In this document: piece after piece, positions 1 to 64,000 of the stretch
How the letters are laid out: each line of letters opens with the position of its first letter
Numbering within the stretch: position 1 is the first letter of the stretch
Assembly (NCBI GenBank): GCA_030697165.1
Contig: JAUYQQ010000021.1
Span: 62,001 to 126,000, forward strand
Length of the DNA stretch: 64,000 bases
Direction: 5' to 3'
Source: Acidobacteriota bacterium
Lineage (GTDB): Bacteria > Acidobacteriota > Vicinamibacteria > Vicinamibacterales > UBA2999
Position numbers and translations under genes: made by a program
Notes under the pieces: model-generated
What the model was told of the DNA's origin: nothing
Databases searched by the model: none
What the model saw: only the letters and a program-made list of their open reading frames with translations

Positions 1-2538
1 CATGATCTGGCCAAGCGGTGTCCCATAGAATAGCTCGGGCTTGGTGCGTGACCAGGTGGGATGCATCGCGCCGCTCGTCGAGATCTGCCATTTGCCGCCC
101 GGACCGGGAAACGGTCGCGCGTACAGCTCACTGCGTCCGGATTCCTCCGAAATGTAGGCGAGCCAGCGGCCGTCTGGAGAAAACATCGGCTCCCGTTCCT
201 GAGCCGGACTGTTCAGGAAGACAGTGGGCGTGCCGGGCTTCCATCCTGCCGCCTCGTCTCCCGCCATCGGTAGAATCATCAAGTCGAAGCCCGCTTGGTT
301 CCGCTCCTCGAACGCCAGAAACTTGCCACTTGGATGCCAGGATGCGGGCCGCTGATGGTTGTCGCCCTCAGTGAGCCTCTGAGCGTCGCCGGTGCCATCG
401 GCGCGTTGCCACACCAAGTTCGAGGCTGTCTGGTCCGGGCGGGGTGCGTTATACACGATGCGTCCACCATCGGGCGTCCAGACCGGCTTGCCTGCGTAGG
501 TGGCGCCAAAGGTGAGTCGCGTCAGGCTGTCTCGGGCCCACTCGTAGATCCAAATGTCTGTCGATGTGCCGTCTACCAACTGCATGGCCAGCCTGCGCCC
601 ATCCGGTGAGAAGAGCAGATCGAACCAGGCCGCATGCGCCGCACGCAGCGGGGTTGTCTTTCCGGCCCGATCCATCCAGGTGATCGGCCCGCCGCCGGAG
701 TTCGTCTGCCCGGGCAGGAACACCAACGCACCGCTATCGGACACCGCGAACTGGGCGCCACCAGTACCAATATTTGACGTGACGCCTTCGAGCACGGGCA
801 CCGAAGGCCCGGTCACGGCCAGCCGCGTCACATCAAACGGCGCGGCAAACAGCGTCCCATCGCGAAGGTAGACCAGGTGGCCCTCTTCGCGCTCGCTACG
901 CTTCGGCGTGCCAGGCCCACTGGCGACGTATCGGCCGTGGTAGCCCCCGCGCTGGACGATAGAACGCGCACCGCTCGACGACTGCACCACAATGCTCGCG
1001 TCGTTATAGGCCGTATTCACGCTGCTGCTTGTGAAGAGCACGCCTCTGCCACCAGGCAGCACCTGTGGCCAGCGTTGCGAAACCTCGCCGTCAGCTAGGG
1101 TGGCCATCGGCTCGGGCGGGCCGCCGGCTGATGGCACACGCATCAGCGGTGCGCCGGGATTCGAGGTGGGCGCAAACACGATGGTGCCGTCCTCGCCCCA
1201 CCCACCGCCGCGACCGCCGGGCGCGTCGCACAGAGTGATGGCAGTGCCGCCAGAGACGGCGACCTTCTTCAGCTTACCGCCCGCGAAGAACCCGAGCCAC
1301 TCACCGTCGGGCGAGAAGAACGGGCTCATGGCATCATCGGTCCCAGAGAGCGCGGTCGCCTGCAGTTGGTCGAGTCGCCTGACGTAAAGCAGTGTCGTCC
1401 CGTCCCCATCCTTCTCGGCGACAAAGGCGATCAAGGTGCCGTCTGGAGAAAGGGCCGTCGCGTCTCCGGAACGGAACGACAGGGAGGCATCCGCCCCCAA
1501 CTCGGCGCTGAGTCGCACCAACGCTGAAGGCGCAATCGTCGTTGTTTGGCGCCACGGCGCCCAGACCACCACCAACGCCAACGCGAGCGCTCCGGCGATT
1601 GCCCACGGCAGTGCGCGGGACCAGGTCGGCCGCTGCGCCACGCGATGTTGCACGGCAGCACCATCAGCCACCGATGGCCCGGCCAGGGCATCATCGATGT
1701 CGATGCGAACGCCGGCGGCGGAGTCAAGCCGCCGCTTCGGATCCTTTTCAAGGCTCTTCCGCAGCAATCGGCGGATGGAGGGCGAGACGCCTGGCGGTAG
1801 CGCGTTCCAGTCCGGTTCTTTGCTCACGACCGCGACGATCGTGTCGGTGGCGTCGTCGCCCGGGAACGCACGTTGGCCGGTTAGCATCTCGAACAACACG
1901 CATCCAAGTGCCCAGATGTCCGTTCGCTTGTCGACGCTCTTGGCGCGCGCCTGTTCGGGCGACATGTACGCCGCGGTGCCGAGGATGATTCCCGCCTGCG
2001 TCGCATGAATCGAGAGCGTCGGCGAGTTCATCGCGGTGGCGGATGATCCGGCCGTAGGATCGACGGCCTTCGCGAGACCGAAGTCCAACACCTTGACCGT
2101 GCCGTCGGGACGGACCTTGAGGTTGGCCGGTTTCAGATCGCGATGAATGATGCCGTGGTCGTGCGCGGCCTCTAGCGCTTCGGCGATCTGGCGGGCGATC
2201 GGCAAAGCCTCGTCGAGCGGGATCGGTCCACGCGCGATGCGCTGCGCGAGGTCCTCGCCCTCAACCAGCTCGAGAACCAACGCCGTGACGCCCCCGGATT
2301 CTTCGAGTCCATGGATGTGCGCGATGTTGGGGTGATTGAGCGATGCCAGCACCTGGGCTTCGCGGCTGAACCTCGCGAGACGATCGGGATCGCTAGCGAC
2401 TGCCGGCAGCAATACCTTGATTGCCACATCGCGATTCAACTTTGTATCGCGCGCGCGGTAGACCTCTCCCATACCGCCTGCGCCGAGGGGGGAGAGGATT
2501 TCGTAGGCGCCGAGTCGCTGGCCGGAAGTGAGGCTCAT
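1..2538 (-). CDS. Ser/Thr protein kinase with TolB-like propeller (C-terminus cut by window edge)
   Basis: The frame is open from the ATG at 2538 to the window edge (846 codons). The N-terminus is a Hanks-type kinase: glycine loop GAGGMGEVY at about residues 19-27, Lys41, HRDLKPAN at 132-139, DFG at 152-154 and an SPE motif. A single membrane segment follows (ALPWAIAGALALALVVVW, about residue 320), then repeated blades with S-P-D-G motifs typical of WD40/TolB-like propellers. The predicted topology is kinase inside, propeller outside. Its start ATG overlaps the stop of the upstream kinase gene by 4 bases (ATGA), so the two are probably translationally coupled. Substrates and ligand are unknown. 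Confidence 0.93.
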   Translation of the reverse strand, partial: MSLTSGQRLGAYEILSPLGAGGMGEVYRARDTKLNRDVAIKVLLPAVASDPDRLARFSREAQVLASLNHPNIAHIHGLEESGGVTALVLELVEGEDLAQRIARGPIPLDEALPIARQIAEALEAAHDHGIIHRDLKPANLKVRPDGTVKVLDFGLAKAVDPTAGSSATAMNSPTLSIHATQAGIILGTAAYMSPEQARAKSVDKRTDIWALGCVLFEMLTGQRAFPGDDATDTIVAVVSKEPDWNALPPGVSPSIRRLLRKSLEKDPKRRLDSAAGVRIDIDDALAGPSVADGAAVQHRVAQRPTWSRALPWAIAGALALALVVVWAPWRQTTTIAPSALVRLSAELGADASLSFRSGDATALSPDGTLIAFVAEKDGDGTTLLYVRRLDQLQATALSGTDDAMSPFFSPDGEWLGFFAGGKLKKVAVSGGTAITLCDAPGGRGGGWGEDGTIVFAPTSNPGAPLMRVPSAGGPPEPMATLADGEVSQRWPQVLPGGRGVLFTSSSVNTAYNDASIVVQSSSGARSIVQRGGYHGRYVASGPGTPKRSEREEGHLVYLRDGTLFAAPFDVTRLAVTGPSVPVLEGVTSNIGTGGAQFAVSDSGALVFLPGQTNSGGGPITWMDRAGKTTPLRAAHAAWFDLLFSPDGRRLAMQLVDGTSTDIWIYEWARDSLTRLTFGATYAGKPVWTPDGGRIVYNAPRPDQTASNLVWQRADGTGDAQRLTEGDNHQRPASWHPSGKFLAFEERNQAGFDLMILPMAGDEAAGWKPGTPTVFLNSPAQEREPMFSPDGRWLAYISEESGRSELYARPFPGPGGKWQISTSGAMHPTWSRTKPELFYGTPLGQIM

Positions 2539-5219
2539 TGCTTCGGCGTCGGCAGGAGCCGTTTCAGCTCCTCCGCCCAGTTCAGTACGATGTGGATCTC
2601 GGTCACCGGCTTCTGGGCCTCAACGGGCTCTAGCATCAGAAAGCGCTGGCCGTCCGGGCTCACACCAGACGTGCCGGTCGGAATGGTTGGGCCGAAAAAC
2701 GGTTTGTCAAACAAGACCCTTGGCGTGTCGGCACTGAAGGCCAGCGCCGTCCTAACGTTCACGGCCATCATCTTAGCGCCGTTGCGGTAGAACAACTCGT
2801 CGTCGCGGCCCGACCAGAGTGGTTCCATGCCGCCCTCAGTCGAGATCTGCCATTTACTCCCGCCCCCATCGAACGGTTGTACATACACTTCAAGACGACC
2901 TGACTCGTTCGAGAGGTACGCGATCCAGCGCCCGTTGTGCGAGACCCGTGCGCTCTCAATCGCCGACCGCGTTCGCAGGACGAATCGCTCCTTGCTAAGT
3001 TCGCCGATTGGGGAGACCCACAGCTCTCTATCGCCGGCAGGGGTGTTCCGAAACGACAGCAACGCCTTGCCGTCAGCGGACCACGCGGTTGGCACGCCGC
3101 TCGCACTCTGCGGCACCTGCTCTTCACCGCCGTTCCCATCCGCGCGCTTCTGAAAGACGTTCACCGACCCACTCCGGCGGGATTGATAGGTGACACGCAG
3201 CCCGTCCGGCGCCCAGAAGGGAAATCTGTTGTCCGCGTCAAACGTGAGTCGCGTAAAACTGTTGCGCTTGATGTCATACGTCTCGATATCGTCCCGAGTA
3301 CCTTTGGGAAGCATCACCACAACCGATTGCCCGTCCGGCGAGAGGCTGAACTGGCTGTAGTTGCGCGTCGGTGTTGCCAGGGGCTCAGTGTGTCCCGCTC
3401 GGTCCACCCACACGAACCGCCGTCGTGTCTCGATGAGACCGCCCTTGATATAAACGAGCGTGCCGGTTGTGGACACGTTGTATAGCCCTTCACCGCTCGC
3501 TCCGTAGGTCAGACCTTCAAGTACTGATTTTGGCGTCCCGGCAATTTCCACCCGCCGCTGATCAAACGCGATGGCCATCAGGCGTCCGGCATTCATGTAG
3601 AGCAGATGCCCGCTCGGGAGAACCCGGGCGTCGGCGCCCCCTGGGATGAGGACGCGTTGCTCCCCAGACTTCAACCGAGCGACGATTGCCGAACCCGACG
3701 CGAGCATGGTTGTGAACACGACGCCTTCGCCGTTGGGCAGCACCTGCGGCGACCGATAGGCCGTTTCCTCGATGCCCTTCGGATTAGCGATCACCTGCGA
3801 ATCGCCACCAGAATCCGGGAGCCTCAGCAACCCACGAGTACCGCCTCCAGGCGAAAACACGATCGCACCATCCGCGCCCCAGGTCGCGCTGTTGGGTCCA
3901 CCAATGGTCCTGAACAGCTCCATGGGCGTGCCGCCCTCAAGGGACACCTTTTGTAGCTTCTGGTTCGCGAAGAATCCCAGCCAGTGGCCATCGGGCGAGA
4001 AGAACGGCCCTCCCGCGCCAGCCGTGCCCGGAATTGGCTCGGCGTCAAAGCGAGCCAGCGAACGCAGGTAGAGCTGTCCCGCGGCCGCGAACACGAGCTG
4101 CGTGCCATCGGGTGACAGCACCGGCTTGGCTCTGTCGAATCCTGCCACTCCCTCGGGCGGAGTGATCACCGCGCGACTGACCGGGAGGACCGCGGTCTGT
4201 CGCGGCACCCAGAACGCCAGGACCAGCACCAATCCGGCCGCGAGCGCGCTGGCCACCATCCAGGGCAGCACTCGCGGCAGCAGCGCACGCTCAATCATTG
4301 CGGGTTGAATGAAGGCACTGTCCATCGCCGATGGCGAGATTAGAGCTTCGTCGATCTCAATGCGCGCGCCGCCGACAGAATCGAGGCGGCGTTTCGAGTC
4401 CTTGTTGAGTGCTCGTCGAAGCAATCGCTGAATACCTGCCGGCACCGCCGCCGGCAACGCACTCCATTCCGGCTCCTTACTCACCACCGCCACGATCGTG
4501 TCGGTCGCATCGTCGCCGGGGAAGGCGCGTTTGCCCGTGAGCATCTCGAACAGCACCGCGCCGAACGCCCAGATGTCCGTCCGCCTATCGACCGCTTTGC
4601 CGCGGGCCTGCTCCGGCGACATATAGGCGGCGGTGCCGAGGATGATGCCGGCTTCGGTGGCATGAATCGACAAGGTCGGCGAGTTCATCGCAGTGGCCGA
4701 TGATCCGGCGCTGGGGTCGACGGCCTTCGCGAGTCCGAAGTCGAGCACCTTCACAGCGCCATCGGGCCGCACCTTGATGTTGGCCGGCTTGAGGTCGCGG
4801 TGAATGATGCCGTGGTCGTGTGCGGTTTCGAGGGCTTCTGCGATCTGCTGGGCGATTGGGAGCGCCTCGTCCAGCGGGATCGGGCCGCGCGCAATTCGTT
4901 GCGAGAGGTCTTCGCCTTCGACCAGTTCCATGACCAGTGCGAACGTGTCTCCAACATGTTCGAGACCGTAGATCTGGGCGATGTGGGGATGGTTGAGGGA
5001 GGCGAGGACTTCGGCTTCGCGCTGGAATCGCGCCAGCCGCTCGCGATCCTTCGCCACGTCGGCCGGCAAGACCTTGAGGGCGACCTCGCGCTTCAGCGTC
5101 GAGTCCTTGGCCCGATACACCTGGCCCATGCCGCCGGCGCCCAGGAGGGACAGGACTTCGTAGGGGCCGAGCCGGGTGCCGGGGGTCAACCGCGTGATTA
5201 TAGGCGGTAGCCGGACCAT
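2535..5219 (-). CDS. Ser/Thr protein kinase with TolB-like propeller
   Basis: This 894-residue protein is a paralogue of the next gene downstream on this strand. It has the glycine loop GAGGMGQVY, the ATP-anchoring Lys49, HRDLKPAN at about 140-147, DFG at 160-162 and SPEQARG in the activation segment. One hydrophobic span (VLPWMVASALAAGLVLVLAF, about residue 320) separates it from a C-terminal propeller with recurring SPDG motifs. The kinase halves of the two genes are far more alike than their propellers, as expected for a tandem duplication whose sensor parts diverged. The start is the only ATG placed just before the kinase fold. It is the first gene of a two-gene unit. Confidence 0.95.
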   Translation of the reverse strand: MVRLPPIITRLTPGTRLGPYEVLSLLGAGGMGQVYRAKDSTLKREVALKVLPADVAKDRERLARFQREAEVLASLNHPHIAQIYGLEHVGDTFALVMELVEGEDLSQRIARGPIPLDEALPIAQQIAEALETAHDHGIIHRDLKPANIKVRPDGAVKVLDFGLAKAVDPSAGSSATAMNSPTLSIHATEAGIILGTAAYMSPEQARGKAVDRRTDIWAFGAVLFEMLTGKRAFPGDDATDTIVAVVSKEPEWSALPAAVPAGIQRLLRRALNKDSKRRLDSVGGARIEIDEALISPSAMDSAFIQPAMIERALLPRVLPWMVASALAAGLVLVLAFWVPRQTAVLPVSRAVITPPEGVAGFDRAKPVLSPDGTQLVFAAAGQLYLRSLARFDAEPIPGTAGAGGPFFSPDGHWLGFFANQKLQKVSLEGGTPMELFRTIGGPNSATWGADGAIVFSPGGGTRGLLRLPDSGGDSQVIANPKGIEETAYRSPQVLPNGEGVVFTTMLASGSAIVARLKSGEQRVLIPGGADARVLPSGHLLYMNAGRLMAIAFDQRRVEIAGTPKSVLEGLTYGASGEGLYNVSTTGTLVYIKGGLIETRRRFVWVDRAGHTEPLATPTRNYSQFSLSPDGQSVVVMLPKGTRDDIETYDIKRNSFTRLTFDADNRFPFWAPDGLRVTYQSRRSGSVNVFQKRADGNGGEEQVPQSASGVPTAWSADGKALLSFRNTPAGDRELWVSPIGELSKERFVLRTRSAIESARVSHNGRWIAYLSNESGRLEVYVQPFDGGGSKWQISTEGGMEPLWSGRDDELFYRNGAKMMAVNVRTALAFSADTPRVLFDKPFFGPTIPTGTSGVSPDGQRFLMLEPVEAQKPVTEIHIVLNWAEELKRLLPTPKQ

Positions 5220-5228
5220 TGGGGCCTA

Positions 5229-5728
5229 TTACTCGGCGCACAGGATCGAGGCCCCCTCCACAAGTAGCTCGTCGGGCTCAAAACGCAGGTTGGGGGTGTA
5301 AAATCCACCCTGCAACCATTCGAGACTCCTCGTCGAATCCCGTCGGGGACGCCATGCAACGTGGTTGTTTTCAGCGCCGCCAAGCAATCTCCCGATTGCT
5401 GCCTTGCCTTCAAACCGATTAGCGCCGTTCTCGGGCGTGAACCGAATCGGGCCGTCCAACACCCGCCGAAGCAGCTCCCGCCCGTTCTGCGCGTTCCTAG
5501 TGAGCAATGCGCGCCAGTCTGCCAAGCTCTCCCGCGCACGTCTCTCAGCCGCCCGCCGATCGAACGATCGAGGCTGCGCGAGCCGCGAGCGACTCGCTTG
5601 CAGCTCATCCCGCCGCTCATCCCGCCGCGATTGGCGCTGTTTCAGGGCCGAGAGGAGGGTGGCATTTGGCCCCCTGTCGCGACCGCCTCGGTCAGCCGCT
5701 CGATCTCGCGGTCAAGGCTCGCGAGTTC
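5229..5728 (-). pseudogene. Serine recombinase remnant (C-terminal part, frameshifted)
   Basis: Read on the minus strand, 5728 to about 5665 encodes a charged coiled-coil start (ELASLDREIERLTEAVATGG). The reading then has to shift frame near 5660-5668 to continue as ATLLSALKQRQ, then DWRALLTRNAQ and LLRRVLDGPIRFTP. That order (E/R coiled coil, W-R-x-L-L, then L-L-x-G-P-I-R-F-x-P) matches the extreme C-terminus of large serine recombinases. The resolvase catalytic domain and most of the recombinase domain are missing, so it cannot be active. It lies next to a tRNA 3' fragment, which fits a decayed integrative element. The family is assigned by pattern only. Confidence 0.65.
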
Positions 5729-5962
5729 CGTCGCGACGATAGGGTAGACCGGCGTAATGAAAGTGTCCCAAATGCGCCCTCTCGCACGATCCGAAGTTGG
5801 CTTCGAGCGCTCAAATGGTTTGGGCCGGTCACTGTCCCATTTTTGTCCCACTCGCGACAGCATTGAGCGTATTTGGCGCATTCTCCGTATAGGCGAAAGC
5901 TCGGTATTGCCTAGCAATTCGGCTAAGTCGTTGATTCCACGGCACGGCAAAAGCACCCTGAT

Positions 5963-6011
5963 GAGGTCTGCAAAACCTCCATCCCCGGTTCAAATCCGGG
6001 CGGCGCCTCCA
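5963..6011 (+). pseudogene. tRNA-Cys(GCA) 3'-half remnant
   Basis: A perfect 5-bp anticodon stem (gaggt/acctc) encloses the loop ctgcaaa with anticodon GCA. A 4-base variable loop follows, then a perfect T-arm (cccgg-ttcaaat-ccggg), the acceptor strand cggcgcc, the discriminator T and an encoded CCA. No matching acceptor 5' strand or D-arm can be found in the 60 bases upstream, so only the 3' part of the gene is present. Such 3' halves are typical of integrase attachment sites. A functional full-length copy would have to lie elsewhere in the genome. Confidence 0.75.
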
Positions 6012-6015
6012 ACCT
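5989..6015 (+). repeat. 27-bp direct repeat, copy 1 (tRNA-Cys 3' end; att-like)
   Basis: It runs from the T-loop through the CCA end of the tRNA-Cys remnant plus 4 more bases. It is identical over 27 bp to 9119-9145, in the same orientation. The octamer ggtattgc also occurs upstream of both copies (5903 and 9105). It could be attL/attR of a lost or decayed element or a duplicated tRNA end. Confidence 0.6.
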
Positions 6016-6115
6016 CCGCTCAGGTTCACGCGGAGGTTGTCCACCGTAGCTCGGTGGGAATTCAGCCGAGCGAAGGTGGACGGCACGGCTCGAACCTGAG
6101 CTACGGTTGGCGAGC
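6012..6115 (+). repeat. Dispersed palindromic intergenic repeat (gtccacc-tagct type), copy 1
   Basis: Two nested dyads: aacctccgc...gcggaggtt, then tccaccgtagctcgg...ccgagcgaaggtgga, followed by a tail ending ctacggttggcgagcc. Diverged copies with the same order of parts lie at 6627-6768 and 9146-9290. It is non-coding. Confidence 0.6.
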
Positions 6116-6262
6116 CACCCTTCGCGCACCAGTCAGACGCCTGTTCCCTCGGCGCTGGGCCGGCAACGGGTAGCAACTTCACGTCCAGCCAACCAAGAAC
6201 CCGAAATCACCCAGGAAATCATCGCGTCGGGCATGGCGCTGCCGTTGCATCCACGCCCTCTC

Positions 6263-6538
6263 ATGGCCGCCTCCAAGCGATTCGTCTACATCCTTCGAAG
6301 CGAGAGTAACCCGGCGCGATACTACACGGGCCTGACCTCTGACATGCACCTGCGTCTCGCCGATCACAACGAGGGCAGTTGCCGCCACACCTCGAGCGGC
6401 CGCCCCTGGAAACTCGATGTGCTGGTCGAGTTCGCCGACGAACCGCGCGCCGTGGCGTTCGAGCGCTATCTCAAGTCGGGCTCAGGGGGTGCCTTTGCTG
6501 CTCGCCACCTGCGAGAAGCGAGGTCATCCAACGCTTAG
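6263..6538 (+). CDS. GIY-YIG nuclease superfamily protein (UPF0213-like)
   Basis: This 91-residue protein starts at the ATG at 6263, chosen because the domain begins at once (KRFVYILRS). It has the single-domain GIY-YIG layout: FVYILRS in place of GIY, YYTGLTSD as the YIG half, RLADHN, a conserved HT, PWKL, and a C-terminal FERYLKSGSG...RHL signature. These stand-alone proteins are common in bacteria and their cellular role is unsettled; DNA repair and mobile-element links have been suggested. It sits between two copies of an att-like repeat, so it may have been acquired with that island. Upstream sequence to 6107 is also open but is repeat-derived. Confidence 0.85.
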   Translation: MAASKRFVYILRSESNPARYYTGLTSDMHLRLADHNEGSCRHTSSGRPWKLDVLVEFADEPRAVAFERYLKSGSGGAFAARHLREARSSNA

Positions 6539-6626
6539 ATCAGGATTCGGGGCCGCGGAGCCTCCTTGAGCATCTTGATCTTCGGCTTCGTCGCGATGCG
6601 CCCGGTTTCGATGGACAGGGAGGACA

Positions 6627-6768
6627 CCCTTCGCTCTGTAGCATGCGAAGGGTGCCCACCATAGCTGGCTCAGAATTCAGGCCAGCGGCGGTGGGCCGCA
6701 CGGCACCGTTCGAGCTTCGGGCGGCAAGTCCTGTCCATGTAGTTCGAGCTGCGGTTGGCAAGCCCTGG
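6627..6768 (+). repeat. Dispersed palindromic intergenic repeat, copy 2
   Basis: Same module order as 6012-6115: cttcgctctg...gcgaagg, then gcccaccatagctggc...gccagcggcggtgggc, then a tail with two ttcgagct(t/g)cgg(g/t)(c/t)ggcaag units. It lies directly upstream of the exported protein at 6796 and probably contains that gene's leader or promoter region. Confidence 0.55.
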
Positions 6769-6795
6769 CCCAGGCGCTCCCCGTATACTATCGAC

Positions 6796-7659
6796 GTGCG
6801 GCTGCCACGACAGCTCGCGGTCTTCACTGCCTGTTGCGCGGGGGTGTTCATGCCCCTTACCGCCGCTCAACCCGAGGGCGCAGGTGTACTGTCGCGCATC
6901 CACGCGTACGTCGAAAAGTTCCAGCGCGAACTCCCATCCATCGTCGCTGAGGAACACTACGTGCAGGTCCTGAGCCGGCCGGCGTCGACCGCGCGCGAGC
7001 TTCGGGCCGACGAGCGCGTGCTGCGGTCCGACATCCTGATGATCACGGTGCCGGGCACCATCGGCTGGGTCGCATTCCGTGATGTGTTCGAGGTGGATAG
7101 CCGACGCATCCGCGATCGCGAGGATCGCCTCCTGGGCCTGCTGCAGTCCCCCGATGCCAACGCCATGGCGCAGGCGCGGCGGCTGGCGGACGAGAGCGCG
7201 CGCTACAACCTGGGCCGCGTCCACCGCACCGTCAACCTGCCCGACTCGGCGCTCGTGTATCTACAGGCGGCGTCGGCGTCGGGCATGAGATTCGATGCCC
7301 CGCGCCCGTCGAATCCGGTAGAAGGCACAGAGACGGTCGTGATCCGTTTCCGCGAGATCGGCCGCCCGACCTTCGTGACCTCCCGCCGTGGTTCGAACGT
7401 GCCGGCCACGGGGCGGGTGTGGGCGCATGCGGCCACCGGGGCGATCGTCAAGACCGAGTTCACATTGTCGGATATGTCGACCGATGGAAGGTTCGTGGTC
7501 GAGTTTGCGAAGGACGAGCGGTCGGGGCTGCGCCTTCCCGCGAAGATGACCGAGCGCCATACGAGCCCAGGCGAGGAGGTTCGCGCCACCGCGCTGTACA
7601 GCAACGTGCGGCGGTTCAAGGTCTCGACCGACGAGATGCTGCGAAAGCCGCCAGGTTAG
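6796..7659 (+). CDS. Exported protein of unknown function
   Basis: I start this at the GTG at 6796 because it gives a Sec-type signal (VRLPRQLAVFTACCAGVFMPLTAAQ) ending near an A-A-Q. Earlier in-frame codons run through repeat DNA. The mature part (about 260 residues) opens with a helical stretch (RIHAYVEKFQREL) and continues in alternating strands. Motifs include VWAHAATGAIVKTEF and LPAKMTERH, reminiscent of beta-rich proteins that carry sorting or lipid-binding folds (LolA-like). That resemblance is only an impression. No catalytic residues are recognisable. It has no operon partner. Confidence 0.7.
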   Translation: MRLPRQLAVFTACCAGVFMPLTAAQPEGAGVLSRIHAYVEKFQRELPSIVAEEHYVQVLSRPASTARELRADERVLRSDILMITVPGTIGWVAFRDVFEVDSRRIRDREDRLLGLLQSPDANAMAQARRLADESARYNLGRVHRTVNLPDSALVYLQAASASGMRFDAPRPSNPVEGTETVVIRFREIGRPTFVTSRRGSNVPATGRVWAHAATGAIVKTEFTLSDMSTDGRFVVEFAKDERSGLRLPAKMTERHTSPGEEVRATALYSNVRRFKVSTDEMLRKPPG

Positions 7660-7668
7660 CTGCGGCGG

Positions 7669-7722
7669 TCACTTCGCACGCTTGTGGGCTTCGGTGATCG
7701 TCCACAGCTGGACGTGGACCGC
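7669..7722 (-). pseudogene. 3'-end remnant of a methyltransferase paralogue
   Basis: Read on the minus strand the frame ends HVQLWTITEAHKRAK and stop at 7669. The intact gene at 11242-12126 ends VHLWTITAAHKR. The DNA is also alike (ggtgatcgtccacag in both). Only some 16-18 codons survive; the rest is replaced by a dispersed repeat (gcgaagggtgtccacc). Confidence 0.6.
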
Positions 7723-7741
7723 GGGCGAAGGGTGTCCACCC

Positions 7742-8434
7742 TCAGCCTCCCCAGTACGCACGTGCCGCTTCGTCCGCGGCCTTGCGATACTCGGGCACGC
7801 GACTGCGCTCGGCCGATGCGAGAGCACGCTTCAGTTCGGGTGTCGTGAAGTCACCCGTGTAGCACGGCGTGCCTGGCTGCTGCCGCCACGATTCGTCCAG
7901 CCCCCCGGCATCGACGGCGTCGAACCCCAGCTCGTCGATCAACTGCATGACCTTTGCCTTCGCATCGGCCGCGTCACCAGCGACTGGGATCGCCACACGA
8001 CCCTCGCTGCCTCGCGGCGTGCCCTTCTCGAGCAGGCTCTTGAAGAAGATGTTGTTGAACGCCTTGATCACGGGCCGGCCGATCCGGTCCGCGACCCACG
8101 CGCTCTCCGGCTGCCCCTGTTCGATGGCAGGAATGCTGCCATCCCGTGCGGGGTAGTAGTTGCCGGTGTCGACGACGACGACCTCGCGTGGAACGTCGGC
8201 GAAGAGATGTGCAGGCAGATCGTTGACGGCTTTCTGAGGGATCGTCACGACGACAATCTCACCGCTCCTCGCCGCCTCGGCGGCGGTGACGACCCGGGCG
8301 CCCACCTCTGAGGCCAACGCCGTGAGCGTCTCCGGCCCACGCGAATTGGCGATCGCGACGTCGTGGCCAAGCTGCGCCAGTCTCCGGGCCAGGGTTCCGC
8401 CGATCATCCCGGCGCCGATAATTCCGATTTTCAT
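7742..8434 (-). CDS. NADPH-dependent F420 reductase-like oxidoreductase
   Basis: This 230-residue protein has an N-terminal Rossmann motif MKIGIIGAGMIGGTLARRL (GxGxxG) and a following NSRGPETL stretch, where Ser-Arg fits the 2'-phosphate of NADP(H). It continues with VVVTIPQKA, VVDTGNYYP and IKAFNN, the signature order of the NADP-oxidoreductase coenzyme-F420-dependent family. The start is the second ATG (8434), which sits exactly at the Rossmann strand. Family members without an F420 pathway often act as generic NADP-linked reductases, and I see no F420 genes here. The C-terminus (YTGDFTTPELKRAL) is somewhat variable. It is monocistronic. Confidence 0.85.
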   Translation of the reverse strand: MKIGIIGAGMIGGTLARRLAQLGHDVAIANSRGPETLTALASEVGARVVTAAEAARSGEIVVVTIPQKAVNDLPAHLFADVPREVVVVDTGNYYPARDGSIPAIEQGQPESAWVADRIGRPVIKAFNNIFFKSLLEKGTPRGSEGRVAIPVAGDAADAKAKVMQLIDELGFDAVDAGGLDESWRQQPGTPCYTGDFTTPELKRALASAERSRVPEYRKAADEAARAYWGG

Positions 8435-8551
8435 GAGTGCCTCGCTCCCGTTCAATTATGGAACGGCGCTGCTCAGCCGGCCATATCTCTTAGATCGAAA
8501 TGGGCCCTCAGGTTCGGGTGGATGTTGCCCGGTAGTCACATCACGGAGCGG

Positions 8552-8865
8552 CTATGGAAATGTGATGCCGATCGTAGCAGCGATCTTGTTCTGCCTGCTC
8601 CGGTTCACGTAACCCTCGTAGGTCAACTCTCCCGTGCCGACAGACGAGTAATCGAGCGAGGGCGTAAGGGCCATGCCCCGACCAAGGCGAATGTCGTAGC
8701 CGACTCCAGCGTGCAGCGTGCCTGACTCGACAAAGCCCGGACGGATTGGTCCGTGGTTGTCCGAGACGCATCTAGTCGTGGGGCATGGAATCGACATCAG
8801 TTGAAAGCCGACGCCGCCCTTCACGAATAGGTTCACCGAATGCGTCGGGTATCCGACTATCGACG
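8552..8865 (-). pseudogene. 5'-truncated outer-membrane beta-barrel gene
   Basis: The last ~100 residues are clear porin-like barrel: VNLFVKGGVGFQ, LHAGVGYDIRLG, MALTPSLDYSS, and a terminal strand ending AATIGITFP with the C-terminal aromatic-proline typical of OM barrels. Upstream of about 8865 the frame turns into non-barrel sequence without a signal peptide, so the N-terminal part of the gene is lost. It abuts a second 5'-truncated frame on the other strand. Confidence 0.6.
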
Positions 8866-8872
8866 CAACGCG

Positions 8873-9052
8873 ACTGAGTTGTGGTTGCTGATTGTGAATG
8901 ATGGCTGGCTTGGCCCCGGTGAAGTATTGCTGAATCCCGAGACGATCAAGGGACATTCGTTCGCTTTCGCTTTCGATAAGGTCTTGTTGTTCGTTCGCTC
9001 ACTAGATGGTGGGCAGGTATTCGAGTTACAGCGAAACACGCGCCACGGTTAG
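8873..9052 (+). pseudogene. 5'-truncated coding fragment of unknown family
   Basis: The frame ELWLLIVNDGWLGPGEVLL...FDKVLLFVRSLDGGQVFEL reads like the C-terminus of a folded protein. It lacks a convincing start and begins right where the minus-strand barrel fragment ends. Its codons are AT-richer (ttg, gta, gat, ttc) than in neighbouring genes, suggesting foreign origin. The coding call rests on appearance only. Confidence 0.4.
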
Positions 9053-9118
9053 ACAGGAATTAGGCAGGAATTACTGGGAGTGTGAAGAAACGCTAGGCAA
9101 TTAGGGTATTGCGCCCGA

Positions 9119-9145
9119 TTCAAATCCGGGCGGCGCCTCCAACCT
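9119..9145 (+). repeat. 27-bp direct repeat, copy 2 (tRNA-Cys 3' end; att-like)
   Basis: Identical to 5989-6015. Here only the T-loop, the 3' T-stem strand and the acceptor strand are present; the base-paired 5' T-stem strand is absent (gcgcccga precedes). The spacing of 3130 bp between copies gives the size of a possible element or duplication. Confidence 0.6.
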
Positions 9146-9290
9146 TCGCTCTGGTTCAGGCGAAGGGTGTCCACCATAGCTCGCCGGGGAAACCTGGGCG
9201 AGCGACGGTGGACTGCAGCTGTGCTTCGAGCTACGGTTGGCAAGCCCTGTCCTTGTAGTTCGAGCTTCGGGTGGCAAGCCCTGTCGCTGC
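9146..9290 (+). repeat. Dispersed palindromic intergenic repeat, copy 3
   Basis: Carries cttcgct...gcgaagggtgtccaccatagctcg...cgagcgacggtgga followed by two tail units with ttcgagct(a/t)cggttggcaagcc-like sequence. It directly follows the second tRNA-end copy, just as copy 1 follows the first. The repeat and the tRNA end therefore form one duplicated block. Confidence 0.6.
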
Positions 9291-9349
9291 TCTTCGACGC
9301 CGGCTCCCGTAATCGGCCAGGGGGCCGGCATTGTAGACTGGGCGGTCTC

Positions 9350-11068
9350 ATGAAGTACCTGCCCAGCCAGCTCGCATTCTTCTTTACCGAGCGCGAAACC
9401 CGCACGAACCTGCGCGCACTGCTGCAGTACGTCGGCTTTCTCCTCCTCCTCGTCGCGCTCTTCACCGGGCTGTTCCACGTGATCATGGAACGCGAGGGCC
9501 AGTCGCATTCCTGGCTCTCCGGGCTCTACTGGACCGTCGTGACGATGAGCACGCTCGGGTTTGGCGACATCATCTTCCACAGCGACCTCGGCCGCCTGTT
9601 CAGCATCGTCGTCATCATTTCGGGCGTCGTGTTCCTGCTGGTGATGCTGCCGTTCCTCTTCATCCGTCTCTTCTACGCCCCGTGGCTCGAGGCGCGGATG
9701 CGGATGCGCGCGCCGCGCCAGGTCGAGAAGGGGACGCGCGATCACGTCGTCATCACCGAGTACGATGCCGTCGCCGCCGGCCTGATCGGCCGCCTCCGCG
9801 CAGCCGGTCAGTCGTACGTCGTCCTCGAACCAGACCCGGCGATCGCGGCGCAGCTGTCGGGCGATGGCATCAGCGTGATGACCGGCGAGATCGACAGCAG
9901 CGAGACCTACCGGCAGGTTCAGCTCGCGCACGCGCGCCTGCTCGTCGTGAACCGCGAAGACACCACCAATACCAACATCACCCTGACGGCCCGCGAGGTC
10001 TCGGCCCAGGTGCCGATCCTCGCCATCGTCGAAGAGCCCGATGCCGTGGACGTGCTCGAGCTGAGCGGCGCGACCTATGTGCTGCCGTTGAAGCAGCAGT
10101 TGGGCGCCTACCTCGCCAATCGGGTCGATACCGGCCGCATCGAGGCCCACGTCGTCGGAACCTACCGCTCGCTCCAGGTCGCGGAGCTGCCGGCCCGAGG
10201 CACGCCGTTCGAGGGCAAGACCGTGCGCGACACGCGCCTGCGCGAGACCACCGGCATGAGCGTGGTGGGGGTGTGGGAGCGCGGGCGCCTGAAACCAGCT
10301 TACCCGGGCACGATCGTCGCCGCGAGCAGTGTCATCGTGGTGGCCGGAGACGCCGAGCAGATCGCCCGCCTCAACGCGATCCTGCCGCCGTCTGGCGAGC
10401 AGGATCGGCCGGTCCTGGTGATCGGCGCCGGGCGTGTCGGGCAGGCGGCCGTCGAGGTGCTGCACCGCAAGGGCATCCGCACGCACGTAATGGATCGTGA
10501 CCGGCACTCGTTGGCTTACCTCGAGGGTGTCGCCGATCAGCTTACCGAGGGGGATGCGGCCGATCGCAAGATGCTCACGAAGGCCGGGCTGCTCGACGCG
10601 CCATCGGTGCTGCTCACGACCAATGACGATGCGATGAACATCTACCTGGCGGTGTACTGCCGCCGGCTGAAGGCCGATCTGCGAATCGTGAGCCGGGTGA
10701 CCCACGATCGCAACGTCGAAGCCATTCACCGTGCGGGCGCCGACTTCGTGTTGAGCTACGCGTCGCTCGGCGCCGAGGCCATCTACTCGCGCCTGCGCGG
10801 ACATGAACTGGTGATCCTTGGCGAAGGCGTAGACCTCTTTACCCGAACCGTCCCGGACGCGCTGGCGGGGAAGACCCTGAAGGACGGCGCGATTGGCTCG
10901 CTGACGGGGCTGTGCGTGATGGCGTTGCAGATCGGCGACGAGTTCACCACGGAGTTGCACTCGGAGACCGTGCTGCCCAGAGACGCGGTCCTTGTGATGA
11001 TGGGCAGCCTCGAGCAGCGCAGCGCGTTCACCGAGACGTATGGGGCCGCGCGGCCGGGGCCAGGTTAA
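9350..11068 (+). CDS. Potassium channel / RCK (TrkA-N) protein
   Basis: This 572-residue protein has a 2-TM pore module: a hydrophobic helix at about 25-45, a pore loop with selectivity filter TLGFGD at 68-73, and a second helix at about 80-105. Next come a TrkA-N NAD-binding domain (DHVVITEYDAVAAGLI), a TrkA-C-like segment, and a second Rossmann domain (VLVIGAGRVGQAAVEVL, GxGxxG) with its own C-terminal part. It is a tandem-RCK K+ channel acting at the inner membrane, gated by nucleotide or ion binding. Start ATG 9350 was chosen because the preceding sequence is dispersed repeat. A terminator hairpin follows 4 bases after the stop. Confidence 0.9.
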   Translation: MKYLPSQLAFFFTERETRTNLRALLQYVGFLLLLVALFTGLFHVIMEREGQSHSWLSGLYWTVVTMSTLGFGDIIFHSDLGRLFSIVVIISGVVFLLVMLPFLFIRLFYAPWLEARMRMRAPRQVEKGTRDHVVITEYDAVAAGLIGRLRAAGQSYVVLEPDPAIAAQLSGDGISVMTGEIDSSETYRQVQLAHARLLVVNREDTTNTNITLTAREVSAQVPILAIVEEPDAVDVLELSGATYVLPLKQQLGAYLANRVDTGRIEAHVVGTYRSLQVAELPARGTPFEGKTVRDTRLRETTGMSVVGVWERGRLKPAYPGTIVAASSVIVVAGDAEQIARLNAILPPSGEQDRPVLVIGAGRVGQAAVEVLHRKGIRTHVMDRDRHSLAYLEGVADQLTEGDAADRKMLTKAGLLDAPSVLLTTNDDAMNIYLAVYCRRLKADLRIVSRVTHDRNVEAIHRAGADFVLSYASLGAEAIYSRLRGHELVILGEGVDLFTRTVPDALAGKTLKDGAIGSLTGLCVMALQIGDEFTTELHSETVLPRDAVLVMMGSLEQRSAFTETYGAARPGPG

Positions 11069-11071
11069 ACT

Positions 11072-11096
11072 GCCAGGCTTGCGGGCCTGGCTTTAC
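11072..11096 (+). terminator. Rho-independent terminator-like hairpin
   Basis: A perfect 7-bp stem gccaggc/gcctggc with a 6-base loop, followed by a short T-containing tail (tttactt), sits 4 bases after the stop of the potassium channel gene. The remaining sequence to 11241 holds no convincing gene. Confidence 0.6.
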
Positions 11097-11241
11097 TTAG
11101 CAAAGTAGTTTGTAATGTAATCGGCGGCATGATCACGGGGCTCTGGCGCGATTTGCTCGATGCCGGCCGGTCGCTGGCCGGCCCGCCGGGCCGCGTCGGT
11201 CGAGCCGATGATTGCCGTGCGGGCCCTCTAAGACTGCGACG

Positions 11242-12126
11242 TTACCGCTTATGCGCTGCGGTGATCGTCCACAGGTGCACGTCGTAGCTCAGGCCGTACT
11301 CGTCCGGCACGCTCACGGTGCGGTCCGGCGGCCAGTCGTCGCCCATCAGGAACCGGTGCGAGACGACGCGCGCGCCGACGGGTAGCTGCTTCCAGAGATA
11401 CGGACGGATCAGCATGTTGAAGTGATCGCCCATGTACAGCAGCACCACCGTCATCTGTCCGAGGTCCGGCTGCTCGAGGGCATCGCCGAGGCGAATGTCG
11501 ATCTTGTCGGTCAGGCCGGCGGCTTTGACGTTCTCACGTGACTCGGCCACGCGCTCGGGATCCAGATCGATGCCCACCGCTCGGCGGGCGCCTGCCCTCA
11601 CGGCGGCAATGGTAATGCGCGCATCGCCGACCCCCGGCTCGTAGGTCACATCGTTGGCGGTGATGCCGGCGAGCCTCACCATTTCCGCCACCACGAAATC
11701 CGGCGTCGGCACATAGATCACGGACACGCGATCGGCCGGATCGTCAACCGTGAGATCGATGCTCAGGCGATCGCCGCCCCGGAGGGTCACGATCTTCGTG
11801 CGTGTCATCTTGGTGTAGGTATTCGGGTCCCACCTCGCAACGAGCCGATACTGATAGGTGCGGCCAGCCGCCAGCGGTGGCGTCTCCAGGATCCGGGTGG
11901 CGCCCGTGCCGGCGACCAGTGTGCCGTCGAGTTCGATCTGGGTGTCGTAGGTCGGCGGCGTGATCGTCAGCACCGCGGTGGTGGCTGCGGCCGGCGGCGC
12001 CTGCGCAAGCGGCCCGGCGCCGGCGTCGGCGCCGGGAGTCGGGAACCGGGAGTCGGGAGTCGGAAATGCCCCAGCGATGTTGGACGGTGTGGCGACGAGG
12101 AGAAGTAGGACGAGCGGGACGGTCAT
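11242..12126 (-). CDS. Exported protein: TIGR03000-like domain fused to SAM-dependent methyltransferase fold
   Basis: The 294-residue protein starts with a signal peptide (MTVPLVLLLLVATPSNIAGA) and a Pro-rich linker. A small beta domain comes next (ITPPTYDTQIELDGTLVAGTG to IVTLRGGDRLSIDLTV) that resembles TIGR03000 domains. A class-I methyltransferase core follows: DVTYEPGVGDARITIAAV (motif I, E/DxGxGxG), GIDLDPERV (motif II), IRLGDALEQPDL and VVLLYMGD. Extracytoplasmic methyltransferases of this layout have no agreed substrate. The linker codes for a degenerate copy of the gactccc tandem repeat seen between other genes, so repeat DNA became coding sequence. A 3' remnant of a paralogue lies at 7669. 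Confidence 0.8.
   Translation of the reverse strand: MTVPLVLLLLVATPSNIAGAFPTPDSRFPTPGADAGAGPLAQAPPAAATTAVLTITPPTYDTQIELDGTLVAGTGATRILETPPLAAGRTYQYRLVARWDPNTYTKMTRTKIVTLRGGDRLSIDLTVDDPADRVSVIYVPTPDFVVAEMVRLAGITANDVTYEPGVGDARITIAAVRAGARRAVGIDLDPERVAESRENVKAAGLTDKIDIRLGDALEQPDLGQMTVVLLYMGDHFNMLIRPYLWKQLPVGARVVSHRFLMGDDWPPDRTVSVPDEYGLSYDVHLWTITAAHKR
12034..12065. repeat. gactccc-type tandem repeat inside a coding sequence
   Basis: Three to four copies of gggagtcgg on the + strand, within the signal-peptide-proximal linker of the methyltransferase gene (encoding a PDSRFPTP-type stretch). The same unit forms the intergenic array at 48880-48918. Confidence 0.6.
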
Positions 12127-12181
12127 CAAGGCGTCGGTCTCCCGCGTGAATTTTAACGCAGTCCGTCAGTTGGAGCGGAGC

Positions 12182-13480
12182 CTACCGGAGTTCGAGGCGA
12201 TGCGCTCGCGAGATCTTCGTGGCGACCTCGCCCTTCACCTTGGCCTTGGCGGCAAAATCCCGCCACCGCACGACCGCGCTGCGGACCTCCTCATGGATCG
12301 CCTCGGCGCGGCCGCGCTTCAGGCCGGCGGCCTTCTCGACGGCCCTCACATCGGCCATCACGAAACCATCACGCTTGCCATTCACGGTCATCTGGTGCGT
12401 CGCCGTCCAGTTGCCTGACGGGTTGTAGCTATAGGTGATGTCGAACGCCGGTGCCAGGCTCCATCGCCCTTCACGGTCCATCAGGAACGCGATGTTCTTG
12501 ACGTGGTCGTCCTGGTTGCGGGCGACGATGTTGAACAGCATGCGGCGGAATTGTTCTTCGCGTGCGGCCATCGGCAGATCGAGTTGGCGGATCGCCAGCA
12601 GCGCCTGTTCGTACGAGTAGGCGCCGGGCTGGTTGTAGTCGAAGTGGGCGAGGGCGCCGAGCGACTGCATGTGCAGCTTGCCGCCGTCAGGCAAACGATC
12701 GAAGCGGCGCGTCATGAAATGCCGCCGGCCACTTTCCTCGAGCAACCGGCACTCTCTGATCGTGATGCCCGCCGCGCGCGCCATCAGGGAGTACGCGTAC
12801 TCGATCGCGCCATAACCCTTCGGGTCGTCCAGCTCCTTGTCCTTGTTGCCAGAGACGCCGTCAAACTTCAGCAACCAGTAGCTGAACCCCGGTCCTGCCG
12901 CGACCTGGCCAGATCGCACCTCGTGGGTCTTGCGATTCCACGCAATCACCGCCTTGGCGCGCGCCCCGCCCGCCGACGTGCCAACCTTGAGAATGTCGGC
13001 GAGTGCCTTTCGTCGACTTGCCGCCGAGAGCTGGCCCTTGAGATTGCGACGCTCCGTGAGAATGTCTGAGGCCAGTCGCACCAGGGCGTCGATGTCGATC
13101 GCCGTGGCCTTCCGCGGCTTGGGTCCCAATGCCGGCGCAAACTCGAGCGCGCCCATGCCGCGGCTGCCGGTGTAGCAGAGCCGCTCGATTGGGCTGAAGC
13201 TGTCGGGCGTGCGGCCGGTGGTCGCCAGCCAGGCATCGATTAGCGCATTGCCGAAGCGATCGGGGAGCGAATCGGCGAGCAGGCCCGGCAGGCCGTGAAA
13301 GGTCCGGCGGGGGAGTTCGGGGAACTCGTACGGGCGCGTGCTGAGCGGGAGCACGAGTGGGGCGACCTGGATGCCGCTCTCCACAAACTCAGGGGTGTAT
13401 TGAAAGGTCGCGTGGGCCCGCGTGTCGTCCATCGCGGCGGCGCCAATCGTGCGGCCCCACAGCCGAACCTCGGCAATCAC
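12182..13480 (-). CDS. hipA: HipA-type Ser/Thr kinase toxin
   Basis: A 432-residue protein with the HipA layout: an N-terminal beta subdomain with the couple motif LLADSLPDRFGNALID, a central SAGGARAKAVIAW (nucleotide-binding loop region), YWLLKFDG with the lysine, and MTRRFDR. The catalytic N-Q-D-D-H lies at about 322-326 and the metal-binding PAFDITYS at about 344-351. HipA kinases inhibit growth by phosphorylating targets such as aminoacyl-tRNA synthetases. The start is GTG and overlaps the antitoxin stop (GTGA), so the pair is co-translated with antitoxin first. All active-site motifs look intact. Confidence 0.92.
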   Translation of the reverse strand: MIAEVRLWGRTIGAAAMDDTRAHATFQYTPEFVESGIQVAPLVLPLSTRPYEFPELPRRTFHGLPGLLADSLPDRFGNALIDAWLATTGRTPDSFSPIERLCYTGSRGMGALEFAPALGPKPRKATAIDIDALVRLASDILTERRNLKGQLSAASRRKALADILKVGTSAGGARAKAVIAWNRKTHEVRSGQVAAGPGFSYWLLKFDGVSGNKDKELDDPKGYGAIEYAYSLMARAAGITIRECRLLEESGRRHFMTRRFDRLPDGGKLHMQSLGALAHFDYNQPGAYSYEQALLAIRQLDLPMAAREEQFRRMLFNIVARNQDDHVKNIAFLMDREGRWSLAPAFDITYSYNPSGNWTATHQMTVNGKRDGFVMADVRAVEKAAGLKRGRAEAIHEEVRSAVVRWRDFAAKAKVKGEVATKISRAHRLELR

Positions 13481-13833
13481 GCCTCATCTCCCCAGGTCCA
13501 CTTGCGCGTCTTGGCAGCGGCCGGCAGACGCGGCTTCGACGCGCGCCGGCGTTCGCGGCCAGCCCGCTTCAACTGTTCCACCGGCCCGGGCGTGGCCACC
13601 GGCACCAGGGCATCGAGCCGGTCGACCAAGCCCAGCACCCGGCAGACGCGGACCAGGGCCGATAGCCGTGTGGCCACCTCGCCCGATTCCAGCCGTTCAA
13701 TCGTGCGCTTGGAGACGCCCGCCTCTTGCGCCAGCGTGGCCTGGGTCAGGTTATGGGCGAGGCGGAGAGCGGCCAGTCGGGTGCCAAGCTCACGAAGGAC
13801 GGCCTCGTCTGAGAGGACACTAGATATCTTCAT
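13477..13833 (-). CDS. hipB: HipB-type antitoxin (XRE helix-turn-helix)
   Basis: This 118-residue protein has a Cro/CI-type helix-turn-helix (LAALRLAHNLTQATLAQEAG, then SKRTIERLESGE) and a basic C-terminal tail (RRRASKPRLPAAAKTRKW) that likely contacts HipA or DNA. The ATG start is followed by a short N-terminal arm (ISSVLSDEAVLRELG). It lies immediately upstream of hipA with a 4-base overlap. An inverted repeat just upstream is a candidate operator for autorepression, as known for hipBA modules. Confidence 0.9.
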   Translation of the reverse strand: MKISSVLSDEAVLRELGTRLAALRLAHNLTQATLAQEAGVSKRTIERLESGEVATRLSALVRVCRVLGLVDRLDALVPVATPGPVEQLKRAGRERRRASKPRLPAAAKTRKWTWGDEA

Positions 13834-13837
13834 AACT

Positions 13838-13872
13838 CGCCATATACGTCGAACTATACCACAATATAGGCG
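13838..13872. promoter_or_regulatory. Candidate hipBA operator
   Basis: Imperfect inverted repeat cgccatata ... tataggcg, spaced about 18 bases, begins 5 bases before the hipB ATG. The segment is AT-richer than its surroundings. Placement and symmetry fit a HipB autorepression site; this is inference. Confidence 0.4.
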
Positions 13873-13904
13873 ATAGTCGTCAGAAATGGCGAATTACGTG
13901 AAAT

Positions 13905-16061
13905 CTATTTCGCGCAGGTCTTCCCGAGGTTCTCCCGGATGATCGCCAGGTCGAGACCGTCGGTCTTGCCGTCCAGGTTGAAGTCGTACCAGCTGGACCC
14001 GCCGCTCGCGCCAGCGGTGTAGTACTGCCACTGCCGCCGGTCCGCATCGTCAACCACGCCGTCCATGTTGCCATCGCCAGGGCAGGACGGACGCGCAGAC
14101 CCTAACACCGCCTGCAGCTCGGCATTGAGCGCATTGAAGTTCTGCTGCTGGATCGGCGTGAGCTCTTGCTTCAAGAGATTGCTGTCCGCGGTGTCCAGTT
14201 TCGGTCGCGGCGCTCGCTCGTCGATCGCGTAGAACTCGGTGGAGGTGGCTGTGCCTACGCAGCTATTGGAAGCCGCGTCGTAGGGCCGGCCCATGTTGCT
14301 CACGAGCTTGAAGTGCTCGTTGCGCAGGGCCACCGACGTAAGCGGCTGGATCGTGTAGGTGGGCTGGCCGCGCGAGGCGCGCCACACGTTCACGTCGCAG
14401 CAATGGGTCAGGCCGCCCTGCGGGATGCCGGTGGTCAAAGGATCGGTCGCACCGGCGCCCCACCAGATGCCGCCATTGTCCTCGCACACGCCCTTGGTGA
14501 CGGGAATCTGCGTACAGGTCGAGGAGATCTGACACGGCCCGTTCATCGCGCCGTTGGCCTGCACGTTGACGCCCACCTGGGTGAAGTTCGTTGTGCGCAG
14601 GCTGCCCTGGGCAGGATTGGTGAGATACGGCAGCATCGACACGGCATCGAGCGGATGCGTCACGGTGCCCGGGACGTCCACGCCGCCGATCTCGCCGAAC
14701 AATCGGAACAGATCCACGACGTTGACCATGTGGGCGACGGTGCGATCCGGCTGCCGCACGAGCGGCCCGGCCGCGATCAGCGGCACCCAGACACCTGTCT
14801 GGTAGGCCGTGCCCTTGGCGCGAGGCGGGTCGAACGGAGGCTTGACGGTGCTGCCGAGCGAGCCGTTGTCGCCGACGATGACGATCATGGTGTCGGATTG
14901 GGCGGGGTCATACGTCAGCTGGCCGTTGGGGCCCGATCGCGCGATCCCCGTCTCGATCAGCAGGCGTCCGATCTCGGTGTCCATCGCCTCGACCATCTGG
15001 TTCATCAGGATGCGCTGCTGATTGACGTTGCCGCAGTCGAGTCCGCTCGTGGCCGCGGCGCCGGAGGCCAGCAGGGCCGCGGGAGGCTGCATCAATGGCG
15101 TGTGCGCCGACGAGAAGCTGACCGTCGTCATCCAGGGCGACTGCTTCGGCTGCCGCTTGATCCACTCGATCGCGCCGTTCACGACCACCGTGCCGCGGAA
15201 GGTGCGGGCTCGCGTATCGGTCGACGGCAGCCGTTCAACACGGCCGCTCTCGTAATTGATCGTGTACGGCGACACGTAGTGCCCGTTCTTCGTGGCGAAG
15301 TCGACGTACGCCGGTGTCGGGGCCGTGCACGATCTGCCGGGATCGAAAATGCCACCACGGTCGCGGCAGGTGCGACCGGGAGGAATGCCCGGCACGGTCG
15401 TCGTCATCTGTTCGCACCCGCTGCTCGCCGAGTAGCAGGCGCCGGCGTCAGCGCCGCCATCGGCCGCGGCCGGCACGAACCCGCACGAGTAGGACTTGCC
15501 GGCGGCAGCGACGCCGCCCGCCGTGGTGTCGATCGACCCGGGATCGCCGCTCTCGTCGAGCGGGCCCTCGTAGCGGTGCCAGCCAAGTGACAGCGGCATG
15601 GCATCGCGGAAGGGATTGTTGCCCTGCAGCCCCACGTGGAACTTGCCGAACAGCGCGCTTCGATAGTCCTTTTTCAGCAGCCGCGGCACTGTCATTTCGT
15701 GAGGATTCAGCTGCGAGTTAGCGAGATCGTCGGGACCGAGCGCGCCCTGGACATTCGTGCGCAACGGATAGCGGCCGGTGAAGAACGAAGCGCGGCTCGT
15801 TGAACACGCGGGCATTGCCCACGCGTTACCGAAGCGAACGCCGGCGCGGCCAATCTGATCGATGGTCGGCGTGCGTGGCAGCGTGTCGTCGCCATAACCG
15901 AACGCCTTGAGCTGATCGATGCCGACGTCGTCCATCACGATGAAGAGGATGTTGGGTCGACCAGCCGGCGCCTGGCGCTCGGCTGTTTGCGGGTGGGTTT
16001 GCGCGGCGAGCATCGCCGCGGCGAGACAGGTGAGGAACAACTTCAGCCGTCGAATTTCCAT
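13905..16061 (-). CDS. Secreted sulfatase with C-terminal type I dockerin
   Basis: The 718-residue protein has a signal peptide (MEIRRLKLFLTCLAAAMLAAQ) and a type I sulfatase core. Seen are NILFIVMDDVG with metal-binding Asp44-Asp45, CSTSR at 86-90 (C-x-[STA]-x-R, the formylglycine-forming signature), GKFHVG, and the C-proximal GDNGS with metal Asp-Asn. Several Cys-rich inserts in the middle and near 540-590 may form disulfides. The last ~60 residues hold two calcium-loop/helix repeats (DGNMDGVVDDAD and DFNLDGKTDGLD), the pattern of a type I dockerin. Start ATG 16061 is preferred over the upstream in-frame GTG because it begins the signal peptide. Substrate unknown. No cohesin gene lies in the window. 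Confidence 0.9.
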   Translation of the reverse strand: MEIRRLKLFLTCLAAAMLAAQTHPQTAERQAPAGRPNILFIVMDDVGIDQLKAFGYGDDTLPRTPTIDQIGRAGVRFGNAWAMPACSTSRASFFTGRYPLRTNVQGALGPDDLANSQLNPHEMTVPRLLKKDYRSALFGKFHVGLQGNNPFRDAMPLSLGWHRYEGPLDESGDPGSIDTTAGGVAAAGKSYSCGFVPAAADGGADAGACYSASSGCEQMTTTVPGIPPGRTCRDRGGIFDPGRSCTAPTPAYVDFATKNGHYVSPYTINYESGRVERLPSTDTRARTFRGTVVVNGAIEWIKRQPKQSPWMTTVSFSSAHTPLMQPPAALLASGAAATSGLDCGNVNQQRILMNQMVEAMDTEIGRLLIETGIARSGPNGQLTYDPAQSDTMIVIVGDNGSLGSTVKPPFDPPRAKGTAYQTGVWVPLIAAGPLVRQPDRTVAHMVNVVDLFRLFGEIGGVDVPGTVTHPLDAVSMLPYLTNPAQGSLRTTNFTQVGVNVQANGAMNGPCQISSTCTQIPVTKGVCEDNGGIWWGAGATDPLTTGIPQGGLTHCCDVNVWRASRGQPTYTIQPLTSVALRNEHFKLVSNMGRPYDAASNSCVGTATSTEFYAIDERAPRPKLDTADSNLLKQELTPIQQQNFNALNAELQAVLGSARPSCPGDGNMDGVVDDADRRQWQYYTAGASGGSSWYDFNLDGKTDGLDLAIIRENLGKTCAK

Positions 16062-16182
16062 ATGTCTCACTTTGTGGTGCTGTTCTGGGAATTGCAAGGT
16101 CCACATCCCCCTAGCTCATCGGCTTCTTGGCGGCTCGGCTATTGGCATCGAAGATGCACTGCTGAACAACAAGGAGAGCGCG

Positions 16183-16329
16183 ATGAACCTGATAGTGCTG
16201 TTGATTATTCTGTTGTTGGTGTTTGGCGGCGGTGGCTTCTACCTGGGTGGGCCGGCCATCGGCGGCAGCCTGGGCGGCATCATCCTGCTGATCCTCATCA
16301 TCATGCTGGTCACGGGCAAGCGGCTCTGA
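16183..16329 (+). CDS. Small hydrophobic membrane protein (DUF3309-like)
   Basis: This 48-residue protein has a good ribosome-binding site (aaggaga, 5-6 bases before ATG). It consists of two hydrophobic segments (NLIVLLIILLLVF and IILLILIIMLVTG) separated by a Gly-rich turn (GGGGFYLGGPAIGGSLGG), the shape of DUF3309-type peptides. Function unknown. It stops 1 base before the stop of the convergent M42 gene. It is too short for many gene callers, but the RBS and composition make it convincing. Confidence 0.7.
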   Translation: MNLIVLLIILLLVFGGGGFYLGGPAIGGSLGGIILLILIIMLVTGKRL

Positions 16330-16330
16330 C

Positions 16331-18481
16331 CTAGCGATCACCACTGGACGCGACCGCGACGACCAGGCGAACCAGGTTGTCGAGGTCGCGCAAGTCCAGC
16401 ACTTCGCCGGGCGAATGGCTGTAGCGGCCTGGCCACGACAGTCCTTGGTTTGGCGCCCCCCAATAGGTAAAGGCTGATCCGTCGGTGCCGCCCTGCGTCA
16501 GGCCAAGTTGCAGCGGGATGCCTGCGGACTGGGCCGCGCGAACGACGCGCGCCCGTTCGCTTTCCGGCGACACGCTGGAGTTCTCTATCGCCCGAAGCAC
16601 CGGCCCCCTACCAAGAGGGGCATGGGCAAAGTGCGGCGACTCCAGCGGCGTATCGGACGAGACAAACGTATCGAGCGAATAGATGCGCGCGGTCGTCTTG
16701 CCGAAACGGCGCGCCATGGCGTTGGCGCCACGCAATCCCCCTTCTTCGTGCACCGACCACGCAAAGATCACGCGGCTCTTGAGCTGGGTGGGATCGATCC
16801 GGTTGACGGCGCGAACGAGCGCCGTCGTGCCGGCGCGATCATCGAGCGCACGGGCCACGTAGCGCGTGCGCCCCATCCGCGCGCCCTCTTTGTAGTTGGT
16901 CACCTGCATCCCAACCTTCACGCCACTCGCGGCCAGGGCGGCTGCATCCAGGCCGAACCACGCCTGCAACGGGCCTGGGTCCTTGCGGTCGGCCTTCTCG
17001 CGGATGCGAAACACGCCGCGCAGCGGCGGCGGCGCTGCCGCGGTGAGTGACTGCGCCTTCCACCGCGGATCGAGGTCGTTGCCGCTGCCAGTCATGGTGC
17101 TCGGCGCGCCCGGTGGATCGAAGTGCACGAGCGCCGTCTGCCCTTCCCACGCGGATGCCACCGCGCCGCCCTGCGCGGTCAACGACACCGTGCCGTCGGC
17201 GGCGATTGCCTCGATCACGTAGCCCACTTCGTCCAGGTGTGCCATGAAGACCGTGGCTGGGCCCGGCGGGCCGGCCTCGACCGTGATGTCGCCAATGTCG
17301 TCAACGACCGCGCGTTCGCGCGCCCACGCCGGAAGGGCCTCGAGCACGGCCCGGCGCACCGGCCATTCGTGTCCGGACACGCCGTAACGTTCAACGAGGA
17401 CGGTGAGGGCGGTCGCGGCTTCGGCTAGTGCGGGATCGGCATGGCTCGTTCTTAGCGGCGCAGCGGCCGGGGCTGCGACCCAGGCCGTGTCGGCTGACAC
17501 GACCACGCCGGCCTCAGCTGCTGCGGTCGCCAGCAGCCACCGCGCCTCAGTTTCGCGCACCACTTCCATGTGCGAACCCGCCTGGCCAACCGCCGGCGCC
17601 AGCCACTTCACGGTCTTGAGGCCTGCCGCCTGGAGGACGCCACCGAAGTTCGACAGCGAATCCGAAGTCCGCGCGCTTTCGGCGCGCGCCTCTTCGCCCG
17701 GCGCCAGAATGGTGATCTGGTCCACGCGGTCGGCCCTCGCGACAAGCGACGAGAGACCAACCCATCCGGTGGCCTCCTGCGCGCTTAGCACGAAGGTTGT
17801 GCGGCCTGGACCCGTGCGGCCGCGTGCCACTGCAGCCAATGTCGCCACGGCGGCGCAACCGGTGCGGCGCCCCGCGTCAGGTCCCGCCACGCCACCAGCC
17901 ATGGGCCACGGCGGCAGATGTCGGCCAACCGGATCGAGCAGGGCAATGCCCAGGGCCTCGACCTCCGCTTTCGACTCGGCGCCCACGTCGAGCCACAGGT
18001 CGTCGGCGGTCACCACCGCCGTCTCCAGCCGATGCTGCTGAGCAAAGTGGCCGTTCGAGCGGGCGATGACGCCGGCGACGGGGCCGGCGGCGGTCAGCAC
18101 GCGAACCTGCTGCGCTTCGAACTGCTGGTCCCACAGCGGATGCCGCGAGCCGCGCCCAATGCGGTGCAGCCGCAGGTAGCCGTCGTCTCGAATCTGGGTG
18201 ACGGCGTAGCTCGGGCGGTCGAGGGCGCAGGCCACCACGTGATGCGGCGAGCCCGATCCCACGGTCATGACCACATTGCCCCACTGGTCGGTGCTCCAGC
18301 CGAGCGCCGCGGCCAGCGCTGGAGAAGTGCGTCCCTCGTAGCCGGTCGCGGTGTCCACGGCGACCCACGACGCGATGGCGTCGAGATGGCCCGCCCCCGA
18401 CTGCGCGGCGAGCCGCGACGGCCCGGCGCCGGCAAGCACGAGCAGGGCAATGACGAGGGATCCGCGGAGGTGGCTGGTCAT
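16331..18481 (-). CDS. Exported M42-type aminopeptidase with a duplicated, degenerate N-terminal half
   Basis: The signal peptide is MTSHLRGSLVIALLVLAGAG...AAQ. The C-terminal half (from about residue 360) has the M42 metal set: MAHLDEVG, ALDDRAG, VHEEGGLRG, DTFVSSD and YSHSPGE. The N-terminal half repeats the same order with altered residues: ACALDR for AHLDE, GRRTGCAAV for DDRAGTTAL, and SAQEATGWVG for VHEEGGLRG. It therefore looks like an inactive duplicate domain. An upstream in-frame ATG at 18508 would add 9 residues; I use 18481 because the signal peptide then begins normally. Predicted exported dizinc aminopeptidase. It is divergent from the amidase gene, with about 100 bases between starts. 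Confidence 0.85.
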   Translation of the reverse strand: MTSHLRGSLVIALLVLAGAGPSRLAAQSGAGHLDAIASWVAVDTATGYEGRTSPALAAALGWSTDQWGNVVMTVGSGSPHHVVACALDRPSYAVTQIRDDGYLRLHRIGRGSRHPLWDQQFEAQQVRVLTAAGPVAGVIARSNGHFAQQHRLETAVVTADDLWLDVGAESKAEVEALGIALLDPVGRHLPPWPMAGGVAGPDAGRRTGCAAVATLAAVARGRTGPGRTTFVLSAQEATGWVGLSSLVARADRVDQITILAPGEEARAESARTSDSLSNFGGVLQAAGLKTVKWLAPAVGQAGSHMEVVRETEARWLLATAAAEAGVVVSADTAWVAAPAAAPLRTSHADPALAEAATALTVLVERYGVSGHEWPVRRAVLEALPAWARERAVVDDIGDITVEAGPPGPATVFMAHLDEVGYVIEAIAADGTVSLTAQGGAVASAWEGQTALVHFDPPGAPSTMTGSGNDLDPRWKAQSLTAAAPPPLRGVFRIREKADRKDPGPLQAWFGLDAAALAASGVKVGMQVTNYKEGARMGRTRYVARALDDRAGTTALVRAVNRIDPTQLKSRVIFAWSVHEEGGLRGANAMARRFGKTTARIYSLDTFVSSDTPLESPHFAHAPLGRGPVLRAIENSSVSPESERARVVRAAQSAGIPLQLGLTQGGTDGSAFTYWGAPNQGLSWPGRYSHSPGEVLDLRDLDNLVRLVVAVASSGDR

Positions 18482-18582
18482 GGTCCGCCATCGTATCCGA
18501 GTGCTCATGTCGCGGTCACATCCTTGCGATTGGCGCTTTGAATGCGTATGGTGGCGGGAACCTGAGAGGATCATCCACACCT

Positions 18583-20187
18583 ATGACGCCACGCACGCAC
18601 GTTGCCGCTCGCCTGGTCCTGACCGCCGTCTTGATTGCCGGCCTGTCCCGGATTGCCGGCGCGCAGGCGCTTGACCTTGACTCGGCGACCGTCGCCGACC
18701 TGAACGCCGCCTTCGACAAGGGCACGCTCACCTCCGAGAAGCTGGTGCAACTGAGTCTCGCCCGCATCGAGACTTACGATCGCAAGGGGCCGGCGCTGCG
18801 CGCTGTCATTACACTCAATCCGAAGGCGCTCGACACGGCACGCGCCCTGGACGCGGAGCGCAAGGCGAAAGGGAAGCGCTCGCCACTCCACGGCATCCCC
18901 ATCGTCCTCAAAGACAACTTCGACACGTTCGACCTGCCGACCACGGGCGGCTCGGTGCTGCTCGAAGGGTCCGTTCCGCCGGACGATGGGTTCGTGGTGA
19001 AGAAGCTGCGCGATGCCGGCGCCATCATCTTGGCGAAGGTGAACATGTCGGAGTTCGCCTCGGGCGGCGCGCGCAGTTCGATCATCGGGGCGCCCCTGAA
19101 CCCGCACGATCCTCGGCGCTCGCCGTCGGGCTCGTCGGGTGGTACCGGCGTAGCCATCGCGGCCGGCTACGCCACCATTGGACTGGGCACCGACACGGGC
19201 GGGTCGGTCCGTGGCCCGGCTACCGCGAACGGCATCGCGGCGATCAAGCCGACCATGGGATTGCTGAGCCGCGACGGCATCATCCCCCTGGCGCTCAGCT
19301 TCGATACCGCCGGACCCATGGCGCGCAGCGTCCACGACGTGGCGGTGGCGCTTGGCGTGATGACCGGCGTGGACCCAGCCGACGAGGCCACGAAACGAAG
19401 CGAGGGCCGATTCGAATCCGACTACACGAAGTACTTGAAAGCCGATGCGCTGAACGGAGCGCGCATCGCTATCGCGCGCGATTTCATGGGCGCCGACGGC
19501 GACGTCGATTGGCTGATGGACGCGGCGGTCGCCGCCATGAAGAAGGCCGGCGCGACCGTGGTCGAGGTGCGATTCCCGAAGTGGCTGCTCGACGTGAAAG
19601 GTGAGTTCTATACCGCGATCAGGTATCCGGAGTTCCCCGTGCAGCTTTCGGCGTATCTCAAGACGCTCGGCGCCAGCTATCCGAAGACGCTGCAGCAGAT
19701 CATTGACCGCGCGCAGCTGATGACGTCGCCGCGTCCCGACGGTGCCGGTCCCAATGCCACTCGTTGGTCGATGTTCGCACGTGAGCTGGCGAGCGGCTCG
19801 ATGGACGATGCGCGCTACACCGCGGTGCGCGACCACGGCCTGCCGCTGATCCGTCAGATCACCGAAGGCGCGTTTGCCGCGCAGTCCCTGGATGCGATCG
19901 TCTATCCCACCGCATCGCGACGGCCCGACCTGGTCGCCGCGCCGCCCGAACCCCCGGGGGGAGGCGCCGCGTCAGCGACCAACATCGCCAACCTGACGGG
20001 ATTTCCCGACCTGATCGTGCCCGCGGGGTTCACCGCCGACGGCCTGCCGGTGGGGCTCTCGTTCCTGGGGCCCGCCTTCAGCGAGGGGAAATTGCTGGGG
20101 TTGGGCTACAGCTTCGAGCAGGCGACGCGTGCGCGGCGGCGTCCCGTTCACGCGCCGGCCTTGCCCGGCGAGACTTTGTCCAAATAA
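18583..20187 (+). CDS. Exported amidase (amidase signature family)
   Basis: A 534-residue protein with a signal peptide (about 1-28, ending GAQA) and an RBS-like gagagga. Amidase-signature motifs are intact: Lys110 in GIPIVLKDN, the cis-Ser in SPSGSSGGTG (184/185), and the nucleophile Ser208 in GTDTGGSVRGPA. The usual R-I-P after the nucleophile is RGP here. These enzymes hydrolyse amides with a Ser-cisSer-Lys triad; the export signal suggests a cell-envelope or environmental substrate. It overlaps the convergent helicase gene by 40 bp at the 3' end. Confidence 0.92.
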   Translation: MTPRTHVAARLVLTAVLIAGLSRIAGAQALDLDSATVADLNAAFDKGTLTSEKLVQLSLARIETYDRKGPALRAVITLNPKALDTARALDAERKAKGKRSPLHGIPIVLKDNFDTFDLPTTGGSVLLEGSVPPDDGFVVKKLRDAGAIILAKVNMSEFASGGARSSIIGAPLNPHDPRRSPSGSSGGTGVAIAAGYATIGLGTDTGGSVRGPATANGIAAIKPTMGLLSRDGIIPLALSFDTAGPMARSVHDVAVALGVMTGVDPADEATKRSEGRFESDYTKYLKADALNGARIAIARDFMGADGDVDWLMDAAVAAMKKAGATVVEVRFPKWLLDVKGEFYTAIRYPEFPVQLSAYLKTLGASYPKTLQQIIDRAQLMTSPRPDGAGPNATRWSMFARELASGSMDDARYTAVRDHGLPLIRQITEGAFAAQSLDAIVYPTASRRPDLVAAPPEPPGGGAASATNIANLTGFPDLIVPAGFTADGLPVGLSFLGPAFSEGKLLGLGYSFEQATRARRRPVHAPALPGETLSK

Positions 20188-22643
20188 GGCCGCACGACCA
20201 GTGCGGCCAGTGCGTGCAGGCGGCGCGCCGGATCCAGCTGCGCACCCAGCCGGCGCACCATGCCGCGCCAGTCGTGGCTTTCGGCGGCCTTGCCGCCAAT
20301 GGGCCGCGCCTTGATCGGCCGCTGCAGGACGGCTTCGGCCCAGTCGAGGCGCGTGTTGCCGTCGGCGTCGAGCGCCACCACCTCGAATGCGGGGCCGTCC
20401 TTGTAGATCGCCACCAGGCCCTCGCCGGCCTCGTCGCCAATGTTCATCTCGAACCGCACCGCACGGCCCAGTGCGCTTTCCTCGTAGAAGGCGAAGATGC
20501 CTTCGACCAGGGGGTGACCCGACGCGAAAAAATCGATGCCTTCGTTCTCGACGGCCTCGTCGCGATCGAACGTGCCCACGTAGCCCGAGCCGCCGGGGAC
20601 GCCCGGCAAGCCGTCCACCAGCGCGCCGTTGCCGATCTCGATCGAGAAGACGCGGTGGCCCTTGGGATGCGCGATGGTGAATCCCAGGCCAATGGATGCC
20701 GTGACGACGACCTCCTGGTTGAGCTCGTCCAGTTCCTTCGGGATGCGGGCCAGGATCGCGGGTCCCATCGCGGCCCGGTAGGGCTCGCGATGCAGCTGCT
20801 GATAGGCCGCCTCGCGAATGCGCGAGCGGGCCGCGTGGGTCTCGGCAATCAGCACGTCGAAACGCGCGTCCGACAGCGACGCCGCCGGGTCGAGCGCGAT
20901 CTCCTCCAGCGCGCCCTCGACATGCGCCAACTGCGTGTCGAGCCCGGCGAGCGGTTCGCGGAACAGGCCGATCCCTTCGAACAGGCGCACCACGTCGTGG
21001 CCAATGCCGGCGGGCGGACGAAAGTAGACGACCTCCACCGGGATGCGGCGGCCAATGCGATCGAGGCGGCCGATGCGCTGCTCGACCACCGACGGCTTCC
21101 ACGGCAGGTCGAACAGCACGAGCCGGCGGCAGAACTCGAAGTTGCGGCCCTCGCCGCCACACTCGGTGGAGACCAGCAGGCTGGGGCCGTCAATCTCGCG
21201 AAACCGCGCCACTTCCGTGTCGCGCTTGGCCGGCGTCAGCGCCTCGTGAAACATGCCGGTGGCCAATTGCGCGCGATGGCTCAGTGCCGCCCGCAGCATC
21301 TCGAGCGTCTCGCGATCCGCCACGAAGACCAGCGTCTTCTCCTTCGCGGCCCGCCACTTCGGGGCGTTGGTGGCCAACCACTCGACGCGGGCATCAAACC
21401 CGTCCATGGACTGCGCCTGCTGGCGCAGCGGGTCGTCTGCGGCCAGGACCGCAGTGAGCGCGGCGCCCGAGGCCAGCGCGCGGCGCACGCGGTCGATCTT
21501 GTCGCGCCGGAGCACGGCATTCGCGGCCGGCGCGCTTCGCACCGCTGTCTCCACCGCGTCGCGATGCCTGGCGCTCTTGGGATTGATCAGGTCGATCGGG
21601 ATGCCGACCCGTGGCGGCAGGCCGCCAATGTCGGCGCGCCGCGTCGAGCTGGTGCAGGGCGGCAGTGGCGTGCCCTCGGCCAGCCGGGCCTCGAAGCTCA
21701 TCCCCTCGGGGAACTCGGCGGGCCGCAGCATCTGCAGCAGCCTGAAGAACCCATGCGCATCGTCTTCGAGGGGTGTGGCACTGAGCAGCAGGACGTGTCG
21801 GCCGAGCGCGGCAATCGGCGCGATCGCGCGCCAGCCCGGCTCGCCGGGGTGACCGGGAGGACGCCGCAGGCGCTGAGCTTCGTCCACGACCAGCAAGTCG
21901 ATGCCGGCCTTCACCGCCTGATCGGTCAGGTGGGGCCGCGCGATCAGCATCTCCAGCGAGATCACGGTGCGCGGGTGCAACTCGAAGGGATTGAAGTCGT
22001 CGCCGAAATCCCTGGTCACGTCGCCCAGCCGCTCCGAGTCGAGCAGCGTGAACACCTGGTGATACTTCCGCCACAGTTCGCCCAGCCACTGCACCGTCAG
22101 CGTGTCTGGCGCCACGACCATGCAGCGTTCGACCTTCTTGACCACCGTAGCCTTGGCGTAGGTGGTGCCGGCGTGGACCAGGCGGTTGAGGATGAGCGAC
22201 GCTTCGATGGTCTTGCCGAGGCCGACTTCGTCGGCCAGGAGCCAACGCACGGGATCGGTGGCGCTGGCGCGCTCGGCGACGTGAAGCTGGTGGGGGAACA
22301 GGCGCACCCGTCCGCCGAGGAACGATCCCAGGCCATCGGCCTCGCGAATGGCCAGCAGGTGCAGGATGTTCATCCGCGTGATGAAGTCGTCCACGTCATC
22401 GAGATCGCCGACGACCAGCTTCTCGATCAGCGCGCCCTCGAGTTCGAGCGGCCACAGCGCGTGCGCGGGTTCGGTGCGACCGTTCACCAGCGTCAGGCGT
22501 CCGTCAGCCAGCCGTGCCTTGATGGTGGTCTCTTCGTGCGTGGCGGTGATGCGGACGGGCCGTCCCGGGCTCAAGTCCACTGGCACCAGCGCGTCGGTCT
22601 GCGCCGCCAGGCGCAACGTGGTTCCCGAGCGCGGGAACTCCAC
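20148..22643 (-). CDS. RapA/HepA-like SNF2 ATPase (true start probably upstream, non-canonical)
   Basis: SNF2 motifs are clear: LLADEVGLGKTIEA (Walker A), VVDEAQRLRRP (Walker B), LLLSATPLEDD (III), STECGGEGRNFEF and VEQRIGRLDRIGR (VI). A RapA-type C-terminal region follows. RapA recycles RNA polymerase by remodelling stalled complexes. The first canonical start in frame is the GTG at 22643. However, the same frame stays open to 22772 and encodes KPAWAVGAYLTHRFNPELG and IGRIAEIDG, which align in order with the N-terminal Tudor-like domain of RapA. No ATG, GTG or TTG occurs there. Either ATT, CTG or ATA starts the protein, or a tandem repeat removed the start. Confidence 0.88.
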   Translation of the reverse strand: MEFPRSGTTLRLAAQTDALVPVDLSPGRPVRITATHEETTIKARLADGRLTLVNGRTEPAHALWPLELEGALIEKLVVGDLDDVDDFITRMNILHLLAIREADGLGSFLGGRVRLFPHQLHVAERASATDPVRWLLADEVGLGKTIEASLILNRLVHAGTTYAKATVVKKVERCMVVAPDTLTVQWLGELWRKYHQVFTLLDSERLGDVTRDFGDDFNPFELHPRTVISLEMLIARPHLTDQAVKAGIDLLVVDEAQRLRRPPGHPGEPGWRAIAPIAALGRHVLLLSATPLEDDAHGFFRLLQMLRPAEFPEGMSFEARLAEGTPLPPCTSSTRRADIGGLPPRVGIPIDLINPKSARHRDAVETAVRSAPAANAVLRRDKIDRVRRALASGAALTAVLAADDPLRQQAQSMDGFDARVEWLATNAPKWRAAKEKTLVFVADRETLEMLRAALSHRAQLATGMFHEALTPAKRDTEVARFREIDGPSLLVSTECGGEGRNFEFCRRLVLFDLPWKPSVVEQRIGRLDRIGRRIPVEVVYFRPPAGIGHDVVRLFEGIGLFREPLAGLDTQLAHVEGALEEIALDPAASLSDARFDVLIAETHAARSRIREAAYQQLHREPYRAAMGPAILARIPKELDELNQEVVVTASIGLGFTIAHPKGHRVFSIEIGNGALVDGLPGVPGGSGYVGTFDRDEAVENEGIDFFASGHPLVEGIFAFYEESALGRAVRFEMNIGDEAGEGLVAIYKDGPAFEVVALDADGNTRLDWAEAVLQRPIKARPIGGKAAESHDWRGMVRRLGAQLDPARRLHALAALVVRPYLDKVSPGKAGA

Positions 22644-22776
22644 GACGATGGCGCGGCCGTCAATCTCCGCAATACGGCCAATCCCCAGCTCAGGATTGAA
22701 GCGGTGGGTGAGATAGGCGCCGACAGCCCAGGCGGGTTTCGAAGAGTGAATAGCCAGAGTTATGACGGTATCTCAA

Positions 22777-22896
22777 ACTAGGGTGCCTAGGGTGCCTAAG
22801 GTGCCTATGGTGCCAAGGTGCCAAGGTGCCAAGGTGCCAAGGTGCCAGGGTGCCAGGGTGCCAAGGTGCCAGGGTGCCAGGGTGCCAGGGTGCGGT
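22777..22896. repeat. Tandem repeat array, ggtgcc(a/t)a units
   Basis: About 13-14 units of 8-9 bp (gggtgccta, then ggtgccaa/ggtgccag) fill the gap between the RapA-like gene and the coiled-coil gene. The reverse-complement unit forms a shorter array at 41394-41441. There are no spacers, so it is not a CRISPR. Confidence 0.85.
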
Positions 22897-22909
22897 ACGA
22901 TTGAGCATC

Positions 22910-23716
22910 GTGGATGACGCGATCGCCGAGCTCTACCAGCTGCCGCTCGACCAGTTCACTCCTGCTCGCAACGCCCTGGCCAAGGGCGCCGGACCGCGAG
23001 CTGCGGAGATCAAGGCGCTCGAGAAACCCAACGCGGCGGCGTGGGCGGTGAACCAGCTGTTCTGGCTCGAGCGGCCGATCTACGACGAGCTGATTGAGGC
23101 GTCGCAGCAGCTGCGCGCGGCCTATCGCGATCAATTGGCGGGGAAGTCGCCCGACGTGCGCGGCGCCGAAGCCACGCACAAGGCAGCCGTGAAGCGGGCC
23201 ACGCAAACCGCGCGGACCATCGTCGAGCGCGATGGCGGCAAGGCGTCGGATGCCGTCGTGGACGCGGTGCGCGAAACGCTCGACATCCTGCCCAGTGCCG
23301 ACCCTCCCGGGCGGCTCACCAGGCCGCTCAAGCGGACCGGCTTCGAGGCGCTCGAGGGCTTTACCATTGCCGCGAAGCCGCGGCCCGAACCGACGCGGCT
23401 CGAACCCAAGGCTGGTCCGTCAAAGCCCAGACCCACCGAGACCGAGAAGCGCGCGACCGAGGTCGCGCAGCGTGAGCGCGAGATGACCCGCGAGCGCCTG
23501 CGGTTTGCGGAGGCGTCCGAGCGGGAGGCCCAGGCCGCGCTCGACCGCGCCCGCCGCGCCGTGGAGCGAGCCGAGCGCACGCGCGAGCGGATTACGCGCG
23601 AACTGGACGAGGCCACGAAGACCGCGAAGGGCCTGCTGAAGGACCAGGCGGCCGCGCAGGCGGCGTACGACAAGGCGCTCCTGGAACGAGAACGCCTGGC
23701 CAAGAAGCTGACCTAG
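22910..23716 (+). CDS. Coiled-coil protein of unknown function
   Basis: A 268-residue protein. I use the GTG at 22910, the first start after the tandem repeat (TTG 22901 is an alternative). The N-terminal ~100 residues look folded (ELYQLPLDQFTPARNALA, AAAWAVNQLFWLERP, an Asn-Gln-Leu-Phe-Trp segment). A Pro/Lys-rich hinge at about 170-195 follows, then a long charged coiled coil (about 195-268, rich in REREM, ERLRFAE and RTRERI). It has no membrane segment or signal. It is divergent from the RapA-like gene across 130 bp of repeat, and may share its control region. Function unknown. Confidence 0.8.
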   Translation: MDDAIAELYQLPLDQFTPARNALAKGAGPRAAEIKALEKPNAAAWAVNQLFWLERPIYDELIEASQQLRAAYRDQLAGKSPDVRGAEATHKAAVKRATQTARTIVERDGGKASDAVVDAVRETLDILPSADPPGRLTRPLKRTGFEALEGFTIAAKPRPEPTRLEPKAGPSKPRPTETEKRATEVAQREREMTRERLRFAEASEREAQAALDRARRAVERAERTRERITRELDEATKTAKGLLKDQAAAQAAYDKALLERERLAKKLT

Positions 23717-23724
23717 CCGACCAC

Positions 23725-24825
23725 GTGCCGGGGATCGTAGAATCGGCCCGGGAGGCGCCCACGCTCAAACGGTGGTGGCTGGTGGTCGTGTTCGGTATGG
23801 CCGCGCTTGGCGCGTTGGCCGGAGCTCATGTCGGCGGTCCAGTGCCGTTCACGTGGTTCGAGCCAGACGTCTCGCTATCGCGGAACGACCTGTTGCGTCT
23901 CGACCGAGGCGAAGTGGTCGTGAAGCCTCTGCCCTCGAAGAGCGGCCAACTCGGCATCTTCACCATCACCGAACTGGACGCGACCTCGGACGTGTTCGTC
24001 TCGTGGATTCGTCACGTTGCGGAACTCAAGCGCAGCAAGGCGGTGCCGGCATCCCGCCGTTTCTCTGAGCCACCCTCGCTCGCCGACCTCGATGGGCTTC
24101 AGCTCGACCAACGGGACCTGGATGCGATTCGCGAGTGCCGACCAGGAGACTGCGCGCTGAAGTTGTCGACAGCGGAGATCGAAACCTTGAGTCGCGTGGC
24201 CGCCCGAGGGTCCGATAGGGCGATCCAAGAGGTGTTCCGGCGGCTGCTGTTGGATCGGCTCATGGTGTACCGGTCCGGGGGACTCGCCGCCGTGCCCCTC
24301 CCGGCCTTCAGCCGGAACGCGGTCCAGCCCCTCGAGGTGTTCGCAGCGCTCCGCGCCAATTCACCGTACATCCGCCGGTCGGATCAGCGCTTGGCGTCGT
24401 GGCTCGAACGGCCTCACGAGGCCCGCGGCCCCGAGGTGGAGTCGTTCTACTACTGGTCCAAGGAGTACTACTCGTCCGGCAAGGCGGTCGTCGCCCTGAT
24501 GCACGTCGGCGTCACCCGCGCCGCGACGGGGAGCGCTGGGCCGCAGGTCGCGGTGGCGGGCAAGCAGATCTTCGCTTCGCGCTACATGAACGGCATGCTG
24601 ACGCACATTACCCTGAGCCGCGATCCCGAGACCGGCCAGGGCTACATGACCTACACCAATCGCGCCCAGCTCGACGTGCTGCACGGTATGTTCGGCGGCG
24701 TCGTTCGCGGCATCATCAACGGCCGGCTCAAGGGTGATGCGGCCGCCGTGTTGCGGACGCTGCGCACCCGCATCGAGAGCGGCCTACCCGAGAGCTCGCC
24801 CCCGGCGTCTACGCCAAGCCGTTAG
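23725..24825 (+). CDS. Unknown protein with N-terminal membrane anchor
   Basis: A 366-residue protein starting at GTG 23725, 8 bases after the preceding stop, so the two are likely co-transcribed. A single hydrophobic segment (WWLVVVFGMAALGALAGAHVGG, about 17-39) anchors or exports the rest. It has a beta-strand with a W-I-R-H motif near 95, a helical middle (RAIQEVFRRLLLDRLMVY), and a C-terminal region with SFYYWSKEYYSSGKAVVALMH and YMTYTNRAQLDVLHG. I do not recognise the family. Its stop overlaps the convergent creatininase-like gene by 4 bp. Confidence 0.78.
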   Translation: MPGIVESAREAPTLKRWWLVVVFGMAALGALAGAHVGGPVPFTWFEPDVSLSRNDLLRLDRGEVVVKPLPSKSGQLGIFTITELDATSDVFVSWIRHVAELKRSKAVPASRRFSEPPSLADLDGLQLDQRDLDAIRECRPGDCALKLSTAEIETLSRVAARGSDRAIQEVFRRLLLDRLMVYRSGGLAAVPLPAFSRNAVQPLEVFAALRANSPYIRRSDQRLASWLERPHEARGPEVESFYYWSKEYYSSGKAVVALMHVGVTRAATGSAGPQVAVAGKQIFASRYMNGMLTHITLSRDPETGQGYMTYTNRAQLDVLHGMFGGVVRGIINGRLKGDAAAVLRTLRTRIESGLPESSPPASTPSR

Positions 24826-25730
24826 CTCGGCTTCTTCTCGGCGATCGCCTGCTTGATCAAATTGACGGTCCGCGTGGCGCGGGCTTCGACGATGGCGCGC
24901 GCCCATTCGCGCGAGCGGTTCAGGTCCGAGATATCCACGCCGTTGATGGTGGCCTTGTTGGCCTTGACCCGTGCGGCCCAGCGCACCGAGTCGGGATCGG
25001 TCAGCATCATGTTCAGCGTGATGCCTGGGCTGTCGTGCAGCCCATCGTCTGGCATGCCGTCCTTGGTGACTCCAAGCTGGCGGAGCACATTCGGGGTGCC
25101 CGGCGGGGCGGTGTAGTAGCCGGGGATGGTGGCGACAAACGCAGCGCCGGCGAACTGTGCGGTGAGCTTGTCGGCCACCGCCTTCTGGCCGTTCTGGTTG
25201 CCGCCGCTGTCGCCAATCATGATGATGTTCTTGAAGCCGTGCATCTTGAGGCTGTGCGCGATGTCGGTCAGCAGCGCTTCGAACGTTTCCTGGCGCAGGC
25301 TGATGGTGCCGGCACTGCGCATGTGGCCGCTCGGCGGATCGATGCGGCCTTCAGGGACGAATGCCACAATCGGCGCGCATAGCGCGTTGCCAAGCTTGCG
25401 GGCGATCGCTTCGCAGTTCGTCTTGAGCACGTAGTTGTGCTTGCCGGTGACCAGCCATGGACCGTTGGGTTCCATGCCGCCGGTGGCGATGATGGCCGTC
25501 GTCGTACCGGCCTTGAGCGCGTCGCGCACGTCCATCCACGTCATTTCCTCGATCCACACCGTGTCCGGAGCCGGCAGGGGATTGGGCGCGTCGGCGCAGT
25601 TGTACGCGTTGTCGCGGCAATCGCCGCCGCCCATGGAACGTGGATCGGGCTCGCGCCGCGGCGCCTGCGCGGAGATCAGGGCCGACAGGAGCGCGAGGGA
25701 GGCGAGGGCGGTGAGGGCGGTCTTCATCAT
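24822..25730 (-). CDS. Exported creatininase-family protein with substituted metal ligands
   Basis: A 302-residue protein with a signal peptide (MMKTALTALASLALLSALISAQ). The fold markers of creatininase/creatinine amidohydrolase are present in order: a strand before TTTAIIATGGMEPNG, GHMRSAGTISLRQETF, FKNIIMIGDSGGNQNG and an HDSPGITLNMML region. The classic E-x-H-G-x-H metal motif reads E-P-N-G-P-W, and the usual N-G-H-G-G-N reads G-D-S-G-G-N. At least two conserved His ligands are therefore replaced. It may bind a different metal, use other residues, or be catalytically altered. Start ATG 25730; ATG 25727 is equally possible. Confidence 0.8.
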   Translation of the reverse strand: MMKTALTALASLALLSALISAQAPRREPDPRSMGGGDCRDNAYNCADAPNPLPAPDTVWIEEMTWMDVRDALKAGTTTAIIATGGMEPNGPWLVTGKHNYVLKTNCEAIARKLGNALCAPIVAFVPEGRIDPPSGHMRSAGTISLRQETFEALLTDIAHSLKMHGFKNIIMIGDSGGNQNGQKAVADKLTAQFAGAAFVATIPGYYTAPPGTPNVLRQLGVTKDGMPDDGLHDSPGITLNMMLTDPDSVRWAARVKANKATINGVDISDLNRSREWARAIVEARATRTVNLIKQAIAEKKPS

Positions 25731-25853
25731 GGCGAGGAGTATAGCGCCGGGGCAGCTGAGCGGCGACCACGCAGTGCACGGCACGCAATATCTGTGCGAC
25801 CGTTGAGCTCTATCCGCACGAGACTCGCCTACACTCGACGTGAGGGATAACGT

Positions 25854-26006
25854 ATGTGGTGGGCAATTGGTGTGGCCGGCGGACTGGTGGTGGTGGCGCT
25901 TTCGCTGCTGAGGCTGGCCAAGCGGCCGCGGCAGCGAGAAATCGATGCCGGCTCGGTCAGCGCATCGTGGCTGGCCGAGCATCGGGGACGGACGTCGGAT
26001 ACGTAG
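25854..26006 (+). CDS. Small single-pass membrane protein
   Basis: A 50-residue frame with a plausible RBS (gaggga) before ATG 25854. One N-terminal membrane helix (WAIGVAGGLVVVALSLLRLA) is followed by a basic stretch (KRPRQR) and a polar tail ending RGRTSDT, giving a predicted inside-positive orientation. No family is recognised. Short length limits confidence. Confidence 0.5.
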   Translation: MWWAIGVAGGLVVVALSLLRLAKRPRQREIDAGSVSASWLAEHRGRTSDT

Positions 26007-26009
26007 ATC

Positions 26010-26029
26010 GCCGGCACTAAAGTGCCGGC
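26010..26029. terminator. Hairpin between convergent genes (dispersed palindrome)
   Basis: Perfect palindrome gccggcactaaagtgccggc lies between the small membrane gene and the converging DPP III gene. It may terminate both directions and resembles the other taaag-centred palindromes at 40358, 50294 and 52074. Confidence 0.5.
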
Positions 26030-26046
26030 CTTCTGGCAATAGTGCC

Positions 26047-28035
26047 CTATTTCCTGACCCCGGAATACTCGAGCATCTGCTGTGTCAGGTCCATCGGGTA
26101 CGAGATTGTGACGTCGGTGACCTGGCCATTGGTCAGCACCGGTGTCAGCTTGGGCATGACAAAGCCTGAGTACGACGGCAGGTTCAGCTGGTCCACGCGG
26201 GCCACGATCTGGTCGCGCAGCTTCGGGTCGAAGTGCACGCCGTAGGTGGCGAACAGCTTCTTGGCCGCGGCGTAATCGCCTTCCGACTTGATCCGTTGCA
26301 CCTCGGCCAGCAGCCGGCCGACGCCGTCGCGGAACGCCTTCGCATCCACCATCACCAGGTAAGTCTTGCTGTCGCGCGTCCGCTCCTCGATGGCCTTGGT
26401 GTTGGCCATCAGCCAGCGCACAATCATCTGGCGGTTGCGCATGTGGTCTTCCTCGATCTGCGTGCCCTCGCGCATGCGGCGCAACTGCACGATGGCGTTA
26501 CGCGTGTACGCCTCGTACTCGGCCCGCACCATGCCTTCGTGGTCGGCGGCCGGGATGATGCCGAGCTCGACCAGCTTGGGGTCGGCGATGAAGTAAAGCC
26601 CGACCAGGTCGGCGCGGCCTTCTTCGAGGGCCGAGAACTCCTCCTTGATCAACGCCTGCGGGTTGCTCTTGCCCGGCGCCTGCTGGCCCGAGGCGTGGCC
26701 GATCACTTCGTGCATGTCGGTGGTCAGGCTGCCGGCCTCTTCGGCGTACTTCGCGGCGCGCTCGGCTTCGGCGGCGTCCCACGTGAACTCGCTGCGCATG
26801 TTGCCGGGAGCTGAGCGGGCGTAGGCGTCGGTCACGTTCGACAGCGCCACCGACTTGCTGCCGAACTTCTCGCGAATCGCCTGGTCGTTCGGCAGGTTGA
26901 TGCCCACCGGTGTCACCGGGCCCGAGTCGCCGGTCTCCACCACGACGTCGATCGCGTTGGCGACGATGCCCTGCACGGTGGCCTTGCGGTACTTGGCGTC
27001 CCACGGCATGCGGTCTTCGAACCACTGCGCGTTGGCCGCCAGCTTCTTGATGCGTTCGGTCTTCTCCGGGTTCACGTAGAACACCAGGCCTTCCCACGCG
27101 CCCTTGACCCCGCGCGGGTCGAGATAGACCTCGATGAAGCCGTTGATGGTGTCAACCGGCGAGTCCTTGTCCTGCACCCACGCAATGTCGTAGGCCTCGC
27201 GGTCCTTCACGTCACCCGTGCGATAGAAGGCAATCAGCGCATCGAGCGCCTTCACCATCGGCGGCTCGGCAAACGCCTTGGCGGCCTCCAGGTGCGTGAC
27301 GATCTCGGTGATGTACTTTCCGTAGCGGCCGTCGATCTTGTAGACCTCCTCGACGAGCGTGCCGTGTTGCTTGACCAGCCGCGAGTTCAGGCCGTACTTC
27401 TCGTCGAAGCCCTTGAGGTCAGCCACCGAGACCCCGGAGTACAAGTTGTTGGCGCTCGACAGCAGGATGTCGTTGCCCGCGCCCGGCGTCTTGTTGGTGA
27501 CGATCGGATCGACGGCGGGGTCGAAGAACATGGGCTGTAGCCGCGCGACCGCGGCGGCATCGGCGCCGGCGACCTTCGCGGCAGCGGCAAACGCGTCGGG
27601 CGTGCATTTCAGCACGAACTTGCGCGCGGTCAGGTTGTTGTACGGGCCGTTGTTGATCCAGAACAGCTTCGTGTAGCGCTGCACCTCGGCGAGCGTGGCC
27701 GCGTCCACGCCCTGGGGATTTGCGACGATCCGTTCGAGAATGCCGCGCATCTCGAGCGCGTCCTTGTGCTTCTGGTCGATGAAGATGTCGCGGCCGGCAA
27801 GGGCTGCCTGGTAGAGGTGCCAAATCAGCGTCTTCTGCTTCACGGGCAGCGCCGAGAACCCGTCGGCATACAACTGCACCACCGACGCGTCGTCCACGCG
27901 CTCGAGCAGGTACTTGCGGTCGGCCGGCGCCGCCGAGGTAGCGGCGGCCGAGGTGGCGGCCGGAGCGGGCTCGGGATTCGAACACGCCGGAACGAACGCC
28001 AGCACGGCCAGTGCGAGTAAGGGACGCAGGGTCAT
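26047..28035 (-). CDS. Dipeptidyl-peptidase III-like lipoprotein (peptidase M49)
   Basis: A 662-residue protein with a lipoprotein signal (MTLRPLLALAVLAFVPAC, lipid-attached Cys18) and an Ala/Pro linker. The M49 zinc motif reads HEVIGH (H-E-x-x-x-H; HELLGH in the type enzyme). The second motif EEGRADLVGLYF corresponds to E-E-C-R-A-E, with the third ligand Glu in place. M49 enzymes release dipeptides from the N-terminus of oligopeptides; the lipobox puts this one at the envelope. ATG 28035 is chosen over GTG 28053 because it begins the signal peptide. Length matches the bacterial family. Confidence 0.92.
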   Translation of the reverse strand: MTLRPLLALAVLAFVPACSNPEPAPAATSAAATSAAPADRKYLLERVDDASVVQLYADGFSALPVKQKTLIWHLYQAALAGRDIFIDQKHKDALEMRGILERIVANPQGVDAATLAEVQRYTKLFWINNGPYNNLTARKFVLKCTPDAFAAAAKVAGADAAAVARLQPMFFDPAVDPIVTNKTPGAGNDILLSSANNLYSGVSVADLKGFDEKYGLNSRLVKQHGTLVEEVYKIDGRYGKYITEIVTHLEAAKAFAEPPMVKALDALIAFYRTGDVKDREAYDIAWVQDKDSPVDTINGFIEVYLDPRGVKGAWEGLVFYVNPEKTERIKKLAANAQWFEDRMPWDAKYRKATVQGIVANAIDVVVETGDSGPVTPVGINLPNDQAIREKFGSKSVALSNVTDAYARSAPGNMRSEFTWDAAEAERAAKYAEEAGSLTTDMHEVIGHASGQQAPGKSNPQALIKEEFSALEEGRADLVGLYFIADPKLVELGIIPAADHEGMVRAEYEAYTRNAIVQLRRMREGTQIEEDHMRNRQMIVRWLMANTKAIEERTRDSKTYLVMVDAKAFRDGVGRLLAEVQRIKSEGDYAAAKKLFATYGVHFDPKLRDQIVARVDQLNLPSYSGFVMPKLTPVLTNGQVTDVTISYPMDLTQQMLEYSGVRK

Positions 28036-28176
28036 GTCGGTAGGGTAACGCACCTATGCCGCAGGTCCCTAGGAGCCATAAGAACCGGGTATGATGTCCG
28101 TTCGGCACCGCCTTCGGCGGGTCAGGCACCGTCGGGTGCCGGGGACAACCAAGATTCTTCAGTGAGAGGACATACC

Positions 28177-28887
28177 ATGCGTCTCGTTTACGGTTTCGCG
28201 CTTGCAGTTGCACTGTGTACCCCGTCGGTCGTTCGCGCCCAGGCGCCCGCGGCCCAGCCGGATGCCGCGGTGGCGGTGAAGGACGGCGGCATTTTCGCCA
28301 AGGGCTGGATGGGCAAGATCGACGCCCAGGAAGAGAAGGCCGGCCAGGTGCTGAACAACGCCCGGCTCGCCGAGAAGAACGGCGTGCTCGAAGTGCGCAC
28401 CGGTCCCGCCACCACCTACTGGAACCCCGCCAACATGGCGACCGGCAACTACACCGTGAAGGCGACCTTTACCGAGTCGAACTACATGGGCCTGAACGAT
28501 CACCCGCACCCCTACGGCATTGTCATCGGGGGCAACGCCATGGGCACGGCTGACCAGAGCTTCATCTACTGCTCGGCCTACGGCAGCGGCACGTTCATCG
28601 TCCGCGGCATGGGCCCGGCCCCGTTCGCGGTGAGCGCGCGCAAGCCCGAGCCGAACGCGGCCATCAACAAGGCCGCCGGCAAGGGGTCGTCGGTCAAGCA
28701 GGACATCGCGATGACCGTGACCGCCGACAAGATCGAGTGCGCGGTCAACGGCACGGTGGTCGGCAGCTATCCCAAGGCCGACGTGGTGGCCGCGGGCAAG
28801 CTGAAGTCGACCGACGGCGTCTACGGCATTCGCTTCGCGCACAACACCGAGGCCACCGTCACCGGCCTCACCATGACCAAGCAGTAA
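28177..28887 (+). CDS. Exported beta-sandwich protein (DUF1080/laminin-G-like impression)
   Basis: A 236-residue protein with a clean signal peptide (MRLVYGFALAVALCTPSVVRAQ) and an RBS (gagagga). The mature domain alternates short strands and turns (GVLEVRTGPATTYWNPANMA, NYTVKATFTESNY, HPYGIVIGGN, and near the end VYGIRFAHNTEATVTGL). This is the pattern of concanavalin-like or DUF1080 sandwich domains, which often bind carbohydrate. No catalytic residues can be assigned. The upstream gap holds short G/C hairpins (ggcaccg...cgggtgcc). Confidence 0.8.
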   Translation: MRLVYGFALAVALCTPSVVRAQAPAAQPDAAVAVKDGGIFAKGWMGKIDAQEEKAGQVLNNARLAEKNGVLEVRTGPATTYWNPANMATGNYTVKATFTESNYMGLNDHPHPYGIVIGGNAMGTADQSFIYCSAYGSGTFIVRGMGPAPFAVSARKPEPNAAINKAAGKGSSVKQDIAMTVTADKIECAVNGTVVGSYPKADVVAAGKLKSTDGVYGIRFAHNTEATVTGLTMTKQ

Positions 28888-28978
28888 AGGCGGGTAGGGC
28901 TGGTGGGGCGGGTAGGGCTGGTGGGCGGGTAGGGCTGGTAGGGCCCGACCTGCCGCACCCGCCCTACCCGCCCTACCT
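28888..28978. repeat. Inverted pair of gggtagggc tandem repeats
   Basis: About five units of gggtagggctggt-type sequence are followed by the reverse-complement gccctacccgccctacc, forming a long potential hairpin right after the stop of the exported protein. It may terminate transcription. No gene within. Confidence 0.75.
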
Positions 28979-29063
28979 TAAGTCTTCCTCCCGGAAGACT
29001 CTTGCCAGATTCCCTCACAATTTGCCGCGCGGCGCCGGGCATCGTCTTTGCTCCCTGCGGGGC

Positions 29064-29360
29064 ATGACGCCGAGACTGCTCTTGGGAGTGTTCATCGCGC
29101 TGCAGGCGGCCGACGGGTGGCTCACGTACCAAGCCGTCGACCTGTTCGGGCCTTCTGCCGAAGGCAACCCGATACTCGAGACCTGGATGCACCTGACGGG
29201 ACCGGGTCCGACGTTGATCGGCGCAAAGCTCCTCGCGATTGGTTGTGGAGCCGTGCTTTATGCGACTGGTGTCTACCAGGCGCTCGGCGGGCTGACCGCG
29301 CTGTACCTGTTTGGCGCGGTCGTCCCGTGGTTGAAGATCTTCTCGTCGATGCCGGCGTAG
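29064..29360 (+). CDS. Small membrane protein (DUF5658-like)
   Basis: A 98-residue protein with three hydrophobic segments: LLLGVFIALQAADGWLTY, LIGAKLLAIGCGAVLYATGVY and LGGLTALYLFGAVVPWL. The early A-D-x-x-x-T-Y and N-P-I-L-E motifs are typical of DUF5658-type membrane proteins. Function unknown. Its stop abuts the stop of the convergent ferritin-like gene with no spacer. Confidence 0.7.
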   Translation: MTPRLLLGVFIALQAADGWLTYQAVDLFGPSAEGNPILETWMHLTGPGPTLIGAKLLAIGCGAVLYATGVYQALGGLTALYLFGAVVPWLKIFSSMPA

Positions 29361-29831
29361 TTAGCGTTTCATTTTTGACACGTCGGGGACATCTTCACCG
29401 AGCGCGGCGGCCAGGTCCATCTGGTGTTCCTGTTCCTGCCGCAGGATCTCGCGAATTTCCTCGCCGACCGCAAACTCGCCCAGCGCTTCGCACTGGCGGA
29501 CCCGCTCCCGATAAGCGCGGATGGTCTTGTTCTCGTTGTCGAGATCGGCGCGGAGCATGGTCGTAGGATCATCGCTCAGCGTGACCGACAGGGCCGTGGC
29601 GTTTGGCATCGCGCCCAGGTAGTCGAGCTGCTTGGCGATGGTGATCGCGTGCGCCAGTTCCTCCGCGGCATGCACCTCGAGTTCCTGGGCAATGGCCATG
29701 TACTGCGCGCCTTTGATGGCCTGGGAGTACACCACGTAGGCCAGAATGGCCTGGTACTCGCGAGAGAGGTCTTCCTGAAGCCCCCGGATCAGCTGGTCAC
29801 GGGTGACGGACTCGCCAGCGTTCTTCGCCAT
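29361..29831 (-). CDS. Ferritin-like (bacterioferritin-type) protein
   Basis: A 156-residue four-helix protein with a strong RBS (aggagg, 4 bases before ATG). Iron-ligand pattern: Glu in QEDLSREYQAILAY, E-x-x-H in ELEVHAAEELAHA, then Glu in DNENKTIRAYRE and E-x-x-H in EQEHQMDLAAAL. It is thus a dinuclear-iron ferritin-like or bacterioferritin-like protein, likely for iron storage or peroxide detoxification in the cytoplasm. No haem-binding Met can be confirmed. Confidence 0.85.
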   Translation of the reverse strand: MAKNAGESVTRDQLIRGLQEDLSREYQAILAYVVYSQAIKGAQYMAIAQELEVHAAEELAHAITIAKQLDYLGAMPNATALSVTLSDDPTTMLRADLDNENKTIRAYRERVRQCEALGEFAVGEEIREILRQEQEHQMDLAAALGEDVPDVSKMKR

Positions 29832-29930
29832 TGTTCCTCCTGATAGGCACGAGGCGACCGATTGTGGGTGGTCGGTTCCCCAATCGGCCGCAACTCGCGC
29901 GTTATCGGAGGTTAGAGCAAGGGTCGTGCC

Positions 29931-30824
29931 TCATCCGCGGACGTACTTGTTGAAGTGCGCAATGGTGCGGTCCCAGGCGAGCTTGGCCGCGGTCGCGTCG
30001 TAGCGGGGCGTCGTGTCGTTGTTGAACCCGTGCTGGGTGCCGGCGTAAATGTAGCCTTCGTAGCGCACGTTGTTGGCCTTGAGCGCCGCTTCCCAGGCCG
30101 GCCAGCCCGCGTTGATGCGCTCGTCGGTGCCCGCGTAGTGCACCAGGATGGCGGCCTTGATCTTGGCGGTGTCTTCCGCCGAGGGCTGTCCGCCGTAGAA
30201 GGGCACGCTGGCCGCCAGGTCGGCGCCGAGCCGGTGCGCGAGCATGCCGACGACGCTGCCGCCGTAACAGAAGCCGACCGCGCCCACCTTGCCGGTGCTG
30301 TCAGGACGGGTGCGGATGTAGTGGGCGGCGGCCACGAAGTCTTCGCGCACCTTGGGCTGCTCCAGCTTCGGGAACAGCTCGCGCGCCTTCTCTTCGTCGC
30401 CGGGATAGCCGCCAAGGGGCGTCAGGGCATCCGGCGCGATCGCCATGAAGTTGTCGAGTGCGATGCGGCGGGCGATGTCTTCGATGTGCGGGTTCAGGCC
30501 GCGGTTCTCGTGCACCACGACAATCGCGGGCAGCTTGCCGGTGGCGTTGGCAGGCCGGCAGACATAGCACTTGATCTTGCCGTTGCCTTCGGGCGACATG
30601 ACATCGACCCATTCCGTCTTGAGGCGCTTGTCATCCTTGGGCACTTGCTGCGCCTCGGCAAACCTGGGGCTGAGCGAATCGAGCAGCATGCCGGCCGTCA
30701 CGCCGCCCACGGCAAACTTGGTCGCGCGATCCAGGAAGCCGCGGCGATCGATCGCGCCGTGCACGTACTGGTCGAAGATGAGAAGCAGTTCCTGGTCGAA
30801 ATCGTTCGCCGTCTTGCGTTCCAT
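29931..30824 (-). CDS. Dienelactone hydrolase family protein, Tat-type N-terminus
   Basis: A 297-residue alpha/beta hydrolase. The N-terminus has RRGFLDRATKFAVGG followed by a hydrophobic stretch to RFAEAQ, a twin-arginine-like signal after an unusually long ~27-residue n-region. The core carries VVHENRGLNPHI (oxyanion region), the nucleophile elbow GFCYGG (Cys), Asp in YAGTDERIN and His in GTQHGFNND. This is the Cys-His-Asp triad of dienelactone hydrolases. Family members hydrolyse ester or lactone bonds; the substrate here is unknown. Confidence 0.9.
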   Translation of the reverse strand: MERKTANDFDQELLLIFDQYVHGAIDRRGFLDRATKFAVGGVTAGMLLDSLSPRFAEAQQVPKDDKRLKTEWVDVMSPEGNGKIKCYVCRPANATGKLPAIVVVHENRGLNPHIEDIARRIALDNFMAIAPDALTPLGGYPGDEEKARELFPKLEQPKVREDFVAAAHYIRTRPDSTGKVGAVGFCYGGSVVGMLAHRLGADLAASVPFYGGQPSAEDTAKIKAAILVHYAGTDERINAGWPAWEAALKANNVRYEGYIYAGTQHGFNNDTTPRYDATAAKLAWDRTIAHFNKYVRG

Positions 30825-30840
30825 TCAAATCCTCCGGTGG

Positions 30841-30870
30841 GGTCCGCCTTCGCCAAGGCTACGGTGGACA
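30841..30870. repeat. Dispersed cttcgccaaggctacgg repeat
   Basis: Partial palindrome ggtccgccttcgccaagg followed by ctacggtggacagg between divergent genes. A diverged relative occurs at 52008-52060. It sits where promoters for both neighbours should lie. Confidence 0.5.
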
Positions 30871-30934
30871 GGAAAGCATACACAAATTGGCACATGACGT
30901 AACCTTTACCCAGCTCAGCTGGTCAAAGACGTCA

Positions 30935-32443
30935 ATGCGCCATTCCACCATTACGCTGCTCGTCGCCACCTTGTTGACCACCGCCGTGCCCGCCGCGGCC
31001 GCGCCCGGCGATGTCCGCGTCGCCAAGACCGGCGCCGTCACCGTGGGCAGCCGCCAGATTTTCTCCTCGTCGCAACTCGCGGTGAGCTGGATCCCCGGGG
31101 CTGGCGACCCGACGCACCACTTCGAGATCGTGGGCCGCGAAACCGCCCAGGGCACTGAAGTGCGCGCGTCGGCCGTAGCGTCTGCCACCGGCGTCACCCT
31201 GACGGGTCTAAAAGCGTTGACCACCTACGTCGTCACCGTTCGCGCGTGCGCCAACGAGGCGTGTTCGAGCTCGTCTGTTTCTGCGAGCGCGAGCGCCGAG
31301 ACCGACACCGAGTACTGGCAGATGCAGGGGACCGGCAACACCGTTGCCCGGCTGACGACGATCGTGAGCGATGGCAACGCGCGACTGAGCGCGACGCGGT
31401 TTGGCCCTGACGCCGGGGCCATGGCCAACCGGGTGCAGCTCTATTACGGCCCCATGCACAGCGCGGGCTCCCGGCAGGCGCAGTTGTCGGCTGGGGTGGC
31501 CTCGGCCGAGGCGAACGCCGCCAATGCCAACTCGTTCCTGACCTTCACGAGCCGCGCAGGCAGCAGCGGCTTGATTGCGCCGACGACAAACACCACTTTG
31601 ATCGCGGGCATGGCCACAGGGCAGGGCGTGCCGGTGACCCGCGAGAAGGGCGGGTTCGTCCGCCTGTTCTTCGAAGCGCAGGGCGCCGACGGCCGGACGC
31701 GGGCGATGTGGATTGACAGCAAGGACGGCTACTACGGCCTGGACTTCAACGCCGGCGCCGCGTCCACCTGCAGCACTGCGGCCGACTATTCACCGGGCGG
31801 CGGGTGCGAGCCGACCGTGGCCATTGCCGTGGACGGCGACACCGGCGGCAACAGCCGCATCACTCACTCGCGCCAGTTCAAGGTCGCCTGGCCGACGCTC
31901 GACTCGCCGCATTGGGACATGGCCGTCGGGTCGTTCATGGTGTTCACGTCGGACCGCGTGACCGGCTGTTCCGACTACCAGCAGAACCACGGCTACGCCG
32001 TGTGGGACGGCACGAAGTGGGTCGTGCAGTATCGCGACAACGGCTGCCCGAAGCTGTTCACGAGCGCCCAGGCGGCGTTTCCGTTCCACAGCGGTGGCGC
32101 TCGGTACCGCCTGTACTACGGCGACCCATCGATTACCGACGGACGCGCGACCTCGGGCAACCTGCCGTTCCTGGGCCCCAAGAAGCTGATCTACGCCGAC
32201 GGCGGCGTCTCGGGCTCGGCGAGCGTGGTCGACTTCGAGGATTGGGAGGCCCAGACGTCCGCGCGCGACGTGGTGTTCCTGTGGCCGAACGGCGATCAGA
32301 TGGATGCGCGGGCTGAAGGGTACATCGACGACTACCACTTCCTCACGCCAACCGGCGACCCGAACCTGCAGGTGATGTACATCACCATCACGGACGGGGC
32401 GATTGCGCCGATTGCCGTCGCCGCCGTCCTGCTGAATCCCTAA
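30935..32443 (+). CDS. Secreted protein with fibronectin type III-like domain
   Basis: A 502-residue protein with a signal peptide (MRHSTITLLVATLLTTAVPAAAA). Residues ~45-135 form an FN3-like domain (LAVSWIPGAG, TGVTLTGLKALTTYVVTVRAC). The remaining ~370 residues are strand- and turn-rich, with a Cys-containing region (STCSTAADYSPGGGC) and repeated G-x-R/Y-x-L-Y-Y-G motifs (VQLYYGPMHS, YRLYYGDPS). These look like an internal repeat of a beta domain. Function unknown; a surface or extracellular role is likely. ATG 30935 is preferred because it begins the signal peptide. Confidence 0.78.
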   Translation: MRHSTITLLVATLLTTAVPAAAAPGDVRVAKTGAVTVGSRQIFSSSQLAVSWIPGAGDPTHHFEIVGRETAQGTEVRASAVASATGVTLTGLKALTTYVVTVRACANEACSSSSVSASASAETDTEYWQMQGTGNTVARLTTIVSDGNARLSATRFGPDAGAMANRVQLYYGPMHSAGSRQAQLSAGVASAEANAANANSFLTFTSRAGSSGLIAPTTNTTLIAGMATGQGVPVTREKGGFVRLFFEAQGADGRTRAMWIDSKDGYYGLDFNAGAASTCSTAADYSPGGGCEPTVAIAVDGDTGGNSRITHSRQFKVAWPTLDSPHWDMAVGSFMVFTSDRVTGCSDYQQNHGYAVWDGTKWVVQYRDNGCPKLFTSAQAAFPFHSGGARYRLYYGDPSITDGRATSGNLPFLGPKKLIYADGGVSGSASVVDFEDWEAQTSARDVVFLWPNGDQMDARAEGYIDDYHFLTPTGDPNLQVMYITITDGAIAPIAVAAVLLNP

Positions 32444-32446
32444 AGC

Positions 32447-32552
32447 CAACCACGAAGGACACGAAGATCGCAAGGGAGGACACGAAGAAGCCTTTAGCCA
32501 GAACAAAACTGCTTCGCGTGCTTCGTGGTGGCCTTCGTGTGCTTCGTGGTTT
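32447..32552. repeat. Long inverted repeat (accacgaag/cttcgtggt) between convergent genes
   Basis: The left arm has aaccacgaaggacacgaag plus another cacgaag unit. The right arm has cttcgtggtg...cttcgtgtgcttcgtggt. A ~40-bp-loop hairpin can form just between two convergent stops, so it could terminate both. Confidence 0.7.
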
Positions 32553-32561
32553 CGTCTCGTT

Positions 32562-33227
32562 TTACTTCGGCTGCGGGACGATGCGCAGGTACGGCTTCGG
32601 CGCCTTCCACCCCTGCGGATACTGCTTCCTGGCGTCTTCGTCGGTCACCGTGCCCAGGATGATCACGTCCTCGCCGTCCTTCCAGTTCACGGGCGTGGCG
32701 ACCTTGTGCTTGGCGGAGAGCTGCATGGAATCGATCACCCGCAGCACTTCATCGAAGTTGCGGCCGGTGCTCATTGGGTAGGAGATGAGCAGCTTGACCT
32801 TCTTGTCGGGGCCGATTACGTAGACGTTGCGGACGGTCGCGTTGTCGGCCGCGGTGCGGCCTTCGCACGATTCGCCGGCATCGGCCGGGAGCATGCCGTA
32901 CAACTTGGCCACCTTCAGGTCGGTGTCGCCGATCATGGGGTAGTTCGGGGCCGTGCCCTGGGTTTCCTCAATGTCCTTGGCCCAGCCCGCATGGCGGTCC
33001 ACCGGGTCGATGCTTAGCCCGATGATCTTCACGTTGCGTTTGTCGAACTCCGGCTTGATCCGCGCCATGTATCCCAGTTCGGTCGTACACACCGGCGTGA
33101 AGTCCTTGGGGTGCGAGAAGATCACGCCCCAGGAATTGCCCAGCCACTCGTGAAAGCGGATCGGGCCGTCGGTGGTTTGGGCTTCGAAGTCGGGCGCATC
33201 GGTGCCGATGGGCAGAGGGCCAGTCAT
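32562..33227 (-). CDS. 1-Cys peroxiredoxin (Prx6 type)
   Basis: A 221-residue protein with the peroxidatic Cys47 in FTPVCTTELG preceded by SHPKD, and the long Prx6 C-terminal domain (TPVNWKDGEDVIILGTVTD). Length and motif match cytosolic 1-Cys peroxiredoxins, which reduce hydroperoxides. Other Cys (in AGESCEGRT) is not at the 2-Cys resolving position. It is a single gene framed by repeat DNA on both sides. Confidence 0.95.
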   Translation of the reverse strand: MTGPLPIGTDAPDFEAQTTDGPIRFHEWLGNSWGVIFSHPKDFTPVCTTELGYMARIKPEFDKRNVKIIGLSIDPVDRHAGWAKDIEETQGTAPNYPMIGDTDLKVAKLYGMLPADAGESCEGRTAADNATVRNVYVIGPDKKVKLLISYPMSTGRNFDEVLRVIDSMQLSAKHKVATPVNWKDGEDVIILGTVTDEDARKQYPQGWKAPKPYLRIVPQPK

Positions 33228-33239
33228 AAATGCTCCGGA

Positions 33240-33350
33240 TCTGGTGATCTTGCGATTTGGGGATTTGGGGATTTGGAATTCGAATTTAGTGATTTAACGA
33301 TTTGGCGATCTAATGATCTGGTGATTAGGTGATTTGCGGACTTGGCGGTT
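33240..33350. repeat. gatttgg-type low-complexity tandem repeat, left arm
   Basis: Diverged units of gatttggggatttgg, gatttaac and gatctggtg make up the gap upstream of the peroxiredoxin start. The complementary units (ccaaatccc, taaatccc) occur at 33460-33520, so the gap 33228-33533 is mostly one large inverted array. No gene is seen in it. Confidence 0.7.
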
Positions 33351-33369
33351 TGGGGCACGGAACGGACAA

Positions 33370-33405
33370 CGGCCGGCCCGAGAGAATTAAATCTCAGACC
33401 GGCCG
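33370..33405 (-). terminator. Terminator-like hairpin
   Basis: A cggccgg ... ccggccg outer stem with an inner gaga/tctc stem around an aattaaa loop. It lies downstream of the two-gene minus-strand unit ending at 33534 and within the inverted repeat array. Confidence 0.45.
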
Positions 33406-33459
33406 CTCGAATCAACAGCCTGGCGACCTCGTTTAAATCGATCCGAGCACCGAATGTCC

Positions 33460-33520
33460 CTAAATCCCTAACTCCCTAAATCCCCAAATCCGGATCCCAA
33501 ATCCCCAAATCCCCAACTCA
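33460..33520. repeat. ccaaatccc-type tandem repeat, right arm
   Basis: Units taaatccctaac, ccaaatcc and ccaaatccccaaatcccc, the reverse complement of the array at 33240-33350. Confidence 0.7.
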
Positions 33521-33533
33521 CGAGATCACCACA

Positions 33534-34841
33534 TCAGCGCTCGCCGCCGGGCGGCCTTGGCACTGCGGTGCGTTCGCCCGAACTGCCGCTCGACCCCGAG
33601 GAACCGCTCGAACCCGATGAACCGCTCGAGGAGCCGCCCGAGTAGCCCTGCGACGAGACGCCGCCGGAACTGGCGCCGCTCCAGCCGGCGCTCGTGCCGT
33701 TGCCACCACCGCTGGTTCGAGGGGCGGGTTCGCTTTCGCGCGGGCGCACCTGCGTGTAGCCGCGACCGTTGACCACCCGTCCGTCACCGCGTTCGGCGAC
33801 GCCGCCCGTTCCGGAATCGACGCCGACAAAGCCGCCGGGGTAGTAGCCGCCTGGGTAGTAGGTGCCGTAGTTGTTGTAGCCGGAGTACCGCAGGAAGTAG
33901 GGGTCGTAGAACGACGAATACATGGAACCGCAGGCGGAGTAGTAGCTGCGATAGCCGTAGCCGTAACCGGAGCCGTAACAATCGGAATACGTGTTGCCCA
34001 ACATCAACGGCCCCATGAAGGGATCGTAGTAGCCGCCGCCCATGGAAATGCCCACTGCGCTGCCGCCGCTCCCGCCGCGACGTTCAACGACGAAGCGATC
34101 CGGGTAGGCGAGGCCAATCATCAGGTCGATCGTGGTAGACGTCACCCCCGCGTCGGCGAGCGCCACCAGCGACTTCTTGTTGATGATGAAGCGCCCCTTG
34201 GCCTCGGCCACCGCCGCCTGCACGGCCGGCCCCGGAACCTTGCCGGCTGCCTCGATCACGTCCTCGACCGTCCACATCCCGTCGTCAGCCGTCGTGGCGC
34301 GGGCCGCGGTGCCGGTCGGATACTGGGGGACGCCTGAGCCGTCGGCCAGCGTCTGATCGAACGAGCGCCGATAGCGCTGAACCCGTACGGTCTGGTTGGG
34401 ACCGCCGTCGACCAGCTGAACGTTGATGAACGCGGGCCCGGCCATGACGAAGGCAATGCTCGACACCTTGCGTGGCGGCTCGTTGCCACACGTGACCTCG
34501 GTGTGGCGAAACACCCGCTGGCCGTCGCTCGACCACTCGGCGTGTTCGGTGCCCTTGCACTCCTGGTCGGTGATGGGGCGGGTGACGCCGTCGGCTCGAA
34601 TCGCTTCGTCACTGCCGCCGATTTTGCCGACGATGGTCTGCAGGCGCACACCCAGGTTGTCGGGCGTGATGCACAGCCGCGCGCCCGTGCCGGTCAGGTC
34701 GTCTTCGAGGCGCCAGCATCCCAGCCAGTTCGCAAAGCGGGCGTCCACTTGCGCGGTGGCGGCGGGTGTGGTCGGTGCCGGTGTTTGAGCAGAGGCCGCG
34801 CCGGCGGCCAGTGAGAACGCGAGTAGCAATGTCGTTTTCAT
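33534..34841 (-). CDS. Exported protein with Tyr/Gly- and Ser/Gly-rich C-terminus
   Basis: A 435-residue protein with a signal peptide (MKTTLLLAFSLAAGAASAQ). Residues ~30-190 form a Cys-containing domain (NWLGCWRLEDD, LCITPDNLG, QECKGTEH, VTCGNEPPR) followed by a helical stretch (VQAAVAEAKGRFIINKKSLVALADAGV) and DLMIGLAYPDRFVV. After ~275 comes a low-complexity tail, first Tyr/Gly/Pro/Ser (YGYGYRS, GTYYPGG), then repeated SGSSGSSG units. The tail resembles surface or matrix proteins. It is downstream of a barrel gene by 13 bp in the same direction, so they are likely co-expressed. Function unknown. Confidence 0.8.
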   Translation of the reverse strand: MKTTLLLAFSLAAGAASAQTPAPTTPAATAQVDARFANWLGCWRLEDDLTGTGARLCITPDNLGVRLQTIVGKIGGSDEAIRADGVTRPITDQECKGTEHAEWSSDGQRVFRHTEVTCGNEPPRKVSSIAFVMAGPAFINVQLVDGGPNQTVRVQRYRRSFDQTLADGSGVPQYPTGTAARATTADDGMWTVEDVIEAAGKVPGPAVQAAVAEAKGRFIINKKSLVALADAGVTSTTIDLMIGLAYPDRFVVERRGGSGGSAVGISMGGGYYDPFMGPLMLGNTYSDCYGSGYGYGYRSYYSACGSMYSSFYDPYFLRYSGYNNYGTYYPGGYYPGGFVGVDSGTGGVAERGDGRVVNGRGYTQVRPRESEPAPRTSGGGNGTSAGWSGASSGGVSSQGYSGGSSSGSSGSSGSSGSSGSSGERTAVPRPPGGER

Positions 34842-34854
34842 GGTCGGGTCTCCG

Positions 34855-35655
34855 CTAAAACATGATGTGGAAGCCGGCACCGAACCGGAATCCGCCCAAG
34901 TCGATGGGATCGAAATCAATGAAGTCGTTGTCGAGCGTGGCGTTCGCCCACGTGTAGCGGCCTTCGAGCGACAGGAACATCCGCTTGTAAACCTGGATGT
35001 CGGTGCCGCCGAAGACATGCGCGGTCGGCGTCCAGCCGGACGACTTGAAGCTCTCGTCGAAGACGCGGAAGTCGACGAAGTCGACAAAGTCGCCGTTCTG
35101 CGTGAATTCGTACTTGGCCATGCCGCCACCGGCGCCAATGTAGGGAACCAATGTCGATGGGATCCACGCGTAGCGGCTGATGGTGCGCCCGCGGGGGATG
35201 ACCGCGAACTTGATCGAGCCGGAGAAGTTCGACTGGCGCAGCGACGTGGTTTGCTGGATCGGCAGGCCCTGGTTGTCGATGAAGGCGCGGTACTCGGACG
35301 GCGTGGACGACCTGGCGACGTCGAAGCCGCCGACGATATCCAGGCGCTCCGTGAGACTGACCGCCATTTCCGCGCCGAAGCCCGGCGCGTTGAACGACGA
35401 TTTCTCGAGCGTCAACTGCTCGGTGACGAAATCGAAGATGTCAGACCCCGCACTGGCAAACAGCCACCCGCCGCGCACGCCGACACTGGCGCGCGGCCGG
35501 CCCAGCAGGAAATCGGGGCTCGACGGTGCCTGGAAACTACCGGAGGGTGGTGGAGGCGGGTTCTGCGCCGCTGCCGGAGCCGGCGGCGAAAACAGGAGAA
35601 GAGCGGCCCCCGCACTCACGAGAAGACCGCGGAAACGCTGGCCGTGGTGAGCCAT
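34855..35655 (-). CDS. Outer-membrane beta-barrel protein
   Basis: A 266-residue protein with a signal peptide (ending APAAAQ) and a Pro-rich linker. Repeated amphipathic strands follow (ASVGVRGGWLFAS, LDIVGGFDVARSS, SGSIKFAVIPRG, LVPYIGAGGGMAKYEF, MFLSLEGRYTWAN). The terminal strand FRFGAGFHIMF ends in Phe, the typical OM-barrel assembly signal. It is probably an 8-10-stranded OmpW/OmpA-like barrel. It is the first gene of a two-gene unit with the Tyr/Gly-rich protein. Confidence 0.85.
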   Translation of the reverse strand: MAHHGQRFRGLLVSAGAALLLFSPPAPAAAQNPPPPPSGSFQAPSSPDFLLGRPRASVGVRGGWLFASAGSDIFDFVTEQLTLEKSSFNAPGFGAEMAVSLTERLDIVGGFDVARSSTPSEYRAFIDNQGLPIQQTTSLRQSNFSGSIKFAVIPRGRTISRYAWIPSTLVPYIGAGGGMAKYEFTQNGDFVDFVDFRVFDESFKSSGWTPTAHVFGGTDIQVYKRMFLSLEGRYTWANATLDNDFIDFDPIDLGGFRFGAGFHIMF

Positions 35656-35722
35656 GGAAACTACCTCGGGAAGCCGGCGCCTGCTGGCGTAGGGCCTGCT
35701 ATGGCCCCAAGAGTAACAGAAA

Positions 35723-35771
35723 GTCAGGGATCGGGGATCAGGGATCAGGGATCAGGGATCAGGGATCAGGG
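35723..35771. repeat. gggatca tandem repeat
   Basis: Six to seven 7-bp units (gatcagg/gatcggg). Intergenic, no spacers, next to a second repeat type. Confidence 0.8.
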
Positions 35772-35783
35772 TGCAACTGTGGC

Positions 35784-35801
35784 GTCCGGCTTTAGCCGGA
35801 C
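35784..35801. repeat. Dispersed palindrome gtccggctttagccggac, copy 1
   Basis: 18-bp palindrome with a 7-bp stem, between divergent genes' flanks. Exact or near copies are at 40358, 47251 and 52074. Confidence 0.75.
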
Positions 35802-35822
35802 CGTGCCCGTGCCTGGACCCAG

Positions 35823-36116
35823 TTACTTGAGTGTAAACGTCATCTCGAGGGTGATCTCGACCGCCACCGGCTTGCCGTCCTTCGCGCCGGGCTTGAACTC
35901 CCATTGAGTGGCCGCCCGGCCCGCCTCGCGATCCAGCCGTGGATGGAGGGAACGGGTGACTTCGATATCCCCAACCTTGCCGTCCGGTAACACTACGCAG
36001 CGCATCCAGACAGAACCCTGGACCTTCTCGGGCAAAACGTCGCGCGGGTAAACAGGCTTCACTTCCTTCACCACGACCGGCAAGGAGACGCCGCTGCCGG
36101 GGAATTCGTCTGTCAA
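35823..36116 (-). CDS. Orphan TonB C-terminal domain protein
   Basis: A 97-residue protein consisting almost only of a TonB_C domain: VKPVYPRDVLPEKVQGSV, VVLPDGKVGDIEVTRS and AATQWEFKPGAKDGKPVAVEI. The only plausible start is TTG (36116). There is no N-terminal membrane helix or Pro-rich spacer as in working TonB proteins, and upstream sequence is repeat-like. It is either a truncated energy-transducer gene or a stand-alone periplasmic domain lacking a signal. I favour truncation. Confidence 0.6.
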   Translation of the reverse strand: MTDEFPGSGVSLPVVVKEVKPVYPRDVLPEKVQGSVWMRCVVLPDGKVGDIEVTRSLHPRLDREAGRAATQWEFKPGAKDGKPVAVEITLEMTFTLK

Positions 36117-36138
36117 GAAGATTCCGAATACCGGACAA

Positions 36139-36176
36139 AACAGGAGATCAAGAGTTGGGGAGGGCCCTCTCCTGTT
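36139..36176. repeat. Dispersed hairpin aacaggaga...tctcctgtt
   Basis: 9-bp perfect stem with a loop of about 20 bases, followed by a further cctgtattcctaagg unit. It lies just upstream of the TonB_C fragment and covers the place where its lost N-terminus should be. Confidence 0.5.
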
Positions 36177-36284
36177 CTCATGAACTCCTGTATTCCTAAG
36201 GAGGGCTATGATGGCGCCAACGGGATGAAGTCAGGGAGTCCTTCGTGAAAGCCGGGCTGCTGGAGCGGTGGGAGGAACTGGCAC

Positions 36285-36485
36285 GTGGTCTCTGAACAGG
36301 AACTGAATCTCGATCGCGACCTGCCGGTCACTGCGGAAGATGTCGTCGCCCTGCGACGGCTGAGGGCGGAAGTGCCGTCGTGGTTGCTGCTCGACTGGCG
36401 CGAACTCCAGGCATTGATTCCGGCTGAAGGGCTGCGCGAGCGTCCCGTGGCGAACGACCGCTGGCTGCCGTTCTCGCTGGATTAA
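36285..36485 (+). CDS. Small hypothetical protein
   Basis: A 66-residue frame starting at GTG 36285 with a good RBS (gggagga, 8 bases upstream). It is acidic and helical (DLPVTAEDVVALRRLRAEVP, WLLLDWRELQALIP) and ends RWLPFSLD. No family is recognised. A preceding 16-codon frame at 36244-36294 overlaps its start. The stop overlaps that of the convergent transporter gene. Confidence 0.5.
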   Translation: MVSEQELNLDRDLPVTAEDVVALRRLRAEVPSWLLLDWRELQALIPAEGLRERPVANDRWLPFSLD

Positions 36486-37804
36486 CGGCCCGCATTGGCA
36501 TCGGTGGCTAATCGGTGTGAATCGGTGGCAGGCAAGCTGATCGCAATCGCGGCGCCGACGACGAGCACGCCGGCGAGCGCCAGCAGGCCCCCTTCGAAGC
36601 TGCCGGTCGCGTCGCGCACCCAGCCGATGGCGAACGGTCCCGCAAAACCGCCGATGTTGCCGATCGAGTTGACGATCGCAATCCCTCCGGCGGCGGCCGT
36701 GCCGCGCAGGAAGGCCGTGGGCATGGCCCAGAAGGGGCCGAGCGTGCCCCAAATGCCGAACGCGGCAATCGACAGCATGGCCAGCGACATGGCGGCGCTT
36801 GGCGGTGCCAGCACGGTGAGCACGAATCCGCCGGCGCCGATCAGGCACGGTACCGCCACATGCCACCGGCGCTCGACCTTGCGGTCCGAGCGCGATCCGA
36901 TCACGACAAGGCCGATGGTTGCGGCCACATAGGGAATCGCCGTCAGCAGGATCACGCGAGCCGAGCTCAGCCCGCCCGTCGCCTGCACGATCTGCGGCAG
37001 CCAGAAGCTGATTCCGTAGAAGGCCATCACGATGCAGCAATAGAGGGCTGAGAGCGCCCACAGCCGGCCGCTCGACGCCGCGGCCCGCAGCGTCAGGTGC
37101 ACGTGGTCGGTCTGCGCATGCTCCTTCGCCATCTCGTTCGAGAGCCATTCGCGCTCGTCGGCATTGAGCCACGTCGCGTCCGCGGGCCGCTCGGTGAGAC
37201 GGCGCAGGACCACCGGTGCCAGCAACACCGCCGGCAGGCCCTCGATGATGAACAGCCACTGCCACCCGTGCAGGCCGCCGAGGCCGTCGAGCTGCAGGAG
37301 GGCGCTGGAGATGGGCGCCCCGATCACGCCGGCCATGGCGGTGGCCGTCATGAACAACGCCACGGCGCGGGCGCGTTCGCGCGCCGGGAACCAGTGCGTG
37401 AGGTACAGGATCAGGCCAGGGAAGAAGCCGGCTTCGGCGGCGCCAAGAACGAAGCGCAGCACGTAAAAAGACAGTGGCGTGGTGACGAACATCATCGCCA
37501 TCGACACCAGGCCCCACGTGATCATGATGCGGGCGATCCAGCGGCGCGCGCCGACCCGCGCCAGGATCAGGTTGCTCGGCACCTCGAGCAGCGTGTAACT
37601 GAGGAAGAAGATGCCAGACCCGAAGCCGTATACGGCGGCGCTGAAGCCGAGGTCCCGGTTCATGTCGAGCGCGGCGTACCCGACGTTCACGCGGTCGAGA
37701 TACGCAATGACGTAGAGCAGGAACAGAAAGGGGATGAGCCGCCAACGGACTTTGGCGAGCGTGGTTGACTCGAGATCCGGCACGTGTGGCAGATTCTGCA
37801 TCAT
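36482..37804 (-). CDS. MFS transporter, anion:cation symporter (phthalate permease) type
   Basis: A 440-residue protein with about 12 membrane helices. The first follows VRWRLIPFLFLLYVIAYLDRVNVG, whose Y-x-D-R-x-N-V-G is the hallmark of the ACS family. Other signatures are GAAEAGFFPG and LTHWFPARERARAVA between helices 4 and 5. These transporters import organic anions such as tartrate, hexuronates or phthalate with H+. The start is one of two adjacent ATGs (37804/37801). It is divergent from the ABC-type permease gene with 74 bp between starts. Confidence 0.9.
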   Translation of the reverse strand: MMQNLPHVPDLESTTLAKVRWRLIPFLFLLYVIAYLDRVNVGYAALDMNRDLGFSAAVYGFGSGIFFLSYTLLEVPSNLILARVGARRWIARIMITWGLVSMAMMFVTTPLSFYVLRFVLGAAEAGFFPGLILYLTHWFPARERARAVALFMTATAMAGVIGAPISSALLQLDGLGGLHGWQWLFIIEGLPAVLLAPVVLRRLTERPADATWLNADEREWLSNEMAKEHAQTDHVHLTLRAAASSGRLWALSALYCCIVMAFYGISFWLPQIVQATGGLSSARVILLTAIPYVAATIGLVVIGSRSDRKVERRWHVAVPCLIGAGGFVLTVLAPPSAAMSLAMLSIAAFGIWGTLGPFWAMPTAFLRGTAAAGGIAIVNSIGNIGGFAGPFAIGWVRDATGSFEGGLLALAGVLVVGAAIAISLPATDSHRLATDANAGR

Positions 37805-37878
37805 TTTCGGGGTTTCGGTGCCAGGCACCGGAACCCCCGGGAACCTGGCAGTTCCTGCCACCGTCAATTCACCTAGCC

Positions 37879-40356
37879 ATGGAACGACTGCTGCAGGACC
37901 TTCGCGTCGCCGTCCGCGTGCTCTGGAAGGATCGCAGCTTCGCGGTGACGACCGTGGCCACGCTCGCACTGTGCCTGGCCGCCAACGTGGCCATCTTCGC
38001 CATTGTCGACGGGGTGCTGCTGAAGCCCCTGCCGTTTGATCAGCCCGACCGCCTGGTCCGCATCTTCAACAAGTATCCGGGTGCGGGTGTCGAGATTGGC
38101 GACAACGGGGTCCCCGACTACTTCGACCGCAAGGCGGGTCTGACCGCGGCGGAAGAGATCGCCATGTTCCGCCAGGCCGGCGTGACCGTGAGCGGCAGCG
38201 GATTGGGCGAGGCCGAGCGCATCCAGGCCATGACCGTCACGCCGTCGTTCTTCCGCGTGCTCAAGGTGCAGCCCGCGCGTGGTCAGGCCTTCACCGACGC
38301 ACAGGGCGAGTTGGGCCAGGAGAAGGTGGTCATCCTGAGCCACGGCTTCTGGCAGCGGGTGTTCGGCGGGCGGGATGATGCGATCGGACAGGACCTGCGG
38401 CTCGGCGGCGAACTCCACCGCGTGGTCGGCGTGATGGATCCGGCGTTCCGATTTCTGAATCCTGACATCCAGTTGTATCGCCCGGCGGCGTTCACGGCGG
38501 CCGAGAAGTCAGACGAGTCCCGGCACAGCAACAACTTTCAGCAGTTCGCCCGGCTGAAGGCCGGCGCCACCATCGAGCAGGCCCAGAGCCAACTCGATGC
38601 GATCAATGCGGCCAACTTCGAGCGCTTTCCCGCGCTCAAGGAAATCCTGACCAACGCGCGCTTCAGCACCGAGGTCGTGGACTTCCAGTCGAACCTGGTG
38701 GGCGAGACGCGCGCGACGCTGTCGATGTTGTGGGGCGGCGCGATCTTCGTGCTGCTGATCGGCTGCGTCAACGTCGCCAACCTCGCCCTGGTGCGGTCGA
38801 CCTCGCGCGTCCGCGAACTCGCGACGCGTCACGCGCTTGGCGCCAGCTTCGCGCGCCTGTCGCGGCAGTCGCTGACCGAATCCCTGTTGCTGGCGGCGAC
38901 CGGTGGCGCAGCTGGCCTGGGCCTGGGCTGGTGGGCGCTGCAAGCCGCGCCGTTCTTCGGCTTCGATCGGCTACCGGCGGGCACCGCCGTCCACATCGAC
39001 GCACGCGTCGTCGGTTTCACCATGCTGCTCGTCACGCTAGTTGGCGTCGCGGTCGGCCTGATCCCGATCCTCGCCATGCGCCGCGCCAACATCGCCCAGG
39101 TGGTGCGGGAAGAAGGCCGCAGCGGCACGCAGGGCCGCGGTCCGCGCCTGATGCGGCGGGTCCTGGTGACGAGCCAGGTGGCCTTCGCGCTGATGCTGTT
39201 GATTGGCGCGGGGGTGCTGCTGGCCAGCTTCGACCGCGTGTTGCGGATCGATCCGGGCTTCCGCGCCGAGCATGTCCTGACCGGCACCATCAGCTTACCC
39301 ACCGCGCGTTATGCGACTAACGACAGCGTGCGGGCCACGACCGATCGTCTGCTCGAGCGTATTCGCGCGGTGCCTGGCGTGGTGGCGACCGGTGCGACCA
39401 ACACCATTCCGTTCGGCGGCTCCTATAGCGACAGCGTGATCCTGGCCGAGGGATATCAAATGCAGCCGGGCGAGTCGCTGATCTCGCCGGGCCAGATCTC
39501 GGTGTCTGCCGGCTACTTCGAGACGATGGGCGTGAAGCTGATTGGCGGACGGCTGATCGACGCCAACGACATCGAGGGGCGGCCGCGCGTGCTGGTGATC
39601 GACGAGGAACTGGCGAACCGCTTCTGGCCGAACGGCGATGCGGTTGGCCGGCGGATGTACCAGCCGGCGAGCGCCGAGAACCTCCTCGCCAAGCCAGCCG
39701 AGGCCGACATGATGACGGTGGTCGGCGTGATCGCACCTATGCGCGTGCGCGGGCTGGTTGATTCCGCCGGCACTCGCCGCACCGGCAATTACTTCTACCC
39801 GTTGCGGCAACAGCCGTCGCGTGCCATAACGCTGGCCATTCGCACCAACCAGGCGCCCGAGTTGGTGATTGGCGCGGTGCGCCGCGAGGTCGCGCAGATT
39901 GATCCGGAGTTGCCGTTCTACGCCGTGCGGACGATGGCGGAACGGTTGTCGGCCGCGGTGGTCGATCGACGCACACCGACGGTGCTGGCGACGGGCTTCG
40001 CGGTGGTGGCCTTGTTTCTCGCCGGCATTGGCATCTACGGCGTGCTGGCCTACCAGGTGTCGCAGCGGCGCCGCGAGATCGGCATTCGCATGGCGCTCGG
40101 CGCGGCCAACAGCAGCATCTTCACGCTGGTGCTGCGCGAGGGGGCGATGATCGTCGCGTTCGGGACGGCCTTCGGACTGGCAGGCGCATTCCTGCTGCGA
40201 CAAACGATCCAAGCGCAGCTCTACGAGATCGGCGCGATGGACGCGCGCGTCGTGGCCATGGTCGCGGGAGTGCTGATCGTGGTGGCGCTTGTTGCCTGCC
40301 TGCTCCCCGCGCGGCGTGCCGCGAAGACCGACCCCATGATCGCGCTATCTGAGTAG
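37879..40356 (+). CDS. ABC-type permease of the MacB/FtsX (ADOP) family
   Basis: An 825-residue protein. An N-terminal membrane helix (FAVTTVATLALCLAANVAIFAIVDG) precedes a MacB-PCD periplasmic domain (LKPLPFDQPDRLV, to about 230). Three FtsX-type helices follow (from LSMLWGGAIFVLLIGCVNVANL), then a second periplasmic domain and a second FtsX module ending LLPARRAAKTDPMIAL. This two-half layout is the acidobacterial duplicated-orphan-permease type, which occurs without a cognate ATPase gene nearby, as here. Substrate unknown. Start ATG 37879 begins MERLLQDLRVAVRVLWK, the usual N-terminus of the family. Confidence 0.93.
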   Translation: MERLLQDLRVAVRVLWKDRSFAVTTVATLALCLAANVAIFAIVDGVLLKPLPFDQPDRLVRIFNKYPGAGVEIGDNGVPDYFDRKAGLTAAEEIAMFRQAGVTVSGSGLGEAERIQAMTVTPSFFRVLKVQPARGQAFTDAQGELGQEKVVILSHGFWQRVFGGRDDAIGQDLRLGGELHRVVGVMDPAFRFLNPDIQLYRPAAFTAAEKSDESRHSNNFQQFARLKAGATIEQAQSQLDAINAANFERFPALKEILTNARFSTEVVDFQSNLVGETRATLSMLWGGAIFVLLIGCVNVANLALVRSTSRVRELATRHALGASFARLSRQSLTESLLLAATGGAAGLGLGWWALQAAPFFGFDRLPAGTAVHIDARVVGFTMLLVTLVGVAVGLIPILAMRRANIAQVVREEGRSGTQGRGPRLMRRVLVTSQVAFALMLLIGAGVLLASFDRVLRIDPGFRAEHVLTGTISLPTARYATNDSVRATTDRLLERIRAVPGVVATGATNTIPFGGSYSDSVILAEGYQMQPGESLISPGQISVSAGYFETMGVKLIGGRLIDANDIEGRPRVLVIDEELANRFWPNGDAVGRRMYQPASAENLLAKPAEADMMTVVGVIAPMRVRGLVDSAGTRRTGNYFYPLRQQPSRAITLAIRTNQAPELVIGAVRREVAQIDPELPFYAVRTMAERLSAAVVDRRTPTVLATGFAVVALFLAGIGIYGVLAYQVSQRRREIGIRMALGAANSSIFTLVLREGAMIVAFGTAFGLAGAFLLRQTIQAQLYEIGAMDARVVAMVAGVLIVVALVACLLPARRAAKTDPMIALSE

Positions 40357-40357
40357 C

Positions 40358-40375
40358 GTCCGGCTTTAGCCGGAC
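40358..40375. repeat. Dispersed palindrome gtccggctttagccggac, copy 2
   Basis: Identical in its 18 bp to 35784-35801; it begins 1 base after the permease stop and may act as its terminator. Confidence 0.75.
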
Positions 40376-40407
40376 CAATTGGGGACTAAGGATAGAATTT
40401 AGGCTCA

Positions 40408-41391
<984 letters not shown>

Positions 41392-41393
41392 CA

Positions 41394-41441
41394 CCTTGGC
41401 ACTGGCACCCTCGGCACCCTAGGCACCTTAGGCACCTAAAA
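41394..41441. repeat. ggcaccttag-type tandem repeat
   Basis: About five units of ggcaccctagg/ggcacctta between the MoxR and DUF58 genes, the reverse complement of the array at 22777-22896. The operon spacing of ~50 bp is entirely repeat. Confidence 0.75.
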
Positions 41442-41443
41442 AT

Positions 41444-42316
41444 ATGTCGCGTCACCATGTGGTGTCGTCATCCGAACTGCAGTCGCTGCGCGACCTGGAG
41501 CTGGTCACGCGCACGACGGTCGAGGGACTGCGGCAGGGACTGCATCGCAGCCCGTTCCACGGCTTCAGCGCCGAGTTCAGCCAGTACCGGCATTACCGGC
41601 ACGGTGATGATCTGAAGTACGTGGACTGGAAGGCGTTCGCGCGGACCGATCGGCTCTACACCCGCCAGTTTCGCGAAACCACCAACCTGTCGGCGCTGTT
41701 CGTGCTCGACGTCAGCCGTTCCATGAACTTCGGCGGCAAGTTCGATCTGGCCCGGCAGGTCACGGCCATCCTCGGCACCCTGGTCCTGGACCAGGGCGAC
41801 GCCGCCGGCGTAATCGCCGTTGACGATCGCGCGCGGCTGGTGCCGCCACGTAGCGGTCACCATCACCTCCGGGTGTTCCTGGCGCAGGTCGGCCAGCTGG
41901 CGCCGACCGGCGAGGCGAGCCTTGGGGATGCGCTGCGGAGGGCCGCCACCGTGATGAAGCGGCGCGGCCTCGTGATCGTCGTGTCGGATCTGTACGAAGA
42001 AGCGGAGGCGCTGCCGCAGGTGCGCCGGCTGGCCCGCATGGGGCACGACGTCGTCGTGATCCACACACTGGCTCGCGAAGAGTTGACCCTTGATGTCGGC
42101 GGTGCGGCGGAGCTGGTCGATCTCGAAAGCGGTCGTTCGCTGATGGTGCAGCCGTCGGCCGTGCGCGACGGCTACGTGGCGGCGGTGCGGCAATGGCTGA
42201 CGTCGGTGCACGATGCGGTGACTGGCGACGGCATCGAGTACCTGCGGCTGGTCACCGGCGAGCCGCTCGAGCCGGCGCTGCGGCGTTTCCTGACGCGGCG
42301 GCGGGGCTGCGGGTAG
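41444..42316 (+). CDS. DUF58 domain protein (VWA-like)
   Basis: A 290-residue protein with the DUF58 signature HGFSAEFSQYRHYRHGDDLKYVDW (F-x-x-x-R-x-Y-x-x-G-D-D-x-R/K-x-I/V-D-W) at about 39-62. A VWA-like fold follows with the MIDAS-type VLDVSRSMNFG and IVVSDLYEE. Partner of MoxR in the Bat/MoxR cluster. Start ATG 41444 directly follows the repeat. The next gene starts 4 bases after its stop. Confidence 0.93.
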   Translation: MSRHHVVSSSELQSLRDLELVTRTTVEGLRQGLHRSPFHGFSAEFSQYRHYRHGDDLKYVDWKAFARTDRLYTRQFRETTNLSALFVLDVSRSMNFGGKFDLARQVTAILGTLVLDQGDAAGVIAVDDRARLVPPRSGHHHLRVFLAQVGQLAPTGEASLGDALRRAATVMKRRGLVIVVSDLYEEAEALPQVRRLARMGHDVVVIHTLAREELTLDVGGAAELVDLESGRSLMVQPSAVRDGYVAAVRQWLTSVHDAVTGDGIEYLRLVTGEPLEPALRRFLTRRRGCG

Positions 42317-42320
42317 CCGC

Positions 42321-43475
42321 ATGTCCATTTCCTGGCTCGCGCCGGCGGTCATGCTGGGCACGGCGCTCGTCGCCGTGCCGATCGCGATCCACTTGCTCGT
42401 CCGTCAACAGGGCCGGCGGGTGGCCTATCCGTCGCTGCGTTTCGTGTCGCCCTCGGCCCTGGCGGCGTTTCGCCGGCGAACGGTGCAGGATGCCGCACTC
42501 CTGGCCTGCCGCATGGCCATCATCGTGGCTGCCGTGCTTGCGCTCGCAGGGCCCGTGCTGCAGACCGAGGCACGCTCGGCGGCCCACCGCAACCGGGTTG
42601 CCCGGGCGGTGATTGTCCTGCCCGGGACGCCCCCAGAGGCGGCGGAGGATGCAGCGGGCGAGGCCTTCGTATCGCGAGCCTTCACGCGGGCCAATCTCGA
42701 TGATGCGATCGCCGATGCCGTCCGGTGGCTCGGCGAGCAGCCGCCTGCCAGCCACGAAGTGCTGTTCACCGGTTCCGCCCGCCGCGGCCAACTCACCGCT
42801 GCCGGCTTGCAGGCCATCCCACTGTCCATGGGGATTCGCTTCGCGACGACCACCAGCGCGGTGACCGAACGCGACGTGGTGCTGCCGATTTTGCGCCGAC
42901 AGGACGGCGCGCTCGTGCTCGAGCAGCGGCGGGTGCACCTTGCGGACGACGAGACGCGCGTGGCCGCCGGCCCCTCGACCCCTGCACCGGACGACCTGCT
43001 GCGGATCGAAGCCGCGCCGGCCGATCGCGCGCTGGCGGACGCGGCCGTCCGCGCTGCACTGGAAGACGGTGTGCGCTGGTCGCAGCCGGAGCGGCGGGTG
43101 CTCGTGGCGTGGGAAGGTGCGGACGAGGCCGCCGTGCAGCGAGTCGCAAACGGCGCCACGCTGATCCGCATGAGCCGTCCCGAACCGGCGTCGAGCGCGG
43201 CTTCGGCGGTGATCGCCGCCGTTGAGCAGGTCACTGCGCCGCCGTCCGACCGCTTGGAGCCGGTTCGAATTGACGATGCGCAACTGCAGGCGTGGACGCG
43301 CGCGCCCGGCGGAGTACCGGCAGAGGCGCGGCCGGCCGACGAAGGTGACCGCCGATGGTTCTGGGCGCTCGCACTGGCGTTACTGGCGCTCGAGCACGTC
43401 CTTCGCCGCGCCGCCACGCGGCCCGCGGCCGCCGAGGCCACCGTGGAGGGTGATGTGGAGGCCCGCGTTGCCTGA
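42321..43475 (+). CDS. BatA-type N-terminal domain membrane protein
   Basis: A 384-residue protein. Residues 1-75 are the aerotolerance-regulator N-terminal module: SWLAPAVMLGTALVAVPIAIHLL, then QGRRVAYPSLRFV and a second helix LLACRMAIIVAAVLALAGPVL. The long middle (80-345) is soluble and presumably extracytoplasmic, with an Ala-rich VWA-like pattern but no intact MIDAS. A last helix (WFWALALALLALEHVL) lies near 350-365. Its 3' end overlaps the next gene by 23 bp. Cluster context assigns it to the Bat-type complex. Confidence 0.85.
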   Translation: MSISWLAPAVMLGTALVAVPIAIHLLVRQQGRRVAYPSLRFVSPSALAAFRRRTVQDAALLACRMAIIVAAVLALAGPVLQTEARSAAHRNRVARAVIVLPGTPPEAAEDAAGEAFVSRAFTRANLDDAIADAVRWLGEQPPASHEVLFTGSARRGQLTAAGLQAIPLSMGIRFATTTSAVTERDVVLPILRRQDGALVLEQRRVHLADDETRVAAGPSTPAPDDLLRIEAAPADRALADAAVRAALEDGVRWSQPERRVLVAWEGADEAAVQRVANGATLIRMSRPEPASSAASAVIAAVEQVTAPPSDRLEPVRIDDAQLQAWTRAPGGVPAEARPADEGDRRWFWALALALLALEHVLRRAATRPAAAEATVEGDVEARVA

Positions 43476-45501
43476 CACCCGCGTCCTCGCCGGCGTCGAA
43501 CGCGTGCGCCTGCGCATGCGCGTGCGCAACGTCGTCTGGAGCGTGACGGCGGGCGCAGCCACGGCGGGGGCGGTCGGCATGATCGTAACGCTCGTGGGCC
43601 TGTCAACGGCTCCACGGTGGCTGTTGGCCGTCGTGGCCGGCAGCGTCATGGCGTTCCTGTTGACCCGCAGGGCCGGGGGCGCGACGCCGGCAAGGGCGGC
43701 GGATCTGATCGAGCGTGAAGCCTCGCTCGACAACCTGATTGTGACCGCGGCGGAGTTGCAGGCCCGTCCGCGACCCGTGCGCGCGGATATTCGCGCCGAG
43801 ATCGTGAGGCAGGCCGAGGCCCGGCTCTTGCTCGTGGACGCGACGCACCTGGTCCCGCTCCGCCAGCCCATGGCCGTCATGTCGGCGGTGCTCGCCGGCG
43901 CGTTCGCCGTGCTGACCATCGGCCCCGAGTCCGTTCCGCGCTTGCCGGGCGCGATCGGTGGCGCGGTGCAGGCGAGCACGCGGGGGATCGACAGCATGGC
44001 CGTCCACATCACACCGCCGGCGTACTCCGGCCGCCCGGCGGAGTCGCTGGCCGATCCGGTGCAGATCACCGTGGTGGCGGGCAGCCGCATTCAGTTGGTC
44101 GCGGCATCGGCCGCCGATGGGATGGTTGCGGAGATCGCCGGCCAACCGCCGTTGACGATGACGCGCGCCGCCGAAGGGTTCAGCGGCGAATGGGTCGCGG
44201 AGCAGTCGACCGCTGTCGCCATTCGTCCGGCCGGTGGGGAAGGCCGCGACGTGAAGTTCTTGTCGGTGATTGTTGTCGCCGATGCGCCGCCAGTCGTGCG
44301 CATGCCGCAACCCGGAATGGACCTCGCGATGTCCGGGACCAAGGGCCGCATCACCATCGGCGTCGATGCGCAGGACGACCTGGGGCTGGCCTCGTTGTCG
44401 GTGCGGTTCACGAAGGCGTCGGGCGGCGGCGAGTCGGTGACCTTTACCGAGGGCGAGGTGCCGCTGGCGATCACCCGCAGCGATGGCCGTCATTGGCGCG
44501 GCCGGGCCGAGTGGGTGCTTGACGGCCTGAGCCTGACCGATGGCGACGTGCTGGTGTATCGCGCGATCGCCCGCGACCGCAACCCCAACGGTACTCCCGT
44601 GCAGTCGGACCAGTACCTGATCGAGGTGGGCCGCCTGGCCGGTGCGGTGGGTTCTGGATTTGCGTTGCCGGCCGAAGAGAAGAAGTTCGCCATCAGTCAG
44701 CAGATGGTGATCTACAAGACCGAGCAGCTGATCGCGTCAGTGAAGGGCAAGCCCACCGGCGACCGTGGTCCAGACTGGCTGGAGCAGAACCAGATGCTGG
44801 CAATCGAGCAGCGGATGGTGCGATCTGAGGTGGTGTTTCTGAGCGGCGGCGAGGTACAGGACGAAGTGGAAGAGGCGGCGCACTCGCACGAGATTGCCGA
44901 GGGCCGGCTCGAGAACTCGGGCCGTGCCGAAATGGTGCGCGCCCTCAACTTCATGTCGCGGGCCGAAACGGAACTGAATGCCGGGCGCGCGGTGGCAGCG
45001 TTGGCCCTCGAGCGCGAGGCCCTCAAGGCGCTGGAGCGGGCCTTCGATCGCCGCCGGTATTTCCTGCGCACCCTGCCCGAGCGCTCGCGCATTGACACGA
45101 CGCGCCGGTTGACCGGCAACCGCACTGAAGCCCGCCCGTGGGTGCGCGACCGCGGCCGGGTCGAGGCGCCACCCGGCCTGGCGCGTACTCGTGAGCTGAT
45201 GCACGCACTGGCGGCCGCCTCCAACGTCGCGATGGGTGCCGACGCCGCGCTGGCGGCGAAGGTCGCGGCCATCGATCCGGCGGACGCCTCGTTGCAGAAG
45301 GCGGCGGTGGCGCTGGCCACCGCCGCCGATGAACGCACGCGCCGCGAGGCCCTGTGGGCCGCCATGCAGGCGGTGACGGCGCATGCCATCAAGGGGTTGG
45401 GTTCGGCGGGTGAGCTTCACCTGCAGATTGATCCCTTGGCCGGCCGGCTGGCCGACGAGATGGCCGAAGAGAGGGCGCGTTCCCGGAAGGGCAGCCGATG
45501 A
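43453..45501 (+). CDS. DUF4175-like membrane protein of the MoxR/Bat cluster
   Basis: A 682-residue protein. Start ATG 43453 lies inside the end of the preceding gene (TTG 43468 is an alternative). It has two membrane helices near the N-terminus (SVTAGAATAGAVGMIVTLVG, LLAVVAGSVMAFLL) and a third at about 140 (AVMSAVLAGAFAVLTIG). A periplasmic beta region opens with MAVHITPPAYSGRPAE (typical of DUF4175). The C-terminal half is helical and charged (NQMLAIEQRMVRSEVVF, EMVRALNFMSRAETELN). Likely a large scaffold of the MoxR-associated complex. It overlaps the next gene by 4 bases. Confidence 0.82.
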   Translation: MWRPALPDTRVLAGVERVRLRMRVRNVVWSVTAGAATAGAVGMIVTLVGLSTAPRWLLAVVAGSVMAFLLTRRAGGATPARAADLIEREASLDNLIVTAAELQARPRPVRADIRAEIVRQAEARLLLVDATHLVPLRQPMAVMSAVLAGAFAVLTIGPESVPRLPGAIGGAVQASTRGIDSMAVHITPPAYSGRPAESLADPVQITVVAGSRIQLVAASAADGMVAEIAGQPPLTMTRAAEGFSGEWVAEQSTAVAIRPAGGEGRDVKFLSVIVVADAPPVVRMPQPGMDLAMSGTKGRITIGVDAQDDLGLASLSVRFTKASGGGESVTFTEGEVPLAITRSDGRHWRGRAEWVLDGLSLTDGDVLVYRAIARDRNPNGTPVQSDQYLIEVGRLAGAVGSGFALPAEEKKFAISQQMVIYKTEQLIASVKGKPTGDRGPDWLEQNQMLAIEQRMVRSEVVFLSGGEVQDEVEEAAHSHEIAEGRLENSGRAEMVRALNFMSRAETELNAGRAVAALALEREALKALERAFDRRRYFLRTLPERSRIDTTRRLTGNRTEARPWVRDRGRVEAPPGLARTRELMHALAAASNVAMGADAALAAKVAAIDPADASLQKAAVALATAADERTRREALWAAMQAVTAHAIKGLGSAGELHLQIDPLAGRLADEMAEERARSRKGSR

Positions 45502-47225
45502 GTCGCGACGCTCTCGTTCGTCTCGGGTTGCGCACGGTGGCCGCGGCGATCGCGGTCGCGGCGATTGCCGACCCGGTCCTGACGGTCTCACGGCCCGTGC
45601 CCCATCGGGTCGTGGTGGCTCGCCTTGCCTCAGCCAATGTCGAGGCCGAGGAGGCCGCCATCCGGTCGGCGCTGCCGGGCGCCGACATCAGCGTGAGGGC
45701 CGCGAGCCATGGCCGCGTGCCCTGCGCGCCGGGCGAGTCGTGCGTGATCCTGGCCGATGGTTCGGTTGCCGCGGACTGGCCCGACGACCTCGAGGGGCCG
45801 GTCTCGCTGATTCGCGTGGGCACGCCCGCCGGCCCGAACGTGGCGATTCAGTCGGCGCTGGTCGCGCCCGCGCAGAGTGCGGCGGCATCCGGGGTTGTCC
45901 TGGCAACGCTCACAGGCACCGGCATGGCCGGGCGCCGAACCGAGATCCGAATCACTGATGGCGCCGCCACGGTGGGCTCGGCCGTCCACGAGTGGACCGC
46001 CGATGGCGAGGCCGCCATCGAGGTCGCGTGGTGGCCGCTTGGCGACGGCCCGCGCGCGTTGCGGGTGGCCGCGCTGCCGTTTGATGGCGAGGCGTCTGCG
46101 ATCGACAACGCGATCAACGTCGGGGTGACCGTCAACTCGCACCGGACGCGGGTGCTGGTGTTCGAGGCGCGGCCATCGTGGGCCAGCGCCTTTGTGCGGC
46201 GGGCCCTCGAGGACGATCCCCGTTTCGAGGTGGAGCATCGAGTCGGGCTGGCGCCCTTTCTGGTGGCCGGCACGTCCGGCACCCGGCTGACGGTGCCGAC
46301 GCTGGACGCCGTGCCAATCGTGGTGGCCGGCGGCCTCGACGGCCTGGGCGCGGGCGAGGTGTCGCTGCTCGAGCGATTTGTCCGCGAACGGGGAGGCACG
46401 CTGATCCTCGTGCCAGACCGCGAGATCGCGGGGGCCGCTGCGCGACTGGTGAGCGGCCAATGGACGGAACACCTGGAGGCGTCGCCATCGGCAGTCGGCC
46501 GGTTGCGGGCAAGTGAAACGCTGCGCCTCGTTCGCGCCACACCGTTCGACACGGTGCTGGGCGCCATCGCGGACCGGCCCGTCATGGTCGTGTCGCCCGT
46601 CGGCCGCGGCCGGGTGGTGGTGTCGGGGGCGATGGATGCGTGGCGGCACCGGGATGCCGATGGCGGCGCGTTCGATCGCTTCTGGCGATCGCTGGTTCTC
46701 GAGTCAGCCTCCGCCGGCGAGGCTCTGCAGATCGATGTCCGGCAGCCGATCGCGGCGCCCGGTGCCCACGTTCCGTTCACCGTGCGTCACCGTCTCATGG
46801 AGGGCGCGCGGCCCCGCACCGTGACGGCGTCGGCCGCTTGCGGCGCTGGCGTGGCTGGGCCGATCCGGTTATGGCCGCACGGGGCGACAGGGGTGTTCAA
46901 CGGAGCGGTTCCCATGGAGGGCGGCGAGCCGTGCGAACTGCGGGTCGAGGTTGAAGAGGGACCGGTCGCCGCTCGCGGTATCGCGGTGACGACCGGCGCC
47001 ACGGGCAGCGTGACAGCAGTGATGCGAGAACTCGAGCGAATCGCGGCGCACAGCGGCGGCGGAATCGGCGACGCAGGGACGGCGACCGAGACGCTGGCCG
47101 GAATGCTGCAACCAGGTGCGGCGCCAACGCCATCTCATCCAATGCGTTCACCCTGGTGGATGTCTCCATTTGTCGCCTGCCTCGGTCTCGAGTGGTGGCT
47201 GCGGCGCCGTTCCGGACTGAGGTAG
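45498..47225 (+). CDS. Membrane protein of the MoxR/Bat cluster (VWA/GATase-like fold)
   Basis: A 575-residue protein starting in ATGA overlap with the preceding gene. An N-terminal helix (LRTVAAAIAVAAIADPVLTV) and a short C-terminal helix (WWMSPFVACLGLEWWL) frame a large soluble region. A segment HRTRVLVFEARPSWASAFVRRALEDDPRF and later IVVAGGLDGLGAGEVSLLERFV resemble the glutamine-amidotransferase-like part found in Bat-cluster membrane proteins, with no catalytic Cys. It is the last gene of the operon and is probably a structural partner. Confidence 0.78.
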   Translation: MSRDALVRLGLRTVAAAIAVAAIADPVLTVSRPVPHRVVVARLASANVEAEEAAIRSALPGADISVRAASHGRVPCAPGESCVILADGSVAADWPDDLEGPVSLIRVGTPAGPNVAIQSALVAPAQSAAASGVVLATLTGTGMAGRRTEIRITDGAATVGSAVHEWTADGEAAIEVAWWPLGDGPRALRVAALPFDGEASAIDNAINVGVTVNSHRTRVLVFEARPSWASAFVRRALEDDPRFEVEHRVGLAPFLVAGTSGTRLTVPTLDAVPIVVAGGLDGLGAGEVSLLERFVRERGGTLILVPDREIAGAAARLVSGQWTEHLEASPSAVGRLRASETLRLVRATPFDTVLGAIADRPVMVVSPVGRGRVVVSGAMDAWRHRDADGGAFDRFWRSLVLESASAGEALQIDVRQPIAAPGAHVPFTVRHRLMEGARPRTVTASAACGAGVAGPIRLWPHGATGVFNGAVPMEGGEPCELRVEVEEGPVAARGIAVTTGATGSVTAVMRELERIAAHSGGGIGDAGTATETLAGMLQPGAAPTPSHPMRSPWWMSPFVACLGLEWWLRRRSGLR

Positions 47226-47235
47226 AGTTCTTGTC

Positions 47236-48873
47236 ATGCCGTCAGAAAAGGTTCGGCTAAAGCCGGACACCACATTGCCGGACGCTACCTCGAGGCGAGA
47301 CTTCGCAAAGATACTCGGGCTCGGCACCATTGGCCTCAGTCTCGGGCCGTCGGTGTTCGCCCGGCAAACCACCACACCCTTTCCGGCCATCAAGAATCCG
47401 AAGTATCGGACCTGGTCTGAAGATGCGCTGCGCGAGGCGAAGCGCCTCGGGTGCACCTACGCCGACATTCGCTTCACCTTGAACCGGTCGAACGGCGTCG
47501 CCGTGCGCAACGGCGACATCCAGAGTGGTGGCAGCGTCGGCTTCGGCCAGTTCGGTGATGTCGATACCTACGGGTTCGGCGTTCGCGTGATTCACTCGGG
47601 TGTGTGGGGATTCTCGAGCAGTCCCAACGTCACCCCGGAAGAGATCAAGCGCATCGTCGCCTTGGCGACCGAAGTCGCCAAGGCCAGCGCCACGGCGAAA
47701 AAGTTCGACGTGCGCCTGGCGCCGGTGAAAGCCTACGACACGTTCTGGGAGACGCCGATCAAGGTCGATCCGTGGAGCATTCCGCTGGAGGACAAGGTCG
47801 CGTTGCTGGTCGATGTCACCCGGACGATGCAGAAGACTCCCGAGGTGATCTCGGCGGACGCGGCGGTGAACTTCAACTACGAGTGGAAGTACCTGGCCAC
47901 TTCCGAAGGTTCGTTCATCGAGCAGGTGTTCTACTACACGGCCGCGTCGATCAGCGCCACCGCCCGCAAGGACGGCGTGGTGAAGACGCGCACCTTCGAC
48001 CCCGGCACCGAAACGCGCGGGTGGGAGTTCGTCACCGACAACGACCTGAAGGGCAATGCCGAGCGCGTCGCCGCCGAGGCGGTTGAATTCGCGATGGCCA
48101 AGCCGGTGGGGTCGGGCCTCAAAGACCTGATCCTCATGCCGAACCACTCGGCGCTCACCATCCACGAGATCATTGCCCACCCGACCGAACTCGACCGCAT
48201 TGTCGGCTACGAAGCCAACTACGCGGGCACGAGCTTCGTGAAGATCAGCGACCTGGGCAAGCTGAAGTACGGGTCGAAGCACCTCAACATCACCGCCGAC
48301 CGCACCCATCCGGGCGGCGCGTCGACGGTGGGCTACGACGATGACGGGGTGGAGGCACAGAACTGGCCGATCATCCGCGACGGCATTCTGGTCGGCCTGC
48401 AGACCAACCGCGAGACCGCGCACTACATCGGCGAAACCAGTTCGCGCGGCTGCACCTTTGCCAACCACTGGCGCAACTACCCGTTCCTGCGCATGCCGAA
48501 CATCCAGATGGAGCCGGGCCCCAAGGGGTCGCCGACGCTCGACCAGATGATTGGCAGCATCCAGGACGGCGTGCTCGTGGACGGGCAGGGCAGCTTCAGC
48601 ATCGACCAGCAGCGCTACAACGGCCAGTTCGGCGGTAACTGCTTCTGGGAGATCAAGAACGGCAAGAAGACGCGGATGGTGACCGACTTTACCTACAACG
48701 CGATCTCGACGGACTTCTGGGCCAACCTCGATGCGGTCGGCCCGCCCGAAGAGTGGCAGCACATCGGCATGGGCGGCGACGCGAAAGGGCAGCCGGTGCA
48801 GTCGAACCGTCCGTCCCACGGCGCCTCGCCGATCCTGTTGCGCAAGATCATGGTCGGCACGGCGTTCAAGTAA
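47236..48873 (+). CDS. tldD: Tat-exported TldD-family metalloprotease (first of three TldD/TldE genes)
   Basis: A 545-residue protein. A twin-arginine signal SRRDFAKILGLGTIGLSLG lies at about residues 19-37, after an N-terminal extension (VRLKPDTT) encoded by a dispersed palindrome. The TldD zinc motif is intact: HEIIAHPTELDRIVGYEANYAG (H-E-x-x-x-H). A C-terminal GQFGGNCFWEIKNGK and SHGASPILLRKIMVGTAF complete the fold. The Cys that is a zinc ligand in E. coli TldD (in M-C-G-K-x-G-Q) is Gly here (GMGGDAKGQ); a nearby His in RPSHG might substitute. TldD/TldE heterodimers degrade unfolded peptides. Followed by a TldE-like gene. Confidence 0.9.
   Translation: MPSEKVRLKPDTTLPDATSRRDFAKILGLGTIGLSLGPSVFARQTTTPFPAIKNPKYRTWSEDALREAKRLGCTYADIRFTLNRSNGVAVRNGDIQSGGSVGFGQFGDVDTYGFGVRVIHSGVWGFSSSPNVTPEEIKRIVALATEVAKASATAKKFDVRLAPVKAYDTFWETPIKVDPWSIPLEDKVALLVDVTRTMQKTPEVISADAAVNFNYEWKYLATSEGSFIEQVFYYTAASISATARKDGVVKTRTFDPGTETRGWEFVTDNDLKGNAERVAAEAVEFAMAKPVGSGLKDLILMPNHSALTIHEIIAHPTELDRIVGYEANYAGTSFVKISDLGKLKYGSKHLNITADRTHPGGASTVGYDDDGVEAQNWPIIRDGILVGLQTNRETAHYIGETSSRGCTFANHWRNYPFLRMPNIQMEPGPKGSPTLDQMIGSIQDGVLVDGQGSFSIDQQRYNGQFGGNCFWEIKNGKKTRMVTDFTYNAISTDFWANLDAVGPPEEWQHIGMGGDAKGQPVQSNRPSHGASPILLRKIMVGTAFK
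47251..47268. repeat. Dispersed palindrome (gttcggctaaagccggac) inside coding sequence, copy 3
   Basis: Inverse-orientation copy of the 35784/40358 palindrome with one changed stem base. It encodes the first residues of the TldD protein at 47236. Confidence 0.7.
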
Positions 48874-48879
48874 CGGTTC

Positions 48880-48918
48880 CCGACTCCCGACTCCCGACTC
48901 CCGACTCCCGACTCCCGG
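48880..48918. repeat. gactccc tandem repeat
   Basis: Five units of cgactcc(c) fill the gap between the first two peptidase genes. The same unit occurs within the methyltransferase gene at 12034-12065. Confidence 0.85.
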
Positions 48919-48932
48919 CAAGGATCATTGAA

Positions 48933-50288
48933 ATGGCTTATTCACGAGACGAGATCAAGCAGATCACCGACAAGGTGCTCAACATGTGCAAGGCCGACGC
49001 CGTCGAGGTCCGGTTTTCGGGCGGCGAGCGGTCGGCGACACGGTTTGCCAACTCCAGCATCACCGCCAACCTGATCGAGCACGACCAGGAAGTGCAGATC
49101 ACGGTGCGCTACGGGCAGAAGTCGGCGAGCGCGACGACGCACCAGTTCGATGACGAGTCGCTGACGCGGACCATCGACGCGGTGCAGGCGCTGGCGCGGC
49201 GCAAGCCCGACAACCCCGAGTTGATGCCGCTGGTGAAGCCGCCCCAGACCTACATCGAGGTGGACGCGGCGTCGCCGTCGGCGATCGCGTTTGGTCCGGC
49301 CGAGCGCGCGAAGATGGTCAAGGCCAGCACCGACATCTGCGAGAAGAAGGGCGTGCTCGGCGCCGGCTACATTCCCAAGTTCGACTGGGTGGACGCGTCG
49401 GCCAACTCCGCCGGCCTGTTCACGTACTTCCACTATGCGGATGCCAGCTTCATCCTGACCTGCCGCACGCCGGACCAAACCGGCTCGGGCTGGGCCGGGA
49501 CGACCGGGGTCAAGGACATCAAGAACATCGACGCCGAGATGCTGACCAACGTGGCGGCCGACAAGGCGCTGCGGTCGCGCAAGCCGCGGGCGATTGAGCC
49601 CGGCAACTACACCGTGATTCTCGAATCGCGGCCGGCCGCTCGCTACCTGTCGCTGATCCTGGGAGCGCTCAACGCGCGCAATGCTGAGGAGGGCCGCAGC
49701 TTCATGAGCGGCAAGCAGCGCGGCGAGACGCGCCTGGGCGAGAAGGTGTTTGGCGACAACTTCACGCTGCGCAGCGAGATCGGCAACCCGGTCCTGCGCC
49801 AGAGCCCGATCGGTCAGGACGGCCTCGCCGCCAAGAGCGTGACCTGGATCGAGAAGGGCGTCGTCAAGAACCTGTTCTACGACCGCTTCTGGGCCAACCG
49901 CCAGAAGAAGGAGCCGACCGCCACCACCCCGGGCATGAGCCTGGTGATGGAAGGCGGCACGACCAGTGTCGAGGAGATGATCAAGAGCACCAAGCGCGGC
50001 CTGCTGGTGTCGTTCTTCTGGTATATCCGCGGCGTGGACAACATGACGCTGCTCAACACCGGCATGACGCGCGATGGCCTGTTCCTGATCGAGAACGGCG
50101 AAATCGTCGCCCCGGTGCAGAACTTCCGCTGGAACGAATCGCCGGCGGTGAGCTTCAACAACATCTCGGCGCTCGGCCCGGCCATTCCCATGCACACCGG
50201 CGAGGCCTACGACAACCCGGGCACGGCGCTGGTGCCGGCCATGAAGCTCGAAGATTTCACCATGACGTCCATTTCCCCGGCGGTCTAG
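48933..50288 (+). CDS. TldE/PmbA-family protein without signal peptide
   Basis: A 451-residue protein starting at ATG 48933 with RBS-like aagga. It has the TldD/PmbA two-domain fold: VEVRFSGGERSATRFANSSIT (N-terminal), AARYLSLILGALNARNAEEG (pseudo-active helix), GTTSVEEMIKSTKRGLLVSFFWYIRGVD and FLIENGEIVAPVQNFRWNES. The H-E-x-x-x-H motif is absent from the helix where TldD carries it, so this is the non-catalytic TldE type. It lies between two Tat-exported TldD genes but has no export signal of its own. Confidence 0.88.
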   Translation: MAYSRDEIKQITDKVLNMCKADAVEVRFSGGERSATRFANSSITANLIEHDQEVQITVRYGQKSASATTHQFDDESLTRTIDAVQALARRKPDNPELMPLVKPPQTYIEVDAASPSAIAFGPAERAKMVKASTDICEKKGVLGAGYIPKFDWVDASANSAGLFTYFHYADASFILTCRTPDQTGSGWAGTTGVKDIKNIDAEMLTNVAADKALRSRKPRAIEPGNYTVILESRPAARYLSLILGALNARNAEEGRSFMSGKQRGETRLGEKVFGDNFTLRSEIGNPVLRQSPIGQDGLAAKSVTWIEKGVVKNLFYDRFWANRQKKEPTATTPGMSLVMEGGTTSVEEMIKSTKRGLLVSFFWYIRGVDNMTLLNTGMTRDGLFLIENGEIVAPVQNFRWNESPAVSFNNISALGPAIPMHTGEAYDNPGTALVPAMKLEDFTMTSISPAV

Positions 50289-50293
50289 AGCGC

Positions 50294-50352
50294 GGGCAAC
50301 CCTAAAGGGTTGCCCCCACCGACGATTGTGGAGGCAACCCTTTAGGGTTGCC
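50294..50352. repeat. Two copies of palindrome ggcaaccctaaagggttgcc
   Basis: Copy 1 (50294-50315) and copy 2 (50333-50352, with ttt in the loop) stand in opposite sense, so they can each fold or pair together. They fill most of the gap between the second and third peptidase genes and may attenuate transcription. Confidence 0.75.
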
Positions 50353-50364
50353 TGGAGACAGCAA

Positions 50365-51945
50365 ATGAAGAGAAGAGATTTCGTCAAAACCCTCGGCGCC
50401 ACCGGCGTCGCCCTCTACGCCAGCGACCTGGTCGGCGACCTGATCGCCCAGTCGCCCCGGGGCCGCGTCATGGAATCGCGCTTCAAGGGCCTGTCGGACA
50501 TCGCGCTGTCAGAGGCCAGGCGCCTCGGCTGCAGCTACGCTGACATCCGCTTCACCCGTAACGTCAACGACAGCGTCGCCGTTCGCGACCGTATTGTCAC
50601 CGACTCGTTCGGCTTCGGCGCCGGCGGCATGGAGACCAGCGCCGGCTTCGGCGTGCGTGTCATCCACAGCGGCGTGTGGGGCTTTGCCAGCAGCCCGTTC
50701 GTGACCGAGGGCGACATCAAGAAGATCACCGCGCTGGCCACGGAAGTGGCCAAGGCGAGCGCGATCAGCAAGCGTTTCGAGGTCAAGCTGGCGCCGGTCC
50801 AGGCCTACCAGGATTACTGGGCGGCCAAGGTCGAGCAGAAGCCAGAGGACGTATCGCTCGACGACAAGATCGCGTTCCTCATGAAGATCAACGAGGCGGC
50901 GCTCAAGGTGCCCGGCGTGATCCGCGTGCAGTCGAACATGGCGTTCGACTTCGAGTGGAAGTATCTCGCGACCTCGGAGGGTTCCTACATCGAGCAGGAG
51001 ATCTACCGCACCTCGCCGGGCTTCACGGTCACCGCCCTCAAGGACGGCAAGGCCAAGTCGCGCACCTTCTCGGTGGCGCCGAAGTCGGCCGGCTACGAAG
51101 TGGTGCTGAACGCGAAGATGCTCGAGAACGTCGAGCGCATTGCCGCCGAGGCGGTGGAGCACTGCACCGCGCCGCCCGCGGGCGTGGGCCTCAAGGACCT
51201 GATCATGACGCCGGCGCACGCCATGCTCACCATCCACGAGATCGTCGCGCACCCCACCGAACTGGACCGCGTCGTCGGCTACGAGGCCAACTACGCCGGC
51301 ACGAGCTTTGTGAAGGCGTCGGATGTCGGCAAGCTGATGATGGGCTCGAAGCTGTTCAACGTGACCTGCGACCGCACGCTCGAAGGTGGCATGTGCACGG
51401 TGGGCTATGACGATGACGGCGTGAAGTCGCAGTCGTGGCCGCTGATTCGCGAAGGCAAGCTGGTGGACCTGCAGACCAACCGCGAGACGGCGCACTACAT
51501 TGGCCAGAACACCTCGAAGGGCTGCACCTTCGCGACCTCGTGGCGCAACTACCCGTTCCTGCGCATGCCCAACGTGCATGTCGATGCGGGTCCGCCGGGA
51601 TCGCCGACGCCGGAAGAGATCATCGCCGACACCAAGGACGGCATCCTGATCGACGGCCGCGGCAGCTACTCGATCGATCAGCAGCGCTACAACGGCCAGT
51701 TCGGCGGCGACGCGTACTGGGAGATCAAGAACGGCAAGAAGACGCGGATGTTGAGCGACGTCACCTACAACGCCATCACCACCGATTTCTGGCAGAACCT
51801 CGACGCGACGTCAGGGAAGGAATCGTGGGAGATGTTCGGGACCACCGGCGACGCCAAGGGACAGCCGGTGCAGATCAATCACCCGTCGCACGGCTCACCC
51901 TGGTGCCGCATTCGCCGCATCATGGTTGGCGCCGCGTTCTCGTAG
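50365..51945 (+). CDS. tldD: Tat-exported TldD-family metalloprotease (third of three)
   Basis: A 526-residue protein, clearly paralogous to the gene at 47236. The N-terminal Tat-like signal is MKRRDFVKTLGATGVALYAS. The zinc motif HEIVAHPTELDRVVGYEANYAG is intact. C-terminal GQFGGDAYWEIKNGK (Cys of the first paralogue replaced) and HPSHGSPWCRIRRIMVGAAF follow. Like the first copy it lacks the M-C-G-K-x-G-Q cysteine (TTGDAKGQ). ATG 50365 begins the Tat signal directly. A strong terminator hairpin follows, so the three peptidase genes probably form one transcript. Confidence 0.9.
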   Translation: MKRRDFVKTLGATGVALYASDLVGDLIAQSPRGRVMESRFKGLSDIALSEARRLGCSYADIRFTRNVNDSVAVRDRIVTDSFGFGAGGMETSAGFGVRVIHSGVWGFASSPFVTEGDIKKITALATEVAKASAISKRFEVKLAPVQAYQDYWAAKVEQKPEDVSLDDKIAFLMKINEAALKVPGVIRVQSNMAFDFEWKYLATSEGSYIEQEIYRTSPGFTVTALKDGKAKSRTFSVAPKSAGYEVVLNAKMLENVERIAAEAVEHCTAPPAGVGLKDLIMTPAHAMLTIHEIVAHPTELDRVVGYEANYAGTSFVKASDVGKLMMGSKLFNVTCDRTLEGGMCTVGYDDDGVKSQSWPLIREGKLVDLQTNRETAHYIGQNTSKGCTFATSWRNYPFLRMPNVHVDAGPPGSPTPEEIIADTKDGILIDGRGSYSIDQQRYNGQFGGDAYWEIKNGKKTRMLSDVTYNAITTDFWQNLDATSGKESWEMFGTTGDAKGQPVQINHPSHGSPWCRIRRIMVGAAFS

Positions 51946-51953
51946 ACGAAAAA

Positions 51954-51995
51954 AGAGCCGGAAGGGCAGTGTTCAAGACACGCCCTTTCGGCTCT
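51954..51995 (+). terminator. Strong terminator hairpin
   Basis: agagccggaagggc pairs with gccctttcggctct (14 bp, one mismatch) across a 14-base loop, starting 8 bases after the stop of the third peptidase gene. No long T-run follows (acccc), so it may act with Rho or be an mRNA 3' stabiliser. Confidence 0.75.
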
Positions 51996-52007
51996 ACCCC
52001 CAAAGTT

Positions 52008-52091
52008 GAGGTCCGCCTAACCGCCTACGCCGAGGCTACGGCGGGTCAAGAAGGCGGACACCACATCTGTAGCCTCCGGCTTTAGCCGGAG
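52008..52091. repeat. Dispersed repeat block with ctccggctttagccggag palindrome, copy 4
   Basis: Composite of a gtccgcc...ggcggac dyad containing cgaggctacggcgg (relative of 30841-30870) and the 18-bp ctttag palindrome at 52074-52091. It separates the peptidase unit from convergent csbD-like DNA. Confidence 0.65.
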
Positions 52092-52095
52092 CTAG

Positions 52096-52302
52096 TTAGA
52101 CCGCGGACGAGTTGTTCAGCCAGGTGTCGACGTCGCGCTCGGCCTGGTCACGGGCGATGCCGTAACGCTCCTGCACGCGGCCGACCAACTGGTCCTTCTT
52201 GCCGTCGAGCTGGTCGATTTCGTCGTCGGTCAGCTCGCCCCACTGCTCCTTGACCTTGCCCTTGAGCTGGGTCCACTTGCCTTGGAGAATGTCCTGGTTC
52301 AT
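52096..52302 (-). CDS. CsbD-family general-stress protein
   Basis: A 68-residue protein with the CsbD pattern [35 protein letters not shown] and a short acidic C-terminus. CsbD proteins are induced by general stress in many bacteria; their molecular role is unknown. A weak RBS (ggaga, 8 bases upstream) precedes the ATG. It lies 22 bases after the BON lipoprotein gene, so the pair is likely co-transcribed. Confidence 0.9.
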
Positions 52303-52324
52303 CGTTTGTCTCCTTGAAGATCCG

Positions 52325-52762
52325 CTAGGGATTCGGCACTACCGTGAGCTGGTTGTCGACGCGATAGCCCGGTGCTTCAGCGGCCGCGATGCGGGCTGCC
52401 TCGTCGCGCTGCGTCGCGGTCTTGACGGACCCCTTCAGCACAACTGACTTGGTTTCATGGAACGTGTCCACGTTGATGTGGCTGGCGTCGACCGTGCGGT
52501 CGGCCATCAGCGCTGACTTCACGTCGATGGTTTCGATGGCAGCAGCGATGGCGCCGCCGGCGTTTGCGGCCGCGTCGCGCGTTGCGGCCGAGGCATCGCG
52601 CGCAGCGTCGGCGGCGCCTGCCCTGGTGTCGGCCGTCGCGGCGGCAGCCGCGTCAGCATTGCGTTCAGCGTCCTTCTCGACGCCAGCGGCGGTATTCGAG
52701 CACCCTGCGAGAGCGAAGCCGCTTATAAGTGCGACTGCGAGATATCCGTTCTTCAAGCTCAT
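52325..52762 (-). CDS. BON-domain lipoprotein
   Basis: A 145-residue protein with a lipoprotein signal ([14 protein letters not shown], lipid-attached Cys). A long Ala/Asp-rich linker (about 25-75) leads to one BON domain ([43 protein letters not shown]). BON domains bind phospholipid or support envelope integrity under osmotic stress (OsmY type). It is probably transcribed with the CsbD gene downstream. Confidence 0.88.
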
Positions 52763-53046
52763 CGGTCCTCCTGTGGGCTTCCGTGCCCGACACGGTTTGA
52801 CCTATCAAGTTCAGTGCCAGCCGTCCTGGGGCAAAACCCCGCGATTTCGGCCAACTATTGGAACCAGCGGGAGCAACCCTGGTCATCGGGCATCCAAGTG
52901 GGGATTGGGGCCGTGAGCTGACCCAGCTCGGGCACTGTTTGGGTAATCCGCTGCCAACAGTCGGCAGCACTGGCGAGCGAAGGCGCCAACTGAGCAGGCG
53001 TGTTCTTTGCATCGACCGGCTGAGTTTCCAGCAAAGGACCAATTTC

Positions 53047-56000
53047 ATGCACGTGGCTCGGAAGACGACCGGAAGCAAGATGCGCGCAGCGGCCGCAGGC
53101 ACCGACATCCTCGACCAGAAGCGGTTGTTGAGTGTCCTGTCGAACTACGAGCGCGGCGATTTCGCGGTGCGGATGCCCGAAGACCGCACCGGCCTGGCCG
53201 GCAAGATCTGCGATGCGCTCAACTGCACGATTGAGCGCAACGAGCGCCTGGTCAAGGAACTGGAGCGCCTCAGCACCGTCGTCGGCAAGGCCGGCAACGT
53301 CAAGCAGCGCGCCCAGATGCCGTATGCCGAAGGCAGCTGGAGTACTGCGATCGAGTCGGTGAATGCGCTGGTCTCGGACCTGGTGCAGCCGACCACGGAA
53401 GTGGCACGCGTCATTGGCGCGGTGGCCAAGGGTGACCTGACGCAATCGATGTCGCTCGAGATTGACGACCGCCCGCTGACCGGCGAGTTCTTGCGCACCG
53501 CCAAGGTCGTGAACACGATGGTCGCGCAGCTGGGCACCTTCTCCTCGGAAGTCACCCGCGTGGCCCGCGAAGTGGGCAGCGAGGGCAAGCTGGGCGGGCA
53601 GGCGGTCGTCAAGGGCGTGGCCGGCACCTGGAAAGACCTGACCGACAACGTCAACCTGATGGCGGCCAACCTGACCAGCCAGGTCCGCAACATCGCCGAG
53701 GTGACCACGGCCGTCGCCAAGGGGGACCTGTCGAAGAAGGTCACTGTCGACGTCAAGGGCGAGATTCTCGAGCTGAAGAACACCGTCAACACCATGGTGG
53801 ACCAGCTGAGCTCGTTCGCCTCGGAAGTGACCCGCGTGGCGAAGGAAGTCGGCACCGAAGGCCAGCTGGGTGGCCAGGCCGACGTGCGCGGCGTCGCCGG
53901 CACGTGGAAGGACTTGACCGACAACGTCAACGCCATGGCCGGCAACCTCACCGTGCAGTTGCGCGACATGTCGAAGGTCTCGAGCGCCATCGCCAGCGGC
54001 GACCTGTCGCGGAAGATCACGGTCGATGCCCGTGGCGAGATTCTGCAGATCAAGGACGTCATCAACACGATGGTCGACCAGCTGAGCTCGTTCGCGTCGG
54101 AAGTGACGCGCGTGGCGAAGGAGGTCGGCACCGAAGGCAAGCTTGGCGGCCAGGCCGAAGTGGTCGGCGTCGCCGGCACCTGGAAGGACCTGACCGACAA
54201 CGTCAACGGCATGGCCAGCAACCTGACCAACCAGGTGCGCAACATCGCCGACGTGACCACCGCCGTGGCGCGTGGTGACCTCTCCAAGAAGATCACGGTT
54301 GACGCCCGTGGCGAAATTCTCGAGCTGAAGAGCACCGTCAACACGATGGTCGATCAGCTGAGCTCGTTTGCCTCCGAAGTGACGCGCGTCGCCAAGGAAG
54401 TGGGCACCGAAGGGCAATTGGGCGGCCAGGCCGACGTGCGCGGCGTCGCCGGTACCTGGAAAGACCTCACCGACAACGTCAACGAACTGGCCGGCAACCT
54501 GACCGTGCAGTTGCGCGACGTGTCGAAGGTGGCCACCGCCATCGCCACCGGCGACCTGAACCAGAAGATCACGGTGCAGGCGCAGGGCGAGATCCTGCAG
54601 ATCAAGAACGTCGTCAACACCATGACCGACCAGCTGAACGCGTTTGCGTCGGAAGTGACGCGCGTGGCGCGCGAAGTCGGCACGGAGGGCAAGCTCGGTG
54701 GCCAGGCCGACGTGCGCGGCGTCGCCGGCACCTGGCGCGACCTGACCGACTCGGTCAACTCCATGGCCGGCAACCTCACCGGCCAGGTGCGCAACATCGC
54801 CGAAGTCACCACCGCGGTAGCCCGCGGCGACCTCTCCAAGAAGATTACCGTCGACGTGCGTGGCGAGATTCTCGAGCTGAAGGACACCGTCAACACCATG
54901 GTGGACCAGCTCAGTTCGTTTGCGGCCGAAGTGACCCGCGTCGCGAAGGAAGTGGGCACCCAGGGTGAGCTTGGCGGCCAGGCCGACGTGCCCGGGGTCG
55001 GCGGCACCTGGAAGGACCTGACCGACTCGGTCAACTCGATGGCCGCCAACCTGACCAGCCAGGTGCGCAACATCGCCGAAGTCACGACCGCCGTGGCCCG
55101 CGGCGACCTCTCCAAGAAGATCACCGTCGACGTGCGCGGCGAGATTCTGGAGCTGAAGGACACCGTCAACACCATGGTGGACCAGCTCAGTTCGTTCGCC
55201 GCCGAAGTGACCCGCGTCGCGAAGGAAGTGGGCACCGAAGGCAAGCTGGGCGGCCAGGCCGGCGTGCCCGGCGTCGCGGGTACCTGGAAGGACCTGACCG
55301 ACAACGTCAATCGCCTCGCCGCCAACCTCACCACCCAGGTCCGCGCCATCGCCGAGGTGGCCACCGCCGTCACCAAGGGCGATCTGTCGCAGTCGATCAA
55401 CGTCGAAGCGGCCGGCGAGGTGGCGGCGCTGAAGGACAACATCAACGAGATGATCGTCAACCTGCGCGAGACGACCGAGAAGAACACCGCGCAGGACTGG
55501 CTGAAGACGAACCTCGCGAAGTTCACGCGCCTGCTGCAGGGGCAGCGCGACCTGGCCACCGTGTCGCGCACCATCCTGTCGGAACTGGCGCCGCTCGTGC
55601 CGATGCAGCACGGCGTCATCTACTTCAACGAGTCGACGACCGAAGCGCCGGACCTGCGGCTGCTGGCCAGCTACGCCTATGCCGAGGGCGAGAACCGGCG
55701 CACGCGTTTCCGCGCCGGCGAGGGCCTGGTCGGCCAGGCCGCGGTCGAGCGCCAGCCGATCCTGCTGACCGACGTGCCCCACAACTACGTGCAGATCAGT
55801 TCCGGGCTGGGCGCCGCCGCGCCCACCAACATCTTCGTCGTGCCGGTGCTCTTTGAGGGAAAGGTCAAGGCCGTCATCGAGCTGGCCTCGTTCTACCGCT
55901 TCAACGACACCCACCTGAACTTCCTCGGCCAGCTCACCGAGTCAATCGGCATCGTCCTCAACACGATCACGGCGACGATGCGCACCGAGGAGCTGCTGAA

Positions 56001-58203
56001 GCAGTCGCAGTCGCTGGCGACCGAGCTGCAGAAGACCAACGAAGAACTGGAAGAGAAGGCCGAGCTGCTGGCCACCCAGAACGCCGAAGTGGAGCAGAAG
56101 AACTTCGAGATCGACCAGGCGCGCCTGTCGCTCGAAGACAAGGCGGCGCAGCTGGCGCTGACCTCGCGCTACAAGTCCGAGTTCCTGGCCAACATGTCGC
56201 ACGAACTGCGGACGCCGCTCAACAGCCTGCTGATCCTGTCGCGCCTGCTGGCGCAGAACACCGAGCAGACGCTTACCGACAAGCAGGTCGAGTTCGCCAA
56301 GACCATTCACGCCTCCGGCTCGGACCTGCTCGAGCTGATCAACGAGATTCTCGATCTGTCGAAAATCGAGTCGGGCATGATGGACGTGGATGCCGTCCCG
56401 GTGTCGCTCGCCCAGGTACAGTCGTACGTCGAGCGCACCTTCCGCGAGGTGGCCGGCAGCAAGGGCCTGCATTTCTCGGTGGACCTCGACCCGCGCGCGC
56501 TGCAGTCGATCATCACCGACCAGAAGCGCGTGCAGCAGGTGCTCAAGAACCTGCTCTCGAACGCCATCAAGTTTACCGAGCACGGGGCGGTGACGCTGAC
56601 GATCGAGCCGGCCACGACCGGCTGGACCCCCGGCCATTCCTCCCTCGATCGCGCCACCAACGTGGTGGCCTTTCGCGTGGACGACACCGGGATCGGCATC
56701 GCGTCCGACAAGCACCAGGTCATCTTCGAGGCGTTCCAGCAGGCCGACGGCACGACCAGCCGGAAGTACGGCGGCACTGGCCTCGGCCTGTCGATCAGCC
56801 GTGAGATTGCCAAGCTGCTCGGCGGCGAGATTCGCCTGAACAGCGCGGTCGGCAAGGGCAGCAGCTTCACCCTGTACCTGCCGTCGGTCTACGTCGCGGC
56901 CCTGACCGCGGGCGAGCGCGCCGAGGTGCCGGTCGAAAGGCGACTCGCCGTCGACCGCGCGCTGGCCGCCGAGGACACGCCGGTTGACGACAACCCGCTG
57001 CACGACGACCGGTCGCTGATCGAGCCGGGAGACCCGGTGCTGTTGATCATCGAGAACGACATGGCCTTCGCCCGGATCCTGATGGACCTGGCGCGCCAGC
57101 GCCAGTTCCGCTGCCTGGCCTCGGTGCGCGGCGACATCGGGCTGCAGATGGCCCGCCAGTTCCGCCCCGACGCCATCACCCTCGACCTCGACTTGCCGGG
57201 GCTCGACGGCTGGAACGTGCTCGATCGGTTGAAGCACGATCCCAGCACCCGCCACATCCCGGTCCATGTGATCTCGGTCACCGACGATCCGCGCCGCGGC
57301 ATGCGCCTCGGTGCCAAGACCTTCGTGGCGAAGCCGTCGGACGCGGATGAGCTGGGCGCGGCGTTCGAGGCCATTCGCGAGTTCAACGACCGGAAGATGA
57401 AGACCCTGCTGATCGTCGAAGATGACGAGGTGCAGCGGGGCACGCTGGTCGAGCTGATTGGCGACCGCGACGTCCAGATCACCGCGGTTGGCAGCGGCCG
57501 CGAGGCGATGGCCCAGCTCACCGAGCAGCAGTTCGACTGCATTGTCCTGGATCTCGGATTGAGTGACATGAGCGGCCTCGACCTGCTCGAACAGATGCGG
57601 TCGGACCGCGCCCTGTCGCAGGTTCCGGTGATTGTCTACACCGGCAAGGAGCTGTCGCGCAGCGAGGAGGTCGAGCTGCGCCGGCTGGCCCAGACCATCA
57701 TCATCAAGGACGTCCAGTCGCCCGACCGGTTGCTCGACGAGACCACGCTGTTCCTGCACCGGGTCGAGAGCGCCTTGTCGCCCGACAAGCAGCGCCTGCT
57801 CGACCAGCTCCACCGTAGCGATCCCACCCTGACCGGCAAGAAGGCGCTGGTCGTGGACGACGACATCCGCAACATCTTCGCGCTGACCAGCATCCTCGAG
57901 CGGTATGAGATGGACGTACAGTATGCCGAGAATGGCCACGACGCGTTGCGGCTGCTTGGCGAGAACCCCGACATCGACGTGGTGTTGATGGACGTGATGA
58001 TGCCCGAGATGGATGGCTACGAGGCCACCCGGCGCATTCGCGATAACAGCACCTTCGAGGACCTGCCCATCATCGCGATTACCGCCAAGGCCATGAAGGG
58101 CGATCGGGAGAAGTGCATCAGTGCCGGCGCCTCGGACTACGTGACCAAGCCGGTCGATACCGACCAGCTGATTTCGCTGCTGCGGGTGTGGCTGTCCAAG
58201 TGA
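53047..58203 (+). CDS. Soluble poly-HAMP hybrid histidine kinase with GAF and three receiver domains
   Basis: A 1718-residue protein starting at ATG 53047 (RBS aaagga, 8 bases upstream). No membrane segment. Order: a short N-terminal helix region; eight HAMP-type repeats (from residue ~105), of which six (202-753) are exactly 92 residues each; a GAF domain (~835-985); a coiled coil; HisKA with His1052 in [11 protein letters not shown]; HATPase (N-box [14 protein letters not shown], then DDTGIGI and GGTGLGLSI). Three receiver domains follow: ~1330 ([10 protein letters not shown]), ~1451 ([15 protein letters not shown]) and ~1598 ([14 protein letters not shown]). The arrangement recalls fungal group III (Nik1/Os-1) osmosensor kinases. 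The stop overlaps the next kinase gene (GTGA). Confidence 0.95.
53650..55305 (+). repeat. Six tandem 276-bp repeats encoding HAMP units
   Basis: Unit boundaries (gtcaac codons) fall at 53650, 53926, 54202, 54478, 54754, 55030 and 55306, spaced exactly 276 bp with no indels. Long runs are near-identical between units, e.g. around aacaccatggtggaccag. A longer first unit begins at 53359 and a partial one follows 55306. Highly recombinogenic DNA inside a single gene. Confidence 0.9.
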
Positions 58204-59927
58204 GCACACCCGTCAACATCCTGGTCGTGGACGACCGGGACGAGAACCTGCTGGCCCTCGAGGCGGTGTTGAGCGATCCGGGCTACCGCATCGTGCGGGC
58301 GCGCTCGGGCCGGGAGGCGCTCAGGGAAGTGCTCGACCAGGACTTCGCGCTGATCCTGCTCGACGTGCAGATGCCGGGCGTCGATGGCTACGAAACGGCC
58401 GTGCTGATTCGCGAGCGGCCGCGGTCCCGGCAGACGCCCATTATCTTCCTGACCGCCAATGACTGGGGTTCGCAGCACGTGTTTCGCGGCTACACCGTCG
58501 GCGCGGTTGATTACCTCGTCAAGCCGGTGTCGGCGGACGTGCTCCGGTCGAAGGTCGCGGTGTTCGTCGAGCTGTTCAACAGGCAGGAGGCGCTGCGGCT
58601 GGCGCAAGCTGAGCTCGAGCAGCGGATTGCCGAGCGGACGCGCGAGCTGGCCTCTGCGAACGTCGCCCTCTCGGCCGAGGTCGAAGAACGCCGGCGAATC
58701 GAACAGGAGCGAGTCAGGCTGCTGACGCGCGAACAGGCCGCGCGCCTGGAGGCGGAAGCCGCCAACCGCTTGAAGGACGAGTTCCTGGCGACCCTGTCGC
58801 ACGAGCTGCGGACGCCGCTGAACGCCATCATGGGCTGGGCCCATGTGCTGAACCAGAGCACCGGCGATCGGCCCACGGTGCAGCGCGCCGCCGACGTCAT
58901 CCGCCAGAACGCGACTGCCCAGGCCCAGATGATCGAGGACATTCTCGACGTCTCGCGCATTGTCGGCGGCCGGCTCGTGCTCGATGCCCGCCCGGTGCAG
59001 CTGCGGGAGGTAATCGACGACGCCATCGACTCGCTGGCGCCGGCGTCAGCGGCCAAGAACATCCAGATCGTCCGCCGCCTGGCCGACGGCGTGCTCGTGC
59101 ACGGCGACCGCGACCGCCTGCAGCAGGTCGTGTGGAACCTGGTGTCGAACGCGCTCAAGTTCACGCCCAAGGGGGGCCGCATCGAAGTTGAGCTGCAGGA
59201 TGCCGACGGCGATGCGGCGATTCGCGTCACCGACACCGGCATCGGCATTGCGAGTGACTTCCTGCCGTTCGTGTTCGACCGGTTCCGGCAGGCCAACAGT
59301 TCCAAGAGCCGCCGCCATAGCGGCCTGGGCCTGGGCATGGCGATCGTGCGTCACCTGGTGGAGCTCCACGGCGGCACGGTCAGCGCCGAAAGCGCGGGCG
59401 AGGGCAAGGGCGCCACCTTTCGGCTGCGGCTGCCGCGGGGCGCCGACCTGCCCCGGGTAGCCGAAACCGCTGCGGCGCGGGTCGAGGACCGCGACGAAGA
59501 GGACGCGGCGCTCGAGCACCTGCACGGCGTGCACATCCTGATCGTCGAAGACGATGCGGATTCACGTAACGTACTGGCGCTGCTATTGCGGAAGCTGGGC
59601 GCCCTGGTGGAGGCGGTCGCGTCGGCACGCGAAGCCCTTGATCGGCTCACCGCGCGGCGGCCCGACGTGTTGGTCAGCGACATCGGGATGCCGGATGAAG
59701 ATGGCTATTCGCTGATTCGGCAGGTCAGGCAGATGCCGGCCGACCTGGCGCGAAAGCTGCCCGCGATTGCCCTGACGGCTTATGCGCGGCGGCAGGATGC
59801 CGAGGCCGCGCTTGGCGCCGGCTTCGACTGCCACCTGCCCAAGCCGGTGGCGCCGGCGGAATTGATCAGGGCGATTAAGGGAATTGTGGAAGCGTCTAAC
59901 TTGTCATCGCGTAAACCACAATATTGA
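58200..59927 (+). CDS. REC-histidine kinase-REC hybrid protein
   Basis: A 575-residue protein starting at GTG 58200 in GTGA overlap with the poly-HAMP kinase stop, so it is translationally coupled. An N-terminal receiver ([23 protein letters not shown], Lys in LVKPVSA) leads through a coiled coil (about 130-190) to HisKA ([12 protein letters not shown], His201), HATPase ([24 protein letters not shown]) and a C-terminal receiver ([21 protein letters not shown]). The receiver-first layout suggests it takes phosphate from the upstream kinase and relays it. Soluble, no sensor domain of its own. Confidence 0.93.
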
Positions 59928-60561
59928 CGCCGAAGCGGGTGTTGTCGTCGCGCTGGAAGCGCTTGTTGCGCCAGTCGTAGTCCCACTCGCAGCCGTAGTC
60001 CTTGTTCGAATACAGCACGCCCACGCGGTTGTTCACCGACACCCCTCGCAGGTAGTCGTGCACCATGTCGTCGCCCCAGCCGTTTAGTTCGTGCGCGGTC
60101 TGCGGCGGGCCGTCGGGGAATGGGAAGAACGCGCGGTACAGCGGGTGGGTGCGCGGCAGCTTGTCGAGGACGCCCGGTCCCGGAAAGGCCAGGCGCATCT
60201 CCTGCTCGAACGACGTCGCGTACAAGCCGGCGACATCGTGGTTGCAGTCGTCCGAGAACAGCAGCCCGCCGCGCTCCACGAAACGGCGCAGCTGGGCGCG
60301 TTCGGCCTCCGAGAAGCGCACCAGCTTGTGACCGGTCATGAACAGGAATGGAAAGGCGAGTAGTTCCTCGGAGTCGGCGGTGATCACGATCTCTTCCGGG
60401 TACACGGGAATACTCGTGTACTCGACGACCGAATTGAGGATGTTCGCGGCCACCTTCGGGTTGTAGTCCCAGTCCCCGGATTCATAGCGAAGGCGGGCAA
60501 ACACAAACTCGTGCGACCGTGGCTGGCCACGAACGGGGCGCGGCACCTGATCCAGCGTCAT
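59896..60561 (-). CDS. DUF4159 domain protein
   Basis: A 221-residue protein with the DUF4159 pattern: FVFARLRYESGDWDYNPKVA near the N-terminus, LLAFPFLFMTGHKLV, RFVERGGLLFSDDCN and LPRTHPLYRAFF. A GVLYSNKDYGCEWDY region and VNIVVYAM close the fold. DUF4159 proteins are usual members of MoxR/Bat clusters, but this one lies ~12 kb from the cluster at 40.4-47.2 kb. No signal peptide. The 3' end overlaps the kinase gene by 32 bp (convergent). Confidence 0.85.
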   Translation of the reverse strand: MTLDQVPRPVRGQPRSHEFVFARLRYESGDWDYNPKVAANILNSVVEYTSIPVYPEEIVITADSEELLAFPFLFMTGHKLVRFSEAERAQLRRFVERGGLLFSDDCNHDVAGLYATSFEQEMRLAFPGPGVLDKLPRTHPLYRAFFPFPDGPPQTAHELNGWGDDMVHDYLRGVSVNNRVGVLYSNKDYGCEWDYDWRNKRFQRDDNTRFGVNIVVYAMTS

Positions 60562-60644
60562 CAAATCAACGATATCAGCACTCCAGCACGTCCGCACCGT
60601 AGCACCCCAGCACCGGAGGTGGCTGGCACGGTTTGTGTTTATGG

Positions 60645-61754
60645 ATGAACATGCCTGACGAGCTGCGTCCAGAGGACAAACCGGCGGCCCTCGCCACCGT
60701 ACCCACCCGGATCACTGCGATCCAGGTGATTGCCTGCCTGCTGCTGCTGTTCGCGCTGCGCTATGCGGAGGGGGTCCTGGCGCCCCTGATGGTTGCGGTG
60801 CTGGTTGCCCTTGCCCTGGCGCCGCCGGTGCGCGCATTGTCGCGACTGGTGCCGCGCTGGGCCGCCTCAGCCGTGGTCGTGCTCCTGATCGCGTCGGCCT
60901 TCGGCACGACCGCGTATCTTCTGTCCGACCAGGTCACCGCGTTCAGCCGCCGCCTGCCGAGCCTGGTGCGGGAGGTGCGATCGGCGGTGCTGTCGGCGTC
61001 GCCGCGGCAGGGACTGTTGACGCAGTTGCAGCAGGCCGTCAGCGAGTTGGAACGGTCAACATCGAGTCCCCGCAATGGCAGCACGCCGGTGACCATCGTC
61101 GAACCCGTTGACGTGCAGCGGGGCGTGTTGACAGGCGCGCGCCGACTGGCGAACTACCTCGGCCAGGGCGTGATGATGTTGTTCCTGGTCTACTTCCTGC
61201 TCGCGTCTGGCGACATGTTCAAGCAGAAGCTCGTCAAGCTTGGCGGCCGCCGACTGTCCGAGCGGAAGATCACGCTGCAGATGATCGAGGAAATCAACCT
61301 CAAGATCGGTCGCTTCGTGTTCTACCAGGCGTGGAGCGGCGTCCTGGTCGGACTGCTGACCTGGCTGGCCTTCTGGTGGATTGGGGTCCGCTACGCGGGC
61401 CTGTGGGGCGTGGCCGCGGGGGTGCTCAACACCGTGCCGTATGCCGGTCCCACGTTCATCATGATCGCGTCCGCGGTGGCGGCGATGATCCAGTTCAAGT
61501 CGGTTGGCATGGTGATGCTGGTGGCGGGCGTGTCGGTGGGCATCACCGGTCTTGAAGGCTTCCTGCTCGCGCCGCTGTTTCTCGGGCAGGCGGCCCATGT
61601 GAATTCAGTGGCCGTGTTCGTCGCGGTTATGTTCTGGGGCTGGCTATGGGGAGGCGTCGGCCTCATCATTGCCGTGCCGGTGTTGATGATTGTGAAAACA
61701 GTCGCGGATCACGTGGAATCGCTCCAGGGACTGCGCGAGTTGCTCTCCGATTGA
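60645..61754 (+). CDS. AI-2E family (PerM/TqsA-type) membrane transporter
   Basis: A 369-residue protein with 7-8 membrane helices. Markers: an N-terminal pair of helices around FALRYAEGVLAPLMVAVLVALALAPPV with P-P motif, a central soluble region (~110-160), then LGQGVMMLFLVYFLLASGDMFKQKL, the L-P/N-T-V-P-Y-A-G-P segment and a C-terminal GGVGLIIAVPVLMIVK. Family members export small molecules or ions such as Na+ or AI-2; the substrate here is unknown. ATG 60645; ATG 60651 is also possible. Confidence 0.9.
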   Translation: MNMPDELRPEDKPAALATVPTRITAIQVIACLLLLFALRYAEGVLAPLMVAVLVALALAPPVRALSRLVPRWAASAVVVLLIASAFGTTAYLLSDQVTAFSRRLPSLVREVRSAVLSASPRQGLLTQLQQAVSELERSTSSPRNGSTPVTIVEPVDVQRGVLTGARRLANYLGQGVMMLFLVYFLLASGDMFKQKLVKLGGRRLSERKITLQMIEEINLKIGRFVFYQAWSGVLVGLLTWLAFWWIGVRYAGLWGVAAGVLNTVPYAGPTFIMIASAVAAMIQFKSVGMVMLVAGVSVGITGLEGFLLAPLFLGQAAHVNSVAVFVAVMFWGWLWGGVGLIIAVPVLMIVKTVADHVESLQGLRELLSD

Positions 61755-61866
61755 GGCGCAGCTTGGCCCGCCGTAGCTTTAGCGGCCGGTACGGCCATTG
61801 CACCTCGAGACCGCATCGAGCCCACACATATGCGCCGCGGTCTGGCGGCAACATCAGGAGAGTGAC

Positions 61867-62463
61867 ATGGCTGGAAACACGTTGAGAGATGCGTTCGTTG
61901 ACGAGGTTCGGGATATGTACAACGCCGAGAAGCAACTGCTGAAGGCGCTGCCCAAGCTGGCGAAGGCGGCGAGCAGCGATGAGCTGCGCACGGCGCTCGA
62001 AAGCCACCTCGAGGAAACCCAGGGGCAGGTCGCCCGCCTGGAGAAGGTGTTCGAACTGCTCGACGAGAAGCCGCGCGGCAAGCACTGCGCCGGCATGGCC
62101 GGCATCATCGAAGAGGGCAGTGACATGCTGCAAGAGGACTTCGAAGGTGCGGTCATGGACGCGTGCATCATCGCGGCCGGCCAGCGCGCCGAGCACTACG
62201 AGATGGCCGCCTACGGCACCTCGATCGCCTGGGCCGAGGCGCTCGGGCTGACCGAGGTCGCCCAGCTGCTGACCGAGACCCTGGAGGAGGAAAAGGCCGC
62301 CGACATGAAGCTGTCGGCCATGGCCGAAGCGGGCATCAACGACGCCGCGACCACTGACGACCCGGACGAAATGGACGAGGACGACGAAGACGAGCCAGCG
62401 AAGACCGAATCCACACGGGTCGGCGCGCTGGCCCGGTCAGCGAAACGTCGGGCGAAAGGGTAG
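61867..62463 (+). CDS. DUF892 (YciE-type) ferritin-like protein
   Basis: A 198-residue protein with a strong RBS (aggaga). The DUF892 core carries FVDEVRDMYNAEKQLLKALP, ESHLEETQGQVARLEKVFELL, a central CIIAAGQRAEHYEMAAYG with E-x-x-H, and LLTETLEEEKAADMKL. The acidic C-terminal tail (DDPDEMDEDDEDE) then a basic end (AKRRAKG) is unusual. YciE proteins are stress-induced and may bind a di-iron centre. It fits the general-stress character of this block. Confidence 0.9.
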   Translation: MAGNTLRDAFVDEVRDMYNAEKQLLKALPKLAKAASSDELRTALESHLEETQGQVARLEKVFELLDEKPRGKHCAGMAGIIEEGSDMLQEDFEGAVMDACIIAAGQRAEHYEMAAYGTSIAWAEALGLTEVAQLLTETLEEEKAADMKLSAMAEAGINDAATTDDPDEMDEDDEDEPAKTESTRVGALARSAKRRAKG

Positions 62464-62467
62464 GAGC

Positions 62468-62686
62468 CTAGACTGAGGAAGGCAGGCGATAACGCTGCCC
62501 ATCGGGGCGGACGAGAATGCCTGCCTTCACCAGTTCGTGCAACAGGTTCTGCGCCTGATCAGGGCTGAGCTGCCACAGGCGTGCCGCTTGGGCCGTGGTC
62601 AAACACATCCCCGGCATCTCGCGAAACTCCGCGCGGGCACGCGCGGCCAAGTCGGTGAGTTCGTGCATCGTCTGTGGTCTGTTCAT
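62468..62686 (-). CDS. Small winged-helix-like protein
   Basis: A 72-residue protein with a helix-turn-helix-like centre (LTTAQAARLWQLSPDQAQNLLHEL) and a wing-like end (VKAGILVRPDGQRYRLPSS). The pattern resembles the DNA-binding winged helix of small regulators. No partner is evident; the stop is 5 bases from the DUF892 gene stop (convergent). It may regulate nearby genes. The upstream gap (62687-62912) holds no convincing gene. Confidence 0.6.
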   Translation of the reverse strand: MNRPQTMHELTDLAARARAEFREMPGMCLTTAQAARLWQLSPDQAQNLLHELVKAGILVRPDGQRYRLPSSV

Positions 62687-62912
62687 CGTGCCGTCTCCCC
62701 GGCGCGACTTGATGCACTTTGGATGCCATCAAGTGGACGACAAAAGGCGGCGACTTTCACGACTTGCTGATTGCGCAGGAGAATGAGCGCGGTCGAGTAG
62801 TGCGCAATCCTTGCAATCGCGTGCCGAAGATTCCCCATGCGCTTCACAAGCGCAGAACCGGGCGATTTAAGAATTGCCGGCAAAGTGGCGGGACAATTGC
62901 ACTGCCACGAGC

Positions 62913-63752
62913 ATGCATCTCAAATTGATTCTCGCTACCGCCGTGATCGCTCTCTCCATGGTCCCGCTCGCTGCCCAGGAGCAGGACCGCGCCACCGTGC
63001 AGCTGCGCGATGGCACCAAGGTCGAAGGTCGCATTGAAGAGCTCGGACAGGGCATCTTGTTCCTGCGCGTCTCGCGTGACGACCAGCGGCGAATTCCCAT
63101 CTCCACTGTTGCCCTGATCGACCGGAAGGGCGCCGCCGCCGGCCTGCCGGATACCGAAATCAGCGAGGCCCGAAATGCCGAGCACTTGCTGCTCTTGACC
63201 GGCGGGTCGAGTGTCAAAGGCCAGCTGGTTCAGATTCGCGGGGGCGAGGGTTCAGGCGACGCCGGTCCGCGGACGTACGTGTTCAGGACCGCAGCGGGCG
63301 AGGAGCGTAGCTACCAGCCAGAGCAGGTGGCGCGCATCTACCTGGGGCTGTATCCGTTCGCAGCCGCGGTACAGAGCGACGTCGCCGCGGCGCCGCAAGT
63401 CCCGGCTGGGGCCATTCGCGTGCCCGCTTCGTCTGGTTGGGTCGCGACCGGCCTGACCGTTCGCAAGGGCGACCTGGTCTCGTTCACCACCTCGGGTGAA
63501 GTGCAGTTGTCAGACAACGCAGCCGATCGCGCCAAGGCGGCGGGCACGACCCGGACAGCGCAGATGGCGCCGCTGCCCACCGTGAATGCGGGCGCGTTGA
63601 TCGGCCGGATCGGTAACAACGGCCGGCCCTTTGGCATTGGCGATCAGGCCAGCGTGCCGATGCCAGACGCGGGCATGTTGTATCTCGCGGTCAACGATGA
63701 CGAGCGCGGCGACAACGCCGGCGAGTTCATCGTGCTCGTCAGCCGCCGCTGA
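62913..63752 (+). CDS. Exported protein with C-terminal LecA/PA-IL-like domain
   Basis: A 279-residue protein with a signal peptide (MHLKLILATAVIALSMVPLAAQ). Residues ~25-150 are strand-rich, containing ATVQLRDGTKVEGRIEELGQG (an Sm/S1-like beta pattern) and LLLLTGGSSVKGQLVQI. The C-terminal ~110 residues (WVATGLTVRKGDLVSFTTSG, LIGRIGNNGRPFGIGDQ, GMLYLAVNDDERGDNAGEF) match the galactose-lectin PA-IL/LecA pattern, including the V-N-D-D/D-N region that binds calcium and sugar. Predicted periplasmic or surface sugar binder. Confidence 0.8.
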   Translation: MHLKLILATAVIALSMVPLAAQEQDRATVQLRDGTKVEGRIEELGQGILFLRVSRDDQRRIPISTVALIDRKGAAAGLPDTEISEARNAEHLLLLTGGSSVKGQLVQIRGGEGSGDAGPRTYVFRTAAGEERSYQPEQVARIYLGLYPFAAAVQSDVAAAPQVPAGAIRVPASSGWVATGLTVRKGDLVSFTTSGEVQLSDNAADRAKAAGTTRTAQMAPLPTVNAGALIGRIGNNGRPFGIGDQASVPMPDAGMLYLAVNDDERGDNAGEFIVLVSRR

Positions 63753-64000
63753 CTACTGTCCTCGCAGCGTCTTGCCCAGTTCGAGCCCAACCTTGGGCTC
63801 GTCCTGGGTGCCTTCCACGCGAATTACCAGTCGGGTACCAGCGCCGTTCTTGCGCAGCAGCGAATCAAACGGCTTGACCATCCAGCGCTTGAAGCCGGTC
63901 AGGGTGTTCGACGCCGACGCCTTCAGCAGCACTTCGCCCTCGAGCGCCAGCGTCCGGGAGCCGAGCCGATGCGTGCCGTCCAGCTTGATCGAGGCGCCCT
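63753..64000 (-). CDS. AsmA-like protein, C-terminal end (cut by window edge)
   Basis: The last 82 codons: ASIKLDGTHRLG, ALEGEVLLKASASNTLTG, FKRWMVKPFDSLLRKNGAG, LVIRVEGTQDEPKVGLELG, then stop at 63753. The order of K-x-x-L...P-F-D-x-L-L/F-x-K-x-G-A-G...I-x-G-T-x-x-x-P-K-x-G matches the C-terminus of AsmA-family envelope proteins involved in lipid transport. The N-terminus lies outside the window. It is convergent with, and directly follows, the LecA-like gene. Confidence 0.65.
   Translation of the reverse strand, partial: GASIKLDGTHRLGSRTLALEGEVLLKASASNTLTGFKRWMVKPFDSLLRKNGAGTRLVIRVEGTQDEPKVGLELGKTLRGQ

Follow-up and report, generated by a model that had tools for sequence, protein, structure and literature searches.

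A pair of TldD proteins with twin-arginine (Tat) signals and a signal-free TldE encoded between them were found in an acidobacterial stretch of 64,000 nucleotides, referred to here as the window. We propose that TldD and TldE form an exported metallopeptidase, which would assemble in the cytoplasm and cross the membrane by the Tat pathway with TldE as hitchhiker, and we assign this reading a probability of roughly 0.78. TldD/TldE is usually described as an intracellular pair. Export, co-export and catalysis are properties that we infer from sequence. A broad Tat-tagged TldD/TldE branch, if true, would give a widespread peptidase family a second role outside the cytoplasm.

The TldD–TldE–TldD trio

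As originally predicted, the trio at 47236–51945 consists of three complete frames, which lie in operon-like order (Table 1), and the catalytic-type HExxxH motif is intact in both TldDs. TldE is devoid of HExxxH, and the same split between TldD and TldE was found in our survey of related loci. The start of TldD1 is ATG 47236 or TTG 47275, with TSRRDFAKILGLGTIGLSLGPSVFA retained in either case, while TldE begins with MAYSRDEIKQ and TldD2, at start 50365, with MKRRDFVKTLGATGVALYASDLVGDLIAQ; the mechanical frame of TldD2 opens earlier, at TTG 50326.

Table 1. Genes of the trio and its surroundings, in positions of the window
Product	Position	Strand	Remarks
MoxR-type AAA+ ATPase	40408..41391	+	recurrent neighbour
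DUF58 (VWA-like) protein	41444..42316	+	recurrent neighbour
BatA-type membrane protein	42321..43475	+	recurrent neighbour
Uncharacterised protein, start uncertain	43354..45501	+	no Pfam match; homologue in 16/122 distinct Tat-TldD loci
Uncharacterised 575-aa protein	45498..47225	+	no Pfam match; homologue in 17/122 distinct Tat-TldD loci
TldD1	47236..48873	+	putative TldD metallopeptidase with Tat signal; HEIIAH; Asp as third metal ligand
TldE (PmbA-like)	48933..50288	+	without signal, without HExxxH
TldD2	50365..51945	+	Tat signal; HEIVAH; Asp496 as third metal ligand
DUF4159 protein	59896..60597	-	no signal recognised in this copy; Tat calls in five relatives

Pfam PmbA/TldD domains exceed the gathering score in all three proteins, whereby PF01523, PF19290 and PF19289 all occur in TldD1 and TldD2 and only domains 1 and 3 in TldE. 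The NCBI equivalog NF008006 for E. coli-type TldD stays far below its cut-off of 513, with 68.1 bits for TldD2 and 57.7 bits for TldD1. The predicted single chain of TldD2 aligns to E. coli TldD with TM scores of 0.75/0.82 and features a low-confidence N-terminal helix separate from the confident domain. For TldE the predicted single chain is confident nearly from residue 1, and its best three structure matches are TldE-type, with one E. coli TldD chain ranking fourth. Judged by domains, the HExxxH split and the predicted fold, the trio proteins are members of the TldD/PmbA metallopeptidase family.

The E. coli-type third metal ligand, Cys454, was not found in TldD1 or TldD2, as a ligand-x-Lys pattern places Asp496 of TldD2 and the matching Asp of TldD1 at this position. 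An automatic column alignment had set Cys454 opposite other residues and was replaced by this pattern, which leaves 10 of 194 TldDs without assignment.

The trio arrangement itself stands, corrected to a local duplication within a much wider system of TldD(Tat)–TldE pairs. Cultured relatives with the pair include Maribacter, Saonia and Salegentibacter. The earlier idea of two alternative heterodimers receives indirect support from relatives that keep either TldE–TldD2 with TldD1 missing (L036, L037, L041) or TldD1–TldE with TldD2 only as a C-terminal remnant (L047); either trio TldD can evidently be lost, judging from these loci. The same losses, together with the shortened TldD2 and TldE domains of L048, would also fit a situation in which only one trio TldD is the real partner of TldE and the other a redundant duplicate on its way out. 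We consider this somewhat unlikely, since in 10 distinct trio genomes neither TldD has lost HExxxH, the motif of the Asp ligand or an RR signal, and since the tree places the TldD1 rows in an eight-row clade (support 100) and the TldD2 rows in a nine-row clade (support only 82). As each of these clades contains families f1 and f6, the trio duplication looks older than the f1/f6 split.

Tat signals on TldD and an untagged TldE

A twin-arginine motif and a hydrophobic region were detected by our own caller at the N-termini of TldD1 and TldD2. The original claim of Tat signals on both TldDs and none on TldE holds for the trio, and the pattern is not confined to it. The survey comprised 162 distinct loci picked by similarity to TldD2, whose proportions do not represent bacteria at large. 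After removal of 9 duplicate loci, 144 of 181 uncut TldDs received a Tat call (154/192 with duplicates), as did 120 of 159 after 90 % dereplication, a set that includes 2 cut rows. Among the 9 Asp-type TldDs missed by the caller, those of L114 and L118 show RR signals on reading, and that of L170 carries KRK instead of RR. On a tree built with FastTree only, and with long-branch warnings, the Tat/no-Tat label changes 11 times when L114 and L118 are relabelled and the two cut rows left out (15 before). Asp-type TldDs divide into 127 Tat-called, 9 not called and 2 cut, Cys-type ones into 22 called and 24 not, and ligand-unassigned ones into 5 and 5. The Asp ligand was nevertheless dropped as an export mark, because the tree shows just 3 changes of ligand, by which the Asp–Tat link mostly reflects descent, and because Asp-ligand TldDs without any signal exist in five relatives (L135, L172, L184, L186, L193). 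L190 is a repeat of L135.

Signals on TldE homologues had been named beforehand as the finding that would speak against the original prediction; they were sought in the 119 uncut distinct TldEs adjoining a Tat-TldD, and no convincing one was seen. For 74 of the 119, a stop codon limits the open frame upstream to fewer than 25 codons, too few to hold a signal from any possible start, and a very lax hydrophobic extension occurs on 2/119 only (L036, L048). TldE adjoins most Tat-TldDs, and the distance from the Tat-TldD stop to the TldE start is at most 100 nt in 97/116 cases (median 21.5, duplicates included). TldE has two features expected of a Tat hitchhiker, being untagged and co-encoded with its partner. 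With the export tag on TldD only, the pair is probably joined inside and shipped as one folded piece. By comparison across genomes, the proposed folded hitchhiker is supported by the untagged TldEs beside Tat-TldDs, the conserved motif and TatC, encoded in one copy in this genome.

TldD might instead be exported alone and act as a homodimer outside, with TldE staying in the cytoplasm in another role. An active TldD homodimer has been claimed for Sulfolobus (cited in PMC5810440), and five loci carry a Tat-TldD with no adjacent TldE (L150, L196, L216, L219 and L227, of which L227 lies close to the end of its contig). This appears quite improbable in view of the frequent adjacency of TldE, its retained fold and conserved positions, and the requirement of both TldD and TldE for activity in E. 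coli stated in PMC5810440. It is further opposed by a count of PF19289 matches in eight genomes, that of this bacterium included (G000, G007, G008, G013, G017, G032, G038, G050): the 37 matches comprise 21 TldDs, all Tat-called, and 16 TldEs, none called, so that no untagged TldD was found among them and TldE is left without a cytoplasmic TldD to serve. Contig C232 of another genome, G001 (4 % contaminated), encodes a Cys-type TldD with HEAIGH, 335 bits to our TldD profile and no RR signal by eye at its start. Because this protein is similar to E. coli TldD and could stem from contamination, G001 was left out of the count.

The caller gave no Tat calls on MoxR (0/18) or DUF58 (0/20) controls, and false positives on 4/159 TldEs, 2/8 BatA proteins and 2/19 homologues of the 575-aa protein; the TldE calls were discounted, as these frames have an alternative start closer to the domain. 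The fourth motif position is F in 113 of the 120 dereplicated Tat-called TldDs. When the N-terminal letters of these were shuffled 200 times, a simplified caller, which fires on 120/120 of the real ones, fired on a mean of 3.3 and a maximum of 7; the predicted Tat motif of TldD is not a product of chance. That the RR-hydrophobic N-terminus does not function in export and the proteins stay in the cytoplasm, as curated Tat models scoring TldD2 below cut-off (TIGR01409 15.1 bits against 16.7, PF10518 14.3 against 22.7) and neither being listed for TldD1 at E≤1 might suggest, is barely credible given the order and spacing of the motif conserved across phyla, its rarity in shuffled N-termini, and matches at E≤0.1 to 18/41 (TIGR01409) and 17/41 (PF10518) of the relatives' TldDs, with neither model listed for 40 relatives' TldEs.

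By a simple pattern only, 48/120 Tat-TldDs have AxA in the c-region, 6/120 a lipobox-like Cys and 66/120 neither. Rules for signal cleavage are loose. The TldD signal may be cleaved or may stay on as an anchor, and in some relatives it may be lipidated.

In the proposed joint export, TldE and one of the two TldDs would fold together in the cytoplasm, giving a closed heterodimer as in E. coli; its metal would be held by both histidines of HExxxH and by the Asp that replaces Cys454. The Tat signal on TldD would then carry the assembled dimer over the inner membrane with TldE as untagged hitchhiker, and the exported dimer may act outside on short or unfolded peptides.

Neighbouring genes

Genes for MoxR, DUF58, BatA and DUF4159 proteins lie near TldD/TldE here and in one Bacteroidota relative. 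DUF4159 is linked in 28/122 distinct Tat loci versus 0/37 others (Fisher p=4e-4, uncorrected for kinship and unequal flanks). From gene order, our guess is that these four take part in TldD/TldE maturation. A fuller scheme, in which TldD, TldE and DUF4159 would assemble and acquire metal in the cytoplasm, aided by MoxR and DUF58/BatA, and leave jointly by Tat in a hitchhiker complex of two or three parts, the trio TldE being common to two TldDs of different specificity, is unlikely as a whole. Beyond the original prediction, the analysis adds this neighbourhood, the occasional Tat call on DUF4159, the Asp-for-Cys454 exchange and the loss of either trio TldD.

Comparison with known systems

TldD/TldE occurs in about 60 % of bacterial genomes (PMC10885120). 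Among the matches listed, we recognised no description of an exported TldD in the open-access literature; PMC11508158 and PMC8102297 contain TldD and twin-arginine terms, but apart from one another.

The trio shares with E. coli TldD/TldE (PmbA; MEROPS M103), as described in PMC5810440 and PMC10885120, the domains, the fold, HExxxH, the Glu and Asp behind it, the Lys after the third ligand, and the division into catalytic TldD and non-catalytic TldE. It differs in the Asp for Cys454, in the Tat signals, which E. coli TldD does not show, in the duplicated TldD, and in gene order, tldD and tldE being unlinked in E. coli. The Asp-for-Cys454 replacement is known from a Gemmatimonas TldD variant (PMC5810440); the main text of that paper contains neither "periplasm" nor "signal peptide", whereas most Asp-type TldDs here are Tat-tagged. 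MoxR, DUF58 and BatA genes stand together as in the Bat/MoxR operons of Bacteroidota (PMC11834572), but in the window they neighbour Tat-tagged TldD/TldE and a DUF4159 gene, a connection on which the relevant passages of that paper are silent.

Tat hitchhiking itself is known from hydrogenase-2 (HybO/HybC) and PaoABC (PMC4273604), with which TldD/TldE has in common one tagged subunit, a co-encoded untagged partner and, presumably, assembly before export. If true, the exported pair would be unusual as a protease pair leaving folded on one signal, and would allow a test of what MoxR–DUF58–BatA clusters assist and of hitchhiking beyond redox enzymes, since in contrast to HybO/HybC and PaoABC the cargo would be a peptidase.

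The trio and its genes

The three-gene arrangement put forward in the original prediction was borne out, as the window (from a genome of 5.39 Mb) holds three complete family members, TldD1, TldE and TldD2, arranged head to tail. TldD1 and TldD2 share 58% identity across 525 columns, and their HExxxH motif is intact as had been proposed, with the His pair and Glu, together with the Glu and Asp behind, conserved in both.

Features of the trio region and their positions in the window
Feature	Position	Strand	Assignment or sequence
TldD1	47236-48873	+	PmbA/TldD family (Pfam)
TldE	48933-50288	+	PmbA/TldD family (Pfam)
TldD2	50365-51945	+	PmbA/TldD family (Pfam)
Palindromic repeat, copies	35784, 40358, 47251, 52074		GTCCGGCTTTAGCCGGAC and variants
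20-base palindrome, twice	50295-50352		GGCAACCCT..AGGGTTGCC
Hybrid histidine kinase frame	52858-58203		named by eye
Kinase/response-regulator frame	58113-59927		named by eye

The palindromic repeat was matched 13 times at ≤3 mismatches versus 3.6 expected (palindromes being counted on both strands), and its third copy lies within the start of TldD1, coding for VRLKPD of the extension. The 20-base palindrome pair separates TldE from TldD2 (0 expected by chance) and could form a hairpin acting on TldD2.

N-terminal signals of TldD and TldE

Since TldD2 scores under the cut-off of the curated Tat models and TldD1 is not listed by them, single-sequence support for the signals of TldD1 (TSRRDFAKILGLGTIGLSLGPSVFA) and TldD2 (MKRRDFVKTLGATGVALYASDLVGDLIAQ) is moderate; sequence comparison strengthens the case. 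We surveyed 171 loci picked by likeness to TldD2 (168 besides the window and E. coli tldD and tldE), containing 194 TldDs with HExxxH and 159 TldEs, six TldD-like frames lacking HExxxH being left out. A Tat call, meaning a twin-arginine motif plus a hydrophobic N-terminus by our own caller, fell on 154/192 uncut TldDs and 4/159 TldEs. Without nine repeated loci these became 144/181 versus 4/150 (eight of these TldEs being cut), which agrees with the claim that only the TldDs carry signals. The four called TldEs were judged false positives because a start closer to the domain exists. After dereplication at 90%, 120 of 159 TldDs were called, 113 of them with F directly after RRx; shuffling the 120 N-termini gave a mean of 3.3 calls and a maximum of 7. 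Of 41 relatives' TldDs, 18 are matched by the curated model TIGR01409 and 17 by PF10518; neither model is listed for 40 relatives' TldEs. A simplified caller gave 0/18 for neighbouring MoxR and 0/20 for DUF58 genes; it also fired on 2/8 BatA and 2/19 homologues of a 575-aa protein, so membrane proteins are able to fool it. TldDs of six loci (L138, L207, L208, L209, L214, L215) have a Tat signal closing in a lipobox-like Cys and are possible Tat lipoproteins.

The protein start of the window TldE coincides with its domain start. Among 128 TldE frames adjoining a Tat-called TldD (120 distinct, 119 uncut), 74 of the 119 have a stop codon fewer than 25 codons 5' of the domain and thus no room for a signal. 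TldEs with signals of their own at the same loci, named in the original prediction as evidence against it, came down to a lax hydrophobic extension in 2/119. Between the stop of a Tat-called TldD and the start of TldE lie 21.5 nt (median), and the gap does not exceed 100 nt in 97/116 cases (duplicates included). Of the single-chain models, that of TldD2 (mean pLDDT 89) places residues 3-29 in an N-terminal helix set apart from the confident domain, the first 20 residues reaching pLDDT 52-54, and that of TldE (pLDDT 94) is confident from nearly residue 1. The top structural match of TldD2 is E. coli TldD (5nj5_A, TM 0.75/0.82); the top three of TldE are TldE-type, led by 1vl4 (TM 0.83/0.87), and the fourth is an E. 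coli TldD chain.

Possible partners of TldE were sought by scanning nine genomes with the TldD/PmbA-family domain PF19289. Eight of them gave 37 matches, 21 TldDs (21/21 Tat-called) and 16 TldEs (0/16), with no untagged TldD among them, and a TldE staying in the cytoplasm of these eight would lack a known partner. In the ninth, G001, one further TldD shows no evident signal; it lies on a separate contig and may be a contaminant.

Gene orders, spread and neighbours

With duplicate loci removed and Asp or Cys denoting the third metal ligand, the order TldD(Asp, Tat)-TldE was found in 67 clusters, TldD(Cys, Tat)-TldE in 20, TldD(Cys, no Tat call)-TldE in 15, TldE-TldD(Asp, Tat) in 11, the trio in 10 and TldD(Asp, no Tat call)-TldE in seven, including L127 (cut) and L118 (an RR signal on reading); a Tat-called TldD stands alone at five loci. 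Named hosts include the Bacteroidota Maribacter antarcticus, Saonia flava and Hymenobacter arizonensis, besides Gemmatimonadota and Ignavibacteriota MAGs. In Pedobacter duraquae (L170) two TldDs flank one TldE, the first opening with KRKDF instead of RR, and H. arizonensis (L142) has three consecutive TldD-TldE pairs with 3/3 TldDs Tat-called. L175, whose record is titled Cyanobacteria, has a TldD stretch in common with L059; as the latter belongs to G007, which is from the same genus as the window, that title is probably wrong.

The TldD tree requires 11 Tat/no Tat changes (corrected labels) versus three Asp/Cys changes, and Tat-called TldDs occur in the branch holding E. coli TldD as well as in the Asp branch. 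TldD1 (8 rows, support 100) and TldD2 (9 rows, support 82) form clades within a 24-row clade, one L046 row falling outside both. The survey found the three-gene order in 10 genomes, all 10 keeping HExxxH, the Asp ligand motif and the RR signal in both TldDs. Either TldD copy can be lost: TldE-TldD2 is retained in L036, L037 and L041, and L047 retains TldD1-TldE with a TldD2 remnant (last ~41 codons, 6504-6626) directly behind TldE. In the trio relative L048 the TldD2 (364 aa matched) and TldE (403 aa) domains are shorter than in other trios, either by deletion or by an assembly fault.

Upstream of the trio the window encodes MoxR, DUF58, BatA and two uncharacterised genes; a DUF4159 gene lies downstream on the opposite strand, past two kinase genes. 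The very long hybrid kinase frame has many near-identical repeat segments ahead of its kinase part and adjoins the second kinase frame. Near 122 distinct Tat loci we counted MoxR 18, DUF58 20, BatA 8 and DUF4159 28 times, with at least two of the four at 21 loci (13 named Bacteroidota) and none at the 37 loci without Tat call. Maribacter L153 has the order TldD-TldE-DUF4159-MoxR-DUF58-BatA. DUF4159 is itself Tat-called in 5/29 cases (L041, L099, L100, L102, L103), the window copy not being among those called. These gene-order data hint that the module faces outward.

A possible export route and known TldD/TldE systems

According to the E. coli study (PMC5810440), TldD/E needs both subunits for activity and is a closed shell degrading unfolded peptides; two further papers describe Tat transport of folded complexes, untagged partners among them (PMC4273604; PMC10924467). 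From these precedents we infer that TldD and TldE would assemble in the cytoplasm, that the TldD signal would take TldE along through Tat, and that the exported dimer would trim peptides outside. Open-access literature, mostly titles and abstract openings, yielded no paper joining TldD/TldE to Tat export. PMC5810440 also gives Cys454 as the third ligand of E. coli TldD, whereas TldD1 and TldD2 have Asp, followed by Lys, at this site, as with the Asp described there for Gemmatimonas TldD.
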